Assembly: GCA_905221615.1 (NCBI GenBank)
Contig: CAJNDT010003168.1
Location: 384,923 to 448,922, forward strand
Reading direction: 5' to 3'
Origin: Symbiodinium sp. CCMP2592
Lineage: Eukaryota; Sar; Dinophyceae; Suessiales; Symbiodiniaceae
DNA length: 64,000 nt
Shown: positions 1 through 64,000 of the stretch, piece after piece
How the letters are laid out: every line of letters starts with the position of its first letter
How positions within the stretch are numbered: position 1 is the first letter of the stretch
Made by a program: the position numbers and the translations under genes
The notes under the pieces: model-generated
Database searches by the model: none
What the model saw: the letters and a program-made list of their open reading frames with translations, nothing else
What the model was told of the DNA's origin: nothing

Positions 1-1068
1 GGCGGGCACCAGCGCCGTACACATGTGCACAGCGATCCTCGATCTACCAGAAACTGCCAGCCGGGTTTGCACCGGACTGTAACAAGGATTAGGACTGGTG
101 AAACTTCAGAGGTTGCGGTCGCGAAAATTAGAAGCCTTCATAATTACTGTATGCTTTCGTTTGCAACCCCTTGCTCACACCTGTGACTTGGTTTTGCCGC
201 CCTTCTGTCTTGCCTTCCTCTGTTCACCGTTCTTTTGGAGGTTCAGGGGTCTGGCACACCTATCCGCCTTAGGGTCACTAGTGACACTGGTGCTTCTTAG
301 GGTGCACGGGTGAGCCGATAATTGTGAGTGGCCGCCTTTTTGCGGGTGCACAGGTGGCCCCTCTCGAGCGGGTGGAAGATAAAGGTCACAGCGACTCGTA
401 TCTCGCGAGCACATCAAAGACGAGCAAGTATATGTGATGCATAGGTGCCGCTTAGGGTTAAACGGGAACGTTTTTTGCCCAGATAAGAAGTCGGTTGGCG
501 GTTTTGGGGTTTACTCCTGAGCCTTGCGAAGCCACGTTGCTCTATTTTTGTGTTGCATCTAAGAAGGTCTACATCAGTTGTCACAAATTGTAGCCATCGC
601 TGGAACGACATTTGGATGGAGGCCCGTGTATCCAGAATTCCCGTTCGCATGGTTGCGTAAACTTGGAGAGCATCTTCTGTTTGGGAGCTCTGATATTGGA
701 GCGATCTCTTGTATGTCTCAGCCCATGAGTTCGTGCAGCATTCAAGTTTTACTCGCGAAGTGAAGTTGCTTCGGGGCCGATAAAGATCACGCCACGCTGT
801 CCGGCACTTCGTTCGCCCTTCTGTTCTTGTGTTGGTGAGGACCACAGCCAAGTTCCGCTGCGCATGAGGCTGCGTGGGAAGCGTCTTGTCTGGCACCGTC
901 GGGTTCGCTTTGTGCTTGTGGACATAGCGCTGAGGCCACGTACGAACTTTCCAGCATGTCTGCCCAGGCAAAAGCCAGGCAACAACAAACTTGCCCGCAT
1001 CTCAGCAAGCCTCGTTAACTTTCTTCCGCCCGCGACTGCAGGCTTCTCATTGATCTTTTCTATGTTGA
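1..1068. other. No supported gene
   Basis: Open frames here on both strands are short, overlap one another and show no recognisable motif. I see no RNA gene, no simple repeat and no mobile-element signature. Confidence 0.4.
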
Positions 1069-1542
1069 TCAGTGCGACTCAGGCAGTGCAGTCCAAGAAA
1101 GCTCAGCGGCAGCCCCGCGCTTGCAGAGAAAGCCACGAAAGCGAGACAATGCGACAGAAGGCCGTCGGCGCAGAAACCGAAACCACGAAGACCGGAACTA
1201 CTTCCTTGGTGTTTCCAACAGGTGCACTGCTCCAAGACTGGGAAAGAGCTCCAAAGCACGAGTGTTACCAGGCGACTCTGCCGAACACAAGCTGTTTCGA
1301 GAGCTTGTCCACCATTTGCCAGGAAACGGCAGTGCTTCGAGACGGAGGACCACGTGGTGGAGACCCGTATCATGGTCGTGAAGCGTGTCCGTGCTTTGGC
1401 TGCGCATTCTTTGGAGCATCCTGTCAGTTGTCGTTCCGCATCTTTTTGCGCCAAGGTGCCAAGAACTGATGCCTCTGTTTCACCACAACTACGTGTTGTG
1501 CATGGGGATGTGCGTCTGCGTTTCATGCTTCTGCATGAGTAG
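1069..1542 (+). CDS. Possible exon, unknown protein
   Basis: An open frame runs from a TGA at 1066 to TAG at 1542. Its second half (from about 1321) reads like real protein, with G/C-biased third positions: R-K-R-Q-C-F-E-T-E-D-H-V-V-E-T-R, then a V/A/L-rich helix. The first half is less convincing. An overlapping frame across about 1075-1320 also looks coding (A-V-Q-S-K-K-A-Q-R-Q-P), so an intron or frameshift may lie near 1260-1325, where a CCAG acceptor-like site is present. There is no ATG at the 5' end, so this would be an internal or last exon. I recognise no family. Confidence 0.25.
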   Translation, partial: SVRLRQCSPRKLSGSPALAEKATKARQCDRRPSAQKPKPRRPELLPWCFQQVHCSKTGKELQSTSVTRRLCRTQAVSRACPPFARKRQCFETEDHVVETRIMVVKRVRALAAHSLEHPVSCRSASFCAKVPRTDASVSPQLRVVHGDVRLRFMLLHE

Positions 1543-4306
1543 CTGTAGGGGACGGGCATTTGTGAAGCTCGGGGTGCAATTTACATCGATTGCTGAACGC
1601 CATCTCAGTGTCGTCGGCGAGCCATGCATTAGCGGCAGCTGATGCAGTAATTCGTGGCAGGTCTGGCGAAGCCTCTCCGGCATCTGAGCCGCTCTCAAAC
1701 CAATTGCAGATTGGGCCATAGCCTCAGTAGCGGAGCCGTGGAAAGACACTGTTCACAATTCTGACTGAGGCGTAGCCAACGGAAGACGCTATTGCCGCAG
1801 GCTGCTCTGGGTCACAAGGCTCGCAAGCTTTGAACTGGAATGGTTTCTTTTAGGGTTGTCCACTTCCTTGCAGACACGTGCGTGAAAGAAGCCTACAGAA
1901 TGACGGATGTGCAATGCAACCCGCTATGCGTCAGCAAATAGTCTGCTTTCAGAACGTTCTTGCACAGGTCCTGTTGCAATACTGTTGTGCCTGCCAACTG
2001 ACCGACTGTCGAACATCCCGAAAAATGGTCGATGATCAAGGAGCTTCAGCAGGTACAACCCACAGTGTTGTCGCACCCCTGCTGGCCAACAAACACAAGA
2101 ATGCAATGCTACACAGCAGCTGCAAAGAGCCTCGCCAATCGAGATGTGGAGAGCAGTGGCTCCAAAGTGTTCGCAGCTGATTCAATCCAGCCCGCAACAG
2201 AACTGAGAAAGCTCAATCCAAGTACCCGGCGACTTTCCCAAAGTGTGAGACAGATGTGGGAAGTTGGGAGCACGGCGCATCTCCCACATTTTTGGATTCT
2301 GCCTGTCTTGACTTTCAAAGAGAGAAGTCAGACAAGGCATTGCGAACCCAAGACAAAACCATCGCTTCGAAACTGTGAAGGATCAGTAGGGACAACGCCC
2401 ACCTGGGCGTGTTTCCAGGTTCCGGTGTCTGGGTTTGTATGCCGTGTCAGCAAATTCCGATACATCGTCATTGAAACTGAAACGGTGCTTGTCCGCCGAG
2501 GCAAGGATGACTTTGAGGTCCAGTAGGTGCCGAAGACGCAGATGAGATGTAGACTCATGAAGTTGTCTGAGCCCTGTCGACACCGTTCAGGCTGGATGCC
2601 TCGAGCTCGGGGTTTCGCTGTCGAGCGATTATGCGAGACTGCCTAAGTTTTGATTGTCAAGGCTGCCTCGACGGAGGAGACTGCACCGGGTTTCTTATTG
2701 CTTTCACCAAACTGATCTGTACGCTTTCGGAGATCAGGAGGCTGGTGCAGACAGTCAGTATCTTGGTCGTCCCTTCCGTACCGTAGAGCTTGGCGCTGGC
2801 CAGTGAGTGACTTTGGAGGTAAACGGAGAAGCCTCAAGGAAGAGCTTCGGGAGCGCAGATGCGCGGCTGTTGCTGTTTGTGTTGCTGACGGTTCATAGCT
2901 TGCAATGGTGAAGGAGCCATCCCTGGATTCGCTGTCAGACAGGCATCGGCCAAACCGTGGGCTGAGGGGCTTGGCAACGCTTAACGCCGCAGCGTGAGCC
3001 CAGTGTCAAGATCTCCGATGCCGGGATTTTTCCCGGATTGAACCGGGTGCTGGAAACAGGGATCCCATTCAACTTACCGCGTCAAAGCGCAGAGCCGCAA
3101 AGACTGTGGAAGACCTCAAACAAACAGGGCGAAGCGAATGTAGCTTCCGAGAATGTAGCTTCCGAGAGTGGCAGCTTAGCATGTCTTGACAAAAGCATCT
3201 CTTGAGACCTCGCTCGACTCGCCGAGCCGAGCACTGATCTGCAAATCAAGGAAATCGCTCCTACCGCAATCTCTGGAAGTTAACTTAGAAGTTGGTTCCA
3301 GCTGGGGGAAACCTTGCAGCGCGGCGATTTGTTTCGGCCAGGCAAAGTCTGAGTCGGACCCTCAGTTTCGCATAACCGAATCGATGCTCTTTGCTGATCT
3401 TCTACAATTCGGGCTTGTTGGCGCGGACGCTCGGGGAAGTATTTGTGCCATCATATTACTGTAGAAGCGAATGTGAATTACAGACCAAGCTGCCACAGGC
3501 CTCGGCAATCTCTTTCTGGGTTCGTCAGTTCCATGTCGTCTCGGGCTGTGCTTTATCTCCATGTCTCACTTCGCAACTTTTCCGGCAAAGCCTGTTCCAC
3601 GCCATACTTCCGGTCCTAGATGTGGCGCTGTCAAGGTTTGCTTAAGTGAAACGGCTTGCAAACCCCACAGATCCGACTACACTGCTGCATTCTCGAGTGC
3701 TTTGAGACATGCGACTGCTTCGTCCTGGCATCTGCAGCACCAAGTTTGGAACAATCCTATGGCATGGTATAAGGCGACAGTGAAGATGGAGTGGGGCCAG
3801 GTGGTGCAAGGCAGACGCCGGTCCTTTCTAGTGTCTCCGAGCCGGGCTGCAATCGCAGTGGCCTGCAGGCCAGATCGCCGTTGGTCTGGTGCATCGTCCA
3901 ACCCAGAGGCGGAGACCGGACGGTCTGCATCGAATGGGAGGATTGCAAATCCCCGTCAGAGGAGACAAATGTGTGGATTGAGAAGACTCCGTCGCACCAA
4001 GCCTTGCTGTTGTCGCTTTCTCAAAACATGGCCATGTGCCAAGAAGTACGAATCGTTCCGTTAGACATCAGGCTACGCTCTTGCCGTGCGAAGCTCATCC
4101 AAAGATTTGGTGGTATCGATCGTGCATACATCAGGCTGGGCATGTGACATTTTCAGCTTTTGTTCTGCCCTTGCTCTCGTGAGAAGGTCTGTCCCGGCCC
4201 TGACCGGCATGACAGCCGAAGTTTTCCGACAGCTTGTGAATATGTGCTTTTCCCGGAAGCATCGTGCAAGCGCTGCCACACTACAAGACTCCGTGACAGT
4301 TCAAGG
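1543..4306. other. No firm gene; weak exon candidates
   Basis: About 2.7 kb without a convincing gene. Two stretches look faintly coding. One is a minus-strand frame around 2383-2583 (L-D-L-K-V-I-L-A-S-A-D-K-H-R-F-S-F-N-D-D). The other is a plus-strand frame at 3186-3464. Neither has clear splice sites or family motifs. No repeats longer than a few units were seen. Confidence 0.35.
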
Positions 4307-4528
4307 ATGAACTTCAGTGACGAGGATGCTCAGAGCATGTCCGCGGCCCATCCTGGCCTGGCCCTTCTCGGAATCAAAAACCTGCTGCCATCGAAGGTTC
4401 AGCCTGCTTCTCCGGAGCAGGCCAACGAAAGAACCGAGCTTTGGCTAAGAAGTCCCCATGCTACGCGCCCTGCCTATCCCTGCGCTGCTCTGAGGCGGAA
4501 TCAAGGAGGACTGTCGGCATGGCCATAG
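4307..4528 (+). CDS. Small hypothetical ORF (73 aa)
   Basis: ATG at 4307 opens a 73-residue frame ending in TAG. It starts M-N-F-S-D-E-D-A-Q-S-M-S and continues with a mixed, plausible composition. The frame is also open upstream of this ATG (from about 4160), so it could be the end of a longer exon. It has no signal peptide, membrane segment or recognisable domain. Function unknown. It is reported only because its composition is more protein-like than its neighbours. Confidence 0.25.
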   Translation: MNFSDEDAQSMSAAHPGLALLGIKNLLPSKVQPASPEQANERTELWLRSPHATRPAYPCAALRRNQGGLSAWP

Positions 4529-5317
4529 CCTTCGCAGGGCGACCCGTGGCACGTGCCGTCCTGCTGTTCGCCCTGAACGAGCGCAGGATCGAGAACGCTA
4601 AGGCGTTCTGAGAAAGCGAAAGAGGAGCTCGAAAGCCGGTTTCAGTTCTCCTACCCACAATTTAACACCTCTGCCTTTCGAAGAAAGAGCTGATGACTTG
4701 GTTAACACGCGGACTGAAGCAGGGATGGGACACTCGCCTTGCAGGAGACCCCACATTTCGAACGGCCAGAGTTCAACGAGGCATCCGGAGTGTCGAGGGT
4801 AGGACATGCATTACATACTGCGAGCAGCACGGCAGTTCGATCTTCATCAGTTCGTCATGTCAGGCACTGCGGCGAATAATTTCCATCCGTACTCTCCAGC
4901 AGCTGAGAGCGAGGCATCACATACCAGATTTCCTGATAGTTGTCCTTCTGTGCCTGCTGTAGTCACTTGTGATCTGTCTTACCTGCAGTTTCAGCTCGGC
5001 GAGAGTTGGGTCCTGCTGCTTCAAAACGTTCAGTCTCGAAATGGCAGACATGTCCACGCGGAGTGAGACTCCTGCCCAGGCTGCGCTTGAAATATGGCAC
5101 TTGCGAGGCCGTCGCCGACACGCGAAGTTCGTCTTTGAGAGCCCTACAGCCCCGGGTTGAGGCGAGTGCTGCTGCCGCCTTTGGGAAGCGGCAGGCCAGG
5201 CCCTCTGGCGTGAAGAGCGGAACAGCACAGAAAACACTGCGCCACACTTCGCCTGAAAGTAAGCCCGTGGCCCGTGGATCTGCAGTCTAAGGTCCTTGTT
5301 TATTTGGCATGTTGCAG

Positions 5318-5430
5318 TTGTTCACTCTGAGGTGCTGGATCGGGTGAGTTTCCGCGACTTCTTACTTGAGAACGGTGTGTCCGGCCGGGAGGACAGCTTG
5401 CGAGGTCCACCCGAGCGCAGGCAAATGTGA
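5318..5430 (+). CDS. Possible exon, unknown protein
   Basis: It follows a TTGCAG acceptor at 5312-5317. The frame reads V-V-H-S-E-V-L-D-R-V-S-F-R-D-F-L-L-E-N-G-V and closes at a TGA at 5428. A GT donor could sit at the GAG/GTCCAC or AGG junctions near 5403-5420. The R-V-S-F-R-D-F-L pattern recalls the exiting helix of an EF-hand, which would suit this window, but no calcium loop is visible. Partner exons were not identified; coding-like frames at 4970-5290 may belong to the same gene. Confidence 0.25.
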
Positions 5431-6207
5431 ACATGGCTTCTGCAAGGCACGGAATCTGTTCTTCAAGATGGCAAGGAACAATGAAGTGTCCAGCCCACTC
5501 CTGGGTTCGGGTGAGGGGTGCGGCTCCATTCCCACGAGATTCCACGAGCACCGGCTGGACACGTTTTTGAGGCTCAACTCACGACGGGCAAGAGCCAGAC
5601 AATGAAGGCCTCATCGGACGCTCAATCGCGATTCCTGTTGCTTTGCATCCGTCTTGGAGGCCATGTCGATCAGGTGCGGCGGGGTGCCTCGTACTTGTGC
5701 TTTTGCGTGCTTTTGCGATTCTCTTGCGACCCTCGCAGGTGACTCGCCTTGCCTTCTTCAAATCGCTGGTCCTCGCCGAAGGCGACTTCCCTCTGAGCCA
5801 AAGTTTTGGAATGGGCGCGGGTTTTCAGCTTGAGGCCTGCAAGCTGCAGAAGTTTTCCGCGAGGAGCTCATGGAGATGCTTGGCCAGGGACCTAAAATGC
5901 TCGCACGCATGTCAGCGGAACCCGCGGCGGTTCCGTGAACCAATCAATCAAGATCAATCAGAATTCCCGGATTCCAGGCATATCTCACAAAGAGAAAACC
6001 CCAGACTTTCTGTGAGTTGGCTTTCGAGATGATTCAAGTTGGCGTTTCGGCTAGCCAGTTAGTAAAGAAGGATGAATGATCCCTGATTGACCTACTCTTA
6101 CGAGTCGAATCTTCCCAAATCGGTCGACATCCTCAACTACAAGATTGGGCACAGGTCATGCCCATGATGCTTTGAGGGCGCCCATAAGTGGGAAAGGTCG
6201 AGGACGT

Positions 6208-6760
6208 TCAATGGCCACCAGCCCTACGAATTGATGTTCAGTGATGTCCAGCGGTTGCATGCCAGAAGGGGCTACACACCTCCAGCACATCACCGAATTA
6301 CCGGCCAACACGGGTAACAGCTTAGCACGCCTGGGATCTATGATGCTCATCGCATTGACGCGGGCACGCTCCTTCACGGCAGCTGCTCTCCAAGGATTTC
6401 AGGAGTCCCATCCAATACGATGGAACATAGTGTATGACGGCCTTGCACATGACACCCTGCCACCACCCAAAGAGGAGTCGCCACGGCACTGGCCAACCAC
6501 CTCATTTGCGCAGTCTGGTTGCGGCTCTTAGCCATGTGCTGGGGTAATACAGCAAGTCTTGTCTGCGGATGTTGCGGTCGGCTCGCGCAAGGCATAGGAC
6601 TGCTGCTGCCGTGAAGGAGCGTGACCCCGTCAATGCGGTGAGCATCATAGATCCCTGGCGTGCTAAGCCGTCCCACGTGTTGGCCGATATTTCGGTGATG
6701 TGGACATCACTGAACATCCAGTTGTAGGGCTGGTGGCCATTGGACGTACCATTCGAAGCA
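6208..6760. repeat. Imperfect ~170-bp inverted repeat
   Basis: The left arm (about 6208-6384, read on the minus strand) and the right arm (about 6600-6755, read on the plus strand) both run from 'aaggagcgtg' through 'gcatcatagatcc' and 'cgtgctaagc' to 'catcactgaacatc' and 'tagggctggtggccattg'. Both arms translate to related peptides (H-I-T-E, A-N-T, L-A-R, G-S-M-M-L, R-S-F-T-A-A-A). The arms are diverged by point changes and a small indel, and are separated by about 215 bp. This may be two inverted copies of a dispersed repeat rather than a transposon terminus. Confidence 0.7.
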
Positions 6761-7236
6761 AGCCCCGAGATCAACTTCTCCTCGCTTCAACTACTCTTCG
6801 ACAAGTTCCTGTGTACAGGGGAACATTGATGAGAGAACCCGAGAATGCTGGGGCGGGTGGAACAGCGTCATGAACTGGCGTGGCGCCATTCCATGCGGTG
6901 GCCCCACCCTGCAGCCTGTCAGCACCTTTCAAGCTCACGGCTGTATTGAAGAATTGAATTTTCGAGACTGCCAGCTACTCATCGGAAGGCAGATGCTTCC
7001 GGGTTTGCTGGTCGAAGTGGTGTCCCATAGAAGCCAGCTGCCACAAACGGCAAGTTGCAGTGGTCCAGAATGCGAGGCCAAAAAACCTGTCGGGAGCTTC
7101 CAATGCGCAGTCTGGCAAGGTCACGACGCCAACGGCGCAGCCCTGCCCGGTCCGTCAGCCCTTCCTGTCCTGGGCGCGAGGTTTGAACGTGCAGAGCCCA
7201 GCGCATGGATGAGAGCTGCACACATGTTGCAGAGCG

Positions 7237-7755
7237 TTGAAAGCCATGAGGAATTCGGAGAGGGGCGGCGGCGCTGACGGAGGACCTCCTAACGAACCTT
7301 TTTCAAGGCGGAGGGCAGCTTTGTATGTCATGCTGTTTCGGTCTTGGAGTCACGTGTTTGTGTTGATGCTGGTATCTTCTGAAGTGGTGGCACACAGCCG
7401 GCAGGGGTCGACCGCGCTGTGGCGGAGGCTCACGCAACTCATGCAGCTTATGCTCAGGGCAGCCCCATACAGCCTACAACATGAAGCACGACGGGTGTTG
7501 CAGCAGGCGAAAACTCCACATGTCAGCGAAGGGCTGCCGGACTGGGAGACAAAACGGGGGGCATTGTGCGACTTTTGCACGGATGCTAAAGTGAAGGACA
7601 ACCGCGCATTCAACTTCCAGCTGCCGGGTCTGCCGCAGGCGTGCAGAGGAAGATCCAAGCAGCTCTGTCGAGTCTGCCTTTCACTGCCAGGCCGAACCGT
7701 ACAGCAAGCCTGGTGCCGTGCTGAGCATTCAGTATGCGGATCTGCATGACTGGTC
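7237..7755 (+). other. Ambiguous coding region upstream of the 399-codon exon
   Basis: Two overlapping frames are open. Frame 1 (7237-7749) contains C-x2-C pairs. Frame 2 around 7622-7780 reads like protein (P-G-A-V-L-S-I-Q-Y-A-D-L-H-D-W-S). Either could contain an upstream exon of the following gene, but no splice junction joining it in phase could be fixed. Confidence 0.25.
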
Positions 7756-8955
7756 GTGCATTCCAACTCGAAAGGTGGCACTAGCCGGCACGTGGATGCC
7801 ACAGCACTCGGCGGTGTCACATCGAACCGTCGGAACAGCTTCGTGGCACGAGTTGCGCCAGCTGCAGTCGCCACGGCACGTGGGACAGGGTCCAAGTCTT
7901 CCAACGCACCTGGAAGAGGCTCCCTGGCCCTGTCCGGACTGAATGCTGATCATCTGGATCGGCGATCGCGCAATGAACCGAGTGAAGCTGCCAGTCAAGG
8001 CACTTCGAGCTCATCTGAGTCGGGATCCGATACGCCTGTAGACGGTGCACACAGACGGCCGTCCCAGCTCATTCCACTTGGTGTTAACGGGAGGACGACA
8101 AGCAAGGCGAGCAGCAGCCGGTCGAGGAGAAGCAGTTTAGCAACGTCCGAGTCCAGCAGGTCAGAAGATGTAAAGAGATTCTCCTTGCTCGAAAAACGCC
8201 TTCATGTTGAAACAGAGATGCAGTTCAATGCGGCTCTCTTGAAAGTGTTTGACAACATGGTGCTTGGCCCAGACATCAACCCTTGGGAACCTATGACGCG
8301 AAACCATTTCATGCATGTTTTGAAGCCGATGAAGAAGCTGAGCGAAGAGAATCTGAAGGCCCTCTTCCTCCTAGATGGCCATCGCCAGTCCGAGGGGAAA
8401 GCAATCCCTCAAGAGCTGGCCTTGCGGGCCTTGGCAGGTTTCGGTCATGGCTGCCGAGAGCTCAAGGTGCATCTTGGCTACAAAGTGGAAGAAGAATCCA
8501 AGCTTCCGAAAGTGAAAGCTGCAGCCAAGCCGAAGGCAGCGGTGACAGCAACGGAAGCAACTGGTCTGGTGGTTGCAGGTCCTTCGAACCTTCAAGCCTT
8601 GACGGAGGATGGGAAAGAGCTTCCAGGCCTTGCTATTGGCACGCGCCTTGCGGGTAAGGAACTGTTTGCGAAAGCCGTCAGAAAAGTTGGGCTTACCACA
8701 AAGCTCATGCCAAAGAAGGAGGCCGTAACGTTACCAGCCTTGACAGTTGTTGGCAAAGAGGGCACTGAGGAGCGCGAGGCCTCTCCCTTCCAGTGGCGAC
8801 CGGTACGAAAAGCTTCAAGCGTGCTGAGGCAATCGTCCAGTCTCGGCGAGCTTGATGTGAGGTTGAGTGGCAAGGCGTGGGAGGGCACAAAAACCGAGAT
8901 GCAAGTCGTTCGAGGTAGAACACGCTCCGTTCGGATGCTACGGTCACGTTTATAG
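7750..8955 (+). CDS. Hypothetical protein exon with EF-hand-like helices
   Basis: A long open frame (about 400 codons) ends in TAG. It follows directly on an in-frame TGA at 7747 and has no ATG near its 5' end, so it is probably an internal exon. The N-terminal third is Ser/Arg/Thr-rich and likely disordered (S-S-S-S-E-S-G-S-D, S-S-S-R-S-R-R-S-S). Residues about 150-215 form a predicted helical domain (F-N-A-A-L-L-K-V-F-D-N-M, then M-T-R-N-H-F-M-H-V-L and L-K-A-L-F-L-L-D-G-H) resembling degenerate EF-hands whose calcium ligands are lost. The C-terminal third is basic, Val/Lys-rich and low complexity. The 10954-11829 exon has a similar paired-helix pattern, so the two could be exons of one gene spanning the repeat-filled gap. 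That link is inference. Confidence 0.55.
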   Translation: MVVHSNSKGGTSRHVDATALGGVTSNRRNSFVARVAPAAVATARGTGSKSSNAPGRGSLALSGLNADHLDRRSRNEPSEAASQGTSSSSESGSDTPVDGAHRRPSQLIPLGVNGRTTSKASSSRSRRSSLATSESSRSEDVKRFSLLEKRLHVETEMQFNAALLKVFDNMVLGPDINPWEPMTRNHFMHVLKPMKKLSEENLKALFLLDGHRQSEGKAIPQELALRALAGFGHGCRELKVHLGYKVEEESKLPKVKAAAKPKAAVTATEATGLVVAGPSNLQALTEDGKELPGLAIGTRLAGKELFAKAVRKVGLTTKLMPKKEAVTLPALTVVGKEGTEEREASPFQWRPVRKASSVLRQSSSLGELDVRLSGKAWEGTKTEMQVVRGRTRSVRMLRSRL

Positions 8956-9059
8956 TGCCGTGGGCCACCGCCCACGCCCATTGGCATTCGGGGTTTTCCG
9001 AACCAATCACTGCTGTTCGGCTTTGGAGTTTCGAGCTGCCACCCATCATCTCCCATGAG

Positions 9060-10540
9060 ACAGGGATGCGTCTCTGGGTTTAGCCGGTCTCCTTTTCGCA
9101 ACAGGGTTGTCTTGCCACCTATCATTTCCTACAAGGGTTTTGTCGTTCATCTTCTCAGATGTCCTTCCTTTGCCGTTTGAGGGTTGGCCTTTATCACACA
9201 ATTTTGGGGAGGATGTGCCGTGCATCATCTCTTTGCAGGGCCGAGGGTTTGCCATCCGTCATCATCTCCTCTTTCGGTTTAAGGTTGGCGCAACTTCCTC
9301 TTGGGGCCTGAGAGTTGGGGGTGTGCAGTCGAGCATCTTGTTTTTCGCTTGCCATTGATCGCTTCCATTTTGGGCTCAACCGTTTCGGCTTGCATAGCGT
9401 TCTTTTTCGGGCTTCAAGTTGCCATCCATCACTTTCTTTCGGGTTAAAGGTTTGCCATCCGTCGTCTTCTTGCTGAAGGTTTTTCTATTCAACGTGTCCT
9501 TTCACGGTTTAGGTCTTGCTATGTAGTTTCGAATCTGACGTTTACAACCCACCATCTCCTTTCAGGGTCTAGGGTTTGCTACTCATCATCGAACTTTTGC
9601 GGCTTGTGACTTGCCATCCAGCACCTGTGCCGTCGTTTCGTTTTCAGATTCCAGGTCGGCCATCTATGATCGCCTTTCCAGGAGTTAGGTCTTGCCACGG
9701 CCCATCATTTCAATTGAGGGTTTGCCATCCTCTTTCCGCTTGCTTCTGGCTAGCCCCCAGCTTTTGGAAGTCTGGGGTTTGCTGGCCATCATGTCTTCTC
9801 AGTTTAGGGTTTGCCATCTGTCCTTTCGTTTTCAGGTTCAGTCATTTCTTTTCACGGCTTGAGGTTTGCCACCTTTGAGGTTCCGGGTTTACAATTTTTC
9901 AATGCTTGCCAACCATTGCCCATTCAATTCTTTTCGGGTTGGCGGTTTGGTATCCATTATCTCCGTTTTGGGATCAGAGTTTGCCGCATCGTGTCTTTTG
10001 AGGTTTATGGTTTGTCAAGCATCATCTCCTGTTAGGCTTTTGTTGTGCATCGCTTCCTTGTGGGGTTCAGGTCTGCCATCCGCTATCTCTTTTCAGTTTT
10101 GTGGCCTTTCCATCTTTCATCTCCTTTAGGGTTTCGGGTTTGTTTCCCAGAATTTCGTCTGGGGGTTTCCAGACGGCCGTGTCATGTTTTGGGTTTCAAT
10201 CCGCCATGGTCTTTTAGGCTTCGGAATTTGACACCCGTGGTTTAACTTAATGGTTTATGTGGGGTTTGGCTTCCAGCTTGGAGAGTTTACAGGCTCGGGT
10301 TGCGGGTTTGCCATCATCATCTGTTTCCCAGCCAAACTTCCCATCCATCATTTTAATGTTCGTCTTTAGGGTACGGTATCCAACATGTCGTTGCTGAGAG
10401 TTTGCCGGCGTCGTGGCATCCATCATGATCCATCTTGTCTTATTGGCTTTTTCCATCCGTCACGTTTATTATGGTTTGCCATCCGTCGTTCAATTGCAGT
10501 CGGTTTAACGTTTGCGATCCAGCATCCATGGCCTGTGGTA
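9060..10540. repeat. Degenerate 'gggtttgccatcc-atcatctcctttt' repeat block
   Basis: About 1.5 kb of irregular repeats built from 'ttttcaggg', 'gggtttgccatcc' and 'atcatctcc' modules. The modules recur every 40-90 bp with heavy divergence, and some contain TTTAGGGTTT (for example near 9800 and 10126). It produces only low-complexity F/S/L-rich open frames, which I reject as genes. It lies between two coding exons and probably sits within an intron. The T/G-rich strand bias with TTTAGGG cores resembles decayed telomeric repeat. Confidence 0.65.
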
Positions 10541-10953
10541 ACGTCCCCCGTGGCCACGCGATGCAGGGAACCGACAAGAAATCTCTACCCCGCAATTTCC
10601 CTTCATTGAAGAAGCGGGTAAGCACCGATGAGCAGTCACGAGACACCCCTTTTGACCTGATTGCCTCTTCTGTTGCAGTCCCTCAACTAACTAAATTACT
10701 AGAACGAACTACAACGGGCTAGTATCCGTAAGATGGTTATCCGAAAGTATGAAGAGATGAGAACGGCACGATCCTAATCTATTGAATTTAATGCCAGATT
10801 TACTACCTTTAAGGTCAAGCAGTAGGCATCTCGAAAGAAGGTCTTCAGATGGTCTCATGCAGTAGCGAAGAGGAAGGTGTATCCTCTGAACCGTGTTGTT
10901 GTTTCATGATGATAGGAAGCCGCCTGTCTTGATCGTTCACGTCTCCTGCGGAG
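10541..10953. other. No feature seen
   Basis: Unique-looking sequence between the repeat block and the next exon. No open frame with coding character and no simple repeat. If the flanking exons belong to one gene, this is the 3' part of its intron. Confidence 0.4.
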
Positions 10954-11829
10954 GTGGCTTGGACGAGCTATGCTTCCAGAGATGAGGCTGACAGGAAAAA
11001 CACACCCACACTCCATGCGCCTGAGCTGGGTGAAGCGGACATCATCGAGCTTGAATCGCTTGCGAAGCGCGAGTCGAACAAGCTGACCCAGAGGCTTTCG
11101 TTCTTCGCAGACAAGCGGCACGCTCTGATATGGTCAGAGTTACGATCGGCGTTTGCCACTCTGCTGAAGAAGGGCTCAGCCCTTCAAGCGTTTCAGCAAT
11201 TGGGAGGTGATACCCTTGAAAGAGATCCTTTGCGAGACGCTCTCGTCCGAACTCTGAGTCTGCCAACAGTTGATGCAGAGCGGATAACGGCTGCCGTGCT
11301 GACCATTGAATCTGACGATGCTGTCGGGAGGGATGACTTCGTGAGAGTCTTGAGATTTCTCCAGCCAGTGCGCTCTGTTTTGGATTTCCGCACGCGCTTG
11401 GTTCAACGATTTGGTACGGCCGATGCTGGCTTGGATGCTTTCGTGGAACGCCTTGGAAACGGTACCTTGTCCATAGAACTGTTGGAGAATGTGGCACTGG
11501 GATTTGGCATGGGCCGTCAGGAAATGGATGCGATTTTCAAGCAAGCAAGTGTGCTGGGTGGCGGCGGCGGAGTCAGAAGTGCTGAGATTCTGAGGCTAAG
11601 CGTGCGCCACGCTCACATTCTACAACAGCTTCACCTGCTTGAGCAATATCTGGGTGGGCCGTCATCCTGTCACGCATGGCTCAACGACCGACCGAATGCC
11701 ACGGTATTTGATGTTCTTCAGCCACTTGGTGTTTCCTCAAACTTCTGCCAGCAGCTTGTTGTCATGCTTCGCGATCGCGCCTTGAATTCCGTCAAGGCAG
11801 GCTGTGATCTGAGACAACCAGGGACTTGA
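10954..11829 (+). CDS. Hypothetical protein with degenerate EF-hand-like repeats
   Basis: Open frame of about 290 codons ending in TGA, almost free of low complexity and convincingly coding. Likely acceptors precede it (TTCCAG at 10980, GACAG at 10995), and no ATG is compelling, so it is probably a terminal exon. Several helix-loop-helix units recur: A-L-I-W-S-E-L-R-S-A-F at about residue 52, D-A-V-G-R-D-D-F-V-R-V-L at about 122, and F-G-M-G-R-Q-E-M-D-A-I-F at about 187. The spacing resembles EF-hand pairs, but the loops lack the D-x-D-x-[DNS]-G ligand set, so calcium binding is doubtful. A Gly run (about residue 200) is a flexible linker. The role is unknown; a calmodulin-superfamily scaffold is the nearest guess. 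Confidence 0.6.
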   Translation: MAWTSYASRDEADRKNTPTLHAPELGEADIIELESLAKRESNKLTQRLSFFADKRHALIWSELRSAFATLLKKGSALQAFQQLGGDTLERDPLRDALVRTLSLPTVDAERITAAVLTIESDDAVGRDDFVRVLRFLQPVRSVLDFRTRLVQRFGTADAGLDAFVERLGNGTLSIELLENVALGFGMGRQEMDAIFKQASVLGGGGGVRSAEILRLSVRHAHILQQLHLLEQYLGGPSSCHAWLNDRPNATVFDVLQPLGVSSNFCQQLVVMLRDRALNSVKAGCDLRQPGT

Positions 11830-12283
11830 CCCCGACTGCCTTTTGATACATGGGAGTGAACAGCTCGCACGCCCGACTTTAGGCAGGGGAGTCTGCGGCT
11901 GACCTGATGGAGGCATGGAGACAGCAACGCTGAAGAGAGTCCGAGAGCCTATTGCCGCCGGCCACCGACCTCAGGTCATGCAGTGCCTGGCCGAGACGGA
12001 ATCGGAAACAGCACTGCCGGAAAGCACAGGAAGAGAGGCGAGGGGCCGAGGGGTTGAGGGGCCGAGGGGTTGAGGGGCTCTCACGACATGGCTCCAGGAC
12101 CTGGACCAAGCGGGCCTGGAAGCGGCTAAGGAGCTCAGAAGGCAAGGCGCAGCTTGGTTTCCGACTTCTCATGTTGGAAGCACGGGTCCAGCGTTTTTGA
12201 ATGCTTTTTGAGAGTCAAGGAGGACGGCATGCCAGAAGAGGGAGATAGGAATCCGAATGGAGCGAAGTCGCAAAAAATTTGCT
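11830..12283. other. Non-coding; short GC-rich tandem repeat
   Basis: No gene seen. At about 12035-12080 a short tandem repeat of 'ggccgaggggttgagg' occurs in roughly three units. This is the left flank of the retroelement that follows. Confidence 0.5.
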
Positions 12284-12582
12284 GTCGGGCTGTGTGTGTG
12301 TGTGTGTGTGTCCAACCCTGTTTCGAAGGGACCTCGATTTCATGTAGGCAGGGGGCGCAAGAAGCATTCTGGAGTCTTGCGCCAACGAAGACGCTCCAGT
12401 TTGCTTGTGATATCACGGGAAGACGTTCCTGTGACGTACCTGCACAACGGCCGCCCGAAGTACCCCAAAGACGCTGTTGTTTCACAATTGGCCGAAATGA
12501 CAAGATCTAATAACTTCAAGAAGCTGACTCTTCTGACTTTGAGAGTGTGATTCGAGACCTGCGACACGATGTGTCAAGTGTG
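12284..12582 (+). repeat. Left direct repeat (pseudo-LTR) of the retroelement
   Basis: It starts 'gtcgggct', runs through a (TG)n tract (12291-12310) and 'tccaaccctg', and ends 'gtgtcaagtgtg'. Outside the TG tract it matches 22860-23147 essentially base for base, so the frame starting near 12330 gives the same peptide in both copies (for example Y-L-H-N-G-R-P-K-Y-P-K-D-A-V-V). Near-identity implies a recent insertion or recent homogenisation. The peptide may be a captured host exon or chance. Confidence 0.85.
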
Positions 12583-12885
12583 CTTCACAACGGCATTCCC
12601 TACGGGCGCCGTGTCTCCCAGAGGTAGCTCTGGCGTTGACTTTCCCGATTGACTGTATAAGCATTGGATGACTTTCCCTGATTCTATATCCGTGCTTGCA
12701 AGCTGACTTTCTCAGTGAGTCTTCACCGAATGCTTATACCGAAACCTGATTGCTGACTTTCCCACTGATTGTCTATGATCACATCGACTTTCCCGAATCT
12801 GACTTTTTCGCTGACTTGTCGCAGGTCTTTGGCTACAGATTGAGTACTTGAGCTGTACTTTCGGGTAGTTGCTGATCAGTTTGCC
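12583..12885 (+). promoter_or_regulatory. 5' leader with repeated GACTTTCYC motif
   Basis: Between the left repeat and the first ORF, the motif gactttccc or close variants occurs about five times (near 12637, 12668, 12703, 12752 and 12783), usually preceded by 'ct' or 'tg' and followed by 'gatt' or 'actg'. Irregular spacing (about 30-50 bp) argues against a simple minisatellite. It could be promoter or RNA-processing signal repeats. Function is inferred from position only. Confidence 0.4.
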
Positions 12886-14583
12886 ATGGATGCTTCAGGA
12901 AAGAGACGCAGTACCCGCACATCAACCCCCCCTCCTCCTCCCCCACCTCTCCCTCCACCCTCCTCCTCCCCCCTTCCCCCTTTGCCTCCCCCTCCCCTCC
13001 CCACCTCTGCCCCTCCCCCCTCCCGTGGTACCACAGCGAAGTGGATTCCACCCCCCCCTCCCCTTCCCCCTCCCGCCTTCCCTCCCCCACCCCCCACTCT
13101 TGCAGTTTGCCCGGCGCCTGCTTCATCTTCTTCTTTGCCGGTCCCTTCTGCATCCACTGTTGGTGCGGGAACTACAGATGTAACTCCTACCTTGATTGCT
13201 GCACGTGCTGTAAATGATCGACAGGTTCCACAGCAAGAGGTTCCCCCTGCAATCACTCTTCATGCAGACGGCGCAGGTTTCCGGTTGTCGTTTCGCTCGG
13301 TGGCTGATTTCGCTGAATACTCAGCGATCATGTCGGCAAACTTGACCCATGTCCGAGGCCACAGAGATGTGTACGCTGGCCTTAACAATTTGCTTGACAT
13401 TCAGCAGTCTGTTGTTTCTCAACAGAATCAGTCAACAGCATCTGTTCAGAGCCAGCAGTCAGCCATCACGTACCAAACGGATGATTCATCCCAGCCAACA
13501 AAGCGACTTCGGCAAGTTCATGGAAGCGGAGTTTCTCTCGTTGCAGATCCTAACAGCATTCGACTTCGTGCAATTTGTGATCAGATTCCTGGTACTCATG
13601 CAGATCGCGTAGGGTGGCAGCTCAGTGCGGACCAGACTTACGTCTTTCGAGTTAGACCCTTGCAAGACTCGTATGAGCATTTTGAGAATCGATCTCTTCT
13701 CAAAGGGCATGTGGAAGTTGAGTGGGAGCAAGATTCAAACTTCTTCGTGATTCCTGAACTTCGTGGGTTGGAAGTGCGCGATGAAGAAGCGAAGCTGATA
13801 CGTGTGTACTCAGCTAGCTTCAATTGGGTCGCATTATACCCCATGTTTACTGCTCTACGTCACTTGATCAGTTCCAGCCCTGGCCGTATGAAATCGGCAT
13901 GTGAGATTTCGAGAAAGATACAGGCCAATCTTGAGTTGCAGGTTCCCAGCTCTTTGATGCAAAGCACGGCGGACTATCTGATCAGCCTGTTAGGTCTTCC
14001 TCCCCACTCTGTCAATTCGACGGCACTGAAGTATGTCTCTCAGGCAATTGCAGCAGCTGACCAAGCCGCAAACATTCATTCTGTGGAGCTTCGTTCTTTG
14101 TCGAGTTCGTGCAAGTGCTTGAGCATCCACTTCACCCACTTTGAGAGGACCATGATCAGGTCGCATACTTCTGCAGCAGGGATTGCTCGTTCCCCTGTTG
14201 CACACAACACAACAGTGGCAGCGGCTGCATCAATCCTCCTTGAGGGAACGATCCGACCATCGTGGTGGGATGCGAGTGACAGCAAGTGGTCCCCACCAAT
14301 TTCCTTCTATGCTAGGGCTCACACTTCAGATGCAGAACAAGCACAAGAGGCAGCGGCCAAGTACGGTGGCATTCTGAGTGAGCGTCCGGTGTGCATTTTC
14401 GGACATGCATTTAATCGTCAAGGATCCCTCACGCCTCCCCACTCAAGAATCCCCATGGGAGGGGTTGAAGGTGACCATTCCTGCAGCTACATTCGTGATG
14501 TTGCCCGTGCCAAAGATGGCAGATGGGTCTTTCGCTCTTCATGTTTCATCCCGGAAGCGCTTCTTGTTTTTTGGAGGGTCTGA
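12886..14583 (+). CDS. Retroelement ORF1: proline-rich protein, ART-like C-terminus (tentative)
   Basis: 565 residues from an ATG in context gccATGg. Residues about 15-75 are nearly pure proline with Ser/Leu, encoded by a C-rich tract; this is likely disordered and could serve RNA or protein binding. Residues about 120-310 look globular. The C-terminal ~120 residues contain T-T-V-A-A-A-A-S-I-L-L-E-G-T-I-R-P-S followed by I-S-F-Y-A-R. This resembles the start of ADP-ribosyltransferase/KptA-like folds (T-T-x2-A-x3-I-x3-G), but I cannot see a full catalytic triad, so that assignment is weak. It is the first ORF of the element and may be gag-like. A 44-bp piece of it (13788-13831) recurs at 18894-18937. 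The frame is intact. Confidence 0.75.
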   Translation: MDASGKRRSTRTSTPPPPPPPLPPPSSSPLPPLPPPPLPTSAPPPSRGTTAKWIPPPPPLPPPAFPPPPPTLAVCPAPASSSSLPVPSASTVGAGTTDVTPTLIAARAVNDRQVPQQEVPPAITLHADGAGFRLSFRSVADFAEYSAIMSANLTHVRGHRDVYAGLNNLLDIQQSVVSQQNQSTASVQSQQSAITYQTDDSSQPTKRLRQVHGSGVSLVADPNSIRLRAICDQIPGTHADRVGWQLSADQTYVFRVRPLQDSYEHFENRSLLKGHVEVEWEQDSNFFVIPELRGLEVRDEEAKLIRVYSASFNWVALYPMFTALRHLISSSPGRMKSACEISRKIQANLELQVPSSLMQSTADYLISLLGLPPHSVNSTALKYVSQAIAAADQAANIHSVELRSLSSSCKCLSIHFTHFERTMIRSHTSAAGIARSPVAHNTTVAAAASILLEGTIRPSWWDASDSKWSPPISFYARAHTSDAEQAQEAAAKYGGILSERPVCIFGHAFNRQGSLTPPHSRIPMGGVEGDHSCSYIRDVARAKDGRWVFRSSCFIPEALLVFWRV

Positions 14584-14884
14584 GTGCAACACGCTGCTTT
14601 GACCGGCCACGTTCTCAAGTCTCTTCCGTTGTCAACTGCTTTGCACGCATACATGTGTCGAAAACATGTCAGTTAAGATTGCGAGCTGTGCCAGCAAGGG
14701 ACGTGCAAGTGTGTTGCAAGGGACGTGCAAGTGTACTGCAAGTGTGATGCAAGAGTTGTGCAAGCGATGTGCAAGTATTGCAGTTTGGGAATAACTTGAG
14801 CAGGTTTGTTCGCCTACGGAGCCTTTTGATTCGAAGTGTCGTTAGCGATTCCGCGCACTCAGATTTGTCGATAGATCTGAAACC
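14584..14884 (+). repeat. Intergenic spacer with 11-bp gcaagggacgt-type repeat
   Basis: Between ORF1 and ORF2. From about 14694 to 14785 the sequence is an irregular array of 10-11-bp units of the form gcaag-(gg/tg)-(acgt/tgtt/tgat), reading '(t)gcaag' every 10-11 bases. The same family of units occurs in four further spacers of this element, always outside the ORFs. Presumed regulatory or RNA-processing spacer. Confidence 0.7.
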
Positions 14885-16051
14885 ATGGCATGGAATGGAC
14901 AGTGGGACACCAACACAGGGTACGGGAGGTCCCAACAATCGTGGGGTCAGCACCGCTATCAGCCGTATAGCTCGGGAAGTTGGACTGATCCCAACCTCTC
15001 CAAGTCTGCCCCTGCTAGTCAGCCACCTCCACTACCTCCGCCTCCACTTTCTTCGGCACCTTCATCATCGCCGTCTACTCCCATGCCATTTCATCAAAGT
15101 CCTGGTCTTGTTCCTGCACTACCGAATGGATGGGCGTCAGATCGTGATCATTATGATTCAACGGTGCTTCATGGGTTGTCCTTTCGTAAGTCCATCGAAG
15201 CCACCCCTTGGTCGCGGAAGAAAGGGATCGCAGGAAAAGACCCACTCAGCATTCCTGTTCAGGAATTCCTGTTTCATGGAGTTTCAGATTGGCGTCTTCG
15301 AGCATTGAGTCATGGCAAGTTTTTCAGTGTTGTGCCAGTTGCTACGGTTGCCGAAGCAGTGTTCATGTCGCAAGTGACGAAGAACCTTCGAGATCGCAAA
15401 GTTGACATTGATGCAGTTGCTACGCAACTCTTTCAGGCCGCTAATCCATCTACAATCATTCCCAACAAGAACACGGATTGTGCAGCTCTGTTTCAGCCGC
15501 TGGTTGACAAGATCGTTCAGCTCATGTTTGACAACATGCCGGTGTCTGCAGGCGTCGATCAATCTCAGAAGTTCCTTCAAGTTACGGAAGAGCTCAATCG
15601 CCGTCGTGAACAGTTACAAGCCGCAGGACTTCCGGTTACCCCCACGAAACCCGCTTTGAAAACACAGCTCCCGGTTGCCTCGCAATCTAGTGCTCCGTGT
15701 CCACAATCCGGGACACCACCGCAGACTTGGGAGAGTGACCTCAAGCGTAAGATCGACAGTGTTCCTGCCGAAGCCCTGAATGATCACAAAGCCCGACTAA
15801 AGGGATCAGGAGAGGGGGACGTCGACAAGTGGATCCAGAGCTTCAAACGACCCCTAGGAAAGCGCTTTGTCGATTTTCAAGAGCACATTGTGTCTGTCTC
15901 CAAGCTTGTGCAGATCAACTATGGAGGCAAGGAGAAAGCAAAACTGCAAGAACTTGCAGTCAAATTCGGGATCTCGGCGACTTTTGCATCTAGGATGGGC
16001 ATCAAGAGTCTCTCTACGTGCATTGCAGCGGCAGCCTTTCAAGTTGTCTGA
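14885..16051 (+). CDS. Retroelement ORF2: Q/P-rich N-terminus, helical C-terminus
   Basis: 388 residues, ATG in context accATGg, stop TGA at 16049. Residues 1-35 are rich in W, G, Q, Y and S (W-N-G-Q-W, S-Q-Q-S-W-G-Q-H), typical of RNA-binding low-complexity tails. Residues 45-75 are proline-rich. From about residue 110 it looks globular and helical, ending in a basic domain (I-Q-S-F-K-R-P-L-G-K-R-F-V-D-F) that may bind nucleic acid. The next ORF continues in the same frame after the stop, so stop readthrough could in principle fuse ORF2 to the endonuclease. Probably a nucleocapsid-like partner of the RT. No named family recognised. Confidence 0.75.
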   Translation: MAWNGQWDTNTGYGRSQQSWGQHRYQPYSSGSWTDPNLSKSAPASQPPPLPPPPLSSAPSSSPSTPMPFHQSPGLVPALPNGWASDRDHYDSTVLHGLSFRKSIEATPWSRKKGIAGKDPLSIPVQEFLFHGVSDWRLRALSHGKFFSVVPVATVAEAVFMSQVTKNLRDRKVDIDAVATQLFQAANPSTIIPNKNTDCAALFQPLVDKIVQLMFDNMPVSAGVDQSQKFLQVTEELNRRREQLQAAGLPVTPTKPALKTQLPVASQSSAPCPQSGTPPQTWESDLKRKIDSVPAEALNDHKARLKGSGEGDVDKWIQSFKRPLGKRFVDFQEHIVSVSKLVQINYGGKEKAKLQELAVKFGISATFASRMGIKSLSTCIAAAAFQVV

Positions 16052-18801
16052 ATTGCACACAGCCTTGCTTCCAAGCAACTCTCCGTAAAGGAGATTCGGT
16101 CAGCACATGTTCTTATTACAGAGGTTGGCAAGTTCATGTCGTTTGTGCTTCAATTCATTCCGCATGTGGACAAAGTGATGGCCATTTGGTTGCAAGGTTT
16201 TTGTCATCTGATTCTACTGTTCCATTACTCCAGGGGTACTTCGCCAGAACAACGGCTGCTTGAAAAATTGCGCAATGCTGGAGTCACGCCGTCTGATTAC
16301 ACGTTCACACGGTTCCAGTGTCCTTGTGCAGTTTATTTGAAAGCCCCCGTGTCTTGGAGTACGCGTTCATCGTTCAAGCAAAGAGACCGATGGATGTATG
16401 TGGGAAGTACTTCAATTTCTATTTCGAAGCGTGAAGGCGTGAATTCAACCGGCAGTCCAAACTCAAGCAAGTTCTCCGTGAGCAATATGTTCAAGTTGAA
16501 CCGGCCATTCGTATTTGGGCTTCGCTGGGCAGGTATTTCGACTTTTCTACGCTTTGTCTGTCTGTTCATGATGACTACAAACAAGCGTGGGTGCAAGAGC
16601 ATGTCCTTATTGATCGGTGGCAGCCCAGATTGAATTCACCGTTCATTGACCGTTTCTTCATTAAGTCTGCATTGGGCTTCAAGAGACTCAGGCCACGTCC
16701 ATCTCTCAAGAATGTTTCATTGTTTTCCAGACTTTGGGTCAAAGTTCGAAGACGTGCTGCTTCAACAAGTACTCCGATTCGATGTTTGATGGACAAAAGC
16801 CAAGCGTGGTCGCTCTTGTACGATTTGGCATCGTTGACCTCGGCATCTTTCTCTGCTGCGAAAATTGTCAGATCTGCCAAAGTCTCGACGTTAGAGTTGT
16901 ACGCGATGTTCCGCATGGCCAAGATCATGGAGCAACCTTTCAGATCTAGAGTGGTACAGCTGCTCAAGTCTGCGTTGAAGTTTCGTAACTGCTCTGTACC
17001 CCGACACAACAAGTCAGTCACTTTACCTTTTCTGTCTCACCCCTCCTTTGCTGCCCATGTCTCATCTTTTCTGTCTCGTACCATTCAGCAGTTCAAAGGC
17101 ATCTGCATCCCGTTTCACCTCCCATCTAAGACGCCGAGAGAGTCTGCTCCTCAATCGTTGGGCTCCATTCTTCACAATCACTTTGAGTGGGAGAAGAAGC
17201 TTGCTGACACAGCAGTTGATCACCTTCCATGCAGATGCCAACAATTTCAGCAGCAGCATCCCAATGTGGACTTGGTGGATGGACATGTGGTTACTGGACT
17301 TGAGACGTTGTCATTTCGCCAACCTGTTCTTAGAGAACTTGCTCAGGCCAACTCAAAATCCCTTATCTTTCCATCAAAAGCAAAGTACATCAAGGAGGCG
17401 ACCTCTTCGTACAAGAGTTGGTGCAAGACACATTTTATTCCCTTGCACACTCTTCCCATGTGGCTGCAGTTCATTCATTCTGAGTGGCAGCTTCACCTTC
17501 GCCATATGTGCTTATGCCCGAAATTCCAGGAGAGTCATGCGTTGCAGCTCAAAGACATCGTTTGTACAGACTGGGTAATTCACCTTGCTGATCACGAATC
17601 CACTCATCTCATGGTTTTTTGCCCCAGATTCTATTTCCAATCCTGCCATCGAGTATGGTCAGATGTCAAGGTGTTCAGCCCTATGCCGATGTCTGTTTCG
17701 TCAGCGAAGCTTTTTCTTTGTGCGCACGTCCCGTCTCCACTGGTTCGCAAGTACCCTTGGGGATTCAAGTTGGATGCAAATCTGCCTGTGGGACAGATTT
17801 TTCTCAAACGCAAAAAGGCCTTCAAATCAGGACGAACCATCATCAGCTACAAGAACACAGCCTTGGGCCCTATTCTCAGGGCAGCAGCGATTTGCATTGA
17901 CCAAATGGTCAACACAGTATGGCCTGGTTCTTTGTCACGCAGTGTCCCACAGATTTGGCATCATATTCACCAGGTCTTCAGGCAGTGTCCGTTGGAAGTT
18001 GAACTTGAACTGCTCAATGACGATCTGGTCGGGTTCTTTAACTCAGTGCCACAAAGCCGTATTCTGGAAGCAGTGGAGATGTTGGTACGTATGTTCACCG
18101 CAAGGCACCCTGATGTCAAATTGTCAGTGTGCATCAACGAGAAGAGCAAACACTTTCGTTCAATTCACGGGAAGATCTCTAATATTCGTCGACACTTCGA
18201 TTGGAAGACCATCGATCCATTCGACTTGGTTACCATTGTTCGTCTCAGCTTCGAATGCGGCTTGTTTGTGGCGTTGAATCGAGTGTGGATGCAAGTTGAT
18301 GGTACGTCCATAGGTAACCAAATCAGCCCTGTCCTCTCTTCCCTTCCAGTGGTGATGACTGAGCTTGGTTGGGCAGCAATGTTTCCGCAGATCTCGAGCT
18401 TCCCTTCTACGTTCCTTGCAAGATACGTGGACAATCGTTTGGTGATTGCACCCACCGAAGTGCATAAAACAGTGCCTTTTCAAGTCTTCAGCCAAGAAAC
18501 CTTTTATGGTTCTCCGATTGTTCTTGAAGCTGTCGGTGATGGTCACTTTTTGGGATTTGATATTGATGTCCGAAACCGAACCATTTATTATCTCCAGCCC
18601 AAGTTCCTTTGGCAAGTTCGACATCCCATGAGTGGAGGCAGCGAACGATTGCTGGTGTCAGGTGCGAAGTCGAGAATCTCTCTTATCCGTAAGTACACTT
18701 GGCCAACGTGCCAAGCAGAAGTCGCCGTTCATACCTTTGTACGGTGGTTAGCGAACCTTGGATATCCATTTCGCCTGTGTGAAGCTTTGATGAAACGGTA
18801 A
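16052..18801 (+). CDS. Retroelement pol: GIY-YIG endonuclease + Penelope-type RT (frameshifted)
   Basis: Open from the ORF2 stop; the first ATG is at 16136. The endonuclease part has C-A-V-Y as the GIY element, R-W-M-Y-V-G-S-T as YIG (about 16395), and E-H-V-L-I-D-R-W-Q-P-R-L-N (about 16600) with the expected catalytic Glu. The two halves are in different frames because 'gcgtgaag' is tandemly repeated at 16429-16443; one unit fewer restores a single frame. CxC (P-C-R-C-Q) lies at 17227-17241. RT motifs follow: G-R-T-I-I-S-Y (fingers), N-D-D-L-V-G-F-F-N-S-V-P (motif A, about 18015), G-T-S-I-G-N-Q-I-S-P (motif B, 18301), R-Y-V-D-N (motif C, 18421) and F-L-G-F-D-I-D (motif D region). Motif C is YVDN instead of YVDD, one G-to-A change away, so this copy is doubly suspect as an active enzyme. 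It would nick DNA and copy its RNA by target-primed reverse transcription. Confidence 0.88.
16429..16443 (+). other. 8-bp tandem duplication breaking the endonuclease frame
   Basis: The unit gcgtgaag occurs 1.9 times in succession. Upstream, the reading frame carrying YVGST is open; downstream, the frame carrying the Glu helix and RT is open. The offset between them is exactly one 8-bp unit. Replication slippage is the simple explanation. Confidence 0.8.
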
Positions 18802-19138
18802 AAGCGGTCTGTAATCAGTTGACAGTTGACAGCAGACGTGTATGCAACATGTCTTGATCTGACCCCGTCATGAGTGAGAGATTTGCAAATGTTAGCGAAG
18901 CTGATACGTGTGTACTCAGCTAGCTTCAATTGGGTCGACCGAAAGTGAGAGATTACAGTGACGAGCAAGGGATGTGCAAGCGGATTGCAAGGGATGTGCA
19001 AGCGAATTGCAAGTGATGTGCAAGCGGATTGCAAGTGATATGCAAGGGTGTGCGAGGTTTGTGCAAGTGCAGTGCAAGAGATGTGATTCTTGAATTGCGT
19101 TGTTCAGTTCCAGCGTTCGGCTTTCAGCGGTACACGCC
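18802..19138 (+). repeat. Spacer: 44-bp copy of ORF1 plus 11-bp repeat array
   Basis: After the RT stop, 18894-18937 is an exact 44-base copy of 13788-13831 inside ORF1. From about 18950 to 19085 follows an array of gcaagggatgt / gcaagcggatt / gcaagtgatgt units. This array is nearly the same string as 22008-22110, so the two spacers are duplicated as blocks rather than being independent expansions. Confidence 0.75.
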
Positions 19139-19396
19139 ATGTCGGATCGATCCCGATCGCGTTCTCCGACTGTTTCGTGGCGATTTTATTGGGTGAAAAA
19201 TCAAGGACCCAATGGCAATGAAACGTGGTGGAAATCTTGGTTTCCCGCCACCTCTCGCTGGATTTCGGATCGTTTGGCTGCTGACAATCAGTGGCACCAA
19301 GCTTCTCAGACCACTTCTTCGGTGGACTTGAACCTCCCTACTGAGAGCGCTAATTCTTTGTCACCCCGAAAACGCAAGCGAGATGCATCACCGTGA
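19139..19396 (+). CDS. Retroelement ORF4: small SR/basic protein
   Basis: 85 residues from ATG in context gccATGt. It begins M-S-D-R-S-R-S-R-S-P-T-V, an RS dipeptide run, followed by a Trp-rich middle (W-R-F-Y-W, E-T-W-W-K-S-W-F) and a basic end, P-R-K-R-K-R-D, that looks like a nuclear-localisation signal. Intact, just downstream of a repeat spacer. Likely RNA-binding or nuclear import role, by composition only. No family recognised. Confidence 0.55.
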   Translation: MSDRSRSRSPTVSWRFYWVKNQGPNGNETWWKSWFPATSRWISDRLAADNQWHQASQTTSSVDLNLPTESANSLSPRKRKRDASP

Positions 19397-19686
19397 GAGC
19401 TTTTGTCATGCTGGAACAGCAGACGACTTGTCTGCTTAATTCGTTTTCCCAATTGACATTTTTGGGACACTCATCATTACTGGATTAGAGCGCCTGCACC
19501 ACTGAAGTGGAACCGTCTTTGCGCATTGCAAAACAGCGCGTAGGAGCGTTACGCTCGGTTTTATGTCTCTTTCGCCCTTTCTCTCTCCCCTCTCTCTCTC
19601 TGTCTCTCGTGAAGCCGAAGGCGTTTTTCTTTTTTACTCATGAGGTGCCGCCAGCCGTTTCCGTCTTGATTTCTCGACACACCGGC
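19397..19686 (+). other. Spacer between ORF4 and ORF5
   Basis: About 290 bp. Contains a pyrimidine-rich tract (about 19567-19610: ctctttcgcc, ctctctctctgtctctc) followed by a T-run. A polypyrimidine tract before an AG could be a (trans-)splice acceptor ahead of ORF5, as expected for a polycistronic transcript in a dinoflagellate. The 11-bp repeat is absent here. Confidence 0.4.
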
Positions 19687-20173
19687 ATGGCTTCCCGTCA
19701 AGACAACGGGGTACCATATGATGATCTTCCTGATGATGCCAGCTCCTGGTCTTCGGCTTTCGATCCTCCCAAAGACCCTGCACCTACAGAGGTGGCGTCT
19801 TGGGTTAAGAAGTCCCCCAACAAGTGCAAGAAGACCAAGAAGTCCATGAAGTCAAAAAGGCTGAAAAAGGACCGGCCACCAAATAAGTCTCCGAAGTCCA
19901 TGAAGTCTAAGAAGGACAAACGTGAGCGTTCACCTGTTCCCTCTGAAGCAAGTGATATCACGCTTGGGGATCCGATGCAGTTTCACCGAAATCCTGCAGC
20001 ACGGTCAAAGGCTTGTGCAAAAATGCTGGTCAGAGCTAACCTCCGCTGTGCTTGCCATTTTTGGTATGTTGCACAGTGTCCCAACCGAAACGTTTGAGTC
20101 TTATTTTGATTTGGACACCGGAAGTGTACAGGATTACATGTCACCTGCTGGAAAAACTACCAGAGCAGAGTAA
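19687..20173 (+). CDS. Retroelement ORF5: lysine-rich protein, possible frameshift
   Basis: ATG at 19687 (the open frame extends further upstream but only through low complexity). The first ~45 residues are acidic/Ser-rich, then a strongly basic tract with K-K-S-M-K-S-K and related repeats (about residues 45-85). In the starting frame it ends at TGA 20097. The overlapping +1 frame continues to TAA/TAG near 20173 with a better-looking peptide (C-W-S-E-L-T-S-A-V-L-A-I-F-G-M-L-H), suggesting a frameshift near 19975 or programmed shifting. Histone-tail-like composition suggests nucleic-acid binding. No family recognised. Confidence 0.45.
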
Positions 20174-20200
20174 CATGTCAGAAACGTGCAAGTGCTGAGC
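20169..20200 (+). promoter_or_regulatory. Conserved intergenic element upstream of ORF6
   Basis: The string 'agtaacatgtcag', one variable base pair, then 'acgtgcaagtgctgagc' recurs at about 22118-22149 upstream of ORF9 with a single mismatch. Two otherwise unrelated ORFs thus share the same ~32-bp element 50-80 bp upstream of their ATG. It could be a promoter or a trans-splice signal. Confidence 0.5.
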
Positions 20201-20247
20201 ATCGCAGTGTTTTCGGCTAAGAGACGAGATCATCTGTGTAAGCAAGC

Positions 20248-20895
20248 ATGCCGACGGTGCCACCTTCGGATCCTAACATCGATGAGTTCTTGAGAGCGCT
20301 CACTCATTCAGCGCGTGTGAGATTGCTCAACTTTGTATCACGACCGCAACTTCGTCAAGCTCTCGTACTTCAGTTGACAGCTTTTGTGCGTGACGGGACA
20401 GAAAGAATGCTGCAGCAAGAGTTGCGTCGCTTGGATGAGAGGGATAGAGCAAACCTGCGTGAAGAACGTCCTAGCAGTAGTGGAGCTTCAGGATCACGTT
20501 CGTCCAGATCCCACCCCTATGCACCCCCATCCTCTCTGCCAGCAACGAGGAGTACACCGAGTGCAGGGAGCGACAACCTTTCGTCCAGTTCTGCACCTCC
20601 CCCCCTACCTCCCCCTGGCCCTCCCCCTCTTCCCCCTCCTCCCCTCCCTCCCCCTCTTCCCCCTCCCTTTTTCCCCCCGCCCAGTGCCAGTGCTCCTGTC
20701 TTTCCACCCCCGGTACCACCAGCAAGCTTGGAGCATCGTGTGTCTGAACCTCCTTTGGTGTCCAGTGCTGCTTCGTCGTCGGCCGCACCTACATCTTCAG
20801 CTGCGTCAGGTACTCCGATTAGATCCAAACCTATGCCTACCAGAAGACGTGCATCACGCCGATCTCGACGCAGTCAATCGTCTGATCTTAGCTGA
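20248..20895 (+). CDS. Retroelement ORF6: helical N-terminus, proline-rich middle, basic tail
   Basis: 215 residues, ATG preceded by 'gtaagcaagc'. Residues 1-75 are predicted amphipathic helix (I-D-E-F-L-R-A-L-T-H, L-R-Q-A-L-V-L-Q-L-T-A-F-V, E-L-R-R-L-D-E-R-D-R). Residues 110-155 are a P/L/F-rich tract like that of ORF1. The C-terminus is Arg/Ser-rich (T-R-R-R-A-S-R-R-S-R-R-S-Q). The P-tract plus basic tail recurs in ORF1 and ORF2, hinting at ancestral duplication or convergent composition. Function unknown. Confidence 0.55.
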   Translation: MPTVPPSDPNIDEFLRALTHSARVRLLNFVSRPQLRQALVLQLTAFVRDGTERMLQQELRRLDERDRANLREERPSSSGASGSRSSRSHPYAPPSSLPATRSTPSAGSDNLSSSSAPPPLPPPGPPPLPPPPLPPPLPPPFFPPPSASAPVFPPPVPPASLEHRVSEPPLVSSAASSSAAPTSSAASGTPIRSKPMPTRRRASRRSRRSQSSDLS

Positions 20896-21064
20896 GTATG
20901 CTCGATGTGACAGGATTTCACTTGTATCTGTAACGCATGCGAGTGCTGAAGTGAGGAAAGACTGTGCAGTGGACGCCAGTGCTGAGAGTACTCGTTCATT
21001 CGTGTTGTTGTACACACCAGAACAGTGTTGCAGCACCCTGCTCAAGTCTCGTTCCATTGCGCTA

Positions 21065-21442
21065 ATGTCGAGCAACTCAGCGTGCGATCCGCTGGCACCT
21101 CTTCAACGCTGGATTTCCTACACACAACAGGAGCTGATCACAATCAGAGGTGAATTCCGTCATTTTCGCGAAGAAGCATTGTCCGTCCAGAAGATCCAAC
21201 AAGCCCAACTCGACGTGCTCACCACACAAATCAGGGACACTGAGGCTCAGGTGGCGGAAGTCATGTCCGCCACCACAGAACTGTTTCAGAAACTTCAGAA
21301 GACCAACGAAGTGGTGGGGAACTTGCTGACGGATTTGCATTCTCTTCAATCTGTGACTACTCATTGTGTTAATTCTCTTCAACTACAAGAAACAACAGAG
21401 TTGCCCCCAACGCTTCCAGCAGAAATTGAAGTCTCAGAGTGA
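21065..21442 (+). CDS. Retroelement ORF7: coiled-coil protein
   Basis: 125 residues from ATG at 21065. The frame is open further upstream without a break, but that part is a shadow of ORF6. It consists largely of heptad-like sequence: W-I-S-Y-T-Q-Q-E-L-I-T-I-R-G-E-F, L-D-V-L-T-T-Q-I-R-D-T, V-A-E-V-M-S-A-T-T-E-L-F, V-V-G-N-L-L-T-D-L. This is a strong coiled-coil candidate and likely oligomerises. Coiled-coil ORFs are common in retroelement gag-like proteins and are reported in rotifer Athena terminons. Ends just before an 11-bp repeat array. Confidence 0.6.
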   Translation: MSSNSACDPLAPLQRWISYTQQELITIRGEFRHFREEALSVQKIQQAQLDVLTTQIRDTEAQVAEVMSATTELFQKLQKTNEVVGNLLTDLHSLQSVTTHCVNSLQLQETTELPPTLPAEIEVSE

Positions 21443-21667
21443 AACGTGAGCAGTTGCAAACAAGCGTCTGTGTGCCAGTGTCACTGCAAGGGTGTTGCAA
21501 GGGATGTGCAAGGGACGTGCAAGTGACGTGCAAGGGATGTGCAAGGGATGTGCAAGTGACGTGCAAGTGGAGTGCGCGTGTGCAGTACTGTGCATTTTCA
21601 GGTTTCTGCATGAGCCGTCTTGAGTTGCAGCATTTGACATCCAGTGAAATTGTGTAGGTTGTCCAAC
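21443..21667 (+). repeat. Spacer with 11-bp repeat array
   Basis: From about 21484 to 21580: near-perfect alternation of gcaagggatgt and gcaagtgacgt units (about nine). The following sequence ends 'aattgtgtaggttgtccaac' before the ORF8 ATG. A closely similar 'aattgtgtag' lies just before ORF9, where a splice-acceptor AG would be useful. Confidence 0.7.
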
Positions 21668-21976
21668 ATGAAGCGCAAGGCTCGCAAAGCCAATTTGCCT
21701 TGGAGTACGAGCCGCGACTACAATTTTCGGATGTGGGTTCGTGTATGCAGTCGGGCAACCGGACACGAGACTATTATTCTCCACATCCAGTTGTCAATCA
21801 ACGATTCCATCAACGTTGCCAAATACCTTGTCGCGATGCAGCTCTGGGAGAAGTTCGGTTGGTGGCCTAGGTTGCACACCTTCCAGCTTGTACAAAACTT
21901 TCGTCATCTTCGGTTTACAGAACCTGTTACGACTGCTCAAACCCTCGAACCAGTCGATTTCGTCGTTACGGTATAA
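21668..21976 (+). CDS. Retroelement ORF8: small basic protein
   Basis: 102 residues from ATG (caacATGaag). Basic N-terminus M-K-R-K-A-R-K-A, then a compact globular-looking sequence with D-Y-N-F-R-M-W-V-R-V and I-N-V-A-K-Y-L-V-A-M-Q-L-W-E-K-F-G-W. Intact. No family recognised. Its predicted strand-helix mix could be a small nucleic-acid-binding domain. Confidence 0.5.
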   Translation: MKRKARKANLPWSTSRDYNFRMWVRVCSRATGHETIILHIQLSINDSINVAKYLVAMQLWEKFGWWPRLHTFQLVQNFRHLRFTEPVTTAQTLEPVDFVVTV

Positions 21977-22227
21977 AAAGAGACCACTTCTGTGACAATT
22001 CAAGAGCAGTGACGAGCAAGGGATGTGCAAGTGGATTGCAAGTGATGTGCAAGCGGATTGCAAGTGATATGCAAGGGTGTGCGAGGTATGTGCAAGTGCA
22101 GTGCAAGAAGCGTGCAGAGTAACATGTCAGAGACGTGCAAGTGCTGAGCTGTCGTGAGTTGCTTTCATCAGACATGCAACAGGCTTTTGCTTCAAGCACT
22201 CGGAAAATTGTGTAGACCCCCAACATC
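21977..22227 (+). repeat. Spacer: 11-bp repeat array and shared upstream element
   Basis: 22008-22110 repeats the 18950-19085 block with few differences (gcaagggatgt, gcaagtggatt, gcaagtgatgt, then 'gcaagggtgtgcgagg'). It is followed at 22118-22149 by the element shared with the ORF6 upstream region and by 'aattgtgtag' before ORF9. Confidence 0.7.
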
Positions 22228-22704
22228 ATGGACTGGGCTGCTTCTGACGTGCTCGACAACATCTTGATGTACGTGTTGCCGATCAGAACCAGAATCACAT
22301 TCATTACCCGTCTCGATCCAAATGATGACCCTGAAGAGGCGCAACCCATTACTGACACCATGGTGGCGTACACTTTCCTGCGACGTGGGATACAGGAGTT
22401 TCGGCTGTCCTCTTCGGTTGAGTGGACCATGGGCTTTCAGTCTTTGCATACCACCATCCGTTTTGCACAAATCAATGCCGTGGCATGCACCATGTTGAGC
22501 AGCCCGTCAAAAAGGTGGATGAGAGCAGTCGTAGACCTAGTACAGGAGCGTTTGCGAGTGAGTATTGTGTCACTGGCCAGCGTTGCGTACCAAACTGCAA
22601 CTCAGTGTTGCATGTACTTCGATGCTGATGCGGAAGAAGCAGAAGTTGAATTGCACTTAGTGCATAGACTGCGCTTCCTGAGGTTTCGTAGCCCACTCTT
22701 CTAG
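22228..22704 (+). CDS. Retroelement ORF9: unknown globular protein
   Basis: 158 residues from ATG in context catcATGg. No low complexity: L-D-N-I-L-M-Y-V-L-P, D-P-N-D-D-P-E-E-A-Q, then helices (M-R-A-V-V-D-L-V-Q-E-R-L, V-S-I-V-S-L-A-S-V-A-Y). Slightly Cys-containing (T-Q-C-C-M-Y-F). Intact last ORF before the right repeat. No family recognised. Being uninterrupted and compositionally normal, it is likely under selection in the family. Confidence 0.6.
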   Translation: MDWAASDVLDNILMYVLPIRTRITFITRLDPNDDPEEAQPITDTMVAYTFLRRGIQEFRLSSSVEWTMGFQSLHTTIRFAQINAVACTMLSSPSKRWMRAVVDLVQERLRVSIVSLASVAYQTATQCCMYFDADAEEAEVELHLVHRLRFLRFRSPLF

Positions 22705-22859
22705 GTTTCTTGAGCATAAGACTCTCCCATGAAACTCAGTCAAAAAGCAGCAAGGGATGTGCAAGGGATGTGCAAGTGACGTGCAAGGGATGTGCAAGGG
22801 ATGTGCAAGTGACGTGCAAGGGATGTGCAAGGGATGTGCAAGCTCCTGCAATGAGCCCG
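22705..22859 (+). repeat. Spacer with 11-bp repeat array
   Basis: 22750-22852: nine or so units alternating gcaagggatgt and gcaagtgacgt, the cleanest array of the element, directly before the right terminal repeat. Confidence 0.75.
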
Positions 22860-23147
22860 GTCGGGCTTGTGTGTGTCCAACCCTGTTTCGAAGGGACCTC
22901 GATTTCATGTAGGCAGGGGGCGCAAGAAGCATTCTGGAGTCTTGCGCCAACGAAGACGCTCCAGTTTGCTTGTGATATCACGGGAAGACGTTCCTGTGAC
23001 GTACCTGCACAACGGCCGCCCGAAGTACCCCAAAGACGCTGTTGTTTCACAATTGGCCGAAATGACAAGATCTAATAACTTCAAGAAGCTGACTCTTCTG
23101 ACTTTGAGAGTGTGATTCGAGACCTGCGACACGATGTGTCAAGTGTG
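22860..23147 (+). repeat. Right direct repeat (pseudo-LTR) of the retroelement
   Basis: Same sequence as 12284-12582 except for a shorter TG tract (22868-22876). It runs out into (GT)n at 23142-23166. A polyadenylation signal (AATAAA) is not visible, as usual for dinoflagellates. Confidence 0.85.
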
Positions 23148-23166
23148 TGTGGGTGTGTGTGTGCGC

Positions 23167-23536
23167 GTAAACGCCTGGATATGGCGACTGTAAGGCGTAG
23201 CAATTTCCGCAGCTTTCGTGTCAGTGCAGGGGGTCCCAGGTCTGCTGCCCATGCTGGGGCCAACGAAGACCATGAGTAGCGGACGTGTAAACGTACCTGC
23301 TAAGAGGAGTACCTGAGTGGCTGAGTCCGCAGCTGGTATCCTCAACGGGGACAGAACCTTTTTCCTTGAAACGTGTTACATGTTGCTACCAGCATTGCAC
23401 GTCGCAGACAGCAGCATATGCCATTCCCATTTTGGGCCAGAAACCTAGCCCATGACGACGACCTGTTGCAGTCTGTCGAAATGTCGACTTGTTCTGTCTG
23501 ACTTTCTTCGCATCAGTTCGTGCCGAGCCAAAGTGT
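23167..23536 (+). repeat. Duplicated low-copy segment, copy 1 (shortened)
   Basis: It begins 'gtaaacgcctgg' and ends 'gccaaagtgt'. It aligns with 24234-24938 at high identity through 'gcgactgtaaggcgtag', 'gggggtcccagg', 'gtatcctcaacgggg' and 'catatgcc'. It lacks about 260 bp after 'gtgtaaacgtac' and about 60 bp after 'catatgccatt'. It abuts the right end of the retroelement. Confidence 0.8.
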
Positions 23537-24233
23537 TTGTCGTTCTGGCTTGCCCGAGTTTTGGGGCCAGGTCAGAGTGGGCAATCGCCCAAGCCCGCGC
23601 TTGCGGATGTAATGTGCCAGCGCTGCCAACTGAACGTCATTGTGCACGCATCATCATGTGATAGAGGTTCATTAGCTGAAGCTGTCCGATGCCATCATCT
23701 TGTTCATGCTGGGACTGACGCATCTGGTTTCGTGACGAGCAAACTCTCGGCTTGCAAGTGAAATGCGGTTTCAGAGGGTTGGTGGGTTTCATGTGTCTCG
23801 ACTCAGGATGTTCGAGGCAGTGAGGGCTGAGCGCGCTCCTGCGTGACGATCCATGAGTGACAGCATGTGCAACGGACTGTGTTTGCCTTGTGCTTGTCGG
23901 ACGTGCATTCTCAGGGTTCCTTGCTGTCCGGATGGGGTGGCAGGGCGTAGGTAGTGGGCGGGACTGTGAGCGCACAGTTTACTGTACACATGTTGAAGTG
24001 CTCGAGTTCTTTTTCGCTGATTTAGGGGTCTGGCCTTTGGCACCGGCCCACTACACTTGGACACTGGCCTCGCGGCACCGGCCCATTACACCTGGGCATT
24101 GGCGGCCTCTCGGCACCTGCCCACTGCTTGCACCTACTTCGTTTCCTTGCGGAAACAAGCACACCGCATTGCAATTGGCAATGCAACCACATGTTTGCAT
24201 CTGAGATTGCCTTGGTTCTCCCAGGGCTTGTGT
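23537..24233. other. No gene seen; short GC-rich triplication
   Basis: Non-coding. At about 24032-24120 a phrase of the type 'ggcaccggcccactacac(c)tgg' is repeated about three times with changes. Otherwise no feature. Confidence 0.4.
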
Positions 24234-24938
24234 GTAAACGCCTGGACCTGGCGACTGTAAGGCGTAGCAGTTTCTGCAGCTTTCGTGTCAGCGCAGGGGG
24301 TCCCAGGTCTGCTACCCATGCTGGGGCATGCTGGGGCCAACGAAGACCACGAGTAGCAGACGTGTAAACGTACTTCCTGAACCCCGAATTCTGCCACCGA
24401 AAAGCTTGAAACCAATTGAGAAGAAAACGCAGACTTCGGGTGCCCAGCGCATAGCCTCCGAGGCTTCATATACGGCATCGGTTTCCGGATGTATGCTTGA
24501 GGGCGTTTTTCGCACGGCCTTAGTTTGTTAAGGTTGCCCGGTGTCAGAGTGATCGTTTGGCACGGTGGAATGCTAGAAACAGCGCCTCTTGTCCTGGGCA
24601 CTCCAGACGCTTGTTGAAGGGGAACATCTCAACGAACTTCAAGAGGAGTACCCGCTTGGCTGGGTCCACAATTGGTATCCTCAACGGGGACACAACTTTT
24701 TTCCCTGTAACGTGTTACATGTTGCTGCCAGCATTGCACGTCGCAGACAGCAGCATATGCCATTCTTTGTGTCAATCTCTCAACACATTCCATTCCTTGG
24801 GGTATGGAATGAGGAACCGAAACCTATCCCATTTTGGGCCAGAAACGTAGCCCATGACGACGACCTGTTGCAGTCTGTCGAAATGTCGACTTGTTCTGTC
24901 CAACTTTCTTCGCATCAGTTCGTGCCTAGCCAAAGTGT
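24234..24938 (+). repeat. Duplicated low-copy segment, copy 2 (longer), with coding-like stretch
   Basis: This is the fuller copy. A frame open from about 24589 reads L-Q-E-E-Y-P-L-G-W-V-H-N-W-Y-P-Q-R-G and V-A-A-S-I-A-R-R-R-Q-Q-H-M-P, and looks like a former protein-coding exon. In copy 1 the same frame is broken. Probably two decayed copies of a gene fragment or dispersed repeat. It ends in a (GT)n tract at 24940-24956. Confidence 0.6.
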
Positions 24939-25140
24939 ATGTGTGTGTGTGTGTGTGGAGGGGTTGCGTTGTTGACATCAACAGATGAAAATCCAGGAGG
25001 AATTGGACATCGAGAAGCCTAATTTTAACGCTACGCCGCCCGCCTCGGCTGTGTAGCGGCAGGGCGAGGGGGCAGTCGATGTTTTTCAATGCTAGGGCGG
25101 CCTGTCCAACCCCACCCTTGGACGGTTGAGAACTGGTACA

Positions 25141-25193
25141 AGGGGGGTGGGGGAGGGGGGGGAGGGGGGGAAGGGGGGGGGGGGGGGGGGGGG

Positions 25194-25261
<68 letters not shown>

Positions 25262-25275
25262 GGGGGAGAGGGGGA
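25141..25275 (+). repeat. ~135-nt poly-G tract
   Basis: Almost uninterrupted G on the plus strand with a handful of A interruptions at the edges, flanked by 'ggtacaa' and 'attggtgcaag'. Open frames across it (poly-Gly plus, poly-Pro minus) are artefacts. Capable of many overlapping G-quadruplexes. Length may be inexact because such tracts sequence badly. Confidence 0.9.
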
Positions 25276-25605
25276 TTGGTGCAAGTCACATCGAGAACCG
25301 AACCCGAACCCACAAGCTGTAGCGTAGCATTTCCATCGGCCGTTCCCCGAGTGCTCAAGCTTCCGTCCCAGCGAAGCAGCGGTTCTGTGGTCCCTCCCTC
25401 TGTCAACGTAGAGGAATCGAAATAACAACTACGGCGGCTACGACATTTCGCCATTGGAAGTCGGCAAGTCGGGATAGGACGAGGAAGCATGTTCCCAAGG
25501 CTGTCTTGCCGCAGTGGTACGATGGATTTTACCAGCCACTTGCATAATGGCAACTTGCACGGGGAAGCAGATGGACAACCTTCAGAAGCTAACATGCCTA
25601 CGTGA

Positions 25606-25836
25606 AATTTTCTCCTGGCCGCAAGGTACGTCAACCAGAATTTCGAAGATTTTCGGCAGGCATACCAGATCTTTGATACCAGGCTCAGCCATGGCAAGCA
25701 GTCAAAGTTCGTCTCATTTCCGCAGTTTTTCAGGCTCTCGGATGGAATTGGTCTGTCGGAGTGGGAGGCTGCAGAGCATGATGTACATGCATGGCTGGCA
25801 AACACGGAGGGAACTACTGAATCTGATCCTGCCTGA
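25606..25836 (+). CDS. Exon of EF-hand-superfamily gene (candidate)
   Basis: Open between TGA at 25603 and TGA at 25834, without ATG. It reads R-Y-V-N-Q-N-F-E-D-F-R-Q-A-Y-Q-I-F-D-T-R, then K-F-V-S-F-P-Q-F-F-R-L-S-D-G-I-G, then S-E-W-E-A-A-E-H-D-V-H-A-W-L. The helix / short loop / F-V-S-F-P-Q-F-F arrangement resembles an EF-hand whose loop is interrupted or degenerate, as seen in the exons at 27.5 kb. The phase to neighbouring exons is not fixed. An upstream frame starting with ATG at 25522 (M-D-F-T-S-H-L-H-N-G) may be the preceding exon. Confidence 0.5.
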   Translation, partial: NFLLAARYVNQNFEDFRQAYQIFDTRLSHGKQSKFVSFPQFFRLSDGIGLSEWEAAEHDVHAWLANTEGTTESDPA

Positions 25837-26288
25837 TACCGCCTGTGGCAAGGACCGAAGACAAGACTTCGGCTTTGCCGATGCAGAGCGTTGGGTGCGC
25901 TAAGCAGTGTGCGGCAGGACTTCTTGAGAGATCGCCATGACATTGCTTCTGAAGCAGGCTCTGGTTTACGGCAAGATGGTCGGGTTGCAGCACCCGCGAT
26001 GGGACAATGAACAGTCTGAAGCTACGAAGGTGCCCTGCTAAATGCTTTGCAAGACGGAGTCCGGCCAAGCTTTCGCAGTTGCTGAGGTTACATTGGAAGC
26101 CTTCACGTCGCTACTCACTGATGCAGCTCCTGTGAACAACCTCGTTTCTTTGCGTCCGACCATCCTGCTTGGCGGAGCGGTCGCTGGGCCGTCGCCTCCA
26201 GTCTGCCAGGCGCTCGATGCCAGAAGGCTTTTGGCTCGCTCTCCAGAGCCTGGAGCGCCATCGCAGAGGACCAAGAGGAGGCCGCAGA

Positions 26289-27492
<1,204 letters not shown>

Positions 27493-27950
27493 GTGCATCA
27501 ATCTTATCATGGAAGAGTTCTGCCGTGCAATTTCGCAGGAAGCCAGGCTATTCTTCAATTACTTGGATGCAGACTCGGAGGCCTCGGAAGCCAAAGTCGC
27601 CGGCTGACAGAAGCCGCGTCCCATTTCAGGGCTTTGTGTCGATCGACGACCTCTTGCACGGAATGTCCGCAATCCAGGTCGGCGCCGGTCTTTCAAGGTT
27701 CTTGATGGAGGGGTGCTTGTTTAGCGCGGCAGGCAGTGTACCTTCCTCTGGAGGCTTGGCGTACTCGTGGCTTCGTGATGTAGACTGGTTAAGCTTCATT
27801 CATTGTTCCGTACAGGAGTCCTCGAATCGCGCTGAACTTAGATCCAAGGAATCCAAGGTTTGCATGTCGAACAAGCAGCAGCCATACGCCGCATCAGGAA
27901 CGGGGGCTGCCTCTGGGAACTCGCTGCCCCTACTCCAAGCAGTTCCCTGA
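27493..27950 (+). CDS. 3' exons of an EF-hand calcium-binding protein
   Basis: Three exons chain in phase: 27493-27580, 27630-27677 and 27816-27950 (TGA). Exon A reads I-M-E-E-F-C-R-A-I-S-Q-E-A-R-L-F-F-N-Y-L then D-A-D-S-E. Exon B reads G-F-V-S-I-D-D-L-L-H-G-M. Joined, they make the perfect EF-hand loop D-A-D-S-E-G-F-V-S-I-D-D, with ligands at 1, 3, 5, 9 and 12 and Gly at 6. This requires a 49-nt intron with a GC donor and CAG acceptor. The second intron (27678-27815) is GT-AG, phase 0. The last exon encodes a Ser/Ala/Gln-rich tail. Likely a calcium sensor; the upstream domain architecture is unknown. Confidence 0.7.
27581..27629 (+). other. 49-nt GC-AG intron splitting an EF-hand loop
   Basis: Starts gcctcggaag, ends catttcag. 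The reading frame runs into TGA if unspliced, while splicing rebuilds a canonical calcium loop. GC-AG donors are a documented feature of dinoflagellate genes. Confidence 0.7.
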
Positions 27951-29977
27951 GCATGGCAGCAAGGCCAGAGCCTCGGAAACACGGACATGCATTCTCATGG
28001 TTCGGCTGAGAATGGCAGTGTTTCATGCAGCATCTAAGGCAATCAGCAAGTTCATGAAGTGAGAGCTTGCGAAACCAACTGGGCAGCCCGGGCTTGTGCA
28101 GTTCAGCTAGCATCGAAGTGGAAATAGTTGCGACGGTTTAACAATTGCAGGTTGGGATGTGTTTGGCAGCTTTCAGGGTGGGGGACGACAGGAAGCATGC
28201 AGCATTGAGGAAGCAAGTGTGGACACAACGTGGCGGAACCCCACAAGGACATGACTTTTCACTCCGAGTTTTGCATCTTCACTCCTCCAAGGCACTGGGT
28301 GCAGGCAGATAAGAGTAAGAGTGGCTTCGATAGACACCCCGGTGGTTGTTCTTTCCTTTTGCCACCACTTTGATGCTCTGTCGGTGCATGTTGCCCACTC
28401 CTCCTCTGGGCCCCAGAACATTGGATTGCCTACAGATCCTCGTTTTGTGCATTATGCGTCAAGGATTGACCTTTGTCACGCCTTTCTCTCTCTCTCTCTC
28501 TCTCTCTTTTAGGTTGCTGTTTTGCCGGTCTTGCACGACCTTTCGTGTTCTCCTCGCCTTTACGAAGGAAACATCAACATTTCATCCTGTACTTACTCAG
28601 ATCAAACACGATGTTCCTCAAAGTATGCATGCATCATCCGTTAATGCTCCGAGTGCTCAAAAACTGAGCCCGGATGTGCCTCTATGCTCTGAAAAGCAGA
28701 GCATGGGCCCTGGACCAGACACCTGGAAGAGCAAACGGTGACGCCTCAGATCGTCCTGCAAAACAGATTTTTGCACTGCAGCTGCTGCCGCATCATGCAA
28801 ACAGCTGCTTCCGCAACATCTCTTCGAAGATTGCAGCTTTTGCTTTTCTTCAGCAACGTCAACGTCAAGCCAGTCTGAGCTCTGTCAAAAACCGCTGCGG
28901 ATTCGAAGGCTGTCTCCGGTTCGCAGGCCAACGTGTAGGATTGGCAGTCCTGCGCACCATGCCGGAGGCGATGTGCCTCAATCAGTTGCTCTGCAGCTTC
29001 CAATGACAGTCGGTTTGATTCAGGCGCTGAGTGAGCCCTAGCTGCTGTGCAGCATGCTGTTTGCAAGGCTGGTGAAAGCTCGGGTACAACTCATTTGCGT
29101 GTTGCTCGATTTGACTCGAAACAAGGAGGTTGTTGGCTGGGCCGGGTCGATGGTGGTTCAGAGACGCGATCGCCCCAGTGTGCGTCTACAATGGACCTGT
29201 ACTTTCTAGCTGTGGTGTGACATGGTGCGACTCTGATCTGATGGTGAACGACAGGGGATGACGGTAGTTCATGTTCAGGTTGAGTTTGGCATGTGCGTGC
29301 AGTTTCATGCCGTGATATCTCTGGACACACGGCCCTTGCCGTCCAGCTGCATCCTTCTGCAGTTTCAAAGCAGCCACACGGCCACAGAAGAATCATGCTT
29401 CGGATTCCTCTAGGGCTACATGGAGCCCGAGGTCCATGATGCCCCGGACGTCCAGGTTTCCAGCGAGGACGTCCGATAAGCCGAGACTTTTTGCTTCGAG
29501 CGGATCCGTTCGTGTCATTTCGTGCTAGGAAGCCTGGGAAGACGCGGGGAGACAGCGATCAGAGTCTCAGGTGCAGCGTCTTGAAGCTTTTTCAGCTGAA
29601 GGCTACTTGTAGCAGCCAAGACGGCACCCGGAGCCTGCAAGTACGGTCGTACCGTCATACCTTTGCGCTTGTTAAGTTGAAGGGCTTAAGAAGTCATGGG
29701 ATGACAGCTTTTCTTCTCCCTCCACAGTGAAGCATTGTCCCTAAAGGGACATCTGCCGTACGAAGGATGTGCCCTGGAATGGCACAATGATCGTCCTTGG
29801 TTTGGCGAGGTGTAGTGAGTGTGTCCGCGCTATGACCCTATGCATCTGGCCCAGACGTGGGCCTGAGAAGCTCCAGGACACTAAGTCGCTGAATACTTGT
29901 GGATGCTTTCTTCGAGGTAATTTCGAAATGTCTTTGCTACGGCTCTTCCAGAGTGCCGCGTGCCTCGTGCGCAGGTC
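27951..29977. other. No firm gene; contains (CT)n
   Basis: About 2 kb. A (CT)n tract lies at about 28487-28510. Frames at 28674-29006 and 29491-29730 are open but not convincingly coding. No repeats of note otherwise. Confidence 0.35.
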
Positions 29978-30480
29978 AGCAATCTTGATGAGTGGGACTG
30001 GGACATCGTCGAGGCGACTGAGGACGGTGAACACCTGTTGTTGTCATGTCAACCTTGGGGCAATGGTTCAGCACCAGACCCTAGCAGGGCCTAGCCTCTG
30101 TCCAGGATCAAAGCCGCGAGATCGCCGTATTGGCGACCCTTCCTGGCGATTTCGCCTCGGATGCGGCGATGGAGCCCGAAAGCCCGGCTCGGACACAATG
30201 TGGATCAAGCTCCTCGTGCATCTGCCCAAAGGCAACAAGGGACACTGCCGTAAGAGCAGCCCCATTCGAGACCGTTGTCGAGGACGTGTATGTGGGATTG
30301 ACTTCGCCATTGGAGCGATCGGACGTCACGGAACCAGACGACGAGTCTGGCCGGCCACCTCCAGACGAGTCTGGCTCCGACGATGGAGCCGCACTCAGCA
30401 ACGTGCGCAGCTCGGAGCAGGCAGCCTCTTGGTGGCAAGTCTTCCTTGCACTGAAGGTCGACCACGATCGTTTTCAGTGA
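29978..30480 (+). CDS. Hypothetical acidic protein, two exon-like blocks
   Basis: Block 1 (about 29978-30090) reads S-N-L-D-E-W-D-W-D-I-V-E-A-T-E-D-G-E-H-L and closes at TAG 30092. Block 2 follows a TCCAG acceptor at 30105 and reads D-Q-S-R-E-I-A-V-L-A-T-L-P-G-D-F-A-S-D, then a Cys/Ser patch, then an acidic P-D-D-E-S-G-R-P-P-P-D-E-S-G-S-D-D tract, ending S-W-W-Q-V-F-L-A-L-K-V-D-H-D and TGA at 30478. A donor for block 1 was not pinned down. No family recognised; composition suggests a largely disordered C-terminus. Confidence 0.4.
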
Positions 30481-32781
30481 GATTCGCACTTAGTCAATAG
30501 TTGCTCAGTTGCTGCCTACCATGCGAGGCTCGAGTTGGATCCTTCAGGACTTTAGGACCGTTTCAGGTTCTTGTGGCTATTTTGGGAGTACAGGTTGGGT
30601 TCCCACAAATCAACCCTCAACCCTTGAATCGAAACCTCTGCAAGCGCAGCTGTGGCTGCTGTGTTTGGGCCACTGCGGGCATCTTCAGGCACCTTTGGCT
30701 GGGTTCGCTGCACCCTGTGGAAGGCTCGAGCTGTCTTGCTTGAGATGTTGCAGCAGTTAGCTTCGAGGGTGGTTGCACAATGGAGCTGTGCGCACACCGG
30801 CCAGCTGTCGAGAACACCGGATCTGCAGTTGATTCAGAAGCACATTGGTACAGACGAGTCAGGAACACAGCCAAGCCGAGATTGAAGTTGATACCGTCGT
30901 ACTGTTTTTAGTCCCATTGGGGGGAGAATGCCTTTGAGCATTGGCTGCAAACGATGGCTTTAAGTTCCTCCTTTGTGTTCTCCTCAATGCTGTTTCCTCT
31001 CATTCTCCCATGCTCCCTGGTGTTCAATCTACACAGGCCAGTGAGGGTTCTAAGTTCTAAGGTATGAGATTGCGTTTATGGCGTCTGCAGCAGTCGCTCC
31101 GACGCCGAAACTGTGTACAGACGTTCACGGAGGCAGTAATCTACTTTGACAAGTTTCGTACATTCCCGGAGGCACGACTCGCGGAACCTGCTACCACAGA
31201 TTGCAAGCCCCAGTCGGCGAAAATCGCACTCCTTGAGGGGGTTTCGAAATAAAGGATTAGCATCTGCCGACTTTCCACTTCATGAAATCACCATTAGAAT
31301 TTCGACACGCATCCTCAAACGCAGCCAAGGCTTCTAAGACAAGTTCAAGGGACGCTTCGGATCAAGCGATCAATGGGGCCCTTTTGTCGCAAAAGTTCCA
31401 GTCGACGGCACAACATGCGCGGAGAGATATTCATGGTTCGTGTCAATGGCCGCTCGCGATCGAGCACCTTTGCATGTCACGTCGTTCGGCCCATCGGCCG
31501 TCACAACCCATTTCCGAGCCACTCTACAGCGTGAAGTATCCTCAGCTCGGAGCGCTGCTTTTTCCTTGTGATTGGACAGAATACAGCGACTGGGGAAGCC
31601 CTGCAAATCACCGCCGATATCGATGAAGCGCAAGATCCTATCTCGAAAAGTTCGATCCCTCTCACGTCATCAAAGCTGTTGTTGGGGAGATCCTGAAAGA
31701 TGGATTCCGACATTTACCGCGAGCGTGAACTCCGAATCGTAGCCGGGATGCTATTTCTGCGATTAGAAGGCACCTGCGACAGCGGCTGTCAACCATTGTC
31801 TGTCGCCCTTGGAGGGAGCTATAAGGAGCTGCTATGCCTTGGGTGCGGACATGCTAGCGCTGCTAGCCATGCTCAGCAGGCATGTCACACACACAACTGC
31901 AGACAGGACAGGAAAGCTCGCTGCATAGCGTAGAAAAGGGAGTTTCAACGTTTGCGTGAGTGCCACGCCAGCATCAGAGTTGCAGGTTTGCAGCGACCAC
32001 GACCTCCTGGTGTGGACTCTATCCAGGCCCATCCGGGGATCTGGATTGCGCTGTTGCATGTGTCACACCTTGTAACGGGTGTGACACTGCGGAAGGCACT
32101 GTACCAAGAGGTAGTGAAGAAGAGTTGGCCGTGGCCTCAGCGCTTATGAGCTGGTTTTGTCGGATCGCTTTTTGACAGGGACAGGTGTGTGCAAGCCCCA
32201 TGTACTGTAGCACATTGAGGCTACACGGGGCCTGTTTATATAGGCACGGCAGCCAGATGCGTTCGATTGTCTGAGGCCAGCAAGCTTCAGCGGCAGTTAG
32301 CCAGGGCAGAGCAAGAAGGTTGTGTGGCTTCGGCATGAAAGCTTTGCCGAGCATCATCTTTCTGAGTCTATCGCAGGTCAATGACTGTGTCCTGTTTGGG
32401 CATCATGAATCTGTCACTAGGCAGAGTCAAAGCCCGTATCCGCCAGGTGCTGCAGTCAGGCAGCCGACATTCCGCAGTGGCCGACGTGCAAGCCACAACG
32501 GCTGATGAGGACGGGAAATGGATGTAGTCTCTAGATCATGCCATGTCTGGCTGAGTGCGCGAGCAGAGCAGGCTTTGGTTTCGGGAAGCGGAGAACCGAA
32601 TCATATCTCGAAAACGTCAACAGGGCTTGGGTAGGGAGTGCGGGCTAGTGGAGCTGCGGTTAGGCTGAAGCCTACAGGTAGGCCGAGGGCTAAGCTGGGG
32701 GTAGGCAGCAACGATGCGAGTAGTAGTAATTAGTCGGCAGCAGCCGTAGTAGTACTTTAGTACTTTCATTAGTTTGCGGCA
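30481..32781. other. No supported gene
   Basis: Roughly 2.3 kb of unique-looking sequence with short overlapping frames on both strands and no recognisable motif. Around 32620-32710 'taggctgaag/taggccgagg/taagctgggg/taggcagc' is a weak tandem phrase. Confidence 0.4.
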
Positions 32782-33102
32782 CTAGTTGTTGAAAACAGCC
32801 TCCACCAAAGTGCAGATTTTGTTGAGTTTCAACCAGTGTTGGATTCCGCTAAAGCATCCGATATGTAGCAAAAACAAAGGGATTTTGGCTGCGTAGGCGA
32901 GTTCTGTTCCAACGAGCACTACAGGAGACAACATCTGGATTTCTGCTCTGTTGGGAGCCGCCCTGTTGCATATTTTCAAGATGTACTCTCCATCACATTT
33001 TTCAACGCACCCAAAAGCAGCAGACACATAGGGCAATTTTTTCCATTTCTCGGTTTCAGGGTATTCAACTTTCACGAAGTCTCGAGCAATTTCGTATGTC
33101 CG
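32782..33102 (-). CDS. Orphan minus-strand ORF, possible exon
   Basis: On the minus strand an open frame starts after TAA (about 33105) and ends at TAG/TAA near 32782. It reads Y-E-I-A-R-D-F-V-K-V-E-Y-P-E-T-E-K-W-K-K and L-P-Y-V-S-A-A-F-G-C-V-E-K-C-D-G-E-Y, then a hydrophobic part (P-V-V-L-V-G-T-E-L-A-Y-A-A-K-I-P-L-F-L-L). It is more A/T-rich than the other coding stretches and is the only convincing minus-strand frame near the NRAMP gene. No ATG at the start. Family unknown. Confidence 0.35.
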   Translation of the reverse strand, partial: RTYEIARDFVKVEYPETEKWKKLPYVSAAFGCVEKCDGEYILKICNRAAPNRAEIQMLSPVVLVGTELAYAAKIPLFLLHIGCFSGIQHWLKLNKICTLVEAVFNN

Positions 33103-33635
33103 AAAGTATTAACAAGCGAAACCAAAAGGTGGACGACACGTAGGCGCAAAGCACCAGCAAGTAGACGAGACACAGGCATAGGCGTATTTGTCTTTTTGTC
33201 GGGTTGTACTAGGCAATGAATGTCAAGGTTCATCTGCGTAACTTGCTGTGAGGCCAAGGCAGCACGGCCGAAATCGAGCGGGTGTGGTGCCGAGAAGACC
33301 TGCTTTTGCGTAGGACCTAGGACCCCCGTTTTCAGATTCAAGGACTTGCGTTCAGCTCCTGTACGCTTCCAAGCGTCATTCCCTTTTCGACTTCCAGGAG
33401 AGCTCTCTTCTGAGACTTTTTTCCATCATGTTACGTCGATGTTTTTGTCGGGCTTCAGCCCTGCCGCATTGCCTCGTGCTTGTCGCTTGTCGCCTTTTCA
33501 GTACTGGTGGCCAGGCGCAGCGCCGGCCAGGCTAGGAAGAAGACAACAGTACTTGCAACGCCATACAATGCCATGCACTATGTATCAACGTTACCAGAGC
33601 TATTAACACAGTCGAAGGGCAAGGGCAGCATCCTC
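33103..33635 (+). other. Upstream region of the NRAMP gene
   Basis: No separate gene. The NRAMP reading frame stays open back to about 33480, with a further in-frame ATG at 33573, so the true start or a 5' exon junction could lie here. No TATA-like box; dinoflagellate promoters are generally not recognisable this way. Confidence 0.4.
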
Positions 33636-35881
33636 ATGGCCGCTCGCTCCAACCGCCCGAGACCTCCCAAGCTCTCGCACTCCGGTAGCTTGGAGAAAGT
33701 TGACGGTGTGCTGAGCCGTCAAACCTCAAAAGATTCATCTCCCGTTGCATTGGCGGCCTTTGGTTTGTTGAATCCGCCAGACTCGCACCCGTCTACTCCG
33801 ATTGGTGTCCCTGAGCTGAAGAAGCCGCTTGCCTTAGACGATGTAAACGAGGACCTGATCGAAAGGGAGAGGGAGACGTGGCACGCATGGTTGCAGCGGC
33901 TCTTGGCCTTTACGGGGCCTGGTTGGCTGATGAGCATCGCGTACGTCGATCCTGGAAACCTCGAAGCAGATCTTCAAGTCGGGGCACAATTTGGATACTC
34001 TTTGTTGTGGGCTCTAACAGGTGCTACGTTCATGGGTCTGGGAATGCAGCTGCTGGCAGCTCGGCTAGGCTGCGCTACAAAGCGCCATTTGGCAGAGCAC
34101 TGCCGGGATGCCTTTGAGTTTCCACTCCGGCAGCTTCTTTGGATGCTCACCGAGCTTGCGATTGTCGGCTCGGACATCCAAGAGGTGATTGGCTGCTCCA
34201 TTGGCCTGGAGCTACTTTTTGGTATCCCCTTGACTGTTGGAGTATTGATCACGGCCTTTGCGGCCTTCATCTTCCTTTTCTTGGAACGTCTGGGCACACG
34301 ACCGCTGGAGCTGTTTTTTGGTGTGCTGATTCTGATTTTGGCTTTGTCCATGGGTCGCTTGTATGCAAGAATTTGCCCTGACAGCATGGCAGTGGCAGAA
34401 GGTCTTCTCGTTCCCTGGCTACCACCTTCCGCCATGCAGCAGGTGCTCGAATAGCAAACACGTCTGCAACCAGTCTTGACATATATGGTCACGCGCTCCG
34501 CGGCCCCCGCTTCCCCCCCGGCCCCCGTCATGGTCCATGGTCCAAAACGCCGCCTCCCCTGCGGGTGGGGTGTGGGGTCCTTCCCCTGCGGGTGGTTGTC
34601 GGGGTTTTGGGTTTAGTTCAAAGGCATAAGCGGCATGAGGCTTCGCGTCGACAAGGGCTTAGGGAGGGTTTGGGGTGTAGTTTCGTTATGGTTGACAGTT
34701 CATGTTCTGCTGTAGGCTTAAAGCCTGCATTCAGGGTGTGCAGTGTAGGGTTTAAAGTACGGGGTCAAGACAGGAACATGCGCTACTGTGCTACGTTACA
34801 GGGTTTGTGGCTTGCGTAGGTACGATCCTCGACCCCTGGCCGCTCCTCCAAGCCGCAGCTCCAGCGGCCCCGACCCCTCTCCGCACACGCCACGCCCCCG
34901 CCCACGACCCGCCCCCTACCAAACCATACCATTGGGATCTATTGGGGGGGGGGGGGGCCGGGAACGCCAGACGCCTGACCGCATATGAAAAAGTTAGATA
35001 AATAATATATACAAATAAATATACAAATATAAATATACAAAATAAATGTATGTGTGTGTATGTGTATATACGTAGGTATATTTATATTTACATTTTATCT
35101 TGATAGTTTCTGTTGTCCCCTGCAGGTAGTTGGGATGGTTGGCTGTGTGATCATGCCGCACAACCTGTTCTTACACTCTGCTCTTGTGCAAAGCCGTGTG
35201 GTGCAGCCTGGGGGCGAGGCAGATGCTGTTTGGCTCTTCACAGTGGAGTCAACTTGTGCGATCCTCACCTCGCTGATCATCAACACCTTCGTCGTAGCAG
35301 TCTTTGCAAAGGGCTTCTTTGGCAAGCCCGGCACCGATGCAATCGGTCTGGCAAATGCGGGCCAATACTTGGGAGAGGCTTTTGGGCAACCTATGAAAAT
35401 CGTCTGGGCCCTAGGTCTGTGTGCTGCCGGCCAGTCCAGCACAATGACCGGTGCCTACGCCGGTCAGTGGGTGATGCAGGGATACCTGGATTTGAAGGTA
35501 GCTCCATGGAAACGGGCCATCATTACCCGTTCCATGGCGCTAGTTCCATGCCTTGCTGTTGCAGTCTACTTTGGAGGACAGCGTGATGGCTTGGACATTC
35601 TCAACACATACTTGAATGTGTTGCAGAGTGTCGTACTTCCTTTCGCGGCCGTGCCCCTGCTCATGTTTGCAGGGTCGAAGCGCGTCATGGATAACCTCGT
35701 ATTGTCGAATACCTCGCTGATTGCTGCTTGGTTTGCTACAGCCCTGATCATTTGCGCCAATCTATACCTGGCAGTAGAGCAGTTTGCTGGCCTTGGTGTG
35801 GCACGCATGCAGGTCGGTTGCAGTCTTTACGTACTAACGATACTCTACGTTGCCTGGAAGGGCCATCAAGCAGTGAGATAA
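33636..35881 (+). CDS. NRAMP-family divalent metal transporter
   Basis: Two exons, 33636-34442 and 35126-35881, joined in phase 0, give about 520 residues, typical for the family. NRAMPs are proton-coupled importers of Fe2+, Mn2+ and related metals in plasma or vacuolar membranes. After a ~100-residue Ser/Pro-rich cytosolic N-tail comes TM1 with the metal-binding D-P-G-N (A-Y-V-D-P-G-N-L-E-A-D). Exon 2 opens with TM6 V-G-C-V-I-M-P-H-N, carrying the family's second metal site (the M-P-H motif). G-Q-S-S-T-M-T-G-A-Y-A-G-Q is the consensus transport signature. Hydrophobic segments fit 11-12 TMs. I chose ATG 33636 (M-A-A-R-S-N-R); ATG 33573 would add 21 residues. Both diagnostic motifs are intact, so the protein should be functional. 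Confidence 0.92.
34443..35125 (+). other. NRAMP intron (683 bp) with GC- and AT-rich islands
   Basis: GT donor (gtgctcgaat) and AG acceptor (cccctgcag), phase 0. The sequences at the two junctions are nearly the same (gcaggtgc / gcaggtag), a direct repeat like that left by introner insertion. Inside: a C-rich stretch, 'ttagggagggtttggggtgtag'-like telomere-type words (34610-34760), a G-run near 34944 and an AT-rich stretch (35000-35100). Confidence 0.85.
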
Positions 35882-36469
35882 GGCATTGTCTGAACTAACG
35901 TACGCCTGCGCGGTGCAAAAAGGAGACATCTGAAAGCTCTTGATCCGTCTTCCAGGTGCAGAGCTGTGAAAAGCTTGGGAGTGTCGCTGGGAGGAGCTCG
36001 AGGCTGAAGAGAAGGTGCTGGAGTTTGCTGGCTGAGCTTTGCAGGCAATGTTCCGCGCATTCTTCACTGCCCTGCCCGTAAGTGGCAACGGTTTTCAGGC
36101 GTATGCCGTGGCTTTGGATGAGCGCTCAAGCTGTGCCTCCAAATCCGGGCAACGGCAGATGCTTTTTTGCGTGCTGTTTCTGTCGCTGACACATGCTGAC
36201 CCCACAAGTCGCTGATGCTGCAAAGCAAGCAGATCCCTTGCCTGAGTCTTCGGATTTAATTTTGCACACCAGATCATTGTAGAGAGGATCTGGCGCATAT
36301 GGCTTCCCTAATAACTGCAGACGAATATGGATGAATGCAGGAGATTCTGCCAAAACACTGCGTGATGCAGCCGCCCGTAAGGGATTTACACGCAAGGTGG
36401 AACAACAAGACGAACGTCTTTCCGTCATCGGACGTTTCTGCTCAGCCTTGACGAAGCGGCCATGCAGCC
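35882..36469. other. 3' flank of NRAMP; no gene seen
   Basis: No convincing open frame and no repeats. The minus-strand frames here are shadows without motif support. Confidence 0.4.
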
Positions 36470-36652
36470 ATGTGGAATCGAGAGAAAAGCGAGGACGTCC
36501 CAGTCGAGGAGTCCCCACTGACGGCGGCGCGCCGCAACGCGCTGCAGCGCCAGGCCACGCAGAGAACAGAGCCGCGCATCAGACGTTTCTGGCATTCCTG
36601 GCTTCTGCTGCTGGCCTTTGAAGTCATGATGCAGCATTTATCGCAGCAATAA
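36470..36652 (+). CDS. Small ORF (60 aa) with hydrophobic C-terminal segment
   Basis: ATG at 36470. It reads M-W-N-R-E-K-S-E-D-V-P-V-E-E-S-P-L-T-A-A-R-R, then R-I-R-R-F-W-H-S-W-L-L-L-L-A-F-E-V-M-M, and stops at TAA. A charged head followed by a single possible membrane helix of about 15 residues. It may be a small tail-anchored protein or the last exon of a larger gene. Not recognised. Confidence 0.35.
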   Translation: MWNREKSEDVPVEESPLTAARRNALQRQATQRTEPRIRRFWHSWLLLLAFEVMMQHLSQQ

Positions 36653-37021
36653 TTTTTGCATGCGACAGACAGAATCGGCGCGGGGTCGGAGTTGGCAGAG
36701 TGACATGTTTTGATGTGTGTCTCCGCCAGGACAGCCCGCAGCCTACTGAAAAGGCACGATCCTGGATGTGCAGTGAGGATTGCCATGCCTGCGCGAATCG
36801 AAGCTTTTTGAATCTCTGGCGTCTGGGTACAGGCTCGGAATTTCTGGTCTCTTCTGGGTCGGAAGGGCCCGAAGACCTCCCATGCAAAGACACGGGCGGA
36901 GCGACGGGCGGAACGCTGGGAGAGACATCGCAACTTTGAGCGGGTCCGCTTCGAGGCCGAGAGACGCCTGTGACTGTTCGGCAGACGCTTCAAGCCACAA
37001 GATTTCGTTTCCAGGTAGGCG

Positions 37022-37954
37022 ATGGCGAAGATCCAGAGGAAGCCGATGCAAAAAATGCCCTGGGGTCCACAGCATATGTGGAAAGCCTCAGGACTCCAGC
37101 CAAATCAGACTAGTTACTGGTGTCAGCTTTCAACACCCCTCGCGAGGATGCAGAGGATGGTGAACTCAGCACAGAATTTTCAGCCACGCTCTCGACAGCA
37201 AATTTCGCCGATTGCAAAGCATGCAAAAAGTGCAGCTCAGAAGCAGGACCCCTGTGGGAAACACAGACCAAAGAGTGCAGTTTGAAGGGCTGTCAGGCTT
37301 TGAATTCTTCGACGTGGAGGCTTTGGGATCGGTGCCCTGCAAAAAGCCGCAGAGTCACCACTGTCTCGCAGAACGCTGAGAGTCTGTGCCAGGACCTGGC
37401 TGTGGAGGATGTGACAGAGAAAGCTTTGAACTTGGAGCACTGGTTTGACTCTGGGCTCCACCTGGGAGACGTCCTCCAGCCGAAGAAGATGCCACCTGCA
37501 GGCTATGAAGTCGCGGCCTGGTCAGAACATGTTCCTTTCCTGAAGCATCTTCGAACTGGCGTGGTCCTTTGGCCTGTCCGCTTCAACCTGCTGCCCTTCT
37601 TTGAAGCTCTTGAAGGGCAGATGGCCTACCGTCGGCTCGTCGTGGCCTTAGCTTCAGATGGCCTCGAATTCCCGGACCCTTCGAGTTGAGGTCACGGTCT
37701 ATCACTACACCACCGGTTCTGGCTTCAACAGGATTGTGGCTCGTTTTGACGCGGGGACCGGCGACTTTCCCGAGGCTCATGACTTCGCCGAGGAACTCTG
37801 GGACAGGTGCGGTCCCTTCATTTCCCCTCATGTTCCGCCCATGCTGCATTTCCTGGGGCTCGACTTCATTGCGAGGCTAGTGGAAGACGTTCAAGGACTC
37901 GAAGCGAATGGTGAAGACATACCTGACGACGCTTTTGTTGCGACTTCTGCCTGA
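37022..37954 (+). CDS. Hypothetical protein with apparent frameshift
   Basis: The clearest coding part starts after TGCCAG at 37392 (D-L-A-V-E-D-V-T-E-K-A-L-N-L-E-H-W-F-D) and continues to A-Y-R-R-L-V-V-A-L-A-S-D-G, then TGA at 37687. From about 37675 another frame takes over (T-L-R-V-E-V-T-V-Y-H-Y-T-T-G-S-G-F-N-R) and ends at TGA 37952. The two halves fit one protein, so a 1-nt (or 2-nt) indel, assembly error or very short intron lies near 37665-37685. Upstream, 37120-37390 is open in the first frame with a Cys patch (C-K-A-C-K-K-C). No family recognised. It could be host or a pseudogene. Confidence 0.45.
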
Positions 37955-38515
37955 AAAGAGGCAGTTGCATCAAACGCACGGGTAATGGTATGAAGAGACA
38001 GCCACCCTTTGAGCTTATCAGGATCAAAGACCCCCCCGACATCTTCACAGACCGCGAGAAGCTGTGCAGGGCGGCCTGCAGGCTTCCAGATGGACATGGA
38101 GCCCTTGGCCGCAAGTTGCCGAGATGCCGCGCAGAGTGTTGGCCGTGTAGGCTTTGGGCAAATGCGGCAAATTGGTGTATGATGCTGTCCGTAACTATCG
38201 TTTTTCATGTTGGTCTGGACTCTAAGAGAGCATCCCAAGCCGCTTCAAAGTCCGAGCAGGAGTCGTCCGAACGGATTTTCACCACGTGAGGGTTTGAACG
38301 GGAGTGTGGCAAGTTGTCGACCTAGGACGCGTGCTGCCTCTGAGTCGCGTCTCCTACTGCATTGCTTTGCACGTGCCAGAGGACAGGATTCTCAGCAACA
38401 GGCCTTGCTGCAGCAGAAAATGCATTCCTGCTTTTTGGTCAGGGGCCCTGATCAAATCCATACTGGGTCTTGAAAAAGTGCTTCTTGTGTGTCTGTGTGT
38501 TCTTGATTGAAAAAA
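37955..38515. other. No gene assigned; one coding-like frame
   Basis: 38304-38400 reads W-Q-V-V-D-L-G-R-V-L-P-L-S-R-V-S-Y-C-I-A-L, plausible as an exon fragment, but partners and splice sites are unclear. Confidence 0.3.
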
Positions 38516-38517
38516 CG

Positions 38518-38547
<30 letters not shown>
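38516..38547. repeat. (AT)n microsatellite
   Basis: Alternating ta repeat, about 30 bp. Start of a 5-kb repeat block without genes. Confidence 0.95.
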
Positions 38548-38552
<5 letters not shown>

Positions 38553-38639
38553 GGTACTCCCCCCATGGATCTAGCATTTTCGTGTGTTCCAGAGCCCCAC
38601 CACACGAAAAATCCTTGAAGGGAGGGTACAAGCCTTATT

Positions 38640-38850
38640 CCTCAACTTCGCGCGGTTCCGTCAACCAAGATTCCGTCAACCGCGCTTCCTTCAACCATGT
38701 TCCCCGCTTCCCTCAACTCAGATCGTGCCGATTCTTTCAACCCGCATCGCCTGCTTCCCTCAACTCCCGAGTCTGTCAACCCCCATTGCCCGCTTCCATC
38801 AACTGCTCATTCCGTCAACTCCGCACCCCCCCCCCTCCCCGCTTCCGTCA
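38640..38850 (+). repeat. Array of 'ttccgtcaac' units
   Basis: About a dozen units of the form (c)ttcc(g/c/t)tcaac spaced 12-25 bp apart. The reverse complement of this unit (gttgaaggaa / gttgacagaa) forms a second array at 41420-41720. Confidence 0.7.
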
Positions 38851-38919
38851 ACACTACACTGCAATCTAAGCATTTCGCCCGCTCTTTTGCCAGTCTCGCA
38901 TTGACAAATAGGGCAGACG

Positions 38920-39610
38920 TAAGTTAGTTTAAACATTTGTAGGTTTTATTTAGTTTAACACAGGAAAGCAAACTTTCGCAGTCTTTAGTTTAAACACAGA
39001 AAAACACATTTTCGGAGTCGCGCGTAGGCACCAGTTAGTTTAGACATGGAAAACAAACCGTTTATAGGGTTCATTTACTTGAAACACAAAAAAACAAACC
39101 TTCGGAGTCCCGGGTAGGCGCAGGTTAGTTTAGACATGGAAAACAAACCTTTTGTGGCGTTTATTTAGTTTAAACACAGAAAAACACATTTTCGACGTCC
39201 CGGGTAGGCACCGGTTAAATTAAACATGGAAAACAAACCTTTTGTAGGGGTTATTTAGTTTGAACACAGAAAAACAAACTTTCGGAGTCCCGGGTAGGCG
39301 CAGGTTGGTTTAGGCATGGAAAACAAACCTTTTGTAGGGTTTATGCAGTTTAAACACAGAAAAACAAACTTTCGGAGTCCCGGGTAGGCGCAAGCTAGTT
39401 TAGACATTGAATTCAAACCTTGAATTGGGTTTATTTAGTTTAAACACAGAAAAACCAACTTTCGGAGTCCCGGGTAGGCGCAAGTTAGTTTAGACATGGA
39501 AAACAAACCCTTTATAGGTTGTATTTAGTTTAAACACAGAAAACAAACTTTCGTAGTCTTGTTTAAAGACAGAAAAAACAAACTTTCCGAGTCCCGGGTA
39601 GGCACAATTC
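38920..39610 (+). repeat. 90-bp minisatellite, ~7.5 copies
   Basis: The unit contains ttagtttagacatgg, aaaacaaacc, tttgtagggtttat, ttagtttaaacacag and tttcggagtcccgggtaggc. Copies of 'ttagtttagacatgg' start near 39034, 39124, 39214, 39304, 39394 and 39484, giving an exact 90-bp period. Divergence between copies is a few percent to ~10%. Ends degenerate at both sides. Confidence 0.9.
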
Positions 39611-40720
39611 GTATGGCTTCTTTTTCTGTGTTGGAAATTTGTGTCGTTTTTGCTTTATATCATTTTGGTTGTCTTAGCTTTTTACCTTTCTAAAGCGATT
39701 TCGTATGGCTTCTCCGTTGTACTTCATTTACCTTTTTCTTCGCTCTTGACCCCCCTGAAGCGAGTTCGTGTAGCCTCTTCGTTCGTGTTGGAAAAGACGT
39801 TTTTGTGTACTCTTCAGCTATACAGTATTTACTTTCTTTTCTTCGCTTTTAACCCCTTGAAGCGAGTTCGTGCAGCTCTCCTTCTTATTCTTGTAGGAAA
39901 GACAAGCTCCACTTTTCTTCTCTTTTTGCCTTCCTAAAGGGATTTCGTGTGGCTTCTTCCTTGACGCTGATGAAATGTTTGTGCTTAGTTTTCGGTTGTA
40001 CCTCATTTACTTTCTTCTTCGCTCTTAACCCCCCTTCAGCGATTTCGGGTAGCCTCTTCGTTCTTCAACCCCCTGAAACGATTTCGTGCGGCTCGTCTTC
40101 TTCTTGTAGGAAAGAAGAGCTTCACTTTTCCTCTACCTTTCTAAAGCAATTTCGTGTGGCTTCTTCCTTCATGTTGATGAAATGTTTTGCTTCAATTTTC
40201 GGTTGTACCTCATTTGCTTTTTTCTTCGCTCTTCACGCCCCTGGAGCGATTTGGTGTGGCCTCTTCGATCGTGTTGGAAAAGACGTTCGCTTCGGACTTC
40301 CTGAAACGATTTCGTGAGGCTCTTCTTCTTTTGTAAAAAAGACAAGCGCCACTTCTTTGTTTAGCTTTGTACCTTTCTGAAGCGGTTTTGTGTGGCTTCT
40401 TCCTTCATATTGATGAAATGTTGTTTATTTACTTTGTTCTTCGCTTTTAGCCCACCTAAAGCGATTTTATGTGGCCTCTTCGTTTGTGTTGGCAAAGACG
40501 TTTTTGTGTAATGTTCTGCTATACAATGTCGAATCTTGTTCGTCGCTTCTGACCCCCGGAAGCGATTTCGTGTGGCTGAATTCTTCGTGTTGGAGATAAC
40601 GTTATCAATTAGTTTTTGGTTATGCAGTATTTACTTTCTTTTCTTTGCTTGTAACTCCGTGAAACGATTTCGTGCGGCTAATCCTTGTAGGAAGGACAAC
40701 CTCCACCTTCCGAGTGTGTT
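39610..40720 (+). repeat. Degenerate repeats with 'gcgatttcgtgtggcttctt' core
   Basis: The core aagcga(t)tttcgtg(t/c)ggc(t)tctt recurs about 11 times at irregular 70-130-bp spacing. It is interspersed with 'ttactttcttttcttcgct', 'ttcatgttgatgaaatg' and 'gtgttggaaaagacg' modules. Open frames here (F/L/S-rich) are by-products. Confidence 0.75.
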
Positions 40721-41405
40721 CATCTTCCCTCGGAGTTTGTTTGGAGTGTGTTTTTCCTTGGACCAACAAACCGTTCCCCCCAGAGTTTGTTTTCTGTAGG
40801 AAACACAAAACCCTCCCGCCAGAGTTTGTTTTTGTAGGAAAAACAAATCCTCCTCTACCCCCGCGCCGCCCAAACCACTCCCCCTAGCATCACTGAAACA
40901 AAAAAACTTCTCCCATAGGAGTTTGTTTTTCACCGCTGAAACAAACTCACCTGGTCAGGGTTTGATTGTACCCGCTGAAACAAACTCGTCGAGACGGAGT
41001 TTCAAGTTGGTTTGTTTTCCTCGCCTCCCCAACCTGGCTCTTCGTGACCCAACCAAAAGATGATCCGCAAACGTTTGTTGTCTTCCGGCGAAACAAACCC
41101 AACCCCTCCTCCCAGTGTTTGTTTCTTTTTGCGGAAAAAACAAACTCGCCTGGACCCCCCCCCTTCGGAGTTTGTTCTTCCTAGTGAAAACGAACCCCTC
41201 CCCCCAGGGTTTGTTTTCTGTAGGAAACACAAAGCCCTCCCCCAAAGTTTGTTTTTGTAGGAAAAACAAAGCCCTCCCCCCAGAGTTTGTTTTCTGTAGG
41301 AAAAAACAAACTCCCCTGCACCCCGCCTTCGGAGTTTGTTTTCCTAGTGAAAACAAAATCCTCCCCCCAGAGTTTGTTTTTGTAGGAAAAACAAACCCGG
41401 GGCAC
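40720..41405. repeat. Hairpin modules: gagtttgttt ... aaacaaactc
   Basis: About ten modules in which gagtttgtttt is followed after 5-15 bp (often tgtagg or cctagtg) by aaaacaaac or close variants, so each module can fold on itself. They are separated by C-rich spacers (ccctcccccca). The peptide frames across them (F-V-F-C-R-K-N-K) are artefacts. Confidence 0.8.
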
Positions 41406-41419
41406 AAGAATCCGCGTGT

Positions 41420-41720
41420 TTGTGGTTGAGTAAGTCCTCGTGGCTGGGGTTGCACGCGTGTCTGTAGTTGGAGCGACTCTTTCTGTATAGGTTGAACGAA
41501 GCAGTTGTTTGGGTTGAAGGAATCATTCCCGGGGACGTGGTTGAGTGAATCTGCGTTGTTTGGGTTGAAGGAATCATTCCCGGGGACGTGGTTGAGTGAA
41601 TCTGCGTTCTGAGGTTGAAGGAATCAGGTTTTGAGGTTGAAGGCATCCGCGTTGGCGGGTTGACAGAATCCCCGGGCAGTGGTTGATGGAATAATCGGCG
41701 AAAAGTTGAAGGAATCCGCG
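41420..41720 (-). repeat. Array of 'gttgaaggaa' units, inverted relative to 38.6 kb
   Basis: Units of gttga(a/g)(g/t)gaatc with 'cattcccggggacgtggttgagtgaatctgcgtt' duplicated as a ~48-bp block (about 41513-41605). The minus strand reads the same (g)attccttcaac motif as 38640-38850. Confidence 0.75.
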
Positions 41721-41820
41721 CGCGACCCAAAGGGGCTAGCCGATGGACCATTTTGAGGTTGGGTGAACTCCACCCTGGCCCGATTGAGTTCAATTGGCCC
41801 CGATTGAGTGCATTCGGGGG

Positions 41821-41883
41821 CCGGATTGAAGATTGAAGATTGAATGCACAACTTTCCCCGGGAATCTTCAATCTTCAATCCGG
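41821..41883. repeat. Perfect 21-bp inverted repeat (hairpin) and its partial copy
   Basis: Arms 41821-41841 and 41863-41883 are exact reverse complements (ccggattgaagattgaag...), with a 21-nt loop containing ttccccggg. The loop-plus-right-arm is then repeated at about 41905-41940 with one change. Confidence 0.9.
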
Positions 41884-41999
41884 CCGCCGATAGAGTCAAA
41901 TGGAAAACTTTCCCCGGGAATCTTGAATCTTCAATCCGACCCCCGATTGAGTTTCATCGGGGCCACTTGAGTGCAATCGCGGTTCATCTCAAGTGGGCA

Positions 42000-43430
42000 A
42001 ATTATGCTATAAGGCATTCTATGGTGCATTCCAAAGGTATTTTGCAGGGTATTCTGAAGGGATTTTTTTATGGCTTTCTACGTATCAGATGCAGGGGGTA
42101 TGCTGTAAGGTAGTCTGTAGGGTACTGCAGATGGTACTCTGTACGGCCTATAAAGGGAATATTATACAGCGCATTTCCTTTGGGTCTTCTATAGGGAACT
42201 CCGACTCCACAAGGCGCTGTATATGGAATTGTACAAGGCATAAGCATAAACGTAAAAGTTATACTACAGAAAGCATTCTATAACGTATTGTATAGGCTAT
42301 CTGGTACTCAACAAGGTTCATAAAGGCTTTACTATATGAACAATCTTTAAGATGTAAAGAAGAAGTATGTCATAAGGTATTCGATAGGATGTTTTTTCGA
42401 TTTCCATATTGGGCATATAGGAGGTATACTATATAGAGCATTTCTCCGCATTTACCCGTTGCCGTCGTCTCTAAAATATCCTATAAGACATTCTATGGTG
42501 CATTCTGCGGTATTTTTAAAGGATAGTCTAGAGGGGCTTCTTTTGGACTTTCTATTGGGTATTCAGAGGGTATCAGACACAGGCCATATTTTGTAAGTTA
42601 GTCTGTACGGTATTGCAGATGGTATTCCATAAGGCCTATAAAGGGCATATTACGTAACATAGGGAATTCCGTAAGGCGTTGTATAAGGGACTGTACAAGG
42701 CATAAACATCAACGTGAAAGGATATTCTATAATTAATGCAGCACCTAGCGCCACCTATACGAAATTCGCCAAGGTTTGTAGGAGTATTTTGTAAGGTATT
42801 CTCTAGATTGTTATCCTAGAAATCCCTTACCCAGTAAGCTACTTTGTTTTATGAGGGATTCTCAGATCTTGGACTCGTCCTGATTGTTGTCATATGTACC
42901 CTTTGTTTGAAAGGTTATCTATAGGTAGTATATGGTGTCAGGGTATATATACTGTATACAAGGACTATCATACATACAGGGCCGTGGCATTCTGTAAGGT
43001 ATTCTACAGAGTATTCCAGATGGTCTTCCATGAGGCGCACGATATATACAGGGTATTATATATTCCATAAGGTATTTGGTAGGGTATTCCATGTGGCATT
43101 CTATAAGGAATCTAGGTAGTCTATAGGGTAGATATACGGGGAATGCTTGAAAGTATATGATAAGCTATTCCAGAGGCTCTGGTATTCTATATTTGGGTAT
43201 TCTGTATGAAAGTTTTTAGGGAATATAAAGCATGTATTCTAAAGGATATTTATACGGTATTCGATATTGTGTATTGCAGAAAGTGTCCTAAAGGGTATAT
43301 GTAATATAAGGCGTGCGGGGTGTATCATATATGGGTGGTCTTGTACAGGGTATTCGATAGGATTCCAGATGGATATGGGATATGTATAGGGGATATTCTA
43401 TAACGTATTCCGTTCTCTCTATAACTCCCT
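42000..43430. repeat. AT-rich 'ggtattctataagg' degenerate repeat block
   Basis: About 1.4 kb in which ggtattc(t)(g/a)ta(t/a)agg- and -tatagggtattc-like words recur every 15-40 bp, in no fixed register. It ends near 'cgtattccgttctctc'. The base composition differs sharply from the coding parts. No coding frame over 30 codons. Confidence 0.8.
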
Positions 43431-43775
43431 CACTAAATAAGCTTCGAGTTGATCAGGGTGTTCTCAGGTCCTAGAAGGACATGCAGCCCTGAGCTTTCCC
43501 ACACGACATGCATTCGCACACAACTTCTTCTCGTGTTGCAAAAGAACGCAAACTTGCATGTATTTTTTGTGTGCGTATACTCAAGTAGGTTTTAACAGGC
43601 AGCAGTATGGGCTCTGAATGAAACATGAGAGCAGAGATATGTCAACTCATTTAACATAGGATAGTTTTACAACTCCGATAAGACGCATCGAGATTGTAGA
43701 TAATGTCCATGAACACGAAATCTCCTATCCGGTTCTCAAACACGCGAAAACGGTAGATCCTTGAGGGGGGGTTTA
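43431..43775. other. No feature seen
   Basis: Unique-looking non-coding sequence between the AT-rich repeat block and an AT microsatellite. Confidence 0.5.
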
Positions 43776-43777
43776 GC

Positions 43778-43814
<37 letters not shown>

Positions 43815-43829
43815 TATATATATATATGC
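43776..43829. repeat. (AT)n microsatellite
   Basis: Interrupted ta repeat of about 50 bp (tatacatatata ... gcatatatatata). Confidence 0.95.
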
Positions 43830-45499
43830 AGAAGAGGAGGCTGTGGGGCCTGCGTTTTGGCAGCCCACTGTTTTCAGTTGTTTTCTATGTTTCGAGTGGT
43901 TGTGCGTGGGTTTCTGTGCCAGTTGGTCGCTTGTTTGGTGCGCATGCGTGCATGTTTTTGTTTCCAACTACAACATCAGCTCTGAATTGTTTCAAACCCG
44001 GCGGTCTGTTTATAAACACAGGGTTTGTTTATAAAGAGTGCGTTTCGGTATACCGTGCTTTCAGCGTTTTGAGTTTGTTGGATTTGCTCGTTGTCTTTTA
44101 TATGTACAGTATATGATAGTTAACTTTTGTCTTCTTGTCTATGTGTTGCTGCTTTTGCGTTTGCTCGTATTCATCGTTATATGTCGTGATGTGGCGGAAG
44201 CGGTGGGGGGGGGAGGGGGGGGCGGGGGGCAGAAGTCTTGGCTTGATGTTCCAAGCCCCCCCCCCCTCCCCCTCACCCCAGCATCACCGCGCCACAGACT
44301 CCAACCAACAAGTTCACAAACCTCACCTCACCGCAAATCTTGCACACTGACACACTGATACGTTCACTGGACTTTTTCCACGTATCGGCTCGTGTGGCTT
44401 TGACCAAGACCTTGTTTGATTGAGACAACTATGAGGTCACTGGTATTTACGGTGTTTCTGCGTATGGCAATATGTATGCCTGTCTTCACGTGTAAACACA
44501 AGTGCTGTGGCTACATAGCTCAGAGGTCCGCTCTTTGCCACCTTTATAACCTTAGAGGACCAGAGGGATATGAAGGGTTGATTGTATATCAAGCCAGAAA
44601 ATGTCTGACACCGATACTTGTGGATTTGGAGGCCATGCAAGATCATGCAACGGCCTGGACCACAGTAGAACTTTTTCATTCCCCGAGCGAGGCTTCGGCG
44701 GCAGAGGCCCCATAAAACCAGATGTCCGGATTCAGAATTCATCCTGATCCAGATGCTCGCTATTTTGGATTGTAGACTGTGGATACCCAAAGCGAAGGTA
44801 CCTATAGCAGCCAGCAGGACATGAACATGCGCAAACAGGATTCGAGTCATCTTCGACAAGTACCAGACTTGTCAACCACAGGCAGCTTTTCATCATTCCT
44901 TGGCCCTTGGCTCCCTGACAGTCACACATGCTAATGCATACATTGAACTCACTCATATTTGGTGACATGCAAAAACACATTTCAAGCACTGACCTAAACA
45001 CTTATTTCGATTCCTGTGCACTTTGCCAAATAAGCCCACTAATTCAATACGTACCGGTTCTCCAACAACCGAACACTGCATGCCAAAGCAGGTGATGCGT
45101 TGGTTCAGGTGCTGGGTGGAGTGGCTTGATCGGAGGAAGAGTCTTGCAGGGATAATAAAGGCGTGCCGCTCCGTGTCCAACATGTCGAGTCTATGTGGCC
45201 TATCCCAAGACTTGGTTTGAAGAAGTACAGAATACACGGTATTTGCGGTGTTTCCTGCCTGTGACAGTTGTTTTGGGGAAACTTTGAATACGTAGCCAAT
45301 CAATGCCGCGCTGTCGAACCCGTTGACGTCTGACTATACAATACTACATGTACACAGGCTAAACCTGACCTTGAACACATTAAACCCAGGAATAGAAGAC
45401 GGGACTTTGTGGTGTAATGCTGCGTGTGCCTGAAGTTGTTAGAATGTAAAGATGATACAAAAGGTGGGTCTGCAAAAACCCAGGCCCCACAGCAACCTG
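43830..45499. other. No gene seen; G-run/C-run pair at 44206-44278
   Basis: Mostly featureless. A G-rich run (about 44206-44228) is followed 26 bp later by a C-rich run (about 44254-44278), together able to form a hairpin or, singly, quadruplex and i-motif structures. Frames at 44038-44358 and 44437-44859 show no coding character. Confidence 0.45.
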
Positions 45500-45520
45500 C
45501 TCTCTTTCTCTCTTTCTCTC

Positions 45521-45567
<47 letters not shown>

Positions 45568-45570
45568 CTA
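45500..45570. repeat. Compound (CTTT)n-(CT)n-(TA)n microsatellite
   Basis: ctct-ttct units, then ct, then ta. It lies directly left of the A1 repeat of the tyrosine-recombinase element. Confidence 0.95.
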
Positions 45571-45585
45571 TGTACACATATGTAT

Positions 45586-45627
45586 GGATGTATAAAGCTG
45601 AGGTGTCAACGGCATGCGGGCTCAAAG
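45586..45627 (+). repeat. A1 repeat of the YR element
   Basis: ggatgtataaagctgaggtg..., matching A2 with five substitutions. It marks the left end. Confidence 0.6.
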
Positions 45628-46225
45628 TCTGGATCTGGCCCGAGTCTTGGGATTCGTTGTTCAGGGGTCCGCATCTAACTGGTGGGGTTTAGGGTGTCCC
45701 TCGCACTGCTCGGGATCGCTTTCGCTCCTCTTCCTCACCTGTGGATTTGGGACCACCTTTGGGCTTCTCCGTGCCTTGATCTTCTTCAGGTCTGTCCTTC
45801 TGGCTCCTGTCGCCCAGGCGGCCTTTTCTCCTGACCCTTCGCCTCGGGCTTCCTTCCCTCCGCGGCCTGCCTCGCTCCGCCTGAGGGGTTATTTGCATGA
45901 GCAGGAGGCCTCTCGTTGACGCCGTCCGCTCATTGGTCGATGCACTCCGTGACGCCCTTGCTGAACTTGAGGTTGAGCCGGGGGAGTGCGAATTGGTTGA
46001 CAGTCCTAGGTCTGGGTCCTAGCCAGAAGGAAACGGAAGCTCGCAGTTTGCTGGCCCTGCATTGCTTGCCTTTGCCTACCGAGCCTCCTGTTCCGCTGCG
46101 GCTCCTCCTGCTGCCTCTCTCCCTTCTGGGCCTCGGCTTGGTGATCCTCTCCTCAGGCCGGCGCCGTCCTCCAAGGCATCCAGAGGGTGTCAACGCAACG
46201 CCCTCCCCTGTCGGTTCGCAACAAG

Positions 46226-46375
46226 ACATTGTTGTTCGCTGCTGCCGCGGTTGCACTGAGTTGTGCTTTTTCACCAGCTTCAAGCTGTATGTGGGGGCCC
46301 TTGAGAATTCCGATACAGTGTGCCAGGGCTTCCCCACTAAGGGCGAGTGCCGGGTCTACATTAAAGCAGCCGGGG
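46226..46375 (+). pseudogene. RNase H1 N-terminal (viroplasmin-like) domain remnant
   Basis: One frame reads V-V-R-C-C-R-G-C-T-E-L-C-F-F, then F-K-L-Y-V-G-A-L-E-N-S-D-T-V-C-Q-G-F-P-T and K-G-E-C-R-V-Y-I-K-A-A-G-G. The Y-V-x-G-F-x-T/S-x2-E-A-x2-Y pattern is that of the small RNA:DNA-hybrid-binding domain found at the N-terminus of RNase H1. Surrounding frames are broken. The identification rests on motif spacing only. Confidence 0.4.
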
Positions 46376-47297
46376 GCAGCTTTCCCCGACCCGTCGCAAT
46401 GGAACTGATTGCAGCGTTCGTGTCGTCCTCCCTTGCGGGGTCCTCGAGCTGCCTTCGGACCTTGCGTCTTTGTGCCTTTGCTTGCCAGACACCGTGGCAT
46501 CCTGGCCGCCCTGCCTGTCGGTGCTCTGGCCGAGGCTTTGCTGAATGCTGCAGGGTTGTGGGCCAGAGCTCTTTGTAGGGCCGTTGACCCAGATCACGGT
46601 CCCTTGATGCCGAGGCAGCGACCTTGGCCCGCCAGTGATTGTTACTTTGACGGAGGAACGCCCTCGACCGACGTGCTGTGCACGCGTGACTTTTGGTGCT
46701 CTACCGCCGGCCCGCCATGGCTGTCTTCTCCAAGGCTTTTAGGCTGTACCGGGACTGACCAGCTCGAGCCCTCCAATTCCAAGGTGTTGCCCCTTCCTCG
46801 GGCCTTGGCTGCTGGTGAGCTTGCTTGGAGGGCTGAGTGTGCTGCGCTCGCCCCTTTCCTCACTTCAGATCCTGCTGCCGCTTGCTCTTTTGTTTATGAG
46901 AGATAGCAGCGAAGCTGCTGCCGCGGGCTTGCTTGAAGAAGGCCACTCCTTTGTTTGAGGAGACTCCCGAAAACGATGTTTTGGGGAGGGCGTGCCCTTG
47001 ATCACCAAGCTCGCCGGCTTGACGCCCCCCTCGCCTCCCTGCCCTCAGCCGGTCGGGTTCCGTTTTCTTTTTGCAGTATGCCTCGTCCTCCTCTCTTGGC
47101 TTTCGACTCCTCTCTCGGCTTTGCCGACGAGGGCCCTGGTCAGTTTCTTCAGGGTCTTCTGGTTCGGGGTCGGTTGCATTTGGGGGGTGTCGGGGGTTCT
47201 GGAGCTGCGGAACGCTGGCGACAAAGCCCGCTTCAAACCTGGGCAAGGCAGGCCTCTCTCTGAAGGCCGGCCGGTCGAGAGGATTGGGTAAAAGCAA

Positions 47298-47875
47298 CCG
47301 GGATGCGCTCTGGAACTGCTTTCTTGGCTGGTGCAAGGAACAGGCAATCCCTGAGCAGGTCTTCCAACCTGACGATCTAGTCGACGTTGATGCCATCAAC
47401 GCTATCCTGTCGCGTTACGGCTGGGCCCTCTACCAATGGGGGCGTCCTTACAACCACTATTCGGAGACTGTCAATGCTTTGGCGGGAAGGGTTCCGAAGA
47501 TACGGAGGTTGCTGCAGCCAGCGTGGGACGTGGTTTTTCAATGGCAGCACCTGGAGCTTCACGTCCATCATCAGGCCATGCCGTGGCAGGTGTTTCTGGC
47601 CCTCTTGACGACGGCCCCCTTCTGGGGATGGTTGGACGTCGCTGGGGTTATGGTTTGTGTTGGGGCGGACTAGGGCCTAGGGAGGATCGGTGAGGTCTAT
47701 TTGCTGCGACCCGATCCGACTTAGTCCTCCCGACATCGAGCACACCATCGACTATATCCTGATGGCCATCCGCGAGCCAAAGACTCGGAACACTGCGGCT
47801 CGGCATCAAGCCTTGAGACTTGACCACCCGGAGCTCATGAGGATCGTCGAGCTAGTTGCTAGTTTTTCGGTCTAA
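47298..47875 (+). pseudogene. Tyrosine recombinase, frameshifted
   Basis: Frame 1 (about 47298-47673) gives the N-terminal core-binding domain (W-N-C-F-L-G-W-C-K-E-Q, L-S-R-Y-G-W-A-L-Y, H-Y-S-E-T-V-N-A-L-A, P-W-Q-V-F-L-A-L-L). A second frame near 47680-47722 gives G-R-I-G-E-V-Y-L-L-R with the box I arginine. A third (47735-47875) gives I-R-E-P-K-T-R-N-T-A-A-R-H-Q-A-L-R-L-D-H and stops. The order fits a phage-integrase-fold recombinase of the type abundant in dinoflagellate genomes. The C-terminal Tyr box was not found. At least two frameshifts, so non-functional. Confidence 0.7.
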
Positions 47876-48262
47876 GCACCGCGGCCAGCGACTGTGGCCC
47901 CACTCGCCGGGCACCTTTCGGCTGCGTTTCTCGAAGCTTTCCTCTGCGCTCGAGCTCGACCGCTTCAAGGACGACGGGGGTTCCCGTTGGACTTAGGGTG
48001 CCCCCCGGGCCACCTGGCTTCTGCATGCCACGGAGAACGGCGATTTCGTGCGCCGCCGCGGACGTTGGATAGGCTCCGAGGTCATGGAAATATACATTCA
48101 AGAGGTATCCTCATGACGCGATGGCGTCCCGGGTCCTCAAAGTTATGCGTCGTTGTCCTTCGATGCTACAACAAGCTGAGATGTATGAGCAATTTGAATC
48201 CACCTGTTACGTGGTTCTCTTTGTCTGCCGTTGGTCAGGCTGTTGGCCCGCGGTTGGGCGGA

Positions 48263-48350
48263 GGCAGGGCCAGTGCTACGCGCACTTGTAACGAAGTCCG
48301 AGGAGCAGCAAAACAAGTTGTGACTTCAGCATGCTATTAAGCCGAAGCCT
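48263..48350 (+). repeat. B1 repeat of the YR element
   Basis: 88 bp starting ggcagggccagtgctacgcg and ending gccgaagcct. Matches 48423-48510 with three substitutions. Confidence 0.8.
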
Positions 48351-48351
48351 A

Positions 48352-48393
48352 GGATGCATAAGGCTGAGGTGTCAAAGCCATGCCGGCTCAAAG
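48352..48393 (+). repeat. A2 repeat of the YR element
   Basis: Sits exactly between B1 and B2. Matches A1 at the element's left end. Confidence 0.65.
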
Positions 48394-48422
48394 TATCCCG
48401 CCTCTCCCGCCCGCCGACCACC

Positions 48423-48510
48423 GGCAGGGCCAGTGCTACGCGGACTTGTAACGAAGTCCAAGGAGCAGCAAAACAAGTTGCGACTTCAGCATGCTATTAA
48501 GCCGAAGCCT
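48423..48510 (+). repeat. B2 repeat of the YR element
   Basis: Second 88-bp copy, forming the right end. Confidence 0.8.
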
Positions 48511-50964
48511 TATGTATTTATTTTGTCCTTTGTGTGTGTGTGTATGTATGTGCGTGTGTGTTTGTGCACGACAGTATGCCGCCAAACTATGGCTGTTATG
48601 GTGCAGCCCGACTCAATTCTCCAGGCAGTGGAAATCCACTGTCTTTGTTGCAGCACCTGGAAGTGTGGACGATGATGACTTCCGAAGCATCCTAGCCACA
48701 GTCAGTAGTCTGCTTGTGGGTGATCAGCAGAAATGCTTGGGGTTTGGTTGTCAGTGACCGTGTTACCCCGGCTGCTGGCAGCTCAAGGCGTGTCGACAGG
48801 GACGAGCACCAACGGTGAGGATTCTAAATTGCGATGGCTTGGCTTCAATGGTGACAGCTCCAAGAACAACCGGAAGCAGCAAGAAAAACTCTTGGCAGAG
48901 GTGCATGCAATGAGTGTGCAACCGAAGCATGACTGCTGGCAGTATTCGAGCTTGCGAGGTGAAAGTATTGGGTCTTTTGGATGGTCTCGTTGATCCCGAA
49001 ACTGGCGAAGTGTTGCAGGACAAGCAGGTGCGGGGACTGCCGTCAGAGACCGTTAACCTTCCTCGCTGGTACGTGCACATTTCGAGAGAGTCTGAACTCC
49101 CGCCCGACACAGTGCCCGCTGAACTAGAAGCCGCCTTGCTTTTGCGCGCCAGAGGCGAAAGCTGCCAATGATAGCAATTCCAGGTGGGTGCCAGACAGAT
49201 TTCTTAGTTCAGCTGAAGTTGTCCCCCTTGTAATCAAGGCGAAGTTCGATAACGTCAGCCGGATCCGCTCCAATTCACGACGGGGAGGTCTGACTCTGAC
49301 ACTTTCCTAAACCGTCGACCGCTTACCTTTCCTCATCGCTCGGGATGTGTATACTTGAAGGTGGAAGCATGACTAAAAGCCGCTGTTGACAGGACGATCA
49401 AGAGAAGAAGCTGATGGAGGATCTTGTGTCGTAGAGCCCAATGTCACGACCACATGCTCGGCATGCCGGAAGTGGCCAGTGATTTCAAGAAGAGCGAGTG
49501 GCATGCTGTGTATTTAATTCGGATACGTCGTATGATCTGGCGACTTGCAGGAGCGAATCGCATTCCTGGAGAAGGAATTGCAGCGCTGCGAGCGCAAGCA
49601 GCGCAAAGCCACTGCCGACTGCCAGCAGTTGCAGCCTGCTAGCGTCACCGTGCAGTCACCGAAGCAGTTGTCGGGGATCGAGATGGAATTTCGGTAGGGC
49701 AGCATCAGGAGCCTGAAGCACTGTTCCTCCGCCCGACGTTTCCATCTAGAATCAACTGTCTCGTGCGCGAGCGGACCCGTGTACCTACAAACAAATTCCA
49801 TCCGGAGTCTTTGCATGATCATGATCTACATGTCGATGCAACCATCGTCTTCTCCGAAGTACTTTGCAAGGCAGACGCGCGTGGGCCGCTGGCTTTCTTT
49901 GACCTCGATCCAGAGAGAATTAGGCGGCTCAGCAACATCCACCAGCGTCTGACAGCTGAGTTATCTCAAGCTCGTGCGCTTCTGCAAAGCTTGGATGATG
50001 AGGAGACACGATCTTCTCGCTGCCCAGCTGCATGTATTAATGGGTGTCAGGTAGGTTTCCTGCAGGATTTCGGATTTGTTCTGTTACCGGATGGAGGCGG
50101 GATTTCAGCATTCTAGACTAGCAGGTTTTAGGCAAGCCATTTATGCACCAAGGTCGCCGTGAGGCACTCCTGCAGGCAGTGACCGATGGCAAGGCCTCTT
50201 CAGGAGGAGCCGTCAAAGCAAAGAGGCATGGCCCTCAATTCTCGGAGTTCGCTGCTGACACTCGCGACACCATCTGCCACATGGGCGATGAGTACAAGGA
50301 TCTCAAGGGCGATATCTTGCGAGATATGTTGGGGGGCTCCGTGACGGCTGCACGGACTTGGTTGGAAAGTAAGGGCGACCCAGATACATATCATGCTGGT
50401 ACTGGTTGGACTCCGCTGTTGATGGCAGTCTCCACTGGGAATATGGAGCTTGTGGAGCTGCTAATTTCTTACAGGGCGAGCCTGACACTCCCGGCAAAAG
50501 GCTCCGGGGAGACCTGTGCCCACCTTGCGGTGTACAAGACTACAAGTGAGATGCTTCACAAAGTACTGGATGTGCATGGACCTGCCACTAAGGAGGTACG
50601 AAACGATGGCTCCACAGCACTGAGTCTGGCAGTGGAAAAGGCTCCGGCACGTGTGAAGAACGAGTTCATACGTGCTCTCCTAGAGAAGCACGCGGACCCG
50701 AACGTGAAGCGGAAAGACGGTTGGACGCCCCTGGGCCTCGCTGTTCGAAACAATCTGCGTCATGCGACAAAATCAATGGTTGCTGCACACGGGGCCATTT
50801 TGACCATCGTTCCGGATACCAAGCCACCGCTTACTCTTTGGGAGCTGGCGGCTCCACATAAGGACCTGCAGAAAGTCATCCGAATGAAGCTTCCGAGCAA
50901 GGACTTGTCGGAAATCGAGAAGCGATGGCCGGGAACCCTGCTTCAGATGGTCGATGATGATTAA
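48511..50964 (+). CDS. Multi-exon ankyrin-repeat protein
   Basis: Three exons chain in phase: 49551-49693, 49750-50050 and 50125-50964 (TAA). A likely earlier exon is about 48950-49170 (L-G-L-L-D-G-L-V-D-P-E-T-G-E-V-L), with a short coiled-coil exon near 49393-49425. Introns at 49694-49749 (56 nt) and 50051-50124 (74 nt) are GT-AG. The N-terminal part is coiled coil (R-I-A-F-L-E-K-E-L-Q-R-C-E-R-K-Q; L-T-A-E-L-S-Q-A-R-A-L-L). The last exon holds about four ankyrin repeats (G-W-T-P-L-L-M-A-V-S-T-G-N-M-E-L; G-S-T-A-L-S-L-A-V-E; D-G-W-T-P-L-G-L-A-V-R), which mediate protein binding. Cytosolic scaffold by inference. The first exon is not found. Confidence 0.75.
49694..49749 (+). other. 56-nt GT-AG intron of the ankyrin gene
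   Basis: Donor cg/gtaggg, acceptor catctag. It splits an Arg codon (CG|A) and restores the downstream frame. Confidence 0.6.
50051..50124 (+). other. 74-nt GT-AG intron of the ankyrin gene
   Basis: Donor gtcag/gtaggt, acceptor ctagcag, phase 0. Joins G-C-Q to V-L-G-K-P-F-M-H-Q. Confidence 0.65.
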
Positions 50965-51943
50965 ACTAGACGGCTTTGAATGACCAGAACCACACAGGGA
51001 ACTCTAAAGCCAGGCTCCACACTCCTTTGTGGCTCGGATCTTGAAATACGCCGTGGAGGGAACACATGGCAAGGACACACGCTCTGGTCTAGGTGGACAA
51101 AATCGGGAGCAGAGTTCAGGATGCGGACGAGGTATCGATTGTTTGCGGACCGGGGGCGGCTTGGCTTCGGGAAAGACAGAAGGTCCCGGCAAGCTACGAC
51201 TCGACGACTCGCGCGGCCGACAACTTTGAGCAGCTTAACGTGCGAGCGGTGGCTCTTTCCTTCGTCGAACTCCGACATGATTGGCATGGATGAGGATGCG
51301 ATGGGGTAAGCGACATCATGGAGTCATGGAGCTTCTGAGCCTCTTTCGGGCCAGCATCGTGGAAAGCCAGGCCTCGAAAAGGGGGGCGAGCTCTTCTTGT
51401 TGTGGATGCGTTGCAGCCAACATAGACTGACTGAAGTGATCTAGGCCCAGGCCCAAGCCCAGTGAACGACTGGTAGAGCGACATGAGCCATGGCCATGGC
51501 GCCCTGCGCGGCGCTTGCCGTGGGGCGTGGCTACGAGGCGCTGGTGAGTTTCTTCCTTGAACTTCGATTCGAAGCCGGAGAGCTGCAACCGGACCAAAGC
51601 CCCTGCCAGGGAGATCCCATCGCACTTGTCCGGGACAGCTTCAAGCACTATGTCGAGGCCTAGGGCATTTGGTTTTGCTTTTGTGTCTCTGAGACCTGAG
51701 TTGCGATTCACAAGGCGGTGCTACAGCACTTGACCGAGCTGCAGAGGACCGATGAACACTTCGCATCGATTCACTTTTCTGCTTCTTTTCAGTGTTGCAG
51801 GCGCTGGCATCCCTTTGAAGCCGTGAGTGCGGGAAAGTGCAGAAGCTCGAAGCAGGTGTGCCATGTGAAGTCATATACATAGCCACCTGTCGTCCTGTGA
51901 TGTGACGTGCTGAGGTCGAGGAGCTGGCGGCGCTCTGCCGGGA
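50965..51943 (+). CDS. Exon candidate, unknown protein (51093-51293)
   Basis: Within this stretch, 51093-51293 is open after a GTCTAG acceptor. It reads V-D-K-I-G-S-R-V-Q-D-A-D-E-V-S-I-V, then C-G-P-G-A-A-W-L-R-E-R-Q-K-V-P and L-N-V-R-A-V-A-L-S-F-V-E-L-R-H-D-W-H-G and TGA, strongly coding-like. The preceding 51029-51090 (A-R-I-L-K-Y-A-V-E-G) may belong to it. No family recognised. The remainder (51294-51943) shows no clear exon. Confidence 0.4.
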
Positions 51944-54033
<2,090 letters not shown>

Positions 54034-55170
54034 GTGAGCATCTTTGAGTGTTGGATTAATCTGCCAGCCTCGTAGAGCATTTTCAAAACAGCAGGCATTA
54101 CCATACTGTAGCGCGATGGCATAGGTACATTGCATGCTGCATGCCTGTCGGTGCTTCTATGTCAGTGTGCTGCAGTGACGTGTCATGCCTTTTTCCTAGT
54201 CTTTTCCAACACTTGGGCCAGTTGTCTATCTGATAACAGATTGCGCCTAGGTAGCTCTGCAGAATCCTGAAACGAGCATTATGTTCGAGCATTGTTCGTT
54301 TGGCGGTAAGTCTTTGTGACATTTCGACTCTTCGCCGATGGCTCACTGGAGTGGTGCGTGGTCAGTTTGCTACATGGTTGCTGGGACCACTCGAGGGTAC
54401 AAGGCATGCAGCTGCCGTGCTGGCAGCTGTCTCTCTGGAGCTGTGTTGCGATTTTACTGGAACATCAAGCGCGTAATTCCCCAGAGCGAAAGGCAACCTA
54501 GGTCGTTCTGGGCATGCCTGATTGCTGATTGCAAGTGGGCAATGAAGTCTCCTACCTGCATCGTACAAGCACGCCGCAGTGCCCATCACGGCCCTGAACG
54601 GACGAACTGACACCGACAGTGTACACACACGTTTCTCTCTTTGCGACTCTTTCTACAGATCACAGCGATGGCTTGTGCAGGGTACAGTAGGAGGGCTTTG
54701 ACGCAGCGGCTCCCAAATGGATCCGAGAGCGGCCTTCGAAAAGTTCTCAGGTGCCTAAGCCAGGGTCAAGGCCATTTGCAGGCACGTAGTCTCGAAACTT
54801 CTCGGCTTGCAGATGGGAAGTCTTGCCTGGACATCGATGATCTGAGCAGCATCCTCAGGCCGTTTTGTGAAAGCGTCAGACGCTTGCGAATTCGAGGCTG
54901 CGCCGCCTGGGCGGTATTCGGCACCAAGTTCAAGAAGCAGGAGAGCTCTTGCATTCAACGCAGAGTTTTCATAGTGCAAGAGCACTCTGCGGGCAGGATT
55001 TGCGTGACTTAATGATCCAGTACTGCAAGTCAGGGACTCAACTCACTGACTTCTATGTAGAAATGTCGAAAGCGCATGGGAATGCGGAGGCCGGAAGCGC
55101 AGGGCATCCTTCTGGAGGTTCGGAAGTCTGTGGGCACAGGCTCTTCCTGTTCGTATTGTGCACCGGGCAG
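54034..55170 (+). other. Intron/exon mosaic, unresolved
   Basis: Candidate pieces: 54248-54305 (N-P-E-T-S-I-M-F-E-H-C-S-F-G, with donor gtaagt), 54316-54420 (F-R-L-F-A-D-G-S-L-E-W-C-V-V-S-L) and 54790-54960 (L-D-I-D-D-L-S-S-I-L-R-P-F-C-E-S-V). They look coding but could not be chained. They may belong to the gene on either side. Confidence 0.3.
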
Positions 55171-56040
55171 GCCTTTCTAGTCTTAGTGGAGGAGCGCAGG
55201 CGCGAGCATGCAATGCTTACTAGCATGTCAGGTGAGGCATCGTCTTACCATATGCCTGCTGGAATATCTCTCTCTCGCTCTCCCTCTGTCTGTGTCTGTG
55301 TCTGTGTCTGTGTCTGTCTGTACGTGTCTATTCTGCGTCTGTCTGTGTCTGTCTGTGTCTGTCTGCGCCTGTCTGCGTCTGTCTGCGTCTGTCTGCGTCT
55401 GTCTGGGTCTGTCTGTGTCTGTCGGTGTCTGTCTGCGTCTGCCTGTGTCTGTCTGTGTCTGTCTGTGTCTGTCTGTCTTGTCTTGCCTTGCGTTGCCTTG
55501 CCTTGTCTTGTCTTGTTTGTCTGTTCGTCTGTCCGCCTCTCACTCTCGGTCTGGAAGTCGACGGTGTTCATGAAAGCAATCGGGGTCGAGCTGATTGAGC
55601 TTAAATTCGGAGACATCTGTGCCGTTGCAGGCGGATTTACGGTGACCGGGACCGCGCGCTGAGACTGCCCTAGACTGAAATGCTCAGATGACTCGGCTCA
55701 ACATAACCAGGATCCTTACCCACTCTGCGCGGTAGGTTTTCTGCTTTGGATAAGCACGACAACGGCTTCCTGGACCTGCGATCGTTTCATGAAGTGTCCG
55801 CACCCTGCTTGTTCACTTCGGTTTGCTGTGTCGGGGCCACAGGGAGCTGCACCTTCTCGAGGTGTGTCGAGACCTGTCGTCCGATTGCATCCCGTGCCAA
55901 TGAGCTCTTCCACGACATGGATCGTTCCAAGGCAGCCGAGTGTGAGGTTTGAAGAAGAAGAAGCGATCTGCCGATCTGCTCCGTGCCAGTCTGGAGTTGT
56001 GACCTTTTCCGACTTCGAAGCATACCTTGCTGGTGACTGA
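55171..56040 (+). CDS. EF-hand protein, 3' exons
   Basis: Exon 55171-55231 (A-F-L-V-L-V-E-E-R-R-R-E-H-A-M-L) has a GTGAGG donor. A coding block near 55560-55627 (V-F-M-K-A-I-G-V-E-L-I-E-L-K-F-G-D) follows the hexanucleotide-repeat intron. Exon from 55736 (acceptor GGTAG) reads F-S-A-L-D-K-H-D-N-G-F-L-D-L-R-S-F, an EF-hand loop with weak positions 3 and 12. The exon ending at 55931 (A-N-E-L-F-H-D-M-D-R-S-K) joins across a GC-AG intron to 55990-56040 (S-G-V-V-T-F-S-D-F-E-A-Y-L-A-G-D, TGA), making the canonical loop D-R-S-K-S-G-V-V-T-F-S-D. A C-terminal EF-hand pair is thus well supported; what precedes it (channel, kinase or other) is unknown. Confidence 0.6.
55272..55532 (+). repeat. (GTCTGT/GTCTGC)n and (CTTGC/CTTGT)n repeat
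   Basis: Hexanucleotide repeat of about 200 bp grading into a short pentanucleotide repeat. Intronic in the EF-hand gene. Confidence 0.95.
55932..55989 (+). other. 58-nt GC-AG intron splitting an EF-hand loop
   Basis: Donor aag/gcagcc, acceptor gtgccag, phase 0. Unspliced, the frame ends in TGA 18 nt later; spliced, it rebuilds a canonical loop. It is the second such intron in this window. Confidence 0.65.
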
Positions 56041-57045
56041 CGGGCTGCGCCTGCCTGTCTACGTGACAGCCATGTTGCTGTCGTTTATCTCGCAGCTGAG
56101 CCAAAGTGCTGTCAAGCCGCGTGAGACAATATCCTCATCTCATCACAGCGAGGGCTCGCTAATCTTTCACTTCATTTGGCGCATGCATGTGGTCATCCTC
56201 TGCATGACGGGTTCTCTTTGCTTGATGGTTCTCAGCTGTAGCTCCCTGTCCGGGACTAGCCCGACTGACGTGAGCACCTCAGGCCGCACCATCGGCGTGG
56301 GCCATGACATGTCGTTTACCGAGGTCCGGTCCATATGTCCGGGCCAGGACCTCCGGACGCCAAAGCGGATGACGTGCAGGCGGGGACAGGCTGAGGCGGC
56401 TGAGGCGGCTGAGGCGGCTGAGGCTGAGGCAGCGCAGCCAATTGATCTTTCCAAGGCTCATCCACTGCAAGAGTTGGCGGATGTTCGGCAACGACACCAT
56501 CAGAGGTCGGGCAGGGCTTCGTCGTGCAGAAGCTTTAGGATTTCAGCGGTGAAGAAGTTGAGCTTGTGTGGACTTCATTCCTCTCCATGTTCTTCTCTTA
56601 GGAGGTGACCCTAGTTGTTGTCAATAGTCAGTGTCAACACTAGTCACTAATACGACACCAATATCAAATCTGCCCCGAGGTTTCGCGAGCGGGAGGAGCA
56701 AGCTGCGGAAGAACAGCGAAAACAGGAGCTGCGGCAACAGGCCGGGTGGCACTGCAGCAAGGGCTTGGCATAACGCCTCATAAAGCTTCGCGAGCTTCTG
56801 CATAGCCTAAAGGATCTCCGAGTCACTTGCACAGCAAATTTGTAATTCTGTAAATTCGCCCAATGCCCAATGCCTTAGAGTAGAGTCTCGGAGGCTTTTC
56901 GAATTGCTTTGCAGGGTTGAAGAAAGGCTTTGTGAACGTGAAAGAAAGGTTTTGTGGCATTCTGTGACATCTGTTTGACAGAGAGTTTGCAGTAGACTCG
57001 TCGATCACAGAATGTTTTCCACGCTAAAGGGGATCTCACTCTCGC
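56041..57045 (+). other. No firm gene; Ala/Glu coding-like tandem repeat
   Basis: At 56390-56435 'gaggcggct' is repeated about four times, giving A-E-A-A-E-A-A in a frame that continues I-D-L-S-K-A-H-P-L-Q-E-L-A-D-V-R (to 56608). It is possibly an exon of a coiled-coil protein, but boundaries are unclear. Nothing else seen. Confidence 0.35.
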
Positions 57046-57851
57046 ATGTGGGTCTTGCTTGGGGAAGCTTGGGAGAGATTTGGACAGGAGGAGCAGGATG
57101 CCGTGCTCGCCCGTGCCCAAGCTGTGCAGAGGGACGGACCCCGGATGTTGCGACGCCTTGCCACGCAACGGAGGCAGAACAGTTTGCCAAAGAGGAAGAA
57201 GAGGCCACTGAAATGCCGTGTGCAAGCGAGGCAGCTAAAAGGAGTTTTTGGAGATATCATGTTCATCCAAGCGCTGCTGGTGTCTGCTCCACCACTTCCG
57301 CGACGCCAATCTGTATCTGCCAGGCACGACTGAGACAGCTGGAGGCTGATGAGGAGATTCGGCAAGTTTATAAAACGCGGGGTTGGAGGTTGGAAGTTGC
57401 AGGAGTATTCTCGACAACTTGCGGCACACCTCAACCCCGGAGGCAAGATAGTCCTTGCCACCGGGTCACCTAGCTGAGAAGCCTTGAACAGGAAGTCACC
57501 CACTCCAGGAGTTCCGCTCAGGCGTCAGCAGACCTGAAAAAGAGGGCTTAGGCCTTGGGCCTTCTGCCTGCTGTGGGAAGGTCCGAGTCAGGCGGAGGCC
57601 AACTCTGTTCGGCTCCCTGGCTCCCGCAGAACCGCCGCAGAACCGCTGCAGAACCGCAACAGTGCAACAGCCCGTGCCTCCCAGGCAGAAGATGCCGGCG
57701 AGCTGGCACATTACCAGCAGCTTGAGGTGCGCATTGCCCCTTCCGTCCTTGCGCAGGCGACGCCGCAGGATCGCTTTACCCGGCTCAGGATTCGGAAGCC
57801 GAAGGCTACCGTGCACCAATGCGGACTGGTTACGTCGACCGCCTCATAGAC
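57046..57851 (+). CDS. Hypothetical coiled-coil/charged protein, partial exons
   Basis: Piece 1 (about 57050-57180) reads L-G-E-A-W-E-R-F-G-Q-E-E-Q-D-A-V-L-A-R-A-Q-A-V. Piece 2 (about 57326-57400, after TGCCAG) reads A-R-L-R-Q-L-E-A-D-E-E-I-R-Q-V-Y. Piece 3 (about 57560-57849) is a long open frame reading E-A-N-S-V-R-L-P-G-S-R-R, then S-Q-A-E-D-A-G-E-L-A-H-Y-Q-Q-L-E-V-R-I-A-P-S-V-L and closing at TAG. Helical, charged, Ala/Glu/Arg-rich. Splicing between pieces is not resolved and no family is recognised. The strong minus-strand frames are shadows. Confidence 0.4.
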
Positions 57852-60344
57852 ACACCCCAGGCCGCGGCGGCCAGCCGCCATCGTCAGTTCGTCGAAATGG
57901 GATTGAAATTCTGTTTTCAAGGGCTATGCTATGCGCGTGCAGGATCTGTCGTGGGCATGGGCAATGCTGCAGGGCCAAGGCCGGATCATGCGTAGGCCCT
58001 AGGCCTCTCTTCTTCACGCCCCCTTTCTGCCTTGAGGCGACTCTGCGAGGGAGCCGATGGTTTCTGCTGGGCAAGAGGAGGACCGAACGACTTGCGGCGC
58101 TTGCAGCTGGAAGTTCTGAGCTCTGCTGCTCGTGGTGGCTGGCATCGAAGGCGACTTCACTTGCCGCAGGCCGTGGACAGCTGTGCTTGCGTATTGCCGT
58201 GCCCCACAAAATCTCTGAGACAGCCATTAGCAGCAAATCCACGTGGTTCACGCAGCCACCGCCGATGAGTCAGAGGTACCTGTTCTGGCCGGTGCAGGGG
58301 ACCAAGCAGAAGACTAGTCGGTCGGTTCCTCCAATGACCTATGCATGGCCATCCGAGGTGAGCTTGGCATTTTTCATCTATGTGACAGGCACCTCAGGAT
58401 CATCAGGCGACTGAAGCTTCATGGAGAACACATCACTGTAGTAAAATGTTACAATGTAAGCGCCAAGCAAGCAATCCGTTCTCTAGAGCACAGACGGAAG
58501 CTTTTCGGGGGAGGCTGCATGGCAGTGCCTGCAAGCCCCCTGCCGCTTGAGCTGGCCGCCCTTGTTTGAGGCTGGCCAAAAGCCGAAAACCGCAGCGTTT
58601 CACCCTCAAAGTTTAGGCGAAGCGATGTTGACACCAGCACGCTCCAAAATTGCTTTGCCGTGCGGCATGCTTGACCATTCTGCTGCTTGGCACATGTCTC
58701 AACCCTCCAGCCGCCTCGAGCAGACTCCCAGTAGACTGCCTCACAGTCGAGGGATGCACGTTTATGTTGGCACCTCTGGCTGGTTCCTTTGGCAAAGATT
58801 GAAGCAAGCCGGTTCCGCTGCTCCGCTCGCTGGAGCAGAAATCGGATGCCGTCACCTTGCTTCGTACCTCATACCGGCAGCGAGAATCAACCGCGGATCC
58901 ACGCCAAAGGCCTAGACGACGTCAGCAGCGAATGATCACAACATCCGGTGGCTCTTCGCAAGGAGCTTGCTCTGGGAGTAGCAAAGAACAGGACATGATC
59001 CCGAGCCCGTGAGCCCGCGAGCCCGTCCCCCTGCGAGGCGCTGGAGGCAGAGAGAGGAGTACTCCGTAGCACAATTTTTGCAGAATGAAACAGTTTTTTT
59101 CTGCTTATTGCTGTCGGTGTAGAACGAAGGCGTCGTCTGTGACGAAACGTTTCATGCACAGATCACGAGGATGGAGTTCTCTGGCCGGCACTCCTCCTGC
59201 CCTGTCGAAGCATCGCTCACAGCTCCTGAGTTAGTAGATTGATTAGTGCCGGTTATAGATCATAAAACTCCAAGAGCTGCGGGCAGGCTGCAGGCTTGCA
59301 TGAGTGGACTTGTACACCCGGGAAAACCGCAGTGCCACTGCGATGCCTACCAGACCAGACGTAGGCTGTACACGGTAACATGGCAGCAAATGTGCACACG
59401 ACCACTCTGAGAGCGGCCGTGGCGGCACAGTCCTGGCCGCCCCTGCGCACGCATCTGCTCGCAGCGCTGCACGCACATGAACACATTTTCGCGTTGCAGT
59501 TCATGTCTGCAGCGTGGCAGGGCCCCGGCCACTACCGTAGTTTTCGGCGATAAGGGGCGCAAACGGCGCAAACTGTAGACCGACTACTGCACATGCCTCC
59601 TGCGTTCCCTGATAGGTCCTCTTCAGTGACACAGGATCCCGAGGCAGCAGCGGACAAACACCTTTGACGTGTTTTGGATCGAGTCATGGTCGAACCGACG
59701 TCGAAAGGATGGTTGCGACAGTCAGTGCTAAAGGTGCGTCTTCAGTGAATTTGTTGTTCGGCGATCTGTGGGAGTGGTTGGCCAAAGCCATGGCGCTGGC
59801 TCTACAGTCTCCCGACTGAGGGCATTGAGGGCGGCCGCGCATGGAGGCCCGTCTTCGAAGCACTGCTACGGCTGCTACGCGTCGGAGGTCATGTTCTGCT
59901 TTGCGAGGTTGAGAGCGAGAGGAGTTCAGGCGATGGTCGTCGGAACAAGACCCCGCCAAGCCGTGCAGCGAACCAAGCAAACGTGCCTGGCATTGGGATC
60001 ACGCGTCACCAAGCAGCTGAGATCAACTGAGTTTCACAGCGGACACCGAAAGCCAGAGGTTTCGCTGTTGAGAGGTTGGCCCTGAAACCCATTAGCCTGC
60101 GATCTCCCCCGAGTGTATGGAATTCAAACCGGCTCGGCTTCATCCTATGCTCGGCATATGCCAAAGGTAAGTCGCTGAACTACGCCCACCGTCAGAGTCT
60201 GCACAACAGAGATGTGCAGCCGATCAGGCAACCTTACAAGAGTAGTTCTGCGAACAGTAACTCACGAAGGTGGAACAACCAACATCACGGCAAGTTGCAC
60301 TCTGAATGCTGCAAGACATCATGGTCTCTTGAATAGTCCAGGAT
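57852..60344. other. No firm gene; a few exon-like fragments
   Basis: Candidates: about 57936-58000 (after GTGCAG: D-L-S-W-A-W-A-M-L-Q-G-Q-G-R) and about 58340-58413 (W-P-S-E-V-S-L-A-F-F-I-Y-V-T-G-T). The rest shows nothing. Confidence 0.3.
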
Positions 60345-60575
60345 GTGAGCACCTCTCTTGATGCCTTTTTGCTTGTTCGCTTCATTTGGAAGGTGGCCTT
60401 GCCTGCATCTGAGGCCTCCAGCAGTGACTCCAACACTCTCGACGAGTTTCAGATCTACCAAAGGCCGGAGTCCAGTCGCAGGGACGAAAGGGACCGTGCA
60501 TCGTCGATCGGGCGCCGGGCGCAGGTTCCGGTTGAAGGTGGTCTCCACTTTCGGATCTATGGCGCCGAGACCTGA
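60345..60575 (+). CDS. Possible exon, unknown protein
   Basis: Open frame closing with TGA at 60573. Reads F-L-L-V-R-F-I-W-K-V-A-L-P-A, then S-D-S-N-T-L-D-E-F-Q-I-Y-Q-R-P-E and G-G-L-H-F-R-I-Y-G-A-E-T. A coding-like overlap in another frame continues to 60814 (G-F-L-D-A-D-A-G-A-C-S-S-A-C-Q-S-C). Not recognised. Confidence 0.3.
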   Translation: MSTSLDAFLLVRFIWKVALPASEASSSDSNTLDEFQIYQRPESSRRDERDRASSIGRRAQVPVEGGLHFRIYGAET

Positions 60576-60874
60576 GATGCCCGAGCCAGGGAGGATGAAT
60601 GAGGCCCTGTCCTTTTTCTGAAGCTGAAGGGCTGGGCTCTTCGAGTTCGGTGCCGACCCAGAGACCGGGAGGACTTGGATTCTTGGATGCCGATGCCGGA
60701 GCTTGTTCTTCCGCTTGCCAGTCGTGTCCTTGCGCTCTGAATTGCACGGTGTCTGCATCACGGGCGATCCTACCGATAAGATTCGGCAAGGAAACGTCGA
60801 AGTTGCTTAGCTAGACAAAACAAGAGTGTGAAGGTCTTCGGCTAGCTAGTGTTCGTGGTTGCGGCTCTGCAGAA

Positions 60875-61038
60875 GGTCGCAAGCCAGATGGGAAGGTGTG
60901 GCTGTGCATAGCTGCACTGACGTGAAATCGGGGCAGTGGCTCTCTGAGCACAAGGATTTCCCGGGAGCGATCGCATTCTTGGCTGCTAGAGAGTTCGGTG
61001 GCCCTGTCGAGGAGCCGTTGTTTTTCCATTTGTCACAG
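60875..61038 (+). CDS. Exon, unknown protein
   Basis: Reads A-R-W-E-G-V-A-V-H-S-C-T-D-V-K-S-G-Q-W-L, then S-E-H-K-D-F-P-G-A-I-A-F-L-A-A-R-E-F and E-P-L-F-F-H-L-S-Q, ending exactly at CAG/GTGCGG, a good GT donor at 61039. Clearly coding by composition. The S-G-Q-W-L-S-E-H / A-I-A-F-L-A-A pattern is not one I can place. Upstream acceptor candidate CTGCAG at 60875. The next exon was not found. Confidence 0.45.
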
Positions 61039-61566
61039 GTGCGGGATGAGGAAGCGCATTGCAAACGCAGCAACCAACCCCGGAAGTGGAAGGCCTAGCC
61101 AGCCCGAGACTCCGGAGAAACACGTCATACTTTTCAATGCTGCTTGGCTGTATGCAGGGATTGACACCTCCCGCGAGCAGCACAAGGCGGAAGGAACCAA
61201 CAATGCCAAGCCACGAATCCCAGACAGCTCGAATGGGACCTTTATACCTTCATGTTGATGTCTGAACGCGTAGGCCCGTGCTTGAATACGGTTGGATGCA
61301 GTTAAACGGCAGTGCGTCGGAAAACTCGAGTCATCTCCGAAAAGACGATATCGTCTCGTATGCCGGATATGGGCGCAAACATGGGAAAGGGATACGAGAC
61401 GACGAGCTCCTTTCACGCCTGTGCATTTCGTGCAGGGATAGGGTCGGTTTTGCGGATTAGGCAGTTCAGGTGTTTTGCACGGCTTGGGTGTTTGGGGCAT
61501 CAGGTTCATGATTGGTTTCGGAGTTTCGGGTGAACTCATGCGCACACTTTCTGTGGGGTGCGCCCC
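61039..61566. other. No feature seen
   Basis: Downstream of the exon at 60875-61038. No convincing coding frame or repeat. Confidence 0.4.
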
Positions 61567-62060
61567 GCTTAGGGTTTGGGGCTTAGGGATGTAACCTGTG
61601 CACGTTGCGCGTGGCACTCACGGGTTTCAAGCGTTTAGGGCTTAGGGTTTCACGGTGAGTGCGGCTCTTTGGATGCTTGAATTAATCGTTCAGGGGTTAT
61701 GGTGTTTGCATCGCTTGTGCGTTGGTTTGCAGCTGGGTAAAGTGGGGTTTCTGTTGTGCACGGTTTGTGCGAGGCTAGGATTTCTCACGGTGCGGGGTTT
61801 TGCAGCTTCTTCCTGTGCAAGTTTTGTGTGGACTTCAGAAAGGAATTCGCAGTTTAGGGTTCTGGCACGGGTCGTTGCCTTGGGGCCTAGAGAGCTCTGA
61901 GTTTAGGGTTTCGGGTCTTTCCCCTTTTTGAGCGGCTCTCAAGGTTTAATTTGGGGTGTTACGGCTGTTGAATCTGTTGCATGGCTTCTGCAGAGCTGAG
62001 GCAAAACGAGGGGCTAGGGTTCCAGAGTAGGGTGGTTAGGGGTTCAGGTCCCCTCTCGGG
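61567..62060 (+). repeat. Degenerate telomere-like TTTAGGG patch
   Basis: Words TTTAGGG, CTTAGGG, CTAGGG and GTTTAGGGTTT recur about nine times (near 61569, 61583, 61637, 61643, 61853, 61902, 62012 and 62026) within T/G-rich sequence. TTTAGGG is the plant/dinoflagellate-type telomere unit. Similar but sparser words occur in the NRAMP intron and at 9.8-10.2 kb. Confidence 0.6.
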
Positions 62061-62598
62061 GTGGGGTGGTGATTGTGCAGCCATCAATGAGCAAAGACTC
62101 TGAAGCAAACGGCACCATGATGCCGTTTGGCACGGTGTCGGTGCCGCACATAAACCTCATGACTCATGGTAATTGTGCAGGTTTTTGCAAAAGCTGACCG
62201 CAGCTAGCCCAGCGATAGCTAGCTGTTGAAGCGTGCCGGGCCATGCATTGCACCCACTGCAAGCGGTGAGTTTCAGCTGAGCTGGCCGTGTGTCAGGTAG
62301 GGAGAGCAACACAGGGGCAACGGATCTCTCAAGAAACGACTTAAGGTCCGTTGTGTCGGGCGGGGGACTTGCAGGATCTCTCGCAGAGCCTTCGTGCAGA
62401 TTTGTGCGACCAAGCTCGAAATGATGAGCGAAAAGGAGGTCGGAGTCGGAGCAAGCAAGGGTGCCAATTGGTGGCACTTGCGTGGGATCTTTGCAGGCAA
62501 CCGTGCTCTTTCTCCATTTCACAAACGCAGATCCTTGGAGTGGGAGTGCAGGGGACGCAGTAATCGAACCGAGCATGTGTTAGCACGTTGTCTGGCTT
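62061..62598. other. No feature seen
   Basis: No convincing gene or repeat. Overlapping frames at 62157-62606 on both strands look like mutual shadows. Confidence 0.4.
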
Positions 62599-63099
62599 GT
62601 GGTTAGCAAGGTCAATGACTATGCAACGCCGGAAGCCAATGCTCGACTTTCTTGCCATCCCATCTGGCACGTTTCGGTTCGTTGGCTGAGGTACAAAGAC
62701 CTGAGCATCACTGATGAGGCACTCGGCCGTGAAGCCAACAGCACCAAACCGCGAACCACGCACCAGCTGCAGAGGAGTGGGCCTTTGTGGTGGCCAGCAA
62801 GCAGGAGGACTGTAGCTGAGATTTCATCACCGAGTGGCGCAAGATGCCGCCTGCTTCAAGGCAAAGTCTGCAAACTCTACGGCTATACCTTTTTCCTCGG
62901 CTCCATCAGGCGGACCGGAAGATCGAGAGCACAGTTGGATTTGAGGTTTGAGCTGATATGTCCTCGAGGTGTGAGCACAGGGCTGTATCACCGATCCATT
63001 AGCGCAAAAGGCTTAGCCGCAATTCTTGTGATCTCGACTCCAGAGTCCCCCGATCTGGCATTACAAGTTCGTGTTGGCCAAGGTGAACCAGGTCAGTGA
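62599..63099 (+). CDS. Possible exon, unknown protein (166 codons)
   Basis: Open frame from about 62596 (after TTAGCAAG) to TGA 63097. Reads S-K-V-N-D-Y-A-T-P-E-A-N-A-R-L-S-C-H-P-I-W, then mixed sequence to G-L-A-A-I-L-V-I-S-T-P-E-S-P-D-L-A-L-Q-V. The first 40 and last 40 residues look more protein-like than the middle. No start ATG and no family. Confidence 0.3.
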   Translation: MVSKVNDYATPEANARLSCHPIWHVSVRWLRYKDLSITDEALGREANSTKPRTTHQLQRSGPLWWPASRRTVAEISSPSGARCRLLQGKVCKLYGYTFFLGSIRRTGRSRAQLDLRFELICPRGVSTGLYHRSISAKGLAAILVISTPESPDLALQVRVGQGEPGQ

Positions 63100-64000
63100 G
63101 CAGCGAACTGCAAGGGCATTGCCTGACATGTGTTACATCGCAGAGTGATTCGCTGCTGTCTGCTCATGTGGCAGGAAACATCCACGCCCATGAGTCAAGG
63201 CAAGGTCTGGCTGAACTAACTAACGCCAGACTTGAGCTAGGTCGCTAGGCCGCTACGCTTCTTCTCAATGCAGCGACGCCAGGAAACAGCGCGGCATCGG
63301 CAACAAGCCAAGCTCGCTTGACAAAGCTGTCGAGCTCCTCGAAGAGGCCACACCGTCGCCGAATTGTGTGGGCTTCAAGCTTTTGGTCCCTCCAGCCCCT
63401 TCACATGACTTCTAGGAGCGTGCCATGGCGGCAACAGCAGAAACCCTGGGACAACTCCTCAGCGACATCTGAAGCTTCATCCTTAGACGTGGAGCCATTC
63501 ATTTTCCGTAGGCTCCGTCGGTAATGGCCGGCATGGACTTGCCTGTGGCAATGGAGGCCTGTGCGAGCTCATCTTAGCGGGTACCAGACAAATACCAGAA
63601 TTGCAGGCGAAAACCGCACTCTGCTTCCGACCTCGTCGCAAGCTTAGGAAGCTTGTAGTCACTTCGAGTCCTTTCAGTTCCATGCAAACCTGGCTGCTCT
63701 TGAGCCTTGACCGAGGTGGGCAGACTTTTACTACCAAGGGCAAATCTTCACTTGGTCAGCCATGGGTTTCGAGCGCATCTTACAGACTGTGATCACTTCG
63801 AATTTCCGTGGAACGGCGACAGCTGAGGAACAACGATACCCACTCCCGTAGAGGAGTCGCGACCCCAGCTTGAATCGGATGCAAAGATGATGCATCCGCA
63901 CGCAGCGAGGAATGGCGGGCGCAGGCACGGAGAACGGAGAGCTGTAGTTGAACTCACCTGTGTGGCAATTTTGCTTCGAGGCATGGCGATGCCCTACAAG
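63100..64000. other. No supported gene
   Basis: Right end of the window. Short frames only; 63601-63792 is open on the plus strand without motif support. Confidence 0.4.

Follow-up and report, generated by a model that had tools for sequence, protein, structure and literature searches.

The window, a 64,000-nt stretch of Symbiodinium sp. CCMP2592 DNA, contains at 12291-23163 one copy of an approximately 10-kb retroelement that is dispersed through the 1.1-Gb genome. Direct repeats adjoining TG-rich DNA enclose nine genes on a single strand and several arrays of an 11-bp repeat:

12291..12302, no strand: TG run at the left edge, insertion target
12303..12582, +: left terminal repeat
12886..14583, +: ORF1, 565 aa, Pro-rich N-terminus, no known family (dN/dS 0.26, four intact copies; no Pfam match)
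14694..14776, +: spacer, 11-bp TGCAAG-type repeat array (TGCAAG 7 sense, 0 antisense)
14885..16051, +: ORF2, 388 aa, no known family (dN/dS 0.17; intact in 9/9 full-length copies examined)
16136-18801, +: POL as a whole, two overlapping ORFs in the window copy
16136..16633, +: POL N-terminal part, GIY-YIG-like endonuclease motifs, frameshifted in the window copy (motifs by eye in intact copies)
16591..18801, +: POL C-terminal part, CxC and RT motifs (sequence reading, as for the next four lines)
about 17230-17238, +: CxC
about 18013-18051, +: RT motif A
about 18298-18345, +: RT motif B
about 18412-18453, +: RT motif C
18965..19085, +: spacer, 11-bp repeat array (TGCAAG 9 sense, 0 antisense)
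19139..19396, +: A86, small RS-rich ORF, cassette of sublineage 1 (dN/dS 0.20, five copies)
19687..20097, +: B136, lysine-rich ORF, cassette of sublineage 1 (dN/dS 0.12, four copies)
20248..20895, +: C215, conserved N-terminus, Pro-rich middle (dN/dS 0.33, seven copies)
21065..21442, +: D125, coiled-coil-like ORF (dN/dS 0.19, nine copies)
21485..21567, +: spacer, 11-bp repeat array (repeat listing, copy alignment); the matching place in sublineage 2 holds the alternative ORF X186 (copy comparison)
21668..21976, +: E102, small conserved ORF, 102 aa (dN/dS 0.085, nine copies)
22016..22107, +: spacer, 11-bp repeat array (repeat listing, TGCAAG count)
22228..22704, +: F158 (dN/dS 0.19, eight copies)
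22750..22842, +: spacer, 11-bp repeat array (repeat listing, TGCAAG count)
22854..22867, +: hairpin AGCCC-GGTC-GGGCT, 5-bp stem, immediately 5' of the right repeat
22868..23147, +: right terminal repeat
23148..23163, no strand: TG-rich right flank, insertion target

Seven uninterrupted copies and one interrupted copy elsewhere in the genome were alignable over 12291-23163 at 88-99% identity, except where their gene cassettes differed, and ORF order was the same across the copies compared. The junction between the left repeat and the interior had 146 genome-wide matches (≤2 mismatches) versus 0 for a reversed-pattern control, while the right end together with the TG after it, a pattern that itself demands TG, had 144 (≤1 mismatch) versus 0. 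Among 100 left junctions listed, 53 had no right junction within 30 kb; 30 of the 47 pairs were spaced 9.6-10.42 kb apart, and 24 of these 30 enclosed a scored POL. C979 is a head-to-tail tandem copy, and C1733 and C5292 have common flanks, so the ten copies represent nine distinct insertion sites and duplicated or allelic copies exist. The unit is real and looks like a many-copy mobile element. The earlier note had proposed a multi-copy unit of ~10.9 kb (12284-23147), close to the span that the copies share, with accessory genes inside its own terminal repeats; the aligned copies, their common ORF order and the discrete junction spacing bear this out. Its nine same-strand ORFs do all lie on one strand, with POL of the window copy split by a frameshift. 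No spliced leader was found within the window at ≤3 mismatches.

The two terminal repeats of the window copy, previously put at ~290 bp, are identical at 280/280 positions, and within a copy left and right differ at 0-3 sites. Repeat ends are fixed; repeat length varies from copy to copy and was equal on the left and right within 19 of 22 copies (0 of 100,000 shuffles were as extreme). The repeats act LTR-like, left and right being renewed jointly from one source. The fixed ends and matched lengths make these repeats unlike pseudo-LTRs produced by variable 5' truncation. Since one frame of the repeat looks protein-like, we considered a coding role, which was rejected because a stop or frame change occurs in 6 of 8 copies. 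The hairpin is present in all ten copies examined, with a stem mismatch in C2. TG-rich sequence flanks 10/10 copies on both sides, some of the runs being short, a count that has no random-site baseline for comparison. The tracts are TG-rich rather than telomeric repeats, and flanking DNA is present on both sides of the insertions.

POL is a single 885-aa frame in five of nine full-length copies, the window copy counted among the nine (C38, C890, C1733, C942 and C2). Across seven intact copies its dN/dS is 0.073, and the stretch corresponding to 16591-18801 is stop-free in 58 of 61 scored genome copies. By eye, intact copies show endonuclease-like motifs, AVY...YVGST...KRE and then E..LI...P.LN, with the GIY-YIG-like residues invariant or nearly so among 26 aligned copies. 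In the intact frame these are followed by CxC and then by an RT with FFNSVP, ARYVDN and LGF, each domain being called by motifs only; motif C has YVDN in place of YVDD. The genome contains further POL families sharing the RT motif, which had 218 genome-wide matches versus 1 in the control, so a comparative study is feasible now. Pfam and NCBIfam returned no match for the POL domains, RT included, and PDB searches gave no meaningful match. The endonuclease region, as a profile without depth, aligned to relatives of T4 SegB (phage GIY-YIG nucleases) with an hhalign probability of 0.8%; it matched PHROG 20892, of unknown function, at E 3.6e-4, and tblastn against phages gave two weak matches (E about 2). 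An AlphaFold model of POL had a pLDDT of 28.7 and was left unused. The proposed order of endonuclease, CxC and RT can thus be read by eye as motifs, while Pfam, NCBIfam, PDB and hhalign lend it no support.

For all ten ORF families dN/dS lies at 0.07-0.39, highest in X186 (0.39) and C215, in a set of intact sequences that are few and related, and the ORF frames are kept across sublineages. The accessory genes are shown to be maintained by selection. Two sublineages are set apart by whole gene cassettes; A86 was found in 24 of 30 POL loci fetched, and B136 accompanies it in the same 24, with partial coverage in L047. Seemingly divergent matches to ORF2, A86 and D125 in L056, L048 and L037 were set aside: within the matched part the DNA of L056 and L048 shows 96-97% identity, so the apparent divergence there was read as frameshifts. 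The E102 motif had 93 genome-wide matches versus 1 in the control and lies downstream of POL at 31 of 34 sites of the two main POL variants; a third variant has it at 1 of 6 sites, and other motif-B sites at 0 of 60. D125 had sub-threshold Pfam and weak PHROG matches only, and PADLOC returned no meaningful match. As a guess, RNA packaging, nuclear entry or host interaction are the most plausible roles of the accessory genes.

These observations probably describe an autonomous, recently active ~10-kb retrotransposon with LTR-like repeats, conserved accessory genes and a POL in which GIY-YIG-like motifs stand upstream of CxC and a Penelope/telomerase-type RT. We consider it unlikely that it instead belongs to a new order with an LTR-type cycle, in which strand transfer regenerates the repeats, the RT is not truly Penelope-like and the endonuclease motifs are chance or convergent. 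In favor of such an order are the repeats, with fixed ends and with lengths that differ from one copy to the next but agree inside each, and a POL that no library ties to a known family. However, the GIY-YIG-like, CxC and RT motifs and the TG-rich insertion sites fit N-terminal-endonuclease Penelope elements, and no integrase, protease or RNase H was matched in the ORFs searched against Pfam and NCBIfam, which is weak evidence because Pfam missed the RT too. The numerous small, selected ORFs without known relatives could also be structural or host-interaction genes of an endogenous virus or virus-like element, an idea to which we give little credence: the weak matches of coiled-coil-like D125 to phage tape-measure proteins are probably compositional, six peptide patterns found no POL relative in IMG/VR, and no capsid, packaging ATPase or integrase emerged among the ORFs searched (Pfam, NCBIfam, PHROG), although these libraries miss most of the element. 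A chance origin of the small ORFs, as frames within noncoding parts of the element, is very improbable; their lack of known relatives and the values for C215 and X186 would suit it, but dN/dS throughout, down to that of the 102-aa E102, and the frames kept across sublineages rule it out. Least credible of all is a pol-only element inserted beside or around unrelated host genes and then segmentally duplicated, since the common flanks of C1733 and C5292 are outweighed by copy alignments, nine sites with repeats and TG-rich DNA at the borders of each, discrete unit sizes (30/47 pairs at 9.6-10.4 kb) and E102 linkage, so that copies with only pol between the repeats, the outcome that would have counted against the earlier note, are excluded.

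For the autonomous retrotransposon that we favor, a four-step cycle may be proposed. An RNA spanning the unit would be made and its genes expressed, perhaps singly by way of the 11-bp spacer arrays. POL would bind its own RNA, for which the hairpin and UG run are possible sites. The endonuclease would then nick and open a TG/CA microsatellite, as the TG-rich location suggests, and the CA-ending strand could prime on a UG run. Finally, the RT would copy the unit and switch template, a possible route to the joint renewal of both repeats from one source. Such switching may at times yield reordered derivatives, as in the one such copy examined. This 4.6-kb copy, C5257, is a reordered mosaic, all on one strand: against C2824 it resolves into 15 segments, the inner ones out of order; six joins overlap by 1-16 nt, and all of the 147 blastn pieces, a total that includes overlapping pieces from comparison with two masters, are same-strand, a structure as expected for RT template switching.

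More tentatively, and short of an even chance, the element may represent an undescribed retroelement order that combines an LTR-like cycle with a Penelope/telomerase-like RT bearing an N-terminal GIY-YIG. Its modular, separately expressed genes would be split by directional 11-bp arrays and its cassettes gained, lost and reshuffled through RT template switching, making it a eukaryotic retro-type counterpart to mobile elements that carry cassettes. According to the portion of the source cited here, Penelope-type elements are compact, with one or two ORFs in 4-6 kb, telomeric terminons being the exception (PMC6431247). About nine selected genes lie between the end repeats of the element, compared with the one or two usual in its probable relatives. 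With its endonuclease motifs, interior TG-rich sites, selected genes, open POL copies and cassette-differing sublineages, it would show how such a retroelement turns into a gene-carrying vehicle, and the within-copy repeat identity raises the testable question of how Penelope-type repeats form.

The RT of Penelope-like elements shares a most recent common ancestor with telomerase RT, and the EN+ groups bear a GIY-YIG endonuclease. Naiad/Chlamys, reportedly described by Craig et al. in 2021, are said to be Penelope-like elements with an N-terminal GIY-YIG upstream of CxC and RT in one ORF. They have an insertion-in-fingers domain in the RT, pseudo-LTRs, tandem copies and a microsatellite insertion bias in an RT/EN-centred unit, and are not known to carry a canonical hammerhead ribozyme. 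Our element resembles them in its motif order, at motif level, in its terminal direct repeats and the C979 tandem, in TG-rich sites that match the microsatellite bias, and in having no hammerhead in 12200-23250 when Rfam matches are taken up to E 5 (nor any Rfam match over the window at the gathering threshold). Unlike them, it has nine genes, and its repeats have fixed ends and are renewed together. The earlier note's EN-plus Penelope counterpart with a gene cassette thus holds as a multi-copy element with accessory genes, while the Naiad/Chlamys type fits at motif level only. We provisionally regard the element as a new, multi-gene, Penelope/Chlamys-like variant, its putative Penelope membership being read from motifs. 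LTR retrotransposons (gypsy/copia) likewise have left and right repeats that are renewed together; unlike them, the element inserts in TG-rich DNA.

Terminons/Athena, as portrayed in the portions of two papers cited here, are giant, EN-deficient relatives of Penelope found in bdelloid rotifers, with many accessory ORFs, one of them coiled-coil, telomeric attachment, a hammerhead with a telomeric-repeat stretch, and exonuclease, esterase and Rep domains (PMC6431247, PMC5718144). Compared with that account, our element shares a Penelope-type RT (by motif) and many accessory ORFs including a coiled-coil one, but its POL has endonuclease motifs, it sits in TG-rich tracts with DNA on both sides, and hammerhead, exonuclease, esterase and Rep were not seen in it. 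Canonical EN+ Penelope/Poseidon elements carry RT and a C-terminal GIY-YIG on a single ORF, with tandem repeats, a nuclease-primed model, a hammerhead ribozyme and an AT-rich target (PMC11167929). Our element departs from these in its N-terminal endonuclease motifs, nine genes, TG-rich target and lack of a detected hammerhead, and agrees with them in having RT and GIY-YIG-like motifs on one ORF, a tandem arrangement and a proposed nuclease-primed model.

The element is a real, multi-gene retroelement with LTR-like ends. In the window copy, nine ORFs, all on the same strand, lie within a 10.3-kb interval flanked by two terminal repeats that are identical at 280/280 positions:

12303-12582, left terminal repeat, 280 bp
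22868-23147, right terminal repeat, 280 bp

From the genome assembly that contains the window (G000; 1,098,105,373 bases, 5383 contigs), seven other uninterrupted copies were fetched (C38, C2824, C890, C1395, C1733, C942 and C2), along with C5292, a copy that another insertion breaks up, and a short derivative (C5257). Each of the seven uninterrupted copies aligned with window positions 12291 to about 23160, with 88–99% identity. By tblastn, the order ORF1, ORF2, POL, C215, D125, E102, F158 was shared by all uninterrupted copies; C215 had no tblastn match in C5292. The multi-ORF, repeat-bounded unit described in the earlier note was confirmed with one correction, namely that POL is split in the window copy. 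Of the 9 full-length copies, 5 have POL as a single 885-aa frame, three (the window, C2824 and C1395) have a frameshift in it, and in C5292 it is cut. A masked N stretch and an insertion that by eye looks copia-like break up the element at C5292:5800-31600 (L024-L026).

The copies carry one of two gene sets. A86 and B136 lie between POL and C215 in C38, C2, C890, C942 and the window, while C2824, C1395, C1733 and C5292 lack both and instead have a 186-aa ORF, X186, between D125 and E102. Relative to the window, C2824, C1395 and C1733 are without 18.9–20.17 kb and have ~0.8 kb of different sequence around 21.57 kb; C5292 is without about 18.3–20.8 kb. A86 was present in 24 and absent in 6 of the 30 best-scoring POL loci, window included. 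A midpoint-rooted tree of 33 POL sequences (these loci and 3 copies) placed the 8 without A86 and B136 in one clade and the 25 with both in the other. In the window, a 44-nt piece of ORF1 is duplicated at the start of the A86-B136 segment (18894-18937), and a spacer module occurs in two places (20165-20200 and 22114-22149, 97%).

Pooled pairwise dN/dS, calculated over non-independent pairs with our own Nei-Gojobori-type script from intact sequences only, frameshifted copies having been excluded beforehand for each ORF, was 0.073 for POL (7 sequences), 0.085 for E102 (9), 0.12 for B136 (4), 0.17 for ORF2 (9), 0.19 for D125 (9) and F158 (8), 0.20 for A86 (5), 0.26 for ORF1 (4, with C1395 dropped for a stop), 0.33 for C215 (7) and 0.39 for X186 (4). 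A POL search of the assembly gave 1151 first-look candidates, 61 of which were scored, and the matched stretch was stop-free in 58. Judged from its appearance, the element looks recently active.

Its ends were also counted genome-wide. The left junction had 146 matches (control, 0) and the junction of hairpin and right repeat, searched with a stricter pattern, 94 (control, 0). Among 100 listed left junctions, 47 were paired with a same-strand right junction within 30 kb and 53 were unpaired. The spacing was 9602–10417 bp in 30 pairs, 24 of which enclosed a scored POL, 4120–4202 bp in 11, none with a scored POL inside, and of other sizes in 6. The 4120–4202-bp pairs form a uniform short family, probably non-autonomous, whose repeats, judging by the spacing of right ends, would be longer, at about 0.8–1.0 kb. 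Examples sharing both end junctions with the element are C9:140305-145373, C236:125984-131061 and C675:140650-145719. Motif B was found at 218 sites (control, 1), and three DNA variants of GTSIGNQISP account for 40 of the 100 listed; a left junction lay upstream of 31 of these 40 and of 0/60 others. Motif B also picks up divergent POL families, with variants such as GTCIGNQISP, GSAIGNQISP and GSPIGNQISP. An E102 motif followed downstream at 31/34 sites of the two main variants (2.69–2.89 or 3.40–3.65 kb away, except in a nested copy, where the distance is 17.1 kb), 1/6 sites of the third and 0/60 others, so E102 may be absent or diverged in other POL families. Copy counts may be inflated by assembly haplotypes or duplications; the flanks of C1733 and C5292 are the same.

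In a count uncontrolled for the TG content of random sites, TG-rich DNA, sometimes just a short run, flanked both sides in 10/10 copies examined. The window also holds a 652-bp AC microsatellite, called as one array by a repeat finder (52968-53619), of the same kind of DNA as the insertion sites. Directly 5' of the right repeat, a hairpin, AGCCC-RGTY-GGGCT, was present in 10/10 copies, with one stem mismatch in C2. Left and right repeats differed at 0–3 sites within a copy, with an additional gap in C5257, while the listed full-length matches to the window repeat were 92–100% identical to it. Between fixed end motifs, repeat length ranged from 200 to 548 among the matches listed (100/146 left junctions, 100/144 right ends and 100/122 starts). 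Left and right repeats were of equal length (±3) in 19 of 22 copies, a 1.1-kb unit among them, after a C979 pairing spanning two units was dropped; shuffles gave a mean of 2.8 matches and 0/100000 attained 19, showing that both repeats of a copy are renewed together. Units also adjoin: C979 reads repeat-unit-repeat-unit-repeat, and in C942 a second unit, whose right repeat is cut off by the contig end, begins 2 bp past the end of the first. The left flank in the window (12284-12302) reads GTCGGGCTGTGTG, resembling how the internal hairpin 5' of the right repeat ends, either by chance or perhaps because another unit once lay next to it. In the terminal repeat (12303-12582), one frame appears protein-like, with several third-position changes, but a stop or frame change breaks it in 6/8 copies, and coding use is not claimed.

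The C5257 derivative (4.57 kb) retains both repeats around short pieces of master sequence. Against C2824 it resolved into 15 segments, the inner ones out of order, and all 147/147 blastn pieces (overlapping, counted over two masters) were on one strand; 2772/4566 bases were covered, and six joins had 1–16 nt overlaps. Reordered, all-sense joins with microhomology fit what an RT jumping from one RNA template to another would produce; rearrangement at the DNA level should leave some pieces inverted. The interior further includes several repeats (up to ~440 bp, about 74–99% alike) with no match in either master (C5257:149600-155400, L023).

Arrays of an 11-bp TGCAAG-type repeat lie 5' of ORF2, A86, E102, F158 and the right repeat. 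Within the element, TGCAAG was counted 51 times in sense, with 41 of these in spacers, and 6 times in antisense; the rest of the window has 29 and 30, respectively. This strand bias suggests that the arrays may act in RNA, as trans-splice acceptors or in processing or protein binding; no spliced-leader motif was found in the window. Outside the element, the window contains an ankyrin-repeat ORF (50143-50964) and an Nramp metal-transporter gene (33480-35881; Pfam E 4e-44 and 8e-52) which, being split over two ORFs, probably has at least one intron.

By eye, the putative endonuclease (EN) part of POL has the GIY-YIG-like motifs AVY, YVGST, KRE and then E..LI..W.PRLN; next come LPCRC (CxC) with GHVxTGL, then RTIISY, and the reverse transcriptase (RT) motifs DDLVGFFNSVP (A), GTSIGNQISPVLSS (B), FLARYVDNRL (C) and HFLGFDI (D/E). 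Searches of Pfam, NCBIfam and PDB and an hhalign of the EN part to phage GIY-YIG did not confirm these domains; the EN part matched a PHROG of unknown function (E 3.6e-4). The AlphaFold model had a pLDDT of 28.7, a value that probably reflects the 98–99% identity among the aligned copies. We therefore do not file the element as a proven Naiad/Chlamys member. No such element was reported in the titles and abstract openings of the Penelope-related literature searched, in which subscription journals are thinly covered; the literature drawn on includes PMC11167929, PMC6431247, PMC9033089, PMC8969392, PMC5718144 and PMC11453091. The earlier interpretation holds in part; the Penelope/Chlamys affinity of the element is likely but unproven. 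Naiad/Chlamys elements have the order EN-CxC-RT, and POL, with domains called by motifs alone, has its motifs in the same order.
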